Assembly: GCF_026586675.1 (NCBI RefSeq) | Contig: NZ_JAODIX010000089.1 | Location: forward strand, 1-37,648 | Origin: Halorubrum yunnanense | GTDB lineage: Archaea > Halobacteriota > Halobacteria > Halobacteriales > Haloferacaceae | Reading direction: 5' to 3' | DNA length: 37,648 bases | Notes under the pieces: generated by a model | Told to the model about the DNA's origin: nothing | The model's database searches: none | Seen by the model: the letters and a program-made list of their open reading frames with translations, nothing else | Position numbers and translations under genes: made by a program | Shown: positions 1 to 37,648 of the stretch, piece by piece | Numbering within the stretch: the stretch's first letter is position 1 | How the letters are laid out: each line of letters opens with the position of its first letter

Positions 1-69
1 CAGTCTCTGACACCGTGAAACCGTGAGTTATCGACCCTACCCCGACGCAGTCTTGCGTTCAACAAGGCA
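1..69. repeat. Left copy of window-terminal inverted repeat (probable IS edge)
   Basis: Positions 1-69 are the reverse complement of 37579-37647 with a single mismatch (position 57 against 37591). The inner end reads GCCTTGTTGAA outward from the unique DNA, a TGTTGAA-type end like that of the complete IS5-type element at 20331-21270. The simplest reading is that both ends of the window lie in inverted copies of the same IS. The transposase would lie outside the window, so the family is not proven. Confidence 0.8.
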
Positions 70-121
70 TGATCTCTTCAACCTGGTCGACTCGACGGTT
101 GATTTCTGAGTCTTTCGCCAT
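59..121 (-). pseudogene. xseB: xseB 5' fragment (exonuclease VII small subunit), cut by IS edge
   Basis: An ATG at 121-119 lies 3 nt after the xseA stop codon. The frame reads MAKDSEINRRVDQVEEIM and then runs into the terminal repeat, where it stops (Pro-Cys-stop, TGA at 59-61). The peptide resembles the start of haloarchaeal XseB, a small helical protein that joins XseA in exonuclease VII. Position directly behind xseA is the expected operon order. Only about 18 native codons remain, so the gene is dead here. Identification rests on context plus the helical VDQVEEI segment. Confidence 0.65.
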
Positions 122-124
122 TAC

Positions 125-1177
125 TCAGATCACCCCCAACCAGAGTGTGGTGATAAGCAGCAACAGCACCAGTAGTACAGCGATTGCGGCCTTGTAGTAG
201 ACGGGCGACAGACCCTCAGGAGTGGACGCCTCCTCAACGGCCTCGGCCAATTCCTGTTCGTGTTCGTGCTCCTGCTCAAAGGTCTCGTAGGCAGCTTCGA
301 GCTGTTGCTCCAACGGTTTGATTTCGCTGGCAAGAAAGTCATTCCGGGACTTCGCGATGTATTCGCCGGCGGCTGTCGGTGTGATCGCGGCCATATCCGC
401 TACCCGATCCGCGATCAGCCGGTCGTCAGTATGGCCAATTGCCGTGACGATCGGCGTGCTCGCGGTGAAGATCGCTTCCGCAACGCGCTCGGTGTTGAAC
501 GCCTGGAGGTTCGAATCGCTCCCACCGCCGCGGCCGACAATGATCGAATCGACGTCCTCGGAGCGGTCCAGATGGTGAATCCCGTTCGCGATAGACGTCG
601 GTGCCTCCGACCCCTGTACGGTCGCATCCTCAACTAAGATATCGACGCTGGGGTCCTGCTCGTGGATCGCGCTCTGGATGTCGTACCGGGCGTCTCCTCG
701 AAGGGACGTGACGACGCCGACACGCTCCGGGAACGCCGGCGGGCGCTGTTTCTGCTCGTCGTCGAACCAGCCACGCTCTTCGAGTTCGCTTCGCAGTCGC
801 TCGACGGCAGCCGCCTGGTCGCCGTCGCCGACGACGATCACCTCCCACGGTTTGAGGTCGATTTTCCCACCTTCGACCCAGTAGTCGATATCACCCTCGA
901 GGATGACTTCGGTCCCGTCCTCGAGGTCGGCGTCCATCTCCCGGTAACGGTTCGCCCAGATCATACAGGGAAGCTCAGCGTCACCGTCGGTGAGCGTGAA
1001 GTAGAGCGCCGTGCTGTTCTGGTGGAGGTCGGTGACCTCGCCAATACAGCAGACCCCGTTGAGAGCAGGCGTGTCCTGGACGACCGACGCGATCCGGTCG
1101 TTTAGCTGGGACACGCTAAGGACCTCTCTCGCATCGGGTTCGACCGCCTGCCGTTTGGTATCCGGTGGGTCCGCCAT
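125..1177 (-). CDS. xseA: Exodeoxyribonuclease VII large subunit
   Basis: A 350-residue XseA. Exonuclease VII degrades single-stranded DNA from both ends in repair and recombination. Residues about 20-115 form the N-terminal OB-fold (LSVSQLNDRIASVV, GEVTDLHQNSTALYFTL). The catalytic region contains the family signatures FPERVGVVTS, SIIVGRGGGS and TPIVTAIGHTDD. It is shorter than bacterial XseA (about 450 residues): the long C-terminal coiled coil is reduced to a charged helix (about 285-320), followed by a hydrophobic segment (about 326-349) that looks like a membrane anchor. The ATG at 1177 gives the expected N-terminus. Its partner xseB, 3 nt downstream, is truncated by an IS edge, so activity depends on an XseB encoded elsewhere. 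A truncated DUF1931 gene ends 76 nt upstream in the same direction. Confidence 0.93.
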   Translation of the reverse strand: MADPPDTKRQAVEPDAREVLSVSQLNDRIASVVQDTPALNGVCCIGEVTDLHQNSTALYFTLTDGDAELPCMIWANRYREMDADLEDGTEVILEGDIDYWVEGGKIDLKPWEVIVVGDGDQAAAVERLRSELEERGWFDDEQKQRPPAFPERVGVVTSLRGDARYDIQSAIHEQDPSVDILVEDATVQGSEAPTSIANGIHHLDRSEDVDSIIVGRGGGSDSNLQAFNTERVAEAIFTASTPIVTAIGHTDDRLIADRVADMAAITPTAAGEYIAKSRNDFLASEIKPLEQQLEAAYETFEQEHEHEQELAEAVEEASTPEGLSPVYYKAAIAVLLVLLLLITTLWLGVI

Positions 1178-1252
1178 CTCCGTTTCCTAACTTCTGAACA
1201 GGAACCTCAAAAAGCTACGTTTGAGTGGCGGGGTTGGCTGCGTTACGCAGGC

Positions 1253-1341
1253 CTACAGATCGCGGGGCTGGACCGTCTTCCGGTCGTTGGCCTCGGCACG
1301 CTCTGCGGCGTCATCGAGGAGTTCGGCGAGCTCTTCGTTGT
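1253..1341 (-). pseudogene. 3' fragment of DUF1931 histone-fold protein gene
   Basis: On the minus strand a frame ending at TAG 1253-1255 reads NEELAELLDD then AAERAEANDRKTVQPRDL. This matches the C-terminal helix and tail of haloarchaeal DUF1931 (histone-fold, NFYB-like) proteins, which end in RAEANDRKTVQPRDL. The 5' part is missing: native sequence stops where the 1342-1660 element begins, although an accidental ATG at 1375 keeps the frame open for 40 codons. The N-terminus is not found beyond the element either, implying a deletion as well as an insertion. Confidence 0.7.
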
Positions 1342-1660
1342 GCTCTGTTGAATCCGATAACGACGTGGGGATCATCTATTCACAGCTTCGGATTACTCTC
1401 GAATCCATCAGTGGTTCACTCAACTTCATCCACCAGTATCGGCTGTATAGGATGACTCCAGAAAACACCAAGCGAGAAATCACTAGGGACAGTTGTTCTT
1501 CCAGCTAAATCTATAGCCAATCCCGACGCCTTCTGCTTATTCAACAAATTAGACGGGACGAATTTGTCCGGCCGTTCCCGCCACTATCGACGATGGAGAG
1601 GCCTTCATTTCGTCAAATTACACGCCGGACATGTAACTCTCTGAGGATTTCAACAGAGCC
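1342..1660. mobile_element. Small non-coding element with IS-like terminal inverted repeats (MITE or IS remnant)
   Basis: The left end reads GCTCTGTTGAATCC (from 1342) and the right end, reverse-complemented from 1660, reads GGCTCTGTTGAAATCC: 11 identical bases, then TCC after a one-base gap. The 0.32 kb between has no convincing gene. It also holds a second IS-like motif (1525-1552, minus strand), TTGTTGAAT followed 9 nt later by GCGTCGGG, which echoes the window-terminal repeat. The element sits exactly where the DUF1931 gene is broken. The following 200 bases (1661-1864) are AT-rich and contain no gene that I can see. Confidence 0.5.
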
Positions 1661-1864
1661 ACGCGAATCTACATTAATGCTATCTACCGGCGAGAATCCG
1701 TTCTCAGAGCCATATTTTCGATCCCAACCGCGCAGAAAATAATATTAACAGACTAAAATAATTGTAATTTGTAGTCGGAAAATCGTCCAGTTTTATTTTC
1801 TAATGGCGACTGAGTTTCGAGAAACCTCTTGCCGGAGAGCGATTCTGACGGGAACATTCCCTAC

Positions 1865-3430
1865 TTAGCAGAGAAGCAAGTACAACCAATACGGAAGCTG
1901 GATGATACTCTCACCGAGGTCCTCAATCGGTTGGCTACCTCGCACTGTGTCTCCCGCGAGGAGGAATCCAACCGGAGCATCATACGCCTTCTTGAATTCT
2001 CGAACAGCTTCAAGTGACTCCTCACGCTCGCGTGACTGATATGCTAGTCCAATCGGGACAGGAGTCCCATCTATCTCGAAGACGAAGTCGACTTCTCCGT
2101 CCCGTCCGCGCCAGTACTGAACGGACGGTGTCGCGTCGTTGCCCTGAGTGGCGTTAATCCCGTAGGCGAATCGCATCGTGTGGTCGAACGCTGCGACCCG
2201 AGCGAGGTCGGCTTCACGGTCAAAATCATTCCGGACTGTTGCGGCGTCCCCGTCAGCCAGTGCTGTTACCAGGCCCGTATCTCGGAGATAAAGGCGCACT
2301 GACCGGGGACGACTATTGTTATACTCAGTGACCCCAGTCAACAGGTACAGCTCTGCCAGCGCAGGGAGGTAGCTATCGGCGATCGTCCGCCGGTCGACGT
2401 CGAACAGTTCGACGAGCTCCTGATACCGGAACGGTTCAGTCCCTCTGTTTCGGGCAGCAAGCGCACAAAGCCGTTCAAGATCGGCAATCGTCTGAATCGA
2501 TTCGAAACCCGGAACCTCCTGATAGAGCGCGTCTCGAACGTCCTCTCGCAGTCGCGCGTAGTCATCCTCAGTCAGATCGGCCGCAGATACGGTGGCGCCG
2601 TCAAGATCATAGCTGATGGTGCCGCCCATCGCGAGGTAGTCGACAACCTGTGATTGGATGCGTCGTTCGACGGCTGCCACTTTTTCGTACTTTTGACGCA
2701 GTTCTGCGACGAGAGACTCGGTCTCCCCACTCTCGAGTGCCGCTGGGAGGCTGTTTTCCCCAATCCGGAGTGAGGTAGGGCTCACGCGAGTATCATCTTC
2801 CTCAAGGTCTGGATACAGCGTGAAGAGGTAGTCCCGGAATTTCTCGGGGAGAATCGGCTGGATGTCGTAGTCGTCATCCGGCATCCCGATGCTTTCGAAC
2901 TCCCGTTTGACTTGGATACCGGCACTGGCAGTCACGACGATGTGTCGACCTGGGACATCCTCGAGCAATTCCGCGACCGGGCCACCCCATCCGTCGATAG
3001 TCGGCTTGTTCGGATGTTCGATTTGGTGGACATCGTCGATCAGGATGAAGTGCGGGTGGTCTGCCTCGATGCGGCCCAGAATCCGACTTTCGTAGTACCG
3101 GACCACACGCCGCAGCTGTTCGTCGGACTGGAGTTGGTAAAGCGGGTCCGCGTCGAATGGAAGATAGAGGAATCGTTCCGGATCGTCGCCAGCCTCAATG
3201 CGCTGATGAATGAATTGGTGGAGGAGCGTTGTTTTCCCGGCGCCCCGTCGTCCCACGAGACCGAGCAGTGGTTGGTCCTCGAACTGGCTTCCGGACTCGT
3301 CGGGTCGGGCGAGATGATAGAAGTCGCTCTTCTGTCGTGCGGGGAGTGAGAATGCCTCTGTTCCACGCTCCCACCACGGATTATGGTCGTGAAGCGCCCG
3401 GACGAGAGCGTCACCGGCGTCGATAGCCAT
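1865..3430 (-). CDS. AAA ATPase with DUF4143-type C-terminal domain
   Basis: A 521-residue P-loop ATPase of the AAA_14/DUF4143 group, a widespread but poorly characterised archaeal family. Visible are Walker A GRRGAGKT (residues 60-67), Walker B FILIDD with a following His (about 128-136), and a winged-helix-like middle (RYQELVELFDVDRRTIADSYLPAL). The C-terminal region contains QYWRGRDGEVDFVFEIDG, the PD-(D/E)XK-like strand typical of DUF4143. The start is set at ATG 3430 (MAIDAGDAL); an upstream alternative start would add 17 residues of unlikely sequence. It is divergent from the vWA gene across a 318-bp spacer, so it may share control with that cluster or be an independent stress or defence gene. 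No specific role can be assigned. Confidence 0.8.
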   Translation of the reverse strand: MAIDAGDALVRALHDHNPWWERGTEAFSLPARQKSDFYHLARPDESGSQFEDQPLLGLVGRRGAGKTTLLHQFIHQRIEAGDDPERFLYLPFDADPLYQLQSDEQLRRVVRYYESRILGRIEADHPHFILIDDVHQIEHPNKPTIDGWGGPVAELLEDVPGRHIVVTASAGIQVKREFESIGMPDDDYDIQPILPEKFRDYLFTLYPDLEEDDTRVSPTSLRIGENSLPAALESGETESLVAELRQKYEKVAAVERRIQSQVVDYLAMGGTISYDLDGATVSAADLTEDDYARLREDVRDALYQEVPGFESIQTIADLERLCALAARNRGTEPFRYQELVELFDVDRRTIADSYLPALAELYLLTGVTEYNNSRPRSVRLYLRDTGLVTALADGDAATVRNDFDREADLARVAAFDHTMRFAYGINATQGNDATPSVQYWRGRDGEVDFVFEIDGTPVPIGLAYQSREREESLEAVREFKKAYDAPVGFLLAGDTVRGSQPIEDLGESIIQLPYWLYLLLC

Positions 3431-3748
3431 GGGTTTGTTGACTAACCCACGACTCCCTTCGCAATGATTGTTTCGACACAATACTCGACAGCATAGCGGC
3501 TATTTCCTTCAAACAATCTCTCCTTTAGAGTAGTATATTCTCTCAATAGCGATTTAAAGAACACTGTAGTGAGTCTTTTTTCTCTAATATCTGCTCTATC
3601 CTGCTTATTGGCGAAGCATTTATCACATCTTGTCTCATAATGGTGGGTGTGAAAGTAGGAAAAGACACATCGTAATGGTGGTTACTCTCCTCAGCGATCC
3701 GGGGCGAGCGTCCACGCTGTCGTCAACCACCCGTTGGCTGTCCGGGGT
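3431..3748. promoter_or_regulatory. Divergent intergenic region with direct repeats
   Basis: This 318-bp AT-rich spacer separates the minus-strand AAA ATPase gene from the plus-strand cluster. A TATA-like TTTATC lies near 3620, about 125 nt before the vWA start, so a leader may exist. The 9-mer TAATGGTGG occurs twice as a direct repeat (3638-3646 and 3673-3681, spacing 35 nt), a possible operator. No gene is seen. Confidence 0.4.
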
Positions 3749-5863
3749 ATGACAGACCACACAGACACCATGGATACGATGTACGCGGACATAGCAGACG
3801 GGCAACGTCATGACATCGCAGTCGAATTCATCACCCGGAGAGCTATCGACTGCGACGGAAAACAGGTCCACCGGTTGCTGGTAGCCGATCAATCTGGTCG
3901 GCAGTTCACGGTACTCGTCACGCCTGACAGTGAGACACTCCTCGACCTGAAAACTGGAGCAACCCACCACATTTCGGGGCTCCTGGGCGCTGCTCCCGTC
4001 TCCGCAGCAAGCGGTAGTAGGGATGAATGCCCTGACTGCGGGGGAGCGCTTCGACAAGGACAGACTGTCGACGCGGTTGGATCTGCCGCCACGCGGGCGG
4101 CATCACAGCTCTCTCTCGAGGAGTCATTCGGAATCATCGATGCCGAGGCGACTATCCGTCGGGTTCGTGACGACCGGTCGCTCGTCGATGACTGGACGTC
4201 GATGGACAACGACGAGACGATTTCCCCACCCGACTACATATGTGAGTCCTGTGGGCGCCACGTCGACGCGTACGAACTTCGGGAGCCCGCTGAGGACGAT
4301 CGGATTCTCGAAAACCAGGTGATGGAGAGCGTATCTCAGGCACCGGCAAGCGCAAACTCTGCGAGTCAGGAGACAGTTGGACTCGCCGCTGGTGGGGCGA
4401 AAGACGTGGCCAACTTTCGGGAGAACCTCGCAAACGGGTATACGCCACAGCCGGAGGCGATCAGCGACGAGGGACTATTCTACGATTACCATTTCGAGAC
4501 AGGCACGCGGACCGAATCGGACGCCTTGTTCGCGCCGCGCTACGCGACCGCTGTGACCGATCACCCACTCAGTGGAGAGACTGAACGCTACCTATCGGTT
4601 GGACTGGATTCGACCCTCTCGGTTGATGAGTTCGAGCGGCCACGGCTGGATCTCGTCGCCGTCCTTGACGTCTCTGGGTCGATGGACAGCTCTTTCGACG
4701 CGTACTACTACGACGAACACGGGCACAAGCGCGAGGCTGAGGACGGCGCGGCAACAAAACTGGACGCGGCGACGCAGTCGCTGTGCGCGCTTACCGAGCA
4801 GCTCCACGACGAGGACCGGCTGGGCGTCGTCCTGTACAACCACCGCGCCCACGTCGCGAAGTCACTCCGCGATGTCGGAACCACGGACATGCCAGCGATA
4901 CGTCGCCATATCCGGGAGGTCGCTGCTGGCGGCAGTACGAATCTTGAGGACGGGTTCGAGGCAGCTGTCGATATGCTGGTCGACGGAGCGTCTGGACCGA
5001 ACGTTGAGCGTCGTGTCGTCTTCATGACCGACATGATGCCAAACACGGGGGCGACGGGAGAGAGCGAACTCACCCAGCTGTTCGCGGAGGCGGCTGTCGA
5101 GGGAGTTCACACGACGTTCATCGGCATGGGGTTAGACGCGAACGCGGAGCTCGCCGACACCTTGTCTGGCATTCGCGGAGCGAACCACTATTTCATCCAC
5201 TCGGCCACGGAGTTCGAGCGCCGGCTTGGTGAAGAGTTCGACTACATGGTCACTCCATTGGTGTATGACCTGAACCTCGATCTCGACGCAGATGGCTACG
5301 AGATCGAGGCGGTTCACGGCTCACCGTCTGCGGACGCCGCAACTGATCGCCTGATGCACGTCGGAACGCTGTTCCCTTCCACCAAACAGGATGGCGAGGC
5401 TCGCGGCGGCGTCATCCTCGTTCGCCTCAAACAGATGCGCTCAGACGCGGATCTCGATCTGGTCGCCTCATGGACGGAACGAGATGGTGGTGAGTACACT
5501 GAGCGGGTCACCGTCGACGTTCCCAACGAGTCTGATACGTACGCGCACAATGGCGTCCGAAAGGCTGTCGCCCTGGCGAGGTACGCTCGCGAACTCCGAA
5601 CGTGGGCAGCGGATCTCCACGACCGGGCCGATAACACGACTGGCGTCGACGACTGGTTTCTCACCGATCACCGCGGCGAGCACGAGCGCACGTCTGTGCC
5701 GCTGGTTGTTCCCGAGCGATATGCCGAGCGGTTCGACCAGCTTCGGCGTTACCTCGTAGACGAGATGGACACTGTCGGTGATGGGACGATGGAACAGGAG
5801 GTGGAACTCCTAGACCAGCTGTGCCAGCAGGCTCCCGCGACGTCAAATGAGGTGAGCGATTGA
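3749..5863 (+). CDS. von Willebrand A domain protein with split zinc ribbon
   Basis: A 704-residue protein, the first gene of the plus-strand cluster. Residues about 20-85 are beta-rich and could be a small OB-like or sandwich domain. Two CxxC pairs follow, CPDCGG (94-97) and CESCGR (165-168), forming a split zinc ribbon interrupted by about 65 residues. A vWA domain runs from about 298 to 480, with an intact MIDAS motif DVSGSM near 307 and the later threonine in AGGSTNLEDG. The C-terminal part is beta- then helix-rich. vWA proteins act as metal-dependent scaffolds, often with ATPases or in stress systems. The start is ATG 3749; a TTG 15 nt upstream is less likely. The stop overlaps the next start by 1 nt (TGATG), indicating translational coupling. 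Function within the cluster is unknown. Confidence 0.8.
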   Translation: MTDHTDTMDTMYADIADGQRHDIAVEFITRRAIDCDGKQVHRLLVADQSGRQFTVLVTPDSETLLDLKTGATHHISGLLGAAPVSAASGSRDECPDCGGALRQGQTVDAVGSAATRAASQLSLEESFGIIDAEATIRRVRDDRSLVDDWTSMDNDETISPPDYICESCGRHVDAYELREPAEDDRILENQVMESVSQAPASANSASQETVGLAAGGAKDVANFRENLANGYTPQPEAISDEGLFYDYHFETGTRTESDALFAPRYATAVTDHPLSGETERYLSVGLDSTLSVDEFERPRLDLVAVLDVSGSMDSSFDAYYYDEHGHKREAEDGAATKLDAATQSLCALTEQLHDEDRLGVVLYNHRAHVAKSLRDVGTTDMPAIRRHIREVAAGGSTNLEDGFEAAVDMLVDGASGPNVERRVVFMTDMMPNTGATGESELTQLFAEAAVEGVHTTFIGMGLDANAELADTLSGIRGANHYFIHSATEFERRLGEEFDYMVTPLVYDLNLDLDADGYEIEAVHGSPSADAATDRLMHVGTLFPSTKQDGEARGGVILVRLKQMRSDADLDLVASWTERDGGEYTERVTVDVPNESDTYAHNGVRKAVALARYARELRTWAADLHDRADNTTGVDDWFLTDHRGEHERTSVPLVVPERYAERFDQLRRYLVDEMDTVGDGTMEQEVELLDQLCQQAPATSNEVSD

Positions 5864-7638
5864 TGCTCGTGTTCGCGTTTGACCGTGACTGGACTGTTGA
5901 CGTGAATCCACATCCCCGCCAAGACGCCGTGCCGTTGGAGTGGGTGCGTCATCTCGCTCATGAGACGCCCCATGCGGTCTACGCCATTGGGAATCAAACG
6001 CTGGCTGAGGAGGCCGCAATACCGGGTGTTGTCGATATCGTCGGCCGCCATCGTGATGAGTGGGACGAGTGGATCGGCGAGAAGCAACCCACTGGTCGGT
6101 ATGAGCGGTTTCCGCTCCGTCGCGAGCGCCTGGCACTCATCGCCGATCTACACCCAGACGCGGTCGACTACATCGTCGTCGACGACCTTGATCTGAATGA
6201 CGTCGACGGGTGGGAGCACTATCACGCCTGGGAGTTCGTGCCGGCAGTCAAACAGGGCCAGATTCACCCAGACCTGCCGTGGGCTCGTGATCTCGAGGCT
6301 GACGGTGGGCTCCCAACCTCAGCCGGAATTATGCCGGCGGATGCGTCGTCGCTATCGTCGTTCCTCGACGAGCATGCCGATGCGGTTGGGTTTGAGATTA
6401 CGTACTTGGATGATGGTGTTGAGCGGACACGGCTGTGCCATACTGTTTCCATGGATGCCGTGGCACTCGAACGACCGTCCGCAGCGCCGGCGCTCCAGTG
6501 TACCCCGCTTGCGCCCGGTGATGACCAGTTCACTGTCCCCGTCGATAAAATTGAGCTGCTCTCTGTGGTTTTTCCCCTGCCGAGTTTGTACACCGCCGGC
6601 GGAGACACCCCTGCTGAGGAGGCAGTAGGACTCCGTCGCTTGGCCAATACACAGCCGGAGGAAGTCCGTATTTCATCGCTTCTCACGCTTTTGGACCGGG
6701 ACGACGGTGACATACGCCAGGATGAGAATGCGCTCCGAGCCCTGCGTCAGGTGGCCAAGGTTCGCCCCGCGGATTGTACGCCAGCAATTCCGATCCTCCA
6801 GACGCTATTGGATGATGGAGACCACCCCGCCCGGGCCGACATGTTAGCTACCCTCCGGACAATTGGGGATACCGATCCAGGGGCAATTGCTCCGCTCGCT
6901 GACGACCTCGTACCATGTCTCGATTCGAATATTGTTTCCATCCGACGGGAAGCAACCAGGTGCGTTGCTACAATCGCCGCTGAATACCCTGACGACGTGG
7001 TGGACGCGGTTCCGACACTCACAACGATCATTGAAGACGAGGCTGACGCACTGCCGTATGCGGTGTACGCACTGTCACGGATCACGCGCGAATATCCGGA
7101 CGCGGTGAAACCTGCTGCTGACTCACTCGGAGACGTCATCCTCGATGATTCGCTGTCCGACACCATCCGATTGAATGCGACTGCTGGACTCGGTCGCGTC
7201 GTTGGTGAATATCCGAGCATTGCCGTCGATATTGTCGACGATGTCGCGACCCTGCTTTCCGCTGAAGATCGCCAACTCCGAAATAACGCAATCGCGCTGA
7301 TTGGCGACGTAGCGATCATCCACAGCGATGTCGTTGAGCCGTATACGGAGGAGATATCTGAATTGTTGACCGTCGACGACACGTACACACGCGTCAACGC
7401 AAGTGGTGCGCTTAGCCGGGTTGCTGAAGACTTCCCGGACTCGGTTGCGAACGTCACGCCGACGTTTATCGAACTGCTGTCGGATGACGACCCACGGGTC
7501 CGTGAGAACGCCTGCTGGGCGCTCGGTTACCTTGCTGCTCAAGACGCGACTTCCACGCTAAAAGACCGTGCGCATGGCGACGAAAATGCTGATGTCCGCA
7601 CGAGGGCCTCCTGGGCTCTTGACCAGATCAACGGATGA
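5863..7638 (+). CDS. HAD-like N-terminal domain fused to HEAT repeats
   Basis: A 591-residue protein starting at ATG 5863, inside the stop codon of the vWA gene. The N-terminus reads LVFAFDRDWTVD, a DxDxT-type HAD phosphatase motif I. AIGNQTL resembles motif II, and VVDDLDLNDVDGW near residue 105 provides the acidic motif IV. This suggests a HAD-type phosphohydrolase or a degenerate relative. Residues about 250-590 are HEAT/armadillo-like helical repeats of 35-45 residues (for example SIRREATRCVATIAAEYPDD, RVRENACWALGYLAAQ), normally a protein-protein or nucleic-acid binding solenoid. The linker (about 130-250) is unassigned. It is likely a partner of the vWA protein. The HEAT assignment is solid, the HAD assignment moderate. 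Confidence 0.7.
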   Translation: MLVFAFDRDWTVDVNPHPRQDAVPLEWVRHLAHETPHAVYAIGNQTLAEEAAIPGVVDIVGRHRDEWDEWIGEKQPTGRYERFPLRRERLALIADLHPDAVDYIVVDDLDLNDVDGWEHYHAWEFVPAVKQGQIHPDLPWARDLEADGGLPTSAGIMPADASSLSSFLDEHADAVGFEITYLDDGVERTRLCHTVSMDAVALERPSAAPALQCTPLAPGDDQFTVPVDKIELLSVVFPLPSLYTAGGDTPAEEAVGLRRLANTQPEEVRISSLLTLLDRDDGDIRQDENALRALRQVAKVRPADCTPAIPILQTLLDDGDHPARADMLATLRTIGDTDPGAIAPLADDLVPCLDSNIVSIRREATRCVATIAAEYPDDVVDAVPTLTTIIEDEADALPYAVYALSRITREYPDAVKPAADSLGDVILDDSLSDTIRLNATAGLGRVVGEYPSIAVDIVDDVATLLSAEDRQLRNNAIALIGDVAIIHSDVVEPYTEEISELLTVDDTYTRVNASGALSRVAEDFPDSVANVTPTFIELLSDDDPRVRENACWALGYLAAQDATSTLKDRAHGDENADVRTRASWALDQING

Positions 7639-7723
7639 GGGTGGCCTTGAAATTCCGATCGTTGACTCGGTCGAAGGGGGCGCCCTGTGTAGAGTTATGT
7701 GACCAGGCAGATGTCGTAGTCCC

Positions 7724-9574
7724 ATGACAATTGAGCAAAGCGCCGAGGGATGTCTCCTCGGGTTGGCCTGTGGTGACGCACTCGGCCGACCAGTTGAATT
7801 CAACAGCGCCGCGGAGATCGAATCCAAGCATGGCGACGTGACGGAAATGCTTGGCCACGGCACGCATGGCCAGCCACCGGGCACGATCACTGACGACACT
7901 GAGATGGCGCTTTGTATCGCGGAGAGTCTCGCCGATCGACGTGGGTTTGACCCAGACGACGTGGCGAGTCGATTCGTCGAGTGGCTGGAGTCTCGCCCAT
8001 TCGATATCGGAATGATGACGCGTGATTCCCTGTCCCGGATCAGAGAAGGAGCGTCTTGGGACGAGGCTGGTGCTGACGTCTGGGAATCGCGGCCGGAAGG
8101 ATCCAACGCCGGCAATGGGAGCGTAATGCGGTGTGCGCCGTACGCGATCGCCTTTCGGAACTTCGACGCAGAACTCACTCAGGTCAGTCAGTTTTCGTCG
8201 ACGATTACACATGCCGACCCGCGCTGCCGGTGGGGTTGTGTGATTCTGAACCGAACGCTCGCAAACCTCATTCGTAACGAACGCGACCCGCTCAGGACCG
8301 CGCTCAAGAATACCGCTTCAGCTCCAGACGAACTTCGAACGGCACTCACGCACGTACAAGACGTCATCACTGGCGACCGCGATGCGGCACCGTTTGAATC
8401 CCAACTTGCGACCTCTGGGTACGTCGTCGATTCACTCCAGGCTGGACTCTTCTACGGGTTAACCGCCGAATCCGCCGAATCCGCGATCGTTCAAGCAGTG
8501 AACAGTGGTGGCGACACCGACACTGTCGGTGCGATCGCAGGCGTTGTGGCTGGCGCCCGATTTGGGACGTCCGGTATCCCGAACCGATGGGCAAAAGAAA
8601 TCGAGGAATCTGACCGCCTCAAGCGACTAGCACAGCGGTTGTTGACGATCCGGATGCCGATTCCTGGGAAGCGATGTACGACGATGGATGACGGGACGAT
8701 CGTCTTCAGGGAACGCACAATCGAGGGGCCTGCGTACATTTCCGCTGGTGAATTCCAAGAGGCAACTATTGGACACCGTCCGCATCCGGCGCCACATCGC
8801 AGTATCGGAACTGCGTATCACGAGCTGACACCAGCGACAGCGGCGATGCTTGACTGGGAACGGCGAGCGTATGCGATCCACAGTGGTCGTACTTCCACCT
8901 ATGCCGTCCCACAGATCGATCTTGATGAGAAGTTAGATCCTTCTCAGCCGGCTCTTGTCCCTGTCCCACAGTATCCGTTCGTCGACGCCTTCGATGACCT
9001 CCCCGAGCAAGACCAGCAACGAATCAAGCGTGACGGACATGCGGCAGGGAATGCGTTCGTTCAAGCGTATTCGGCGTTCGCAGGAATTCGACAGTCGATA
9101 ACCGAAGGCGAGACTGAGACGGTTGGCATCGAACGAATGGACCCGATTGCGGGGGCGACGCGGGTCTTGGTTGGTGCGTTCGCCGACGCCGGTGAGGCGT
9201 TGTTGCGACGTAACGAGATCGGTGGCTACGACTCACCAGCGGAAATCGAAGCAGCCTACGATGTCTCAGTTGCTGAAGAGATCATTGCTGCCCACCCGGA
9301 TGCTGTCTACGAGGTGGCCGAGATATTCCTGCAATTAGCGAGCGGGACGGGGGCTATTCTGGATTACATCACACATCTTCGGCTCCCGCAGGAGCAACAG
9401 CCAGTGAGGGACACCAGTCCAGAGGATCAACTAGCGGGCCTTCGTGATACCGCTCACACGATGGTCGGCGAACTCTACGTCATGCATGAATCGCTTCGAC
9501 GCGTAGCGGTCCGGCACCCGGAGATTGAGTACGAGCAATGGCAAGCCAGCAGCGCTCCGCCTGGAGGTCGGTGA
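7724..9574 (+). CDS. ADP-ribosylglycohydrolase (DraG family) with long C-terminal extension
   Basis: A 616-residue protein. Residues 1-320 are a DraG/ARH-type hydrolase, which removes ADP-ribose from proteins or nucleic acids, or cleaves ADP-ribose derivatives, using two Mg ions. Metal-site motifs are intact: GDALGRPVEF (17-26), TDDTEM (56-61) and GGDTDTVGAIAG (about 262-273). Residues about 330-616 are an uncharacterised, partly helical extension not found in minimal DraG proteins (about 290-340 residues). The gene begins 85 nt after the HAD-HEAT gene, and TTATGTG about 25 nt upstream is a weak TATA candidate, so it may have its own promoter. The CARF-like gene follows after 3 nt. The context suggests processing of an ADP-ribosylated target or an ADP-ribose-derived signal; that is inference. 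Confidence 0.85.
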   Translation: MTIEQSAEGCLLGLACGDALGRPVEFNSAAEIESKHGDVTEMLGHGTHGQPPGTITDDTEMALCIAESLADRRGFDPDDVASRFVEWLESRPFDIGMMTRDSLSRIREGASWDEAGADVWESRPEGSNAGNGSVMRCAPYAIAFRNFDAELTQVSQFSSTITHADPRCRWGCVILNRTLANLIRNERDPLRTALKNTASAPDELRTALTHVQDVITGDRDAAPFESQLATSGYVVDSLQAGLFYGLTAESAESAIVQAVNSGGDTDTVGAIAGVVAGARFGTSGIPNRWAKEIEESDRLKRLAQRLLTIRMPIPGKRCTTMDDGTIVFRERTIEGPAYISAGEFQEATIGHRPHPAPHRSIGTAYHELTPATAAMLDWERRAYAIHSGRTSTYAVPQIDLDEKLDPSQPALVPVPQYPFVDAFDDLPEQDQQRIKRDGHAAGNAFVQAYSAFAGIRQSITEGETETVGIERMDPIAGATRVLVGAFADAGEALLRRNEIGGYDSPAEIEAAYDVSVAEEIIAAHPDAVYEVAEIFLQLASGTGAILDYITHLRLPQEQQPVRDTSPEDQLAGLRDTAHTMVGELYVMHESLRRVAVRHPEIEYEQWQASSAPPGGR

Positions 9575-9577
9575 GCA

Positions 9578-10051
9578 ATGGTGGATGCGTGGCTCACTAC
9601 AATGAGCACGAACCTGGAGGCAGTCATCAACCCGCTGATTGCGGCCTGTGAAGAGGGATTTCGCCCCGACGAACTGTACGTGCTAGAGAATCCCGGAGTC
9701 GGCGACCAGTTTGACGATATTACGTCGATGATGGAGCGTGTGGTCGTGGAATACGGTGGTGAGGAGCCCAACCTCTCCGTGACTCACCTCGAAACAGAGA
9801 CGGACTTCCAGGGGATCGTCGAGCACTTTCGTGAACCAATCGCTCAGATACAGGCCGATGGGGGTACGGCAGCGGTTGACGTTACCCCCGGTCGGAAGTT
9901 TATGTCGGCGATCGCGTTCCAAGCAGGGATTCAGTTTGAGGCCGACCACGTCTTCTATCTCTACGTTTCGAACAACCGGTTCTACGGTCGATTGTACCCC
10001 GATGTTCCCAGACCAGTGGTCGACCTCGTTGACTTCCAGGAGGTCTTCTAA
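9578..10051 (+). CDS. Stand-alone CARF-like (CRISPR-associated Rossmann fold) protein
   Basis: A 157-residue protein that I read as a single CARF-like domain. The N-terminus has the first strand and ligand loop WLTTMSTNLEAV, followed by a helix and the strand PDELYVLENP (30-39). The C-terminal half has the signature DVTPGRKFMSAIAF (101-114), equivalent to the D-(V/I)-T-G-G-T-K-x-M motif of CARF proteins, then ADHVFYLYV. CARF domains bind cyclic oligoadenylates or related nucleotides and normally switch on a fused effector. Here no effector is fused: a PIN-like nuclease gene overlaps the stop codon by 1 nt (TAATG). A ribosome site GGAGGT lies 9 nt before ATG 9578. No cas10, cas gene or array is visible. 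The change from GGT to PGR may mean a different ligand. Confidence 0.65.
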   Translation: MVDAWLTTMSTNLEAVINPLIAACEEGFRPDELYVLENPGVGDQFDDITSMMERVVVEYGGEEPNLSVTHLETETDFQGIVEHFREPIAQIQADGGTAAVDVTPGRKFMSAIAFQAGIQFEADHVFYLYVSNNRFYGRLYPDVPRPVVDLVDFQEVF

Positions 10052-11094
10052 TGAAGCTTGCTCGTCACCACATCACGCATCTCCTCAACGCGCTATACAC
10101 GGACGGAGTTACCTCGGTTAATGTCCAGCACCCGTGTGAGGAAATTGGAGAGATCCTCGAGATCGATCTCTCCGATCCTGTCGCAACCACGGTCCGATTC
10201 ACGCAAGGGGCGCTCACATACCAAGATTCCCGCGAGGAAATCCACACGACATATGGTGAACAGGCCTACGAAGACCTGCCTGACAAGGATACATACATTC
10301 GAGCGCTCGTTGCTGGGGGCCTTGTCGACATCGAAAATCGCGAGGACGTGGCGACGTTCTTCCGCCGGCAGGGGTATCCCGACCTAGACGCTGGCCATCA
10401 GCCCGTGGCCTTGGGCATTGATACGAATCTCCTTGCGTGGCGGATGCCGGATGTACTCCAACTGGATCCGGAGCGATACAGTGACGACAACGGACGGAGT
10501 CCAGTCAATGGCTTCGCTCTCGCGACGGGTATCTACGAGGAACTCAATTGGCATTACAACCACTACGAGACACGGGCTCTCGAGGATGCGTTCGGGCCCG
10601 AATTCGCACGGTTAGACAATCAGCCAGCAGGAGCGAATCGTGAAGGATTCCTCGGGCTCTACGAATATCGACATCTTCGCGATCAGCGGTACGCGGATAC
10701 GATTGAGAGTGAAACGGGCGACGAAGCGATTGTCGACGCCTATGCTGAGTACGATCAGGATAGTCGAAAGCAAGTTGTTCTCCTCAGCAACGACTACGGG
10801 TTTGTTGATCTGGCTCGCGAGGCCGGAGTCCTTGCTCACCACGTGAGTTTCCCGGTTGACATCCCACGGAAGGTGACCGTAACTTGGGACGAACTCCAGG
10901 ACGTGCTCTATACGCTCTCGGTGCTGTTCGGCGTGTTGCGACTCCCAAAGGTAACACTGTACGGAGTGTGGAACGGCAAATCCGGGGAGGATTGGCAACG
11001 AAAGCGGCTGGATGTCGATTGCCGAAGCGAGAACGTTCGTGAGAAACTGCGACGTGATCGCGCACTCACAACCGAATATGAGGCGACGAGATGA
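10051..11094 (+). CDS. PIN-like ribonuclease, candidate effector
   Basis: A 347-residue protein translated from ATG 10051, overlapping the CARF-like gene, with GGAGGT at 10039-10044. Residues 1-115 form an uncharacterised alpha/beta domain. Residues about 118-270 look like a PIN nuclease: ALGIDTNLLAWRM (catalytic D124), the helix GIYEELNWHY (E163 or E164), GDEAIVDAYAEY (D224/E225, D229) and VVLLSNDYGFVDLA (D248, D253). PIN enzymes cut RNA with Mg or Mn and are common toxins. The C-terminal 80 residues are unassigned. The one-base overlap with a CARF-like gene suggests a split sensor-effector pair equivalent to fused CARF-PIN proteins. Nuclease activity and RNA as substrate are inferred. Confidence 0.68.
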   Translation: MKLARHHITHLLNALYTDGVTSVNVQHPCEEIGEILEIDLSDPVATTVRFTQGALTYQDSREEIHTTYGEQAYEDLPDKDTYIRALVAGGLVDIENREDVATFFRRQGYPDLDAGHQPVALGIDTNLLAWRMPDVLQLDPERYSDDNGRSPVNGFALATGIYEELNWHYNHYETRALEDAFGPEFARLDNQPAGANREGFLGLYEYRHLRDQRYADTIESETGDEAIVDAYAEYDQDSRKQVVLLSNDYGFVDLAREAGVLAHHVSFPVDIPRKVTVTWDELQDVLYTLSVLFGVLRLPKVTLYGVWNGKSGEDWQRKRLDVDCRSENVREKLRRDRALTTEYEATR

Positions 11095-11147
11095 ACTGCC
11101 CCGTAGATTGATGTATCCGTAGATGCCTTTCTAGGTAGTGTCAATTC

Positions 11148-14100
11148 GTGTCAGAAACACGTTCTCTATTCTCTGGTCCTGATCCAGATCTGGTTACTGA
11201 TAGAGCACTCACGTGGGCTGCCAATACTGCGGGTGAACACCCAGAAAGCATTCTTTGTCTCACTCAGTCCCGGGAGCGCGCAAATGCCCTCCAGCAGCGT
11301 TGGCGAGAGGATCACAACGAGATTCAGTTCTCTTGTACGACGCTCGACGATTACGTGAGTGAACTGTACGAGCGCGCGACGGGAAATCTCGCGAATAGCA
11401 CGCTCAGTCGTGTCCAACGGTTTCGGCTTGTCGAGGCAGCCATCGAACAGTACGGCGAGTGCGTAGCTGATGGTCCGTTCGCAGGGATCGAATCCCCCGC
11501 GAACGATCTTATCGACCAAGTACAGGGGCTGTTTTCGCTCTTGGAATACGCGGGCTACGATAATCCAGACGCAATTGAAGACGCACTACAGGCTGCCGGT
11601 GCGGCTGGGAGCGAGTCAGTCGACGCCGCTGAACTCTATGGTTCGTTCAGAGAGGCTGACCCGTCCATCGCAGACAGCAGCCTCACGGAGCAAGCAACCG
11701 CATTCTCTGGGCTATACGCCGAATATGAACGCCTCCGAAGTGAGCTACACTCCGACTGGCAGGGCGTCGTTGCGGAGCAGTATCTCACGCTCCTTGACAA
11801 TGACCAGCTGCTCACGACGGTTCCGGAGTCGGTTGATGCCATCATTCTTGATGAACTCACGCGTCTGGCACCCGCTGAACGAGAGGCTGTCGCCCGTCTC
11901 TCACGGGCATATCCCACCGTCGCAACGCTTGCGCTCACACATGAGTCATGGAACGGTGTCGGCGTCGACTCAGGTCTAGAACGGGCGCTCGATGTCTACC
12001 AGGCATTAGATTTCGAACTGGAATACCAGACGCCGAGCTACACCAATGAGGATCGGTTGGCGGCAGTGCGGAGTCTCTACGATCATACCGCGGAGACACC
12101 CTCGTATCGTGACGAGGATGTCGGTCTGACGTTCACTGAACCCGCAACAGAACGTGACGAGGTCCGAGCCACGGCTCGCCGAATTCGGAGCTTGCTGGAT
12201 GATGGTGTCGACCCGGCGGACATCGGTGTCGTCGTTACCGACCGGGCGACGTATCGAGGGATCCTGTCTGAGGTCTTTTTGACGTACGACATCCCCTTCA
12301 CCTTCGTCAACGAGATTGGTATCGAGCAGACCCTGGTCGGCGGCGCGGTGGAGGCACTGCTCGATCTAACCGACGAAGAGGCACAGACGAGTAGTCTTCT
12401 GGACCTCGCCTCGAATCGCCTCGTCACACTTGACGCGTTCAGTATTGATCCTGACGCGCTGTCGGATACCGCCGCGAAGGCGCCTGATCAGACGCTCGAC
12501 CGTCTTCTCGAAACGTTAGAGAAGGACGACCACACGGCGACTGCCGACGGCATTCGCGACCTGATCACAACAGTCAATCCCAGCGAGGGTGGACTTGCCG
12601 AATTCACGTCACGACTTGAGGACGTTCTGGAGAGACTCGCTGTCGAGGACGCTGTCGACACGTACGCTCCATCCGACGAGGCGAGTGGCTCGCACCGCCC
12701 TGCGTACGAACAATCCGCTTGGAGCGCTGTTGAGCGCGTTCTCTCGTCGTTCGACGCCGTCGCTCCATATCTCACCGACCAACAGCCTGCGCGACGTGTT
12801 CGTCGCGCGTTGCTCGCTGAACTCGTCAGGGGGCCCCGCCAACAGCAGGGGTACGTTCGGGTGTATCCAATTGCGGAAGCCGAGATGGCCTCGTTCGACC
12901 ATCTCTTCACACTCGGATTGACGATGGGCTACTTCCCGAGTGAGTCCGACACGATGGCGTTCTTCGAGGCAGTGAATAACGCTGACGAGGAATTCAGCCG
13001 CGAACATTCCGGTCGACGCGCACGATACATCCTCGGAACGCTGCTCACCGGCTCAAACCGGGTTACCCTCTCTATTCCGCAACACACTGTCGAGGGTACC
13101 GAACACGTCTCAGCGCCCGTCATCTCCGAACTCGAGCGCTACGTCGAAAGAACCGATACCGAAGACGGTGACGAGGAACTCCCGCATGTCGTCAGTGAAG
13201 ACATTCAACAGTCCTACAGGAGATGGGCAGTCCGTGAATCGTTCGAAACACCGGAGCGGGCGACCGAACCGCTCACAACTGCCGACGGGGTGACAGCCGA
13301 CTCTCGCGCGTTTGCGAAGCAGGGGATAACCTGTTCGTGGCGTCGATCGCGCCCCGGTGTGACCGACCATGAGGCGCAGCTCGGAGAGATCGTCGATACC
13401 GTGTTCCCCGAAGATCGGAGAGAACCGTTCAGCCCGAGCGCACTGGATGACTACGCCCGCTGTCCGTTTGTTTTCCTGATGAAGCGCGTCCTCGGCTACG
13501 AAGAGGACTACGGGGACGAGGCAGGAATCACTCGTGCCGACCGCGGCACCTATGTCCACGGCGTACTGGCGGCCTTCTATCGACGGCTCCGAACAGGAGA
13601 TGACCAACCGGTCGACCTCACTACGTTCGAGCGCGAAACACTGGAGTCGACACTACTCGATGTCGCACTCGACCATCTTGCCGACATTGGCGAAGTGGAA
13701 ACTCCATTCGAGCGCAGAACTATCGGCCGATTGCTCGCTGGACTGGGTGACCCAGCCCAAAATCCGTATCATGGATGTGGTGGCGAAGCAATGGGGGGCC
13801 TGTTCGCCCGCTTCCTCGACACAGAGCTTGAACGCCAGGCCGACGTGGCGACGCAGCCGACGTACTTCGAGGGAGCCATCGACATCGATTATGACGACGT
13901 CGAGATTCTCTCCGAAGATCCGGTGATGATCGATACGCCAGATGGACCGGTGGACGTCCGGGGAATCGCAGATCGCATCGACAAGACAGGTCGCACGCCC
14001 TACCGATTCCACATCCGTGATTACAAGACCGGGAGTACGCCAGGGCGATCCGACATCACCGGTGGAACCAAACTCCAGCTCCCGCTGTACGGACTCGCCT

Positions 14101-14561
14101 TCGAGACAGCCCTCGAAGCACGGACTGGCGACCCCCACGAGGTCGTCGCCGGATCATACTACAAGCTCAAATCTCCCGACGATATTGACCCAATAGCTGG
14201 AGAACTGACCTCGAGAGAGGCTGTGGATACTGACTCGCCCCCACTGGCACCGCCACTGTCCCAGTCTTGGCGGCTCCCATTCGAGACTCGGGCGGAATTC
14301 TCTCGGTTCATCCGCGATGTCACACCCACCCGCGTCGGACGGATCGGGACTGCTATCGAGAACGGTGCGTTCCAACCGACCCTCCTCTCAGAGAATCACG
14401 CGAACTGCGAGAACTGTACATTCCGACACAGCTGTGACGTGCGGCATCACCACCAGCGTGACACTATCGAGGAACTTGATGGCCGCGAGCATTACATCTC
14501 CGAACGAGCCCGAAACGAGGACCTGGATCTGGATGCCTACCCTGACGGGGGTGATGTCTGA
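11148..14561 (+). CDS. AddB/RexB-like Fe-S PD-(D/E)XK nuclease, helicase-like part degenerate
   Basis: A 1137-residue protein starting at GTG 11148. The N-terminal two thirds follows the AddB/RecC inactive-helicase layout: the place of the P-loop reads LFSGPDPDLVTDRA with no GKT, while a DEL remnant of Walker B (IILDELTRL) and helicase-like folds remain. The C-terminus has a cluster-ligated nuclease: first Cys in FSPSALDDYARCPF (about 760-773), GTYVHGVLAAFYRRL (about 801), DVRGIADRIDK, the catalytic IRDYKTGS (about 956), QLPLYGLAFE, and the last three Cys in CENCTFRHSC (about 1087-1096). AddAB complexes resect double-strand breaks and destroy linear foreign DNA. The stop overlaps the AddA-like start by 1 nt, supporting one heterodimer. 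It starts 53 nt after the PIN gene, so cotranscription is likely. Confidence 0.85.
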   Translation: MSETRSLFSGPDPDLVTDRALTWAANTAGEHPESILCLTQSRERANALQQRWREDHNEIQFSCTTLDDYVSELYERATGNLANSTLSRVQRFRLVEAAIEQYGECVADGPFAGIESPANDLIDQVQGLFSLLEYAGYDNPDAIEDALQAAGAAGSESVDAAELYGSFREADPSIADSSLTEQATAFSGLYAEYERLRSELHSDWQGVVAEQYLTLLDNDQLLTTVPESVDAIILDELTRLAPAEREAVARLSRAYPTVATLALTHESWNGVGVDSGLERALDVYQALDFELEYQTPSYTNEDRLAAVRSLYDHTAETPSYRDEDVGLTFTEPATERDEVRATARRIRSLLDDGVDPADIGVVVTDRATYRGILSEVFLTYDIPFTFVNEIGIEQTLVGGAVEALLDLTDEEAQTSSLLDLASNRLVTLDAFSIDPDALSDTAAKAPDQTLDRLLETLEKDDHTATADGIRDLITTVNPSEGGLAEFTSRLEDVLERLAVEDAVDTYAPSDEASGSHRPAYEQSAWSAVERVLSSFDAVAPYLTDQQPARRVRRALLAELVRGPRQQQGYVRVYPIAEAEMASFDHLFTLGLTMGYFPSESDTMAFFEAVNNADEEFSREHSGRRARYILGTLLTGSNRVTLSIPQHTVEGTEHVSAPVISELERYVERTDTEDGDEELPHVVSEDIQQSYRRWAVRESFETPERATEPLTTADGVTADSRAFAKQGITCSWRRSRPGVTDHEAQLGEIVDTVFPEDRREPFSPSALDDYARCPFVFLMKRVLGYEEDYGDEAGITRADRGTYVHGVLAAFYRRLRTGDDQPVDLTTFERETLESTLLDVALDHLADIGEVETPFERRTIGRLLAGLGDPAQNPYHGCGGEAMGGLFARFLDTELERQADVATQPTYFEGAIDIDYDDVEILSEDPVMIDTPDGPVDVRGIADRIDKTGRTPYRFHIRDYKTGSTPGRSDITGGTKLQLPLYGLAFETALEARTGDPHEVVAGSYYKLKSPDDIDPIAGELTSREAVDTDSPPLAPPLSQSWRLPFETRAEFSRFIRDVTPTRVGRIGTAIENGAFQPTLLSENHANCENCTFRHSCDVRHHHQRDTIEELDGREHYISERARNEDLDLDAYPDGGDV

Positions 14562-17500
14562 TGGTTGACTTCGAGCAGCTTGAGGACGCACAACGGCGAG
14601 CTGTTCTCGCTTACGACCGGAATTACGCGGTAACTGCCGGTGCGGGGAGTGGGAAAACGACGACGTTCGCCGCGCGGTATCTACAGTTGCTTGAACGCAC
14701 AGAGACCGACCCGCACTCGATAGCTGCCATTACGTTCACCGAGAGCGGGGCGATGGAACTCCAAGAGCGTGTTCGAGAGTCCGTCAGTGACCGGCTCGCG
14801 ACCGTCGATGGCGAAACCTACGAAGAGTGGCGTGAGTACCACGACACGCTCCCCGAGGCGTACATCCACACGATTCATGGATTCTGTGCCAGACTCCTGC
14901 GTGAGTATGCGCTTGAGGCCGACGTTCCGGTCGGCTTTGATGTCATTGAGGAGACGGCTGCTACTGGACAACAGCAGGATACGGTCGAGCGATTCATCGA
15001 CCAGCATCTCGAGGACGACCGGCTGGAACTCCTCACAGACATCTACTACCGCGACCGGCTTGAGGAGTTGTTGGCTGACCTTCTCCGTGAGCACCACCAG
15101 GCTCGCAATTGGGCCGACACGTGGGCGGACGCGACGCCTGGCGACTACGTCGAGTACGTCGGTGAGCGGTACTGCGCTATTGACATCGACGCTGCGCGAC
15201 GACACTTGGGGAGTGACGAGATCAGGGTCGCCCTCGAGGATATTTCTCACGTCGCGTCGAGTGAGTCTGCGGGTAGCGAACGCATCGGGATCGCTCAGAA
15301 CGTCGCGAGCGGGGTAGAGGCATACGGGCTCAACACCGAAGCGATGGACGACATCACGATTCACGATGCAATGGCAACCATCTGTGAGGCGCTAACGAGC
15401 GACGGCACAGCGTATCGCGGTAGCTTCGACGCGTGGTCTTACTCCGGACATGACGATTGGGATGATGAGAATGCGCGCCGATACGAGAAGGGCACGACTA
15501 CGCTAGTGGAACGGTTGCCCGTTGAGTCGTGGGCGACATCCGATAGACTCGGTGTAGACCACAACGCCGCACAGTACTACGTCGCTCTCGCATCGCTCTA
15601 CCAGGATCTTCACGACACGTATCAGCAGCGCAAGCGTCGTGAGACGGCACTGGACTTTGCTGATCTGATTGACGCAGCGATTGACCTCCTTGAGTCAAAC
15701 GAGGCGATTCGGGACTCCCTTCGTGACTCGTTTGACTATGTGATGCTCGACGAGGTACAGGACACGGACCCACGGCAATGGGAGCTGGTGCAGTTGCTCA
15801 CCTGGCTGGATGGCGACTACGACAAGTGTAATGTCTTCGTTGTGGGCGACGAAAAACAGAGCATCTTCCGATTCCGGGGCGCCGATGTGGCCCAGTTTAG
15901 CCGCGAACGTCAGCGTCTCGAGACTGCGAACGAGACACAAGAACTCTCCCCACTCGAAGACATCCATCCGGTCGACGGTGACGGGGGCCTTGACCGGAAT
16001 TTCCGATCGGTACCGGCTGTTCTCGAACCCATCAACGACCTATTTGACGAGCTCTTCGGCGTCATTCCGTCTGCGTACCAGGACGCCCCCACCGGAATCC
16101 GGTCGGATGACACGAGTTTCGAGCCGTCGGCCCAGCGTCTAACGCCCGACCGTGATGATAGTGCGGGCCTCAGCACCGGCGCTAGTTTCGTCGTGGTGCC
16201 GGAAGAAGCAGACACTCGCGAGAACGTCCTCCCCGACGGTCATACACTCCGAGATCTCCCGGCGGACGACACCGAACTCGACACGCGGGCCTTGGCCGCT
16301 GAAGTCGCGGCGGTACTCGATGACGACACGCAACGCTACGAGACAGTCGGCTTCGAAGACGGCGAACCAGTCGAGGAGCCAACGTCACTCGAGCCATCGG
16401 ACGTTGCGATACTGCTCCGTAAACGGACTCACCTGAAAGAGTACGAGCGTGCGCTCGCGGCGTTGAATATCCCCTACACTGTCGCCTCAGGGATTGGCTT
16501 CTACGATAGCACTGAGATCGTCGCACTCCGAAACCTGTTCCGAGTGCTTTCGGATCCGAGCGACGACTTGGCGCTGTACAGCCTGTTGCGATCGCCATTG
16601 TTCGGATTCGAGGACTCGCGCGTCGTCTCACTCTGGACGGGTATCGACCGGGACCAAGTCGGGGAGGGAGAACTTTGGGACGCACTCGCGTCGACCGATG
16701 ATGAACAATTAACGGCTGCTCAAGAGAACATCCAGCGGTGGCGGGCCCTCGCCGGTGCTACGGATGGAGAGACCGTCGTTGAGACGTGGGACGCACTCCT
16801 TGGTCGAATCATTGCGGATACGGGCTTCATCGCAAGTCTCGCGACGGACGAACGCGGCCAGCAGGCCGTCGCGAACGTCGAGAAGTTCCGAGCACGGCTT
16901 CGGGGCTGGAGTGAAGATGGACTCCAGACGCTGCCGGCTGTGGTTGACCGGATCGAGCGGGAGGTTGAGCTGTCGACGCGGGAGGGAGAAGCCGAGGTCT
17001 CAGAAGACGCCGATGGGGTTCGGATAATGACTATTCACGACGCGAAAGGTCAGGAGTTCCCCGCAGTATTCGTTCCAGGGCTATCGAAGGACTTCAACCT
17101 CAAAGTCGGCTATGGGGAAGGTATCGCCGAGTTCGAGACCATCGAAAACTCAGCTGGTGATGGACGGACACCGCTCCTTGGCATTCGCGGTCCTGGTGTC
17201 GAGGACGGCTTTGCGCAGGAGGATACTATCTTGAAGCGGCGGTTAAAATTCGCCCGCAAGCGTGAAGCTATCGCTGAGGAGAAACGGATCCTCTACGTCG
17301 CGATGACGCGCGCTCGCGACCACCTGTATCTCGTCGGAACGGCGTCCGCTGACGATGGATCAATGGCGAGCCTTGAGACGGGTGACGCAGATGATCCCTC
17401 GAACTGGTACGATTTCCTTGGGTCGCTACTCGTCGACGATACGGCGACAGACGCACTCGACGCCGATAGTGAATTTGCTTGGCACGGGGAATCTGAGGTT

Positions 17501-18307
17501 CCGCTCACGATTCGTCTTCCGCGAATCGAACACCAACTTACCAGTGGGGAGGACCGCGAAGCGCCCCCACTGTCAATCGATATTCCAGAACTTGAGTCGG
17601 AGCCGGAATACAGTATTCCCGCATCGTATCTGGGGTCGCTCATTCAGGACGGCGCACCAGGCGACATCGTCGTCGACCACTCAGGGAGACACGTCTCCTA
17701 CGTTCCAGCAGACGAACGGGATGAAGAGAGTTCTGAGGAGGACTCTTCTCCAGAGTATCTGCCACGGGCCGTGTTCGGTAGCACGCTCCACAAAGCCGTA
17801 GAGCTGGAAATTGAGCCGGATAACGCGGAGAGACTTCGGGAGTTATTTGAGCAATTTGCCGTCCAAGCTGACGTTTCACTCGACCGCATTGGCGAAAGCG
17901 ATCTGTCCGAACTAAAGCGTCATCTTCGTGTGGCACGCGACTATCTGGACGATCTCGACGCACCAATAGCGACTGACGAACGGCGGGTTCATGCGACGCT
18001 CGAAGACGGTGAGACGTACGGGGATATCGACCATCTCATCGTTACCGATGACGCGTACCATATTGTCGACTACAAGACGAACAAGATTACCGACGAGGCG
18101 TCCATCGACGAGAAAGCTCAGCACTACAAGTGGCAGATGCTCGCGTACGCAGTCGCGCTACACCAGAATGATTCTACGCGAGATGTGAAGGCGACATTGC
18201 TGTTCACAGAGGTTGAGGAGGCCCGAACGTTTTCATGGACCTCAGAGGAGCTTTACAGAGAAGGAGATCGTCTGAACGAATACATTTGTAACGAATTAGA
18301 GATCTAA
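14561..18307 (+). CDS. AddA-like UvrD-family helicase-nuclease
   Basis: A 1248-residue superfamily 1A helicase with a C-terminal nuclease. Helicase motifs are intact: Q-motif Gln in DAQRRAV (11), Walker A GAGSGKT (27-33), HTIHGFCA, DEVQDTD (397-403), GDEKQSIFRFRGAD (429-442), NFRS, IMTIHDAKGQEFP and LYVAMTRARDHLYLVG. The C-terminal PD-(D/E)XK domain has GSTLHKAVE, GDIDHLIV, the catalytic HIVDYKTNK (about 1166) and QMLAYAVAL. The architecture matches bacterial AddA (about 1230 residues). ATG 14561 lies within the AddB-like stop (TGATG). With the AddB-like partner it should form a DNA-end unwinding and degrading machine. It is the last gene of the plus-strand cluster. The standard archaeal end-resection enzymes are Mre11-Rad50/HerA-NurA, so this pair probably reflects transfer and a specialised role. 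Confidence 0.9.
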   Translation: MVDFEQLEDAQRRAVLAYDRNYAVTAGAGSGKTTTFAARYLQLLERTETDPHSIAAITFTESGAMELQERVRESVSDRLATVDGETYEEWREYHDTLPEAYIHTIHGFCARLLREYALEADVPVGFDVIEETAATGQQQDTVERFIDQHLEDDRLELLTDIYYRDRLEELLADLLREHHQARNWADTWADATPGDYVEYVGERYCAIDIDAARRHLGSDEIRVALEDISHVASSESAGSERIGIAQNVASGVEAYGLNTEAMDDITIHDAMATICEALTSDGTAYRGSFDAWSYSGHDDWDDENARRYEKGTTTLVERLPVESWATSDRLGVDHNAAQYYVALASLYQDLHDTYQQRKRRETALDFADLIDAAIDLLESNEAIRDSLRDSFDYVMLDEVQDTDPRQWELVQLLTWLDGDYDKCNVFVVGDEKQSIFRFRGADVAQFSRERQRLETANETQELSPLEDIHPVDGDGGLDRNFRSVPAVLEPINDLFDELFGVIPSAYQDAPTGIRSDDTSFEPSAQRLTPDRDDSAGLSTGASFVVVPEEADTRENVLPDGHTLRDLPADDTELDTRALAAEVAAVLDDDTQRYETVGFEDGEPVEEPTSLEPSDVAILLRKRTHLKEYERALAALNIPYTVASGIGFYDSTEIVALRNLFRVLSDPSDDLALYSLLRSPLFGFEDSRVVSLWTGIDRDQVGEGELWDALASTDDEQLTAAQENIQRWRALAGATDGETVVETWDALLGRIIADTGFIASLATDERGQQAVANVEKFRARLRGWSEDGLQTLPAVVDRIEREVELSTREGEAEVSEDADGVRIMTIHDAKGQEFPAVFVPGLSKDFNLKVGYGEGIAEFETIENSAGDGRTPLLGIRGPGVEDGFAQEDTILKRRLKFARKREAIAEEKRILYVAMTRARDHLYLVGTASADDGSMASLETGDADDPSNWYDFLGSLLVDDTATDALDADSEFAWHGESEVPLTIRLPRIEHQLTSGEDREAPPLSIDIPELESEPEYSIPASYLGSLIQDGAPGDIVVDHSGRHVSYVPADERDEESSEEDSSPEYLPRAVFGSTLHKAVELEIEPDNAERLRELFEQFAVQADVSLDRIGESDLSELKRHLRVARDYLDDLDAPIATDERRVHATLEDGETYGDIDHLIVTDDAYHIVDYKTNKITDEASIDEKAQHYKWQMLAYAVALHQNDSTRDVKATLLFTEVEEARTFSWTSEELYREGDRLNEYICNELEI

Positions 18308-18339
18308 TAGCGGATTAGTTATCTTAAGCCCACACAGGA

Positions 18340-18489
18340 TTAATTCGAAACACCGAACTTTTCTAAGACATCTTCTCTGACGAGTTGTTCACAGCGTTCC
18401 ATGTACTCAGAGAAGGTCTCAACGCGATAAGGTACCTCATCAGCTGGAATCTGGTGTCGCTCGTAGTAATTTTCCGTCCGGGTTGTGCT
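18340..18489 (-). pseudogene. C-terminal remnant of an unidentified minus-strand gene
   Basis: An open stretch of 49 codons ends at TAA 18340-18342. It reads plausibly haloarchaeal: TENYYERHQIPADEVPYR and FSEYMERCEQLVREDVLE, ending KFGVSN. An in-frame stop (18490-18492) sits directly upstream and there is no start codon, so this appears to be the 3' end of a gene whose body is lost. I do not recognise the family. It lies convergent to the AddA-like gene, leaving 32 nt between the two stops. Confidence 0.35.
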
Positions 18490-18566
18490 TCATTTCTCAA
18501 AACTAACTATCGGCCTTTCTAACTGTATTGATTACTATTATACATTTGTTGAGAGTGTATCATAGT

Positions 18567-19751
18567 ATGCCTGATAATTTGGACACGGCATATGTGAATC
18601 ACACCTCCTCCACATCAGTCCATCAAGACGTGCTTGCGGATCTGTATGAGAGGCGGTGGGTTGGTATCCACTACGGGGATATTCCAAGCCTCAATAAAGA
18701 GGAATGGAAATCTGACCATGGCTATACCACTGGTGGAAACGCGGTCGGTCGATTGTGCGACTATGCTGAAGAAGGAAAGATTCTCTCAGCATCATATACC
18801 GGCCATCCTGATCTTGATGGCGGCCGTCTTGTGGGTACTATTGGTGCTTCTGATGAGAATGAGGACGACGATGTGCTACTGATTGTTTGCCGTAACAAGA
18901 GAGTAGAGGGGCAAGAACGCGGTGTTGTAGATTATCTCCGTGTGAAACCTGGTGCCGACATATCAGAGGTCGAAGCTGAAGTCGGCGGCCTGACCACTGA
19001 AGCTGAGCAAGTTGTTAGAGAAGCAATTGGGAACGATGGATTTGATGAAGATGATCCAGACTATCGAATACTCAAGGGGCTGGAATTCAACGATGAGGTA
19101 GAGTGGGTGTGGAATCGGGACTTTCCCGGACTGTGGGCGGCAAATAAACGACAGACAATCGCAGGATGGAACACTGGGAAATCACACCTCTATGCTGCTT
19201 ATTATGCTGCTTGTGAATCCAAAATCGACGACATGCGAGAGGTGAAAGACAAACTCCCTGACGATGAGAATGACGATAACATAGAAGATGTTGGGTTACT
19301 ATCTGAAGGTCAATTAGAAGTCTTGTGTAGCCAATACTTACGGCGAAAACACACGGAATATTTTGAAACATTACCTGTCGGGGGATCACTTTCTGGGGTT
19401 GATATCGTCGCGAGATCAGAAGAAAACGAGATCTTGGCTCAAGTTACCTTCACTGAAGATGTCGAGGAGAAACTCCGGCGGTTGTTATCCTACGCAGACC
19501 ATAGTACAACTGATCAGAATGTCAGATTCTACTTTTTCGGGCCTAGAAAAGGAAAAGAGGGGCTTGGCGAATCGATTGCGGGGTATCCAATCGAGGACAT
19601 CTACATGCCAATTAAGGACGTGTACGATAAATTTGAATCTGATGACTCTACTATAGTGGACTCATCGACCGAACAGGTAGCCCCGACGTCGATATTGGAC
19701 CAACTCCTGAACGTTGATCTTTCCGATGACAATCCTCCAAGTTTTGATTGA
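18567..19751 (+). CDS. Uncharacterised protein with restriction-endonuclease-like C-terminal region
   Basis: A 394-residue protein from ATG 18567 (MPDNLDTAY); upstream starts add unlikely sequence. Residues about 10-230 contain YTTGGNAVGRLCDYAEEGKI and a WNRDFPGLWAANKR segment and are not recognised. Residues about 255-345 resemble an Mrr/PD-(D/E)XK-like fold: LSEGQLEVLCSQYLRRK, then GGSLSGVDIVARSEENEI and LAQVTF. The Asp is present, but the usual E/QxK is Q-V-T, so the site may be altered or inactive. Base composition is clearly more AT-rich than the preceding cluster, suggesting separate acquisition. It is followed by two hairpins at 19754-19809. It could belong to a type IV-like restriction or defence function, but this is weak. 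Confidence 0.55.
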   Translation: MPDNLDTAYVNHTSSTSVHQDVLADLYERRWVGIHYGDIPSLNKEEWKSDHGYTTGGNAVGRLCDYAEEGKILSASYTGHPDLDGGRLVGTIGASDENEDDDVLLIVCRNKRVEGQERGVVDYLRVKPGADISEVEAEVGGLTTEAEQVVREAIGNDGFDEDDPDYRILKGLEFNDEVEWVWNRDFPGLWAANKRQTIAGWNTGKSHLYAAYYAACESKIDDMREVKDKLPDDENDDNIEDVGLLSEGQLEVLCSQYLRRKHTEYFETLPVGGSLSGVDIVARSEENEILAQVTFTEDVEEKLRRLLSYADHSTTDQNVRFYFFGPRKGKEGLGESIAGYPIEDIYMPIKDVYDKFESDDSTIVDSSTEQVAPTSILDQLLNVDLSDDNPPSFD

Positions 19752-19753
19752 CC

Positions 19754-19809
19754 GGGATATCTTCCATAATATCCCATAGTTATCAAACGAATATCGAATA
19801 TATTCGTTT
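19754..19809. terminator. Two hairpins between convergent genes
   Basis: GGGATAT (19754-19760) pairs with ATATCCC (19769-19775) around an 8-nt loop. Then AAACGAATAT (19785-19794) pairs perfectly with ATATTCGTTT (19800-19809) around a 5-nt loop. They begin 2 nt after the stop of the plus-strand gene and end 18 nt before the stop of the minus-strand ORF. Position and symmetry suggest a bidirectional transcription end or RNA-stabilising structure. Confidence 0.55.
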
Positions 19810-19827
19810 AATTGAGGACAGACATCT

Positions 19828-20330
19828 TCACGCGTCGTTACGCATGTAATCCGTCCGCTCTTCTACTTCTTTTTCGAAGTTTAGAATCCACTCTTCAAAA
19901 GAGGTTTCCCGTGGCTCACTGCTTATGAACCGCTCGAAAAATCCCTTACGCTCGCTATCTGCCACCATAGTGGGGGAATGTACGTTTAGATTAGGTCCCT
20001 CCGGGTTTTCACCTCGCTTCAGGGCTGCGAATGCTTGGTCAACGATAACCGGATCATGATTGAGCCTGATCTGGGTGAGATTGTTGGTCCATGTACCTGG
20101 ATTGACCTCTCCAATTTGGTCAACACAACACGCAAGCTGGATAGTCGTTATACAACATAATGTGGCGAAGCCATGTAATTCAGATTCGGCTGCGTATTTT
20201 GTAATCTTCTTCCAACCGTCGTCAATTGAGCCCTCAGCGAACGGATACTTCCCTTGGTCAACGCGATATCGTAGAATGGCCTGTGTGAACCGCGTATAGT
20301 CTTGCCATAGGTGGCGCAATGGTTCTGCAT
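19828..20330 (-). pseudogene. Unidentified protein gene truncated at its 5' end by the IS5-type element
   Basis: The minus-strand frame remains open into the IS end, where an accidental ATG (20349) adds MAIQHS. Native codons begin at 20330. The remaining 167 or so residues include LRHLWQDYTRFTQAIL, HGFATLCCITTIQLACC and GTWTNNLTQIRLNHDP, ending RTDYMRNDA. I do not recognise the family. Composition is AT-rich like the preceding gene. It is not the missing end of selO, so the two sides of the element do not belong to one interrupted gene. Confidence 0.55.
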
Positions 20331-20360
20331 GGCTGTGTTGAATCGCCATACGGCAGAGAG
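20331..20360. repeat. Left terminal inverted repeat of the IS5-type element
   Basis: It starts GGCTGTGTTGAATCGC and pairs with 21241-21270 at 25 of 30 bases. It supplies a false start codon to the minus-strand ORF on its left. Confidence 0.85.
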
Positions 20361-20407
20361 GTAGGCCGCTAAATCAAAGGAGTTGAAGCGGGAAGATTCG
20401 GTTGCCT

Positions 20408-21238
20408 ATGACACAAATCTCCCGCTTCATCGGGGAAGTTGTGCCGGTTGCTCAAAGAGTTACTGGCGATGGAGGCGAATCCGCCGCCCCGGACGGTGGC
20501 GGCGGATTCGCCGACTATGCACTCGTTTCCCTTCACTGTCTGCGGATTTACCTCGATTCATCGTACCGCATGACGATCGACTTGCTCAAAGAAATGCCAC
20601 AAATAACCGGGGAGATCGGCCTCAACGCGGCCGATCTCCCCGCGCCGTCCACGTTGTGTAAGGCATTCGACCGGATCAGCATGAGCGTCTGCCGAGTGCT
20701 GCTGCGCCAGTCGGCGCAGCTGCACGATCTCTCTGAACACGCCGCGATCGACGCCACGTTCTACGACCGCTCACCAGCGAGCCGTCACTACTGCCAGCGA
20801 ATCAGCTACCGCGTTCAAAAGCTCAAAGTCACAAAACTCGTCGATACAGCGTCTCAAGCCGTCCTTGACGTTCACTGCTCAACGAATCGAGAAGGAAGCG
20901 ACGCAGACCTTGCTGAGCAGATCGCCCGCCGGAACGCGGGCGATCTGCGGTCTCTTGCCGCCGATAAAGGCTATGACAAGCAATCGCTTCGTGAAGGATT
21001 ACGCGACCTCGGGATCAGACCGCTGATCAAGCATCGTATCTTCGCTCCGTACGACCACGCACACAACGCCAGAATCGACGATAACAGCTACAATCAGCGC
21101 TCTATGACCGAAACCGTGAACTCGGCTGTGAAGCGCTCGCTCGGCTTCGCCGTGCGAGCGCGGTCATGGTTCCGTGAGTTCCGCGAAATCGCGCTGATGT
21201 GTGTCGTCTATAACATCAAACGCTTCGTCAAACAGTGA
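20408..21238 (+). CDS. IS5-family DDE transposase
   Basis: A 276-residue transposase from ATG 20408 (MTQISRFIGEVV). The DDE triad is visible: AIDATFYDRSPAS (first Asp), SLAADKGYDKQSL (second Asp) and MTETVNSAVKRSLG (Glu). The C-terminal end, MCVVYNIKRFVKQ, is typical of haloarchaeal IS5-group enzymes. It fills most of the element between the terminal repeats and appears full length and uninterrupted, so the element may still be mobile. It catalyses cut-and-paste transposition of its own ends. Confidence 0.92.
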   Translation: MTQISRFIGEVVPVAQRVTGDGGESAAPDGGGGFADYALVSLHCLRIYLDSSYRMTIDLLKEMPQITGEIGLNAADLPAPSTLCKAFDRISMSVCRVLLRQSAQLHDLSEHAAIDATFYDRSPASRHYCQRISYRVQKLKVTKLVDTASQAVLDVHCSTNREGSDADLAEQIARRNAGDLRSLAADKGYDKQSLREGLRDLGIRPLIKHRIFAPYDHAHNARIDDNSYNQRSMTETVNSAVKRSLGFAVRARSWFREFREIALMCVVYNIKRFVKQ

Positions 21239-21240
21239 AT

Positions 21241-21270
21241 CTCTACGCCTTACAGCGATTCAACACAGCC
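21241..21270. repeat. Right terminal inverted repeat of the IS5-type element
   Basis: The reverse complement starts GGCTGTGTTGAATCGC. It contributes the stop codon that ends the truncated selO frame (21260). Confidence 0.85.
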
Positions 21271-22450
21271 CTTCATTCAGGCCGACCGCAGCCAACTTAT
21301 CCCTCAGCTGCTCGAATTCCGCAGTTGCAAACACCGGGTCATCAAACGTCTTGGGTGCCTCTAATTCGAGGAATGTATTAGTGTAGTCTGCGTTCGTTTT
21401 GCGAAGCCACTCCAGGAATTCATCGACGAACTCTTCCTCGCCATCTGAGCCGATCCCCAGCTTCTTCTGCATCATTGCGTAGTACTGCGCATCAAATCGA
21501 TCCTCAAATTCGTCTAGCTTGGCTTCGAGTTCACCATACGTGAGCGCTGACTGTGTACACAGCGGTTGGAGTGCCTCCGCGAACCGCTCGAGATTCCACC
21601 GCAGGACGGGTCGCTGGTTTCCGAATGCGTATCGCCCATGCTTATCGATTGAGCTGAAGACCGTCTCCTCGTCATAGTAATTCATGAAGGCACAGGGTCC
21701 GTAATCAAACGTTTCTCCATCGATACTCATGTTGTCCGTATTCATGACGCCATGGACGAATCCGACACGCAACCAGTCAACAACCATTTCGATCGCTGAC
21801 TGCATGACTACATCGAAGAACTCCACATATGTACGATCTTTCTCGTGTAGCTGCGGGTAGTGCCTGTCAATTACGTAGTCGGTGAACCGCTGTAGTTCGT
21901 CGGATGCTCGAGCTGCGACGTACTGGAAGGTTCCGTACCGAATGTGGCTGTTCATTACTCGGACTAGGACGGCTCCGGGCTCTGTCCGGCGTCGGTTGAC
22001 CGCGTCGTCAGTCTCGACGACCGCAAGACTTCTCGATGTTTTGATATTTAGATTTCGCATCGCATACGAGTACAGATACTCTCTGAGCATCGAGCTGACA
22101 GTTGCGTTTCCATCGCCTCTTCCGGAGTAGGGCGTTCGACCAGACCCTTTCAGTTGAATATCGTATCTACTCCCATCGTGCACGTGCTCGCCGAGTATCA
22201 TCGCCCTCCCGTCGCCCAAGACCGTAAAACTCCCATACTGGTGACCCGCATATGCTTGGGCGATCGGTTCTTCCAAGCGATCTTGACCTGCTAGCATCTC
22301 TGCATCAAGCTTCGCTGTATCCAACCCAAGGTCAGCGCATAGCTCGTCGTTACGAACCACAATTTCGGGATGAGCGATACTCTTCGGTGTCACTCTCGAA
22401 TACAGCTCCGAGTCTAACTCTTTGTAAGTCGTGTCAAATGAAAAGGTCAT
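21260..22450 (-). pseudogene. selO: selO (protein AMPylase), C-terminus removed by IS
   Basis: SelO (YdiU/UPF0061) is a pseudokinase-fold enzyme that transfers AMP to protein Ser/Thr/Tyr, linked to redox stress. The N-terminal 390 residues are intact: AYAGHQYGSFTVLGDGRAM near the nucleotide site and the hallmark HGVMNTDNMSIDG, then FDYGPCAFMNYYDE (catalytic Asn and Asp-Tyr-Gly). The protein runs into the IS at 21270 and stops after 396 residues, compared with about 480-550 in the family, so the C-terminal helical part is missing. The start is ATG 22450 (MTFSFDTTYKELDSELY). It is the last gene of the minus-strand redox group. The catalytic core is present, but loss of the C-terminus probably inactivates it. 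Confidence 0.88.
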
Positions 22451-22554
22451 TTAGGTCATATAGTGTTCTTTCGCTTGCTTTGATAATTTGTACGGCTCAT
22501 CCCGCCCATGGGCGTGACAATACGAGTGAATAGGGCCCAATAGAGAGAGAATAT

Positions 22555-22704
22555 TCATATATCGTCCGTTCGCTGTCGTATTTCCTTTCCAATACCAGCA
22601 TTGGGCGAGCAGGACGGGCATGCAAGAACGACGCCGTCCTTGTCGCCGAACACATGTGCAAACTGAGCAGAAATATGCTCGCCACAGGTAGCACAATCAG
22701 GCAT
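22555..22704 (-). CDS. Small CxxC zinc-finger protein (DUF7563-like)
   Basis: A 49-residue protein starting at ATG 22704. It reads MPDCATCGEHISAQFAHVF then DGVVLACPSC and ends RQRTDDI. Two CxxC pairs (C4, C7 and a second pair near residues 29-32) form a single zinc knuckle, as in the abundant haloarchaeal mini zinc-finger proteins. The gene begins 5 nt after the korB stop codon, so it is cotranscribed with korB. Function is unknown; such proteins are thought to be regulators or adaptors. Confidence 0.7.
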   Translation of the reverse strand: MPDCATCGEHISAQFAHVFGDKDGVVLACPSCSPNAGIGKEIRQRTDDI

Positions 22705-22709
22705 GTGTA

Positions 22710-23573
22710 TCAGTAGAACTCCCGAACGAGATTCGTTGCATTGTCCGGAGCTCCGTCGGGTATGACCGCCATATTGTCTGAGAGCCCTTCACGCTCTTCG
22801 TAGGCAACCGAGTGCTCGTCCTGATAGAGTACACCCTGGTACTCTTTATTTCCATCCATAATCATGTCTGTAGCGTCATCGTAAGCCGTCGGATCGTGGT
22901 CTGTCTCGGCGAGATCGACAATCGTGTCTCGGAAGTAGTCGTAGGTATCGACGTCGTTAAACGTCACACAAGGGCTGTAGACGTTGACGAAGCCGAACCC
23001 GTCGTGTTCGACGGCTTTCTGAACGATCTCGGTGTGGCGCTGGCTGTCCGAACTGAACGACCGGGCAATGAACGTCCCGCCGGCAGCCAGCGCGAGCGCA
23101 AGTGGGTTGACCGGCGGCTGTTTCGGCCCTTCGGGCGTCGTCGAGGTTTCGAAGTCCTCACGCGATGTTGGCGAGGCTTGCCCCTTCGTGAGGCCGTAGA
23201 TGCGGTTGTCCATGACGACATATGTCATATCGACGTTGCGGCGGACCGCGTGGATGAAATGGCCAGCGCCAATCGAGTAGCCATCTCCGTCGCCGCCGGC
23301 GACCATCACTTCGAGGTTCGGATTCGCTAGCTTCGCCCCGATTCCCACGGGAAGGGCGCGACCGTGAACGCCGTGGAGTGCGTAGCTGTGCATATAGGTC
23401 CCGATCTTCCCGGAACAGCCGATCCCTGCGACGACGAACGTGTTGTCCGGGTCGTTCCCGGTGTTCGCGAGGGCTTTCATCATCCCGTTCATGGTGCCGA
23501 AATCCCCGCAACCGGGACACCACGTTGGCTGCTTGTCGGATTTGAAGTCAGTGAATCTGATGTCGGTACTCAT
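22710..23573 (-). CDS. korB: 2-oxoacid:ferredoxin oxidoreductase, beta subunit (orphan)
   Basis: A 287-residue beta subunit that binds thiamine diphosphate and the [4Fe-4S] cluster and oxidises 2-oxoacids to acyl-CoA with reduction of ferredoxin. Motifs: TWCPGCGDFG (cluster Cys and TPP site), GIGCSGKIGTYM, the TPP/Mg motif GGDGDGYSIGAGH and VVMDNRIYGLTKGQ. The third region cysteine is in NVYSPCVTFN. The start is placed at ATG 23573 (MSTDIRFTDF). The alpha subunit gene, which normally precedes and overlaps it, is absent: upstream is a 90-bp gap and then a zinc-ribbon gene. It may pair with an alpha subunit encoded elsewhere. The nearby zinc ferredoxin is a plausible electron acceptor. porB is an alternative name; substrate specificity cannot be read from the sequence. 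Confidence 0.9.
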   Translation of the reverse strand: MSTDIRFTDFKSDKQPTWCPGCGDFGTMNGMMKALANTGNDPDNTFVVAGIGCSGKIGTYMHSYALHGVHGRALPVGIGAKLANPNLEVMVAGGDGDGYSIGAGHFIHAVRRNVDMTYVVMDNRIYGLTKGQASPTSREDFETSTTPEGPKQPPVNPLALALAAGGTFIARSFSSDSQRHTEIVQKAVEHDGFGFVNVYSPCVTFNDVDTYDYFRDTIVDLAETDHDPTAYDDATDMIMDGNKEYQGVLYQDEHSVAYEEREGLSDNMAVIPDGAPDNATNLVREFY

Positions 23574-23663
23574 CACCTTACCGTCCCCCTTCGACCGTAT
23601 GTAAGAGGACATCCTTCGAGCCGATGCTCGCGGGTGTCGGTCGTTGCGTAATCTGGCTTGGTA

Positions 23664-24053
23664 TCATGCTTTCGAGTTCGTGACTGTCGCGATATCGACG
23701 TCTGTTATTCCCTGTGCTTCGATTTTGGCCTTCACTGCCGGTGGGAGCGTTTCCAGTGTCTCGTCAACTTGTGGGTTAATCGGTACGCCGTCAACTTTGA
23801 TCGCAACCAACTTGCCACGGCGACCGTGTGCAGCGACTTCGAATTCGAACGGTCGGTCACGTTCATCCACACTGTGGACCCAGACTTTCGCGAGCCCGTT
23901 TGCACTCTCCCAGTGAACGCTGTTGACGACGGTGAGACTGCCAGCCGGCGGAACGCAAGAGGAGCCGCATGCTGGGCACTGTGCGGAATGTGGACTCTTA
24001 CCGATATAGGTATACTCTGCTCCGCACCGGTAGCACTGGAGTGGGAGGGTCAT
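23664..24053 (-). CDS. Zinc-ribbon protein of unknown function
   Basis: A 129-residue protein starting at ATG 24053. Four cysteines form an N-terminal zinc ribbon or rubredoxin-like knuckle: CYRC (7, 10) and CPAC (26, 29), with a fifth near residue 33. The remainder is a small beta-rich domain (VWVHSVDERDRPFEFEV, KLVAIKVDGVPINP) and a C-terminal helix. I do not recognise the family. It lies 21 nt downstream of the zinc ferredoxin gene on the same strand, so it is probably cotranscribed and may work in electron transfer or cluster handling. Confidence 0.65.
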   Translation of the reverse strand: MTLPLQCYRCGAEYTYIGKSPHSAQCPACGSSCVPPAGSLTVVNSVHWESANGLAKVWVHSVDERDRPFEFEVAAHGRRGKLVAIKVDGVPINPQVDETLETLPPAVKAKIEAQGITDVDIATVTNSKA

Positions 24054-24074
24054 AAGTGGTTCCTCAATCACCCC

Positions 24075-25875
<1,801 letters not shown>

Positions 25876-25898
25876 CAAAGTATTCTTCAGAGACTACA

Positions 25899-25906
25899 AA
25901 TATAAG
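25899..25906 (-). promoter_or_regulatory. TATA box for sufB
   Basis: On the minus strand the sequence reads CTTATATT, 24-31 nt before the sufB ATG, the spacing expected for a leaderless haloarchaeal transcript. Confidence 0.55.
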
Positions 25907-26023
25907 TGTGGTGCGCTGGAACACACTTTAGTAACTTATAATGGTTTCTTTAACAAAAATAGATAACTTTGCGTAGTTTAATTTGGTTTCTATAGTTGGT
26001 AGAATTTAATATGTGAAAATAAT

Positions 26024-26797
26024 TTATTGTGTATTCGTCATTCCACCGTCAACGATGAGCGATTCACCATTCACGTAGTCCGAGAGATCACTTGCGAGGT
26101 ACAGCGCTGTATCTGCGACGTCTTCAGGCTGGCCCGCTCGCCGGGACGGAATCGACTGAAGGAAGTCTTCTTCAGCATCTGTACCCATAATCGGATAGTC
26201 CTCAGTCGTCATCGTCGTCTCGATCAGTCCCGGATGGATAGCGTTCACTCGAACGCCGTCGGGCCCCAAATTCGCCGCCATCGCATATGTAAGTAGTCGT
26301 ACGGCACCTTTTGTCCCACAGTACGTGATGAACTCCCCTGAGCCCTCGAGACCGGCGACCGAGGAGATGTTGATGATCCGCCCGCCACCAGCTTCGACCA
26401 TCCGTTTCGCCGCCGCTTGCGCGCCAAAATAGACACCTTTGACGTTGATGTCCATCATCCGATCAAACGCATCTTCGTCGACTTCGAGAAACTCCTCACC
26501 ATGGAAGATCCCCGCGTTGTTCACCATCACGGTGACACCACCGAACTCCTCGGCAGCCTCAACCGCAGTCTCAAGATCGCCGACGTTTGTGACATCACAC
26601 TCGACGAACGTTGCCCTCGCCTCCGTTTCGGCCTCGATCAGTTCGTGGGTTGGATCTCCTCCCTCGCGAGGAGACTCCTGGATGTCAGCGATAACGATGT
26701 CAGCCCCTTCGGAAGCGAACCGACGGGCAATTGCGCGTCCATTCCCGCTGGAGCCACCGGTAATGACTGCCACGTTGTCTTTGAGTAGTGTGGACAT
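26024..26797 (-). CDS. Short-chain dehydrogenase/reductase (FabG-like)
   Basis: A 257-residue classical SDR, NAD(P)-dependent oxidoreductase. The Rossmann motif is TGGSSGNGRA (14-23), with Asp in VIADIQ hinting at NAD preference. MVNNAG marks the central strand. The catalytic set is Asn in MDINVKG, Ser in INISSVAG and Tyr-Lys in YCGTKGAVR. The C-terminal end is typical (LASDLSDYVNGESLIVDGGM). The substrate cannot be inferred. It stands alone, with 148 bp of AT-rich DNA separating it from sufB and 252 bp upstream without a gene. The start is ATG 26797. Confidence 0.92.
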   Translation of the reverse strand: MSTLLKDNVAVITGGSSGNGRAIARRFASEGADIVIADIQESPREGGDPTHELIEAETEARATFVECDVTNVGDLETAVEAAEEFGGVTVMVNNAGIFHGEEFLEVDEDAFDRMMDINVKGVYFGAQAAAKRMVEAGGGRIINISSVAGLEGSGEFITYCGTKGAVRLLTYAMAANLGPDGVRVNAIHPGLIETTMTTEDYPIMGTDAEEDFLQSIPSRRAGQPEDVADTALYLASDLSDYVNGESLIVDGGMTNTQ

Positions 26798-27049
26798 ACC
26801 ACATGATCTATGGTGAGTGAGAAAGTAACTGTATCGCGCTTGTGCGGTTCGAACACCATATTGTGGGCGCTAAAATCGCATCCAAGATTGAGGAAAAATA
26901 ACTATACCGACAGATCACTCTCTCCCGTAGTTCAACCTCGTCTTGTTCCAAATCTGCGCTATGTGCTCAGGACGACTCAAAGAATATATCACTAATTGAG
27001 GATTTTAATAGAGCCGACGAGTGGGATACTACGATAATTCGAATCAAAA

Positions 27050-27346
27050 TCACTCGTTAGCGAGAACGACTCGACAGCACTCGATCGCTGCTTCGATGTG
27101 GCGGTCGGCGACCACGTCGCCCGTTTCGTCAGCCGACTCAAGCAGTGTGGCAACTTGGCGGACCCGTTTCCGTCGAGTTTGCGTGTCAAGACCGTCACTG
27201 GTAGCATCGCGGGCGACGGCTTCAGCCTCTCCGAGCCATCGGTTCGTCGCTGGCGGTACTGGGCGGTCTGCGGTCGCAGTTAGATGAGTCGCCAGTGCGT
27301 CGACCGCAGCCCGCGGCTCGGTTGGGATGTCGATTTCGTCCGTCAT
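27050..27346 (-). CDS. Small haloarchaeal hypothetical protein
   Basis: A 98-residue, mostly helical, acidic protein from ATG 27346 (MTDEIDIPTEPRAAVDALA). It ends HIEAAIECCRVVLANE. A Leu/Ala-rich helix set with TRRKRVRQVATLLESADE suggests a helical bundle. I recognise the general haloarchaeal character but not a family of known function. It is divergent from the SafE-like gene, with a 182-bp shared spacer. An in-frame start 42 nt upstream is possible but unlikely. Confidence 0.6.
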   Translation of the reverse strand: MTDEIDIPTEPRAAVDALATHLTATADRPVPPATNRWLGEAEAVARDATSDGLDTQTRRKRVRQVATLLESADETGDVVADRHIEAAIECCRVVLANE

Positions 27347-27528
27347 CGTCGGTGTATTGGCACCCACTGTGAAGAATTGTTGCGCCAAGCTACACTCCAG
27401 ATGCTTGCGAACGTCTCCAGCCGAGTGCGACCTCTTCTTCGCCTATAGTAGCACGTCCTCATTATCTGTCCGGGCTCGTTCGAGAGATACACCAGACGAC
27501 ACAAACCCATGCGCAGCCGAGAACGACT

Positions 27529-28329
27529 ATGATCGAGTCGCTCCTCCGGATTGACGTCGTCCTCTTCGTTCTCATCGGCGTGCTCGGCGGCGCACACTGT
27601 ATCGGGATGTGCGGTCCACTTGTGACGATGTACTCGAAGCAGATGACGCCGCAGCCAGACGGCGGGACGGTGACAGCCAACGACGGACGTGCCAGTCATC
27701 TCACGACCTACGAGGTTCGCCAGCACTTCCTGTTCAACGTCGGCCGGGCGACAACGTACGCGATTCTCGGGGCCGTCTTCGGCGCGCTCGGAAGCGTCGT
27801 GTTCGTCACCGCTGATCAACTGACACCGATCGCCGACCTCCTGCGAGGTGTTGTCGGTCTTGCGGTCGGAGGGTTCATTGTGGCAACCGGCGTTCGATAT
27901 GTGATTGGAGGAAGCGGAGGCGATATTCGTATCCCGGGCGTCCAGCGCGTTACGTCGTGGCTCGCAACGAGAGTCCATCGGCACGTCAACAGCCCGAGTA
28001 TTGTTGGGCTCGGCGCCGTCCACGCGTTTCTTCCCTGCCCGATGCTGTATCCCGCGTATCTGTTCGCCTTTGCGAGCGGCTCCCCGACCACCGGGGGAAT
28101 CGCTCTCGGTGCCCTCGGCATTGGGACGATCCCTGCTGTCTTCCTCTATGGAACGATTATCCAGTCGATCGATGTTGCCCACCGGCGTCGTGTTCATCGG
28201 CTGCTCGGCGTGGTGTTCGTCGTGCTGGGGTACGTGCTGTTCGCGCACGGATTGATGGCACTCGGTGTTCATCTTCCACACCCGATGTTCCCGCATTACC
28301 AGCCCCTCGGGGGCGCGATGGGGCACTGA
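27529..28329 (+). CDS. SafE/DsbD-like membrane protein, probably copper handling
   Basis: A 266-residue membrane protein of the sulfite exporter TauE/SafE-like (DsbD_2) family. The N-terminal helix carries the hallmark GVLGGAHCIGMCGPLVTMY with a Cys-x3-Cys pair. The second half repeats the theme at GLGAVHAFLPCPMLYPAYLFAF. About six membrane helices are visible. Relatives with the HCIGMCGP motif occur beside cytochrome oxidase and copper genes and are thought to move copper or reducing equivalents across the membrane. Location next to SCO and nos maturation genes supports a role in copper supply. It is convergent with the SCO gene (105-bp gap). Confidence 0.8.
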   Translation: MIESLLRIDVVLFVLIGVLGGAHCIGMCGPLVTMYSKQMTPQPDGGTVTANDGRASHLTTYEVRQHFLFNVGRATTYAILGAVFGALGSVVFVTADQLTPIADLLRGVVGLAVGGFIVATGVRYVIGGSGGDIRIPGVQRVTSWLATRVHRHVNSPSIVGLGAVHAFLPCPMLYPAYLFAFASGSPTTGGIALGALGIGTIPAVFLYGTIIQSIDVAHRRRVHRLLGVVFVVLGYVLFAHGLMALGVHLPHPMFPHYQPLGGAMGH

Positions 28330-28434
28330 CCGAGTACTGGCCACATTTCGCTGGCTCGATACAGGCGACGGACTCCCTTCGTCGGCTACGATGCGGAAAA
28401 CGACGGTAGCTGGCCTCCCGGAACTTACGAGCTG

Positions 28435-29121
28435 TCACGCGGTGGCCACTCGTTCGAGGTCGTCGACGAGCCGTTCGATGTCGGTTCGCGGGCCCCGTGG
28501 GTACGCCCGCTCGATGATCCCTTGCTTATTGGCGAGGATGATGAGCCCGTAGTGCGGGAAGCGATACTCTAAATTCTCGATGTCATCTGCCGGTTGCTTC
28601 TCGATCTTCAGACCAAAATGCTCGTCGTGTATCTCTTGAGACCGCTCGTAGGTCTCTGGGCGGAGGAAGTGCCAGTTACCCGCGTCGAGGTCAACCCCCT
28701 GCTGCCCGGCGTACTTGCGGAGGGCCTCGGGGGTATCACGCTCGGGATCGAACGTGATGGGGAGAAACGCGACTTGGTCGCCGTACCCCGCCTCGGCCGC
28801 GGCCTCCTGTCCGCGACGGAGCCGAAGAATGAGTGCGGGACACACCCCGTCCGGACAATTGGTGTAAAATGACGTCCACAGCACCGCGCGCTCGCCCTCG
28901 AACTGGGCCGTCGATATCTTCTCGCCATGGATCGGGTCGGGGACGGTAAACTCGGGCATGTTGTCACCGTAGCTCGGGAATGACGCCTCACTGAGGTCTC
29001 GCTCCGGCGGTCCGAGAACGGTTCCTTCGGCGCCACTAGTGCCAAGGACACCAAGACAACCGGCAGTGCCGGCGGTGACTCCCGCGACGCCGGCCGTTTT
29101 ACAAAAACTCCGTCGGTCCAT
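28435..29121 (-). CDS. SCO1/SenC-type copper chaperone, Tat lipoprotein
   Basis: A 228-residue SCO-family protein, a thioredoxin-fold copper chaperone for copper-centre assembly (CuA of cytochrome oxidase or NosZ). The N-terminus has a twin-arginine signal with lipobox: MDRRSFCKTAG then TAGC (Cys22), so it is exported folded and lipid-anchored. The copper site consists of C89 and C94 in TNCPDGVCP and H190 in RFPHYGLII. The cysteines are spaced C-x4-C, whereas canonical SCO proteins have C-x3-C. PITFDPERDTPEAL is the usual following motif. The gene sits in the nos/copper locus, with the wHTH regulator gene ending 96 bp upstream of its start. Confidence 0.9.
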   Translation of the reverse strand: MDRRSFCKTAGVAGVTAGTAGCLGVLGTSGAEGTVLGPPERDLSEASFPSYGDNMPEFTVPDPIHGEKISTAQFEGERAVLWTSFYTNCPDGVCPALILRLRRGQEAAAEAGYGDQVAFLPITFDPERDTPEALRKYAGQQGVDLDAGNWHFLRPETYERSQEIHDEHFGLKIEKQPADDIENLEYRFPHYGLIILANKQGIIERAYPRGPRTDIERLVDDLERVATA

Positions 29122-29217
29122 ACGTTCACGTATCGGTTCCGCGGTTTTGAGGTATCTGGTGTGACCTTCGAACGCGCCACTTGCGTCCGATCCGGGCGGG
29201 TTCAGCTAGTCGTTTCC

Positions 29218-29721
29218 TTATTCGAAGAGGCTGTCGACGGTCCGAATGAATCGGTCGACGAGCCGGTCTGGCAGCGAGGGCGACACCACCTCAACCAACT
29301 CAGCCGTGCTGTCCGGGCGGGTCAGCGTGATCGTCATCGGGCGGTCGTCGGACTTCGTGACGATCCCAGCGTCGCTGAGGTTCGAGACGTGCCACGAGAC
29401 CGTGCTCCGCGCGAGGTCCAACTCTGTGGTTAGTGTTTCCGGGCGAAGGGAACCGTCCGCATGGAGCCGCAGTACGATCTCGCGGGCGGTCTCACGTCGA
29501 AGAAATGCGAGCGCGCGTCGTTCCCACGGATCGAAGGTGGGATCAAAGTAATGAGCTTGACCAGCGATCCGTTCGACAACCAACTCCTCATCGTTCACCA
29601 GTCGTCGGAGATGATACTGCGCCTGTCCGGTGGCGATGTCCAGATCGCGTTCCACCTGGTTGAAGTGGACGCCGGGTGTCTCGCGGACGTGTCGTCGCAC
29701 CCGATCTCTGGTCGTCGCCAT
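29218..29721 (-). CDS. Tandem winged-helix transcriptional regulator
   Basis: A 167-residue regulator starting at ATG 29721 (MATTRDRVRRHVRETPG). Two winged-helix domains are visible: residues about 5-62 (HFNQVERDLDIATGQAQYHL) and 75-130 (ETLTTELDLARSTVSWHVSN with a recognition helix). Such double-wHTH proteins are common haloarchaeal regulators that sit beside their targets. It is divergent from the DUF7471-like membrane gene across 63 bp and lies upstream of the SCO gene, so it probably controls the copper/nos genes. The effector is unknown; no obvious metal-binding Cys cluster is present. Confidence 0.8.
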   Translation of the reverse strand: MATTRDRVRRHVRETPGVHFNQVERDLDIATGQAQYHLRRLVNDEELVVERIAGQAHYFDPTFDPWERRALAFLRRETAREIVLRLHADGSLRPETLTTELDLARSTVSWHVSNLSDAGIVTKSDDRPMTITLTRPDSTAELVEVVSPSLPDRLVDRFIRTVDSLFE

Positions 29722-29784
29722 CTGAGTATTCGCCCGTAATCGGCTGAGAGATAAAACCTGTCGGGGCGTTCTCCTCGCACGGGA

Positions 29785-30195
29785 ATGTTTCGCCCCGTGT
29801 CTTCTTATCACTTCGAACGCATACTGACTAGTGTCGTGATCGCATCGCTCATCTCCCGGACCGTCTTCCCGGCGCTCGTGCCACTCACCGTCCAAGGGTC
29901 ACCCGTGCTGCTGGCCGTCATCGCGTGCGCCGGGATCGGAACCGGTGCACTGTTTCTCGTGAGTCTCGTCGCGTATCGACGCCGCCAGACCGGCCAGTAC
30001 CGACTGATCAGCGCAGCGGTCGGCGTGCTCGTTCTGCGGTCGCTGGTCGGTGCCGGGACCGTGTGGGGGATCGTCCCGATGCCGGTTCACCACTTCGTCG
30101 AACACAGCCTCGATTTCCTGATCGCCGCGATGGTTCTCTACGCGGTGTACGCGTACGCGCCGGGCTCACTAAGTGACAGCTCCACTGCGGACTGA
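29785..30195 (+). CDS. Small membrane protein (DUF7471-like)
   Basis: A 136-residue integral membrane protein with about four helices (residues about 12-34, 38-60, 75-95 and 103-123). A short HHFVEHSLDF segment supplies histidines close to the membrane. Similar haloarchaeal proteins lie next to wHTH regulators and copper genes. It is divergently transcribed from the wHTH gene with a 63-bp spacer, suggesting direct control. A role in copper or respiratory-enzyme assembly is contextual only. The start is ATG 29785. Confidence 0.65.
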   Translation: MFRPVSSYHFERILTSVVIASLISRTVFPALVPLTVQGSPVLLAVIACAGIGTGALFLVSLVAYRRRQTGQYRLISAAVGVLVLRSLVGAGTVWGIVPMPVHHFVEHSLDFLIAAMVLYAVYAYAPGSLSDSSTAD

Positions 30196-30275
30196 CTCGA
30201 CCAGACCCAATCGCAACTGTGCCCGCGCTGTGACAATCGGTGACCGCCTCCCCCCGATCCGTCCGGTTCGTCCAC

Positions 30276-30848
30276 TCAGTTTTCCGATTGTCGAATCCCT
30301 TCGATCAGGGTGCGGTCGATCTCTTCGTAGTCAAACATCTGGCCGCCGTGGGTGTCGATGAACGATCGGGCCTCCTCTTGATCCGAGAAGGGGTGGAGCG
30401 CCGGGCCCATTCCACCCATCACGTCGCTTTCGGCGACGTAGACGAGGTCAGTTGCGTCGGCGAACGTCTCCGGTGCCGTCGGCGACGGCATTCGCGGCGC
30501 ACCGTCACGCTGCCGCACGGTATAGTCGACGCGCGAGAAGTCGGTCACGTAGACGACGACCGGCTCCCAGTCGCGGTCGAGCCGATCGAAGTGGTAGGGA
30601 AAGAGGCTGTGGACGAGGGTGTGGAACCACGCCGGGTTGCCCTCATCCCGCGGATCGGCGTCTCGGTAGAAGATCTGCCCGTTTGCGCCCCCGTGGGGGC
30701 CGATCGCCATCCCGTGGTCGGTGTCGAACTCTCCCTCAAGATCAACCGGGTCGGGGAGCGCTTCCTCGGAGGCGCTCCCGCCCAGACAGCCGGCGAGTCC
30801 GGTGACCGCACCGCCGATCCCGGTAGCGATGACGCGGCGTCGGTTCAT
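30276..30848 (-). CDS. nosL: NosL copper lipoprotein
   Basis: A 190-residue NosL, an exported copper chaperone that delivers copper to nitrous oxide reductase. The N-terminus MNRRRVIATGIGG is a Tat signal with lipobox LAGC (Cys21). Typical features follow: HGMAIGPHGGANGQIFY (Met/His copper region, in place of the MxxxxxxM motif), and VYVAESDVMGGMGPALHPF near the C-terminus with PFSDQEEARSFIDTHGGQ. ATG 30848 is preferred over 30854 because a TATA-like GGATATGA (minus strand, 30871-30878) lies 23-30 nt upstream of it. A 118-135 bp gap separates it from nosY, so it may have its own promoter. Confidence 0.88.
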   Translation of the reverse strand: MNRRRVIATGIGGAVTGLAGCLGGSASEEALPDPVDLEGEFDTDHGMAIGPHGGANGQIFYRDADPRDEGNPAWFHTLVHSLFPYHFDRLDRDWEPVVVYVTDFSRVDYTVRQRDGAPRMPSPTAPETFADATDLVYVAESDVMGGMGPALHPFSDQEEARSFIDTHGGQMFDYEEIDRTLIEGIRQSEN

Positions 30849-30983
30849 ACCCATGCTTACGCTCACCCGATCATATCCGTTCTGGTGGGAACGTCGAATT
30901 CGCCTCACGCAGGGATTGGGTGCGTTGATGCCGCGAAGGGAACGTACGACTCGAATTCCGATACGATCCCGCGACCGGATTTC

Positions 30984-31865
30984 TCACTCCGCGAACCGGA
31001 ATCTGCTCCGTTCGATTACGGTACTCAGGCGCTCGCGGAAGGCAAGCGTTCCGACCGAAGCGAGGCTTCCGAAGAGCGTCCACCCCGCAAGCGAGCCGAC
31101 CGCCCGGCCGACGTCAACGACGTTCCCCTCCTGCGCGAACGAAACGCCGATTACGGTCTCGAAGACGAGCCCGCGGAAGGCTCCGTTCGGCGTGAGCGCT
31201 GCTCGTCCGGCGACCGCCGACGGGTCGGCACCAACCATCAGCGACTGAATGAGCGCTAGGTCGCCGCCGAGCGTTCCAACGAGGAACGCGAGGACCGCGA
31301 GCGCGGCCGCGCCCCGCCGGCTCGTCGCTGCTGCCGACACCCACATCGAAAGTGCGAGGAACACCGTCCCGAACAGCGTGATCAGTGCGAGAAAGCGGAC
31401 GTACAGCAGCGGCGAGTCGACGCCCGCGTGGGTCGCGAAGATTCCGGTGTCAGGGGCGGCGGTCAACCAGACGTAGCCGCCGATCACGGCGAATGGGAGA
31501 CCGATGACCGCAACCAACGCGACCAGCCGTGCGAGCAGGACGCCGACGACGTAGCCCGCGACGCCAACCGGATACGTCCGGATCACGGCGAACTCCCCGC
31601 TGACCGCGTCCGCCAACAGAGCCCGATACCCCAGTACGACCGCGAGCAGCGGCACCAGCAGCTCGGCTGGCAGGAGGAGGTCGACGACCGCCGGAACGAA
31701 CCCCGTCGCGCCACCGCCACCGACAGCGACCAGAAGCCAGAGCACGGCGAGTAAGCCGACCCCTAGGACGCCGTAACCGGGCGTGCGCAGGACTGTCGCG
31801 AGCTCTCGCCGGAACACGGTTCCCGCGCCGGCAAACGCGTCGGTCACGCCGAGATCACCTGTCAT
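30984..31865 (-). CDS. nosY: NosY, ABC transporter permease for nitrous oxide reductase maturation
   Basis: A 293-residue membrane protein with six or so helices (examples: VLGVGLLAVLWLLVAVGGGG, LLVPLLAVVLGYRALLADAV and VALVAVIGLPFAVIGGYVWL). LADAVSGEFAVIRTYPV is the cytoplasmic loop typical of NosY/ABC-2 permeases. With NosF and NosD it forms the NosDFY complex that supplies sulfur and remodels NosZ copper sites. Its ATG overlaps the nosF stop by 4 nt (ATGA type), so the genes are coupled. Confidence 0.9.
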   Translation of the reverse strand: MTGDLGVTDAFAGAGTVFRRELATVLRTPGYGVLGVGLLAVLWLLVAVGGGGATGFVPAVVDLLLPAELLVPLLAVVLGYRALLADAVSGEFAVIRTYPVGVAGYVVGVLLARLVALVAVIGLPFAVIGGYVWLTAAPDTGIFATHAGVDSPLLYVRFLALITLFGTVFLALSMWVSAAATSRRGAAALAVLAFLVGTLGGDLALIQSLMVGADPSAVAGRAALTPNGAFRGLVFETVIGVSFAQEGNVVDVGRAVGSLAGWTLFGSLASVGTLAFRERLSTVIERSRFRFAE

Positions 31866-32734
31866 TGTTCGGATACCCCCGTCACGTGGACATCGCGGTC
31901 GCCGTCGTCGCCGGACATGTTTTGCTCGTCTTCGGCCGCCGCACCGCTTCTCGCTGGGTCACCGTCGTCGGCGGTCTCGGACAGGGCAGCGTCGCGTCCC
32001 GCGGCCTCGTACAGCGCCGCGGTCGTGTCGACGCTGTACTCGTTGCGGAGGGCGTCGAGGTCGCCGGCGGCTACAACCCGTCCGCGGGCGAGCATGACGA
32101 CGCGATCAGCGTGGGCATCGACGAGGTCGAGATTATGTGTACTCACGACGACCGTCACGTCGTCAGTCGCGTGGGTGGCCGCAGTCCGGAAGGCCCGCTC
32201 GCGCATTCCGGGGTCGAGCCCGCTGGCCGGCTCGTCGAGCACGACGAGCGGCGGATCGCCCAGCATCGCCTGTGCGATACCGAGAAGCCGCTGCATCCCG
32301 CCCGAGAGATCCTCGACCGCTTTGTCGGCGGCGTCCGACAGTCCGACCGACGCGAGCGCGGCGTCGGGATCTCCGTCAACAAGTCGCGCGTAGAACGCGA
32401 GCGTTTCCCGAGCGGTGAATCCCTCACGAAACGGGACCTGCTGAGGGAGGTAACCGATGGACTTCCCACTCCCGTCCTCGGCGTTCGGCCGTCGGATCTC
32501 CCCGGTGATCGGGGGAACGGTTCCCGCGAGCGCACCGAGCAGCGTCGACTTTCCGGAGCCATTCGGCCCGATCACCGCGGTGAGTCCCGACCCGAACGCG
32601 AGTGACACCGAATCGAGCACCGGCACGCCGCCGTACGTCCGAGTGAGGTCGTCGACGACCACGCGATCGGGTTCAGCGCCGTCGCTCGGTGACTCAGAGT
32701 CGGGTGTCGCCTCTGTCGAGGAGTATTCGGTCAC
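31862..32734 (-). CDS. nosF: NosF, ABC transporter ATP-binding subunit
   Basis: A 290-residue ABC ATPase. Walker A is IGPNGSGKST (about 55-64), the Q-loop YLPQQVPF, the signature LSGGMQRLLGIAQAM, Walker B PLVVLDEPASGLD and the switch His in VSTHNLD. It energises NosY and NosD in NosZ copper-site maturation. N- and C-terminal tails are Asp/Glu/Ser-rich and low in complexity, a halophilic feature. It overlaps nosD by 4 nt upstream and nosY by 4 nt downstream, giving a strict nosD-nosF-nosY order. Confidence 0.93.
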   Translation of the reverse strand: MTEYSSTEATPDSESPSDGAEPDRVVVDDLTRTYGGVPVLDSVSLAFGSGLTAVIGPNGSGKSTLLGALAGTVPPITGEIRRPNAEDGSGKSIGYLPQQVPFREGFTARETLAFYARLVDGDPDAALASVGLSDAADKAVEDLSGGMQRLLGIAQAMLGDPPLVVLDEPASGLDPGMRERAFRTAATHATDDVTVVVSTHNLDLVDAHADRVVMLARGRVVAAGDLDALRNEYSVDTTAALYEAAGRDAALSETADDGDPARSGAAAEDEQNMSGDDGDRDVHVTGVSEQ

Positions 32735-34830
32735 AAAGACGCCTCCTGGACTGCCGCCCGTTCGTTCGGCTCGGTACCCCAGTTCGGCTGCGTAGCGTTT
32801 TGGCCGGCGACGGTCATAGGTTGGTCGTCAAGTTGCCGAGCAGCATGGCTGCGGTCATCGATCTGCGCCCGCCAGTCGGCGTGGACCGCCGTCCCGTTCG
32901 GGTCTGCGGCCGCTGCGACCCGATCGGGAGCGTACGGCTCCGGCGCTGGTGCCGGATCGATGATACTCCCAGAACGCGCCCCGGCGACGGTGCCGCGGAG
33001 CCGTTCGAGAAGCTCGTTCACCGGTGACTCGCGGAGCGCAACGACGGCCGGTTCCCGGTGGAGGGCAGCGTCGATCGGCGATGTCGGGCGGTAGGCGCGC
33101 TCGCCCGGCTCGTGGAGTCCCGCGTTCGCTCCCTCCCAGTAGTTGCCGCGGTCGCCGTCGGCCCACACGCGTAGAGGCCCTGCTCCCGCCCCAGCGTGGC
33201 GGTCATTCTCCACGAAGTCGTTTGCGACCACGCGGCTCGCAGGCACGACCGTCGTCGCTCGTGCGCCCTCTTCATTCTCCACGACGACGTTGTGCTCGTA
33301 TAGTGAGCCGCGCGAGCTGGTGGAAAAGCCCAGGTCGTTGTGTGCGAGCGTGTTGTAGCCGATGTACGTCAGCGTGCCGGATGACTGTATCCCGGCCGCT
33401 GAGCCGCGGACATCGTTGCCGACGATCGCGTTGCGGGCAGGTCGAGTCATCACCGTGATCCCCGCGAAGATTTCGTCCCGGAACGAGTTGTCCGCGATCA
33501 GGGCGTCTCCGGTGTACATGAGATGGACGCCGTAACGGTTCTCTCTGAACGTCGAGTTCCTGACGATCGACCCGTCGGCGCGGTGAAGGTATATCCCGTC
33601 ACGACCGTTCGTGAACGTCCCGTTGGTGACCGTCACTCGGGATTCCATTCCGGTGATTCCCATGAAGCCGTCGTCCCACTCGGCCGTTCCGTTGACCTCG
33701 ATATCACGGAGCACCGAGTCTGATCCGTCCCGCAGGAGAACGCCGCTCGCGCTCGTGTCGATCGTCACGTCGTCTATGAACAGCCCCGGGGAGCCGAGTC
33801 CGCGGATCCCGGCGTCGCCGTAGCCGTATCCGAGTTGGATGTTCGTGTCCCACGACTCCGTCTCGTTTCCTTGCGCGGCCTCTTTGGCCCGTCGTTGGGC
33901 TGCTTCGGGATCCCGAGTCCGATTACCGGTGTCGTCGATCGTCAGTCCCGTGATCGTGACGTTCGGCGCCCGAACAGTGATCACCGAGCCGTTTCCGCCG
34001 CCACTGACGTGTGCGTCGGCGCCGGCGATCGTGATGGGTTTCGTGACGTTGATCCGCTCCTCATAGGATCCTGACGGCACGACAACCGTCGTGTTCGGCG
34101 GGGCTGCGTCGACCGCGGCCGAAATCGTCTCGGCATCCTCACCCACAGTGACCGAGACGGGGCGGTCGGCGGTTCGCTCTGCGGCTGTGATCCGTCTGTC
34201 CGCCACTTTCCACCGTTCTGGTGCCATCGCCCGCGCAACCGCCCCGGAGTCAACGTCGAACGATCGCGTCCGAAGCTCCGCCCAATCGACGATTTCCCCG
34301 CCGTGACTTCCGGTGAACGCTGTTGCCGCGTCCCGAGAGGAAAACGGGATAACCGTCTCGCCGGCGGGCGTCCGGGCTTCACTGTCGATAACGTAGACCG
34401 CTTCTTCGGCAGACGTCCACGACGACGGTCTTGATTCGGCCGCTGTGAACAACCCCGCCTCAGTCGTTCCCGGTTCGGTTCCATCGAAGGTTTCGACGTA
34501 CGCGACGAGCGGATAGCCGAACCGACGTTCGGTGTAGCCATCGTCGAGTCGATCGACAAAGGACTCGACGCCGTTGTATCCAATGACGTACTGGAGCTGC
34601 GAGTAAAACACCTGAACCCGCGGGATTCGACCGGAGTCGGACATTAGCGAATCCGTCTCCGTAGACAGCCCGAGCTCGACGGTATCATCGTACTTGACGG
34701 GGTCAGGCGCGTTCGCCGCAGGGTCGGAGAGAAACGCACCAGCGACGACGAATCCGACGATGGCCGCGAATATGACAACCCAAGCAAGCACAGCCCGCGA
34801 TCGGTCGCTGTACGGGTCGAGAATCGCCAC
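32731..34830 (-). CDS. nosD: NosD with N-terminal membrane anchor and NosL-like domain
   Basis: A 699-residue protein starting at GTG 34830. Residues about 12-34 form a membrane helix. Residues about 45-200 resemble NosL: the segment ending EAVYVIDSE, then PFSSRDAATAFTGSHGGE, parallels the NosL C-terminus (PFSDQEEARSFIDTHGGQ). Residues about 225-570 are the parallel beta-helix of NosD/CASH proteins (TVVVPSGSYEERINVTKPIT, GIYLHRADGSIVRNSTF, NRYGVHLMYTGDALIADNSF). NosD binds copper or sulfur-loaded partners outside the membrane and delivers them to NosZ. Ordinary bacterial NosD lacks the NosL part. It heads the nosDFY operon, preceded by a TATA box and a 21-bp inverted repeat. nosZ is not upstream. 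Confidence 0.9.
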   Translation of the reverse strand: MAILDPYSDRSRAVLAWVVIFAAIVGFVVAGAFLSDPAANAPDPVKYDDTVELGLSTETDSLMSDSGRIPRVQVFYSQLQYVIGYNGVESFVDRLDDGYTERRFGYPLVAYVETFDGTEPGTTEAGLFTAAESRPSSWTSAEEAVYVIDSEARTPAGETVIPFSSRDAATAFTGSHGGEIVDWAELRTRSFDVDSGAVARAMAPERWKVADRRITAAERTADRPVSVTVGEDAETISAAVDAAPPNTTVVVPSGSYEERINVTKPITIAGADAHVSGGGNGSVITVRAPNVTITGLTIDDTGNRTRDPEAAQRRAKEAAQGNETESWDTNIQLGYGYGDAGIRGLGSPGLFIDDVTIDTSASGVLLRDGSDSVLRDIEVNGTAEWDDGFMGITGMESRVTVTNGTFTNGRDGIYLHRADGSIVRNSTFRENRYGVHLMYTGDALIADNSFRDEIFAGITVMTRPARNAIVGNDVRGSAAGIQSSGTLTYIGYNTLAHNDLGFSTSSRGSLYEHNVVVENEEGARATTVVPASRVVANDFVENDRHAGAGAGPLRVWADGDRGNYWEGANAGLHEPGERAYRPTSPIDAALHREPAVVALRESPVNELLERLRGTVAGARSGSIIDPAPAPEPYAPDRVAAAADPNGTAVHADWRAQIDDRSHAARQLDDQPMTVAGQNATQPNWGTEPNERAAVQEASL

Positions 34831-34852
34831 AGAATGGGTACACGTCGTCGGG

Positions 34853-34887
34853 ATATATCTGATCTGGTTCGATTTTCGAATACGAAC
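34853..34887 (-). promoter_or_regulatory. nosD promoter: TATA box and upstream inverted repeat
   Basis: On the minus strand an ATATAT core (34853-34858) lies 23-28 nt before the GTG start, suiting a leaderless transcript. About 8 nt further upstream, 34867-34887 is an inverted repeat: GTTCG, 11 nt with a TTCGAA core, CGAAC. The position suggests an operator for a regulator. The pentamer arms are those of the CGAAC-N4-GTTCG motif I recall for NarO-type control of haloarchaeal denitrification genes, but in the reverse order. Confidence 0.5.
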
Positions 34888-35332
34888 TCCTGTTAGTTGT
34901 GAACAAAAGTATCATACATCCTGTTTTTCGAAGGCTGGATCTCGTAACGCCTAGGACTGTTCTTGTATGAGTAATTCTAACGAAGCTTATTCTGAGACGG
35001 AAGTCTCGAATATGTTCAGTCTGTGAAACGTATCAGCTAGGGATTTCCGTCCGGACTAAATTCAAAGAGACCGACCTCGCTACTGTGCTCAAGGGCCTTG
35101 ATCACTCGACTGACGCAATTGAACACGGGTATCCAGCGTGGCATCCTAGGTCACTCTCCTTTCGCGCGAGGGCGCCCTCTCACTCGTGTTCATGAAAGTA
35201 GCTGGTAACTCGCACACCGACTTCACAGTGGAGAAAATGAGAACCTCACAGCCTCAGGTCGAAAGAATCTAACACGGTCGATCAGGAGCTAGAAGCGTTT
35301 TATCTGCTAAAATCGTAACTATCACGCACGCG
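34888..35332. other. Long intergenic region without a clear gene
   Basis: No gene with a start codon is convincing. A plus-strand stretch (34971-35195) stays open without a start and contains TKFKETDLATVLKGLDHSTD and a following EHGYPAWHPR, which could be a decayed gene, perhaps a transposase remnant. This is where nosZ would be expected, but none is present. TTTTATCT near 35297 may be the TATA element of the DoxX-like gene. Confidence 0.4.
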
Positions 35333-35818
35333 ATGGCAACCTCAGAAAACGAATCGAAAGACACGCTAACCGTGTATCAAGAGCGGTTAGACGCACTCGA
35401 TGCGACACTGGCATCGAAAATGGACCGTTGGAGTGTTCCAGCGTTGCGAGCCGCTGTCGGAGCGGTGTTCATCTGGTTCGGCGCACTCAAAGTACTCGGC
35501 GTCTCGCCGGCCGGTGACCTCGTCGCCTCAACGGTGTACATTCTTCCGCCTGAGTTTTTTGTCCCGGTACTTGGCGTATGGGAGGTGATCATCGGGATCT
35601 GTCTGCTCTATCCACCGCTTACGCGTGTTGGATTGCTGCTGTTAGCACTCCAACTTCCGGGGACGTTCCTCCCGATGGTACTGCTCCCTGAAGTTGTCTA
35701 TACCACGTTCCCGTACGGGTTGACGGTCGAGGGTCAGTATATCGTAAAGAACCTCGTAATCATTGCCGGCGCACTCGTTCTGGGAAGTACTGTGAGGGAC
35801 GAATCTGCGTCAGTGTGA
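35333..35818 (+). CDS. DoxX-like membrane protein
   Basis: A 161-residue membrane protein with a charged, soluble N-terminal 35 residues, then about four helices (ALRAAVGAVFIWFGALKVLG, FFVPVLGVWEVIIGICLLYP, VGLLLLALQLPGTFLPMVLL and YIVKNLVIIAGALVLGS). The FGALKVLG and YIVKNLVIIAGALVL elements are typical of DoxX/DUF417-type proteins, which are associated with redox or quinone functions in the membrane. It is a single-gene unit between the nos locus and the HalOD1 gene. A specific function is unknown. Confidence 0.75.
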   Translation: MATSENESKDTLTVYQERLDALDATLASKMDRWSVPALRAAVGAVFIWFGALKVLGVSPAGDLVASTVYILPPEFFVPVLGVWEVIIGICLLYPPLTRVGLLLLALQLPGTFLPMVLLPEVVYTTFPYGLTVEGQYIVKNLVIIAGALVLGSTVRDESASV

Positions 35819-36061
35819 ATTAGACAGTTGGGTGCTCGTGCTGAACGATGAACATAAAACAGTACAAGTTGTTGTTTGCAGTTAAAATATGTCTGAATTA
35901 GTAGTTGGAGAGATCCTGCGTATTGACCGCCGAGGATTCTACTAACTCAGAGGAGTGTTCCGATAGGCGTGCGAGATACAGAGGGTACAGTCAGCACGGG
36001 AACAATGTTATTTTCACCATCTAAGCCCTGAATCAACCGAGAGAATGTGCTTGTGTGCTGC

Positions 36062-36304
36062 TCAATCGGCTATCCAATTTTGTCTTACTTGACCGTCAAC
36101 AAGGACTCTGCCATCACTATGTACAGTTACATTATGATTTGGGAGTTCAAATTCGAGGTTCCATGTACTGTTACTGTGCCTTGCGAGCTGCTCTACGGCG
36201 GCTAGGTCGATATAATCGGCAACAACAACGTCTAGCTCGCTCGGGTCAACGCTCTTGTGCTCAGCGATTGATCTGATGAGGATTGAGGTTAACGCCTCGT
36301 ACAT
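36062..36304 (-). CDS. HalOD1 output-domain protein
   Basis: An 80-residue protein from ATG 36304 (MYEALTSILIRSIAEHKSVD). The pattern IAEHKSVDPSELD, YIDLAAVEQLA, then a C-terminal beta hairpin HNVTVHSDGRVLVDG fits the haloarchaeal output domain HalOD1, which occurs alone or behind signalling receivers. Function is unknown, presumably signalling or regulatory. It is monocistronic, in an AT-rich area. An upstream start at 36358 is less likely. Confidence 0.75.
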   Translation of the reverse strand: MYEALTSILIRSIAEHKSVDPSELDVVVADYIDLAAVEQLARHSNSTWNLEFELPNHNVTVHSDGRVLVDGQVRQNWIAD

Positions 36305-36383
36305 ACTACGTTTCACATGTAGGACCCAATTAAATATAAATGAAACTATAGGTCGCACAGTTACCCGGATAGTAACGACATGT

Positions 36384-36458
36384 GGACTGTACTAGGCGGT
36401 CTGTGAGTACTCTGTACTGAGCGATCCGCGGTCCCTCTGTACTGACCAATCACTCCCT
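36384..36458. repeat. Three iteron-like direct repeats, 25-bp period
   Basis: The heptamer CTGTACT recurs at 36387, 36412 and 36437, exactly 25 bp apart. Flanking bases are partly conserved (copies 2 and 3 share CTCTGTACTGA; all three continue toward a GTC/ATC triplet). Exact helical-scale spacing suggests a protein-binding array such as iterons of a replication or partition site, or operators for the downstream AbrB-like/recombinase operon. No replication initiator gene is visible. Related TTGTAC words occur near 36478 and 36523. Confidence 0.5.
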
Positions 36459-36627
36459 CACGAAGATCGGCCTCGGTTTGTACCACATTCGCGCGCTCTA
36501 TGTAGCACGGACTTCGTGTCAATTGTACAGGGTTACAGCAGAGTCTTTTATCACATCTGGGTAGGCAGGCGTACAGGAAACGGGGGTTTTCTGAACACAA
36601 AGATTAGAACTAAGTTTAGGACTATTC

Positions 36628-36637
36628 ATAGGCCTAT
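36628..36637. promoter_or_regulatory. Perfect 10-bp palindrome before AbrB-like gene
   Basis: ATAGGCCTAT lies 6 nt before the ATG at 36644, and GTTTAGG (about 27 nt upstream of the ATG) is a possible TATA element. The location between TATA and start suits an autoregulatory operator for the small AbrB-like protein or a recombinase binding site. Confidence 0.4.
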
Positions 36638-36643
36638 ACAACG

Positions 36644-36796
36644 ATGGCGAAAACGCGAGTCAGTCAGGGGGCGAACGGGCAGTACAAAGTGACGGTGCCG
36701 AAGGGGCTCGCGGAGGCGATGGATCTTAACGGGAAGCGTCTAGACTGGAAGGTCAAATCAGGAAGCTCACTAGAGGTGACAGTGGTCGATGAGTAA
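36644..36796 (+). CDS. AbrB/SpoVT-like small DNA-binding protein
   Basis: A 50-residue protein starting at ATG 36644. It reads MAKTRVSQGANGQYKVTVPK, then GLAEAMDLNGKRLDWKVKSG and SSLEVTVVDE. The pattern strand-YKVTVPKGLAEAMDL-strand is the swapped-hairpin AbrB fold used by archaeal repressors and antitoxins. Its stop overlaps the recombinase start by 8 nt, so the two are translationally coupled. It probably represses the pair or assists recombination. Such AbrB-recombinase pairs are seen on haloarchaeal mobile elements. A palindrome lies just upstream. Confidence 0.75.
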   Translation: MAKTRVSQGANGQYKVTVPKGLAEAMDLNGKRLDWKVKSGSSLEVTVVDE

Positions 36797-37469
36797 AGCT
36801 CTCGCGTGGATTCGGAAGTCGAAGGGCGACGAGTCCGACATCGGCCTCAAAGAGCAGCGAGAGCTCGTCCGAACACTAGCGAACGACGTCGCCGACGAAG
36901 TAGAGGTCCTTGACCTCGGTATCCACACTGGCTTCTCGACGATGACCCGTGACGATCCCGCGGGCCTCCTCGATCAGAACGAGAGCGTCCAGGAGCGCGT
37001 TAACGAGCTACAGGCTGGCCAGTACTCACATCTGGTCGCATTGGACGATCGCCGGATATGCCGGGATGAATACTTCTCGGTGATTCAGTACGCAGCGACA
37101 CAGGGTGACGCCGAGATCGTCTACGTCGGCGACGTGAACGAGGACGATCTCACGTTCGATCTGAAGCGGCGTATCGAGCGGGACACGAAAGAAGAGGAGA
37201 TCGAGAAGTCACAGCGGGCGATCGAGCGTCGGAAGGAACACGGCTACGACCACGGGAGACCACGGTTCGGGATGACCTACGACGCGGACGGTCACTACCA
37301 GGTGCCGGGCGAGGACTTCGACACAGTACTAGAGATCTTCCAGCTCGACAACGCGGGAGACAGTCGACGGGAGATCGCTGACGCTGTCGGTGTCCCCACG
37401 AGTACGGTTCAGAACGTGCTTGACCGGCGCGAGTGGTACGCCGAACGCGGGAAAATGACTAATACGTGA
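36789..37469 (+). CDS. Serine recombinase (resolvase/invertase family)
   Basis: A 226-residue serine recombinase. The N-terminal catalytic domain begins ALAWIRKSKGDESD, with the nucleophile Ser11, followed by LKEQRELVRTLA, LVALDDRRICRDEY (catalytic arginines) and AEIVYVGDVNEDD. A long charged helix (about 125-155) and a C-terminal helix-turn-helix (SRREIADAVGVPTSTVQNVLDRREWY) give DNA binding. It probably integrates, excises or resolves the mobile segment that carries it. No att-like duplication could be identified within the window apart from the terminal repeat. ATG 36789 lies inside the AbrB-like gene. Confidence 0.85.
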   Translation: MSKALAWIRKSKGDESDIGLKEQRELVRTLANDVADEVEVLDLGIHTGFSTMTRDDPAGLLDQNESVQERVNELQAGQYSHLVALDDRRICRDEYFSVIQYAATQGDAEIVYVGDVNEDDLTFDLKRRIERDTKEEEIEKSQRAIERRKEHGYDHGRPRFGMTYDADGHYQVPGEDFDTVLEIFQLDNAGDSRREIADAVGVPTSTVQNVLDRREWYAERGKMTNT

Positions 37470-37523
37470 ACTCGCAATCCAAGACAAATGTACACTTTTC
37501 AGGGTCGCTGTCTCACGTAGTGT

Positions 37524-37589
37524 GTGACCAAACAAGGGCTAGATTCTGACGAAACAGATGCTCTACTTGATGTGACACTGCCTTGTTGA
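37524..37589 (+). pseudogene. Possible 5' gene fragment cut by the right IS edge
   Basis: From GTG 37524 the frame reads MTKQGLDSDETDALLDVTL and then enters the terminal repeat, ending Pro-Cys-stop exactly as the truncated xseB does at the left edge. The acidic composition is haloarchaeal, but the fragment is too short to identify, and the start codon is uncertain. Confidence 0.3.
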
Positions 37590-37647
37590 ATGCAAGACTG
37601 CGTCGGGGTAGGGTCGATAACTCACGGTTTCACGGTGTCAGAGACTG
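37579..37647. repeat. Right copy of window-terminal inverted repeat (probable IS edge)
   Basis: It is the reverse complement of positions 1-69 with one mismatch. The element begins at about 37580-37581 with CCTTGTTGAATGCAAG and continues beyond the window. See the left copy. Confidence 0.8.
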
Positions 37648-37648
37648 G

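Follow-up and report, generated by a model that had tools for sequence, protein, structure and literature searches.

The window analysed here is a stretch of 37,648 nucleotides from Halorubrum yunnanense (contig NZ_JAODIX010000089.1, forward strand), in which six genes form a cassette in the order AAA_14 ATPase, vWA protein, HEAT-repeat protein with HAD-like motifs, DraG, CARF and PIN nuclease. The AAA_14/DUF4143 ATPase (positions 1865-3481; PF13173, E = 1.3e-12; PF13635, E = 1.1e-13) lies on the minus strand, divergent from the rest, and occupies the same position beside the vWA gene in most vWA-bearing loci, with 81-92% identity in close cassettes. The vWA protein (P0006; 3734-5863, plus strand; PF00092, E = 8e-14) has an intact MIDAS and zinc-ribbon cysteines; D312-S314-S316, T402 and D433, together with C99, C102, C170 and C173, are conserved across 33 homologues. 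It is followed on the plus strand by the HEAT-repeat protein (5860-7638; HEAT_2, E = 3.5e-18), which starts with DRDWTVD and carries VVDDLDL further on. Of the 18 homologues aligned, 16 carry these HAD-phosphatase-type motifs and the remaining two are truncated. Because the N-terminal part of the protein matched no profile and no structure, we infer from the motifs that it is HAD-like, and both its assignment to HAD and its activity are putative.

The DraG-family ADP-ribosylglycohydrolase is a single plus-strand open reading frame of 616 aa (7724-9574, stop codon included). The preliminary description placed its end at 9577, which is the gene plus the 3-nt gap that separates its stop codon from the CARF start codon at 9578. 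The hydrolase domain occupies residues 1-300 (7724-8623, plus strand), of which residues 9-288 match PF03747 over its full length (profile positions 1-287 of 287, E = 3.8e-79). The score of 266.8 bits against a curated cut-off of 26.2 places the protein in the ADP-ribosylglycohydrolase (DraG/ARH) family. Neither of two narrower models claims it: it scores 198.7 bits against the equivalog of the dinitrogenase-reductase-activating DraG (TIGR02662, cut-off 337.05) and 158 bits against the Tri1 immunity model (NF041672, cut-off 490). When aligned to the Rhodospirillum rubrum DraG structures 2woc and 2woe, it retains T56-D57-D58, D94, H163 and D264-x-D266-T267, all of which we take, from what we know of DraG, to be metal-binding or catalytic residues. 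The metal-binding motifs are thus intact, as had been noted at the outset, and the residues so aligned support the accompanying view that the enzyme is probably active, with ADP-ribosyl adducts as putative substrates. Its core evolves with a dN/dS of 0.12-0.14.

Beyond the hydrolase domain the protein continues in a C-terminal extension, or tail (approximately residues 305-616; 8636-9571, plus strand). An extension outside the DraG fold had been described initially, and it does lie outside the DraG profile, which ends at residue 288; however, it comprises about 310 residues from approximately residue 305, rather than 280 residues past residue 330. Its N-terminal part is conserved (RTIEGPAYI, GHRPHPAPHR, DWERRAYA) and is followed by a helix-rich part; the motifs RTIEGPxYI, GHRPxPAP, DWxRRAY and RHPE are common to a homology family of 10. 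No Pfam model matched the tail in any of these 10 homologues and no solved structure in the PDB matched it, so that, by sequence, it appears to resemble no described family. That it is a real part of the protein follows from its conservation over the 10 homologues and from purifying selection, which is somewhat looser (dN/dS approximately 0.16-0.19) than in the core. Structure prediction, proposed earlier as a check, was carried out but returned no usable fold: the full protein reached a pLDDT of 41, and the tail alone gave a helical model of low confidence with a mean pLDDT of 47, both because there were too few homologues. A fold search with the tail model retrieved generic helical bundles only (best E = 0.035) and was not used as evidence. 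The tail is present in 15 of 391 haloarchaeal genomes and 13 of 86 genera, with two of the matches being weak. Four plasmid records carry it, none of the viral contigs searched does, and DraGs of phages match the DraG core only.

The gene directly downstream encodes a stand-alone CARF protein (9578-10051, plus strand), which bears out the earlier report of a CARF-like neighbour 3 nt away and belongs to clade CARF_m1 (PADLOC PDLC01972, E = 7.3e-65). Its motif T103-P-G-R-K-F-M-S is conserved in 39 homologues. The start of the PIN-domain nuclease gene (10051-11094, plus strand) overlaps the CARF stop codon. Against the CARF_PIN fusion model PDLC01973, the PIN protein aligns with the PIN half (E = 5.9e-32); it has a weak match to PF13638 below the cut-off (E = 0.0012), and its D124, N126, E164 and D248 are invariant in 40 homologues. 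Taken as a pair, CARF and PIN correspond to the two halves of a CARF-PIN fusion, here split into two genes, whereas loci L083 and L084 carry fused forms. With a dN/dS of 0.03, CARF is under much tighter constraint than DraG (0.14). On the Haloferax alexandrinus plasmid pBNX82-4 a 216-aa gene annotated as csa3 (CARF regulator) lies directly 5' of CARF-PIN (L203, 7289-8474), and a gene of equal length and place is found in L062 and L063.

Downstream of the cassette lie plus-strand genes for an AddB-like nuclease (11148-14561; PF12705) and an AddA-like helicase-nuclease (14561-18307; PF00580, E = 1.5e-55). We considered AddAB as a part of the cassette and rejected it, copies near the cassette elsewhere being 33-39% identical and in other orientations; they are recurrent island neighbours and not cassette core. 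Such AddA/AddB-like genes recur beside haloarchaeal CARF-PIN (L018, L019, L020, L073, L074, L081, L087, L138 and L202) in varied orientation and mostly with low identity, and in L202 no DraG was seen nearby. Further on, a 407-aa protein (18528-19751) that weakly resembles ZorD1/Mrr-like nucleases (PADLOC, E = 1.5e-4) and matches no Pfam model may be a nuclease of restriction type belonging to this island. The right edge of the island is probably marked by a DDE transposase and then a SelO protein adenylyltransferase gene (20402-21238 and 21260-22450), after which come housekeeping genes (POR beta, SufB).

Comparison with other haloarchaea, for which gene calls in the comparison loci were mechanical, shows it to be a mobile haloarchaeal cassette, probably one for defence. 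All six genes occur in several other genera and partial versions in more, in defence islands and on plasmids, with BREX and DISARM genes in the vicinity. The full gene order is kept in G109, G126, G371 and Halorientalis persicus; in G134 the contig stops after CARF, and Halobaculum halobium (G340) has DraG, CARF and PIN only. The CARF-linked tailed DraGs are approximately 80-88% identical to that of the window, which points to one recently spread cassette. The same order also recurs in L090 with proteins that are about 49-67% identical and with a tail-less DraG. DraG is paired with a HAD-like HEAT gene in two arrangements, upstream or downstream; the downstream arrangement is seen next to tail-less DraGs outside the vWA cassette clade (L030, L149, L181 and L192). 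In relatives L142, L144, L134, L088 and L024, DraG adjoins a calcineurin-like phosphoesterase (PF12850, E = 6e-24). A family of approximately 497 residues without Pfam or PHROG match (e.g. L135, 7603-9093; L134, 8913-10406) recurs beside DraG, HEAT or CARF, adjoining DraG also in L023, L067, L088 and L144. In Halomontanus rarus (L098, 13129-18108) a DUF4011/REase_MTES_1575 helicase-nuclease is located between the tailed DraG and CARF-PIN.

The association of DraG with CARF is real but loose. Distances were computed among the matches listed, which leave out the weak end of the DraG matches, and among these 19 of 148 DraG loci have a CARF_m1 gene no more than 10 kb away, where random placement would give approximately 0.3. 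Part of this excess must be due to defence islands in general. Same-strand DraG-CARF-PIN order nevertheless recurs with divergent proteins, twice in G265 (122-125 nt between DraG and CARF, DraG tail-less) and once in G235 (181 nt). Most haloarchaeal DraGs among the matches listed are found outside the CARF cassette setting and, conversely, 43 of the 62 CARF loci have no DraG within 10 kb among those matches, a DraG at that distance from CARF-PIN being recorded in the other 19. Moreover, CARF and PIN are full length beside damaged hydrolases: L026 has lost a large internal part of DraG, the gene is interrupted in L061, and remnants alone are left in Haloplanus rubicundus (L101).

The idea that the tail goes together with CARF is not supported by the DraG phylogeny that had been suggested for examining it. 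Among the matches listed, a tail is absent from 13 of the 19 CARF-linked DraGs. In the tree, the tailed group is nested in a larger DraG clade (SH-aLRT 92, not starred), tail-less members of which (L090, L182, L067, L088, L142 and L144) adjoin CARF, vWA, HEAT, phosphoesterase or the 497-residue family. Tail presence requires 3 changes on this tree, CARF linkage 11 and vWA linkage 10. The tail is thus not the determinant of CARF linkage, the tree rules it out as a marker of such linkage, and the two are separable. This extension originated on one or a few occasions, within a DraG clade in which sister forms lacking it already adjoined CARF, vWA or phosphatase genes. Tailed DraGs without CARF are known from the more divergent forms G336, G081, G139 and G264 and from Haloglomus irregulare. 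The preliminary description regarded a predominance of tailed DraGs without CARF as evidence against coupling, and here the outcome depends on the unit of counting: by copy, most intact tailed DraGs adjoin CARF, as near-identical copies of the cassette, but by lineage most are without it, the one cassette clade being the lineage that has CARF.

CARF sensors paired with nucleases can be ancillary effectors of type III CRISPR systems; in the present case sensor and nuclease are found but the Cas10/RAMP partner is not. Of the 391 haloarchaeal genomes, two gave a match to the Cas10 palm domain (PF22335), and neither of these bears the CARF. The RAMP profile (PF03787), which did match in control genomes, gave no match in the 41 CARF-bearing ones; divergent relatives of either could be missed by these searches. 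Because no Cas10 or RAMP was detected in CARF-bearing genomes, CARF probably responds to a ligand different from the cyclic oligoadenylate of type III systems. A SMODS synthase was likewise not detected in the genome of the window by a search that could miss divergent synthases. Some records automatically annotate this CARF as a 'CRISPR-associated ring nuclease'; against the ring nuclease Crn1 model NF040581 it scores 14.7 bits (cut-off 125).

The cassette can be compared with several known systems. It shares with the dinitrogenase-reductase-activating DraG (2woc) the whole catalytic domain with its metal and catalytic residues, but no DraT/nitrogenase context is seen and there are about 310 extra C-terminal residues. 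With the Tri1 immunity ADP-ribosylarginine hydrolase (NF041672, 6dre) it has the hydrolase family in common, but no cognate transferase toxin gene is seen here. CARF and PIN are a sensor and nuclease of the same clade as the PADLOC CARF_m1 and CARF-PIN models. The closest parallel is provided by bacterial ARG-centric systems, whose predicted role is to undo the ADP-ribosylation of host molecules by viruses (PMC9503650, section 3.8). These consist of an ARG, a vWA chaperone, a calcineurin-like or HAD phosphatase and a nuclease, with no transferase; a little over 55% have a coupled phosphatase and over 42% a Nudix/WYL transcription factor (PMC9503650). The cassette similarly has an ADP-ribosylglycohydrolase with no ADP-ribosyltransferase or sirtuin among the window genes scanned (approximately 0.1-26.8 kb), a vWA protein, the predicted peptide-binding chaperone of such systems, nuclease neighbours and a modular, fast-changing gene content. 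The ADP-ribosyltransferase profile PF01129, used genome-wide, matched in no control genome and carries no weight in this comparison. Candidates for the phosphatase are the HEAT protein, whose HAD-like motifs have no profile support, and a calcineurin-like enzyme found in relatives only. The ARG-centric systems have, however, been reported from bacterial lineages and often include a Nudix/WYL repressor and a rhodanese phosphatase, whereas the present cassette comes from haloarchaea, has HEAT and AAA_14 proteins as partners, and includes both a CARF-PIN arm and a tail on DraG that is uncharacterised. Since the window genes scanned (approximately 0.1-26.8 kb) yielded no Nudix/WYL regulator, the cassette is best read, by analogy, as a putative archaeal variant of ARG-centric systems and not as a plain member.

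This company of DraG, which matches that in ARG-centric systems, leads us to propose, tentatively and at somewhat short of even confidence, that the cassette is a haloarchaeal counter-modification defence with DraG as its enzymatic core and CARF-PIN as an associated, semi-independent abortive arm. Upon infection, a viral or otherwise foreign ADP-ribosyltransferase would tag host macromolecules. An ADP-ribosyltransferase is annotated in the haloarchaeal tailed viruses HVTV-1 and HCTV-5 (PMC8651126) and a sirtuin in Haloferax virus Halfgib1 (PMC9503650). Tagged targets may be recruited by the vWA protein through metal-dependent binding and by the DraG tail, although for the tail such a role is a guess, given the low confidence of its predicted structure. 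DraG would then strip ADP-ribose from these putative substrates, and the HAD-like HEAT protein, or the calcineurin-like phosphoesterase in relatives, might process the freed ADP-ribose. CARF-PIN would act as a ligand-triggered RNase arm, presumably targeting RNA so as to halt the cell if repair fails, and some signal may pass between the two arms.

Co-location alone does not prove one shared pathway, because defence islands gather unrelated systems. DraG and CARF-PIN may be two unrelated modules with no mechanistic coupling, which occupy one island and are carried along with each other; the 3-nt spacing would then reflect the recent spread of a single transcription unit. CARF and PIN form a nearly obligate pair of their own, mostly without DraG nearby among the matches listed, CARF is missing beside four divergent tailed DraGs, a helicase separates the two modules in Halomontanus rarus, and CARF and DraG differ in selective constraint. 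We nevertheless consider this rather unlikely, as the same-strand order recurs with divergent proteins in G265 and G235 in addition to the tailed clade. Even less probable is the off-switch or editor of NAD-derived signals put forward in the preliminary description, in which CARF would bind a ligand that includes ADP-ribose or is made from it, and DraG would degrade or edit that ligand. The close spacing, the enrichment of DraG near CARF_m1 and the lack of detected Cas10/RAMP in CARF-bearing genomes and of a SMODS synthase in that of the window, which leave room for a different ligand, are compatible with it, but nothing supports it directly. A nuclease that has lost its off-switch should not persist so readily, yet CARF-PIN usually occurs without DraG among the matches listed and stays intact beside three broken ones, which is unexpected for a toxic nuclease; tailed DraGs also occur without CARF. 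To our knowledge, moreover, DraG-type enzymes cleave glycosidic bonds of ADP-ribose and not oligonucleotides.

Two further readings seem to us very improbable. The CARF of RtcR is able to sense tRNA fragments (PMC7790460), and the present CARF could similarly respond to fragments of RNA or tRNA that PIN or other RNases leave with a cyclic phosphate at the end; DraG would then take part in this RNA-damage response by stripping ADP-ribose off RNA ends. The phosphoesterase and HAD-like partners would suit end processing and no type III CRISPR was detected in the hosts, but neither an RNA ligase nor a KptA-like enzyme was seen in the cassette. There is also only a slight chance that all components form a single CRISPR-less signalling system, in which DraG and its tail release or make an ADP-ribose-derived signal from virally tagged targets, CARF senses it and PIN kills the cell; if so, the CARF ligand would lie outside the oligoadenylate pathway.

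Under the counter-modification reading that we favour, an ADP-ribose hydrolase is central to an archaeal defence cassette and stands beside a CARF-nuclease pair in genomes without detected type III CRISPR. This makes two questions testable, namely, whether archaea may possess a dedicated defence against viral ADP-ribosylation, and which ligand a CRISPR-independent CARF would recognise.

Follow-up and report, generated by a model that had tools for sequence, protein, structure and literature searches.

In a stretch of DNA of 37,648 nucleotides from Halorubrum yunnanense, a gene for a small AbrB-like protein and a serine recombinase gene lie behind three putative operator boxes and a G-run dyad, and comparison of homologous loci makes it reasonably probable that this locus is a compact, autoregulated and mobile serine-recombinase module of the Halobacteria. 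The stretch as a whole, referred to here as the window, is an entire contig and forms part of a 3.17-Mb genome. The locus is close to the right end of the contig, so that little sequence lies 3' of the recombinase gene (Table 1). The last bases of the window (37570-37648) possibly begin an insertion sequence present in many copies, with an end of the TTGTTGAAT type; the assembly would then have broken off there for that reason. The original prediction for this DNA had described three CTGTACT repeats at an exact spacing of 25 bp, a perfect palindrome 6 nt from the AbrB-like start and two overlapping genes, and each of these is found: the repeats begin at 36387, 36412 and 36437 of the forward strand; the palindrome ATAGGCCTAT, at 36628-36637, is separated by 6 nt from the ATG at 36644, has no second occurrence in the window and appeared in none of 100 shuffles; and the AbrB-like reading frame overlaps that of the recombinase by 8 nt.

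Table 1. Features of the recombinase locus and of the repeat on its left, with positions in the window.
Feature	Position	Strand	Evidence
Three CTGTACT heads, 25-bp period	36387..36443	+	Head likewise doubled at 25 bp in 14 of 50 distinct sites
Copy of dispersed mosaic repeat (head, middle, 31-bp core, tail)	36437..36549	+	nhmmer model 1-118, 7e-23; alignment; tail toward pair
Degenerate 31-bp imperfect palindrome, CGTGC-N21-GCACG type	36479..36509	+	Sequence; repeat segments stop or start around core
Homology block common to Halorubrum copies	36568..37449	+	Alignment of copies
G-run dyad GTACAGGAAACGGGGGTTTTCTGAAC, 26 bp; left edge of block and proposed crossover site	36571..36596	+
Putative operator box 1, TTAGAACTAA	36604..36613	+
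Putative operator box 2, TTAGGACTAT	36616..36625	+
Putative operator box 3, ATAGGCCTAT (the palindrome of the original prediction)	36628..36637	+
AbrB/MazE-like protein, 50 aa	36644..36796	+	Subthreshold profiles; 17 aligned partners; predicted fold order
Serine recombinase, 226 aa, C-terminal helix-turn-helix	36789..37469	+	Invariant residues; relatives' Pfam Resolvase matches; fold matches; dN/dS

The product of the first gene is called AbrB-like only, since its profile scores fall below the curated cut-offs (Pfam MazE, 15.8 bits against 24.7; NCBIfam AbrB, 14.7 against 28.3). A sequence search of the PDB gave no match for it. The protein is conserved in 17 aligned partners, and its model, built from the single sequence (pLDDT 78), has the order E E H E E; strand-strand-helix-strand-strand is the order that defines the AbrB fold. 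The palindrome before its start codon is the last of three 10-bp boxes of the TTAGNNCTAA type that follow each other with a period of 12 bp (36604, 36616 and 36628) and span -40 to -7 of the first start codon. Such a triple, with the same period and its first box at -40 to -42, is present in 16 of 19 regions upstream of AbrB-like starts, and none of 400 mononucleotide shuffles reached the score of the triple in the window. Support for the boxes is weaker in distant relatives (the fraction of shuffles reaching the score is 0.14 for L013 and 0.04 for L041), and the period-12 triple was not found upstream in L020, L021 and L109, the AbrB-like start of L109 having been placed by hand and being possibly wrong. 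The promoter of a leaderless haloarchaeal start is expected in the region that the boxes cover, so that repression by the encoded protein would be the natural reading. The three boxes are likely an AbrB operator, and the AbrB-like protein is proposed to act as an autorepressor or accessory factor: as a dimer, it would bind the boxes over the promoter region and repress the operon.

The coupling of the two genes is widely conserved: in 25 of 28 loci the AbrB-like reading frame ends inside the recombinase gene or exactly where it starts, L024 (corrected by re-analysis) and L027 (by homology with L026) being counted among the 25. In L019 and L032 other small reading frames occupy this position, and L023 has lost its left part. 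The recombinase of the window has no Pfam Resolvase match up to an E-value of 10, and the profile is above cut-off in four of its relatives (L020, L109, L107 and L097). Residues R9, S11, R89 and R92 are invariant in 22 recombinase sequences, and we equate their positions with those of Arg8, Ser10, Arg68 and Arg71, the catalytic residues in gamma-delta resolvase. Helix-turn-helix matches fall in the C-terminal part, at residues 182-213, and the PDB sequence search returned for the recombinase a weak match of this helix-turn-helix region only. The structural model is weak (pLDDT 62); its top Foldseek matches, all with TM-scores of at most 0.5, are a serine integrase complex, a serine recombinase-DNA complex (2r0q), PhiC31 integrase, Tn3 resolvase and an IS607-like TnpA. 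The protein, named 'recombinase family protein' by NCBI, is assigned to the serine recombinases on the strength of its relatives' Resolvase profile, the catalytic residues and the fold. Values of dN/dS between 0.07 and 0.14 in 15 pairs, obtained with an experimental Biopython module, indicate purifying selection, and the serine recombinase is probably active.

A three-gene variant in the DL31 plasmid phalar01 (L107:3058-4262) has a close AbrB-like gene, an extra 132-aa reading frame and a recombinase that is ~28% identical, which suggests that the recombinase has been swapped behind a kept operator. In L026-L028 and L031 a conserved reading frame of ~90-110 aa lies 3' of the recombinase gene and moves with it; L026 and L028 are 93% identical over 1556 bp.

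The limits of the locus can be drawn by comparing its copies. Seven Halorubrum copies align over ~870-900 bp and have mostly unrelated flanks. The block in common starts a few bases from GGCGTNCAG at -222 and ends near the stop codon; its start corresponds to the left arm of the dyad, which reads GTACAGGAAACGGGGGTTTTCTGAAC in the window. The original suggestion that the pair might be the mobilising unit of the whole segment does not fit these limits, as the homology ends ~0.88 kb after it starts. The window and L039 have ~80 bp more in common on the left, and L039 and L040 are 97% identical over 1063 bp and unrelated beyond. The dyad is also the block edge in L020/L021/L024 and in L026/L027. 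The edge falls 29 bp outside the dyad in L014/L016 and ~70 bp outside it in L026/L028, no dyad is present at the block edge of L015/L043, and L016/L017 and L027/L031 are each the same locus throughout, with the whole upstream region in common. The arms of the dyad differ between families but match each other within a locus (0.78, against 0.34 between loci), a difference reached in none of 20000 permutations over 10 loci. As the dyads had been picked for arm pairing, they were also compared with control windows: 15 of 20 upstream regions, eight of the 20 being near relatives, exceed the ~95% level of the controls, and five do not. Across the genus, a scan for the dyad gave 19 matches in 15 of 52 genomes and none in the control, and most of these 15 genomes have a single dyad; the match in L176, with two mismatches, looks like chance.

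On the right, the Halorubrum block stops where the coding sequence stops, and no clear second dyad was seen there. A block made of a promoter and its operon would look bounded too if the genes alone were conserved. The locus could be a conserved promoter and bicistronic pair spread by gene transfer or homologous recombination, in which the dyad would be a regulator binding site instead of a crossover site; the end of the block near the stop codon agrees with this, and the left edge would be plausible as the outer limit of a promoter region. We nevertheless regard this explanation as improbable, for the dyad also joins units that have neither gene, and one flanking sequence, F1, is joined at the dyad to either side of the unit. 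The units in question are those of L162, L168 and L178, in which the dyad is followed by a conserved unit of ~125 bp that ends at the 31-bp core. L162 has, ahead of its dyad and small unit, the left flank that is also found before the dyad in the window and in L039. F1 lies on the right-hand side of the unit in L020 and L184; in L021 it stands on the left in inverted orientation, and in L182 it is located apart from the unit. An inverted copy of the dyad marks the right edge in the Natrinema loci L020 and L023, and half a dyad lies directly 3' of the stop codon in L182 and L184. The changes of side of F1 and the inverted and half dyads are the traces expected if half sites were exchanged at the dyad. 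Since foreign flanks and small non-autonomous units join at the same dyad, it is proposed as the crossover site of the recombinase. The enzyme would bind the dyad arms and cut in the G-run centre, and half sites would be exchanged with another dyad, by which dyad-bearing DNA could be moved, inverted or resolved; the action at the dyad may accordingly amount to transposition, inversion or resolution. A search for the empty site with the joined flanks of five loci (eight were prepared) gave no cross-join match past a few bases.

The closest named relatives of the pair are in Halorubrum species, and relatives occur in 86 of 391 genomes of the class, many of the matches covering the C-terminal part only. 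Thirteen plasmid records, from Halobacterium, DL31, Halobaculum, Natrinema and others, carry relatives, and many copies are on large contigs of chromosome size. No relative was found in IMG/VR (searched for close relatives only) or in phage records, which gives no sign of a viral origin, and no tRNA that might serve as a target lies within the window. This distribution bears on a second explanation, in which the pair would be a plasmid- or island-borne resolvase or invertase. The dyad, placed upstream of the operon that encodes the enzyme, would be a site of the res or inversion type and serve to resolve multimers or invert segments, and the unit as such would not transpose. The plasmid records, the prevalence of a single dyad per genome, the inverted dyads of the two Natrinema loci and the position of F1 on the other side in L021 all speak for it, as does the placing of a site upstream of a resolvase gene, a known Tn3 layout according to the available part of the source (PMC7157771). 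The many copies on chromosome-size contigs, the mostly different surroundings of the seven Halorubrum copies and the presence of the same dyad in small non-autonomous units argue against it, and we judge it a possible but rather unlikely account.

One part of the original prediction that finds no support concerns the 25-bp array, which had been taken to supply iterons to the pair. The array itself is confirmed: two CTGTACT pairs 25 bp apart occur without mismatch in the window, dinucleotide shuffles average 0.08 pairs with up to 2 mismatches tolerated, and in the whole host genome the spacing is found only here (two overlapping matches; reversed control, 0). Copies 2 and 3 are alike past the 7 bp (CTGTACTGASCRATC). 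The extended head CTGTACTGASCGATC, a 15-mer, is present in 32 of 59 genomes, of which 30 belong to the host genus Halorubrum, at 1-6 per genome (reversed control, 0), in varied surroundings and often next to a related middle and tail of ~100 bp. A second head lies exactly 25 bp away at 14 of 50 distinct head sites and no other offset in the tested range reaches two sites, so that the period is a property of the repeat family. Of 33 recombinase loci, a few of them gene fragments, only three (those of the window, L039 and L020) carry a head in the 500 bp upstream. On these grounds the array is assigned to a dispersed mosaic repeat, one copy of which adjoins the recombinase module and begins with these heads, and is not counted among the working parts of the module. 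If the locus were instead a replicon's iteron or partition module, in which the AbrB-like protein bound the CTGTACT repeats, the 25-bp period and the upstream position would be accounted for; yet the array is absent beside nearly all homologous pairs and occurs genus-wide away from them, and no replication or partition gene was seen beside it, so that this explanation is very hard to credit. The array was likewise rejected as an end of the unit in the window, as L162 and L178 end their small unit at the 31-bp core without a head, which makes the head a separate module. Within the wider proposal of a self-regulated mobility or partition module, mobility and self-regulation agree with the operator-like boxes, the probably active recombinase, the compact block and its mostly unrelated flanks; no ParA/ParB-like gene was seen adjoining that would speak for partition. 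Homologous pairs lacking both the array and the palindrome had been expected to count against the proposal; the outcome is divided, since most homologous pairs are without the array and most retain the palindromic boxes.

The mosaic repeat is dispersed and has sharp ends. The 90 distinct hits include 28 that span the full length, 16 with the left side alone and 29 with the right side alone; most of the partial hits take in the 31-bp core. When the stretch from dyad to head of L168 was used as query, six copies, including the query's own place, covered the unit from dyad to core; five of the six end at query positions 127-131, and the query's own place continues to the head. Some 37 further matches (counted manually) are without this unit, starting at 107-138 and ending at 175-183 of the query. 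The right half of the core, with at most one mismatch, occurs 43 times in the host genome against 15 in the reversed control, and several left and right halves occur there in combination. Repeat modules thus appear to be exchanged at the core. A regular-expression tally of left against right halves left 22 of 34 sites with an unclassified half, and breakpoint counts were used instead.

The tail of the repeat is usually turned toward recombinase modules of this kind: for repeat matches within 1.2 kb of a recombinase start, the tail points toward the gene in 15 of 17 cases, not all of them from independent loci, the exceptions being L038 and a weak second match left of the unit in the window. 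Some units carry the repeat on the right, reversed (L036, L037 and L004/L005), and L168 is bounded by the dyad on one end and the repeat on the other; it was for these units that the array had been weighed as an end of the unit in the window. By profile search, another full copy was detected at 26902-27022 (+) in the window, with no recombinase adjoining. A second dispersed family, also genus-wide, is present at 35974-36046 (-) and has the 31-bp core in common with the first. Between two oppositely oriented right halves of the core (35968-35981 and 36496-36509) lies a HalOD1-domain gene (36062-36358, -; Pfam E-value 4.8e-11), as a cassette might.

The host genome has two copies of a different, canonical serine recombinase unit (L004/L005 and L097/L098), 92.5% identical over 1061 bp and with unrelated flanks; one copy has an in-frame stop, and the dispersed repeat forms the right end of the unit. 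L100/L101, which match pHLAC01 of Halorubrum lacusprofundi, form an inverted duplication of 3482 bp with 99.97% identity and a related recombinase in each copy.

A wider picture can be sketched, which we offer as speculative and rather unlikely. A site-specific system would shuffle the accessory DNA of haloarchaea, using the G-run dyad and the 31-bp CGTGC-N21-GCACG core as its two palindromic sites. Serine recombinases under AbrB-like control would exchange small modules at the centres of the sites, among them recombinase units, non-autonomous units, 25-bp-repeat heads and possibly individual genes like the HalOD1 gene, in a way that to some extent recalls an archaeal cassette system.

Tn3 resolvase with its res site, and Sin, resemble the locus in having an N-terminal catalytic domain, a C-terminal helix-turn-helix and a dyad site upstream of their own operon; here, in contrast, an AbrB-like partner comes first and overlaps the recombinase gene, one G-run dyad is seen, and the block is compact and has no separate transposase gene. 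Tn3 transposons also carry toxin-antitoxin pairs, one with an AbrB/MazE antitoxin, beside res and the resolvase gene (PMC7157771); as far as the available part of that source goes, they have in common with the locus an AbrB-fold gene next to a resolvase and its site, and differ in that here there is no toxin gene and the AbrB-like gene overlaps the recombinase gene. The IS607 family likewise places a serine recombinase in a short mobile unit, in line with the Foldseek match to an IS607-like TnpA. Its domain order is inverted, with the DNA-binding domain N-terminal (PMC6188088; PMC4058570, in the parts available), whereas that domain is C-terminal here. For the 25-bp heads, a parallel is provided by a MITE of Porphyromonas gingivalis that contains a minisatellite (PMC4596501): in the accessible portion of that source, short tandem repeats lie inside a dispersed repeat, while the haloarchaeal repeat shows no clear terminal inverted repeats and its modules appear to be swapped around an internal 31-bp palindrome. 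No description of the AbrB-like/recombinase pair was found in the titles and abstract openings of the literature searched.

If this account holds, the locus would define a family of mobile recombination modules in archaea that are very small and carry their own AbrB-like regulator. It would further supply a candidate for the enzyme behind the patchwork of mosaic repeats in the accessory DNA of Halorubrum, and its 26-bp site would be a defined candidate for a haloarchaeal recombination tool.
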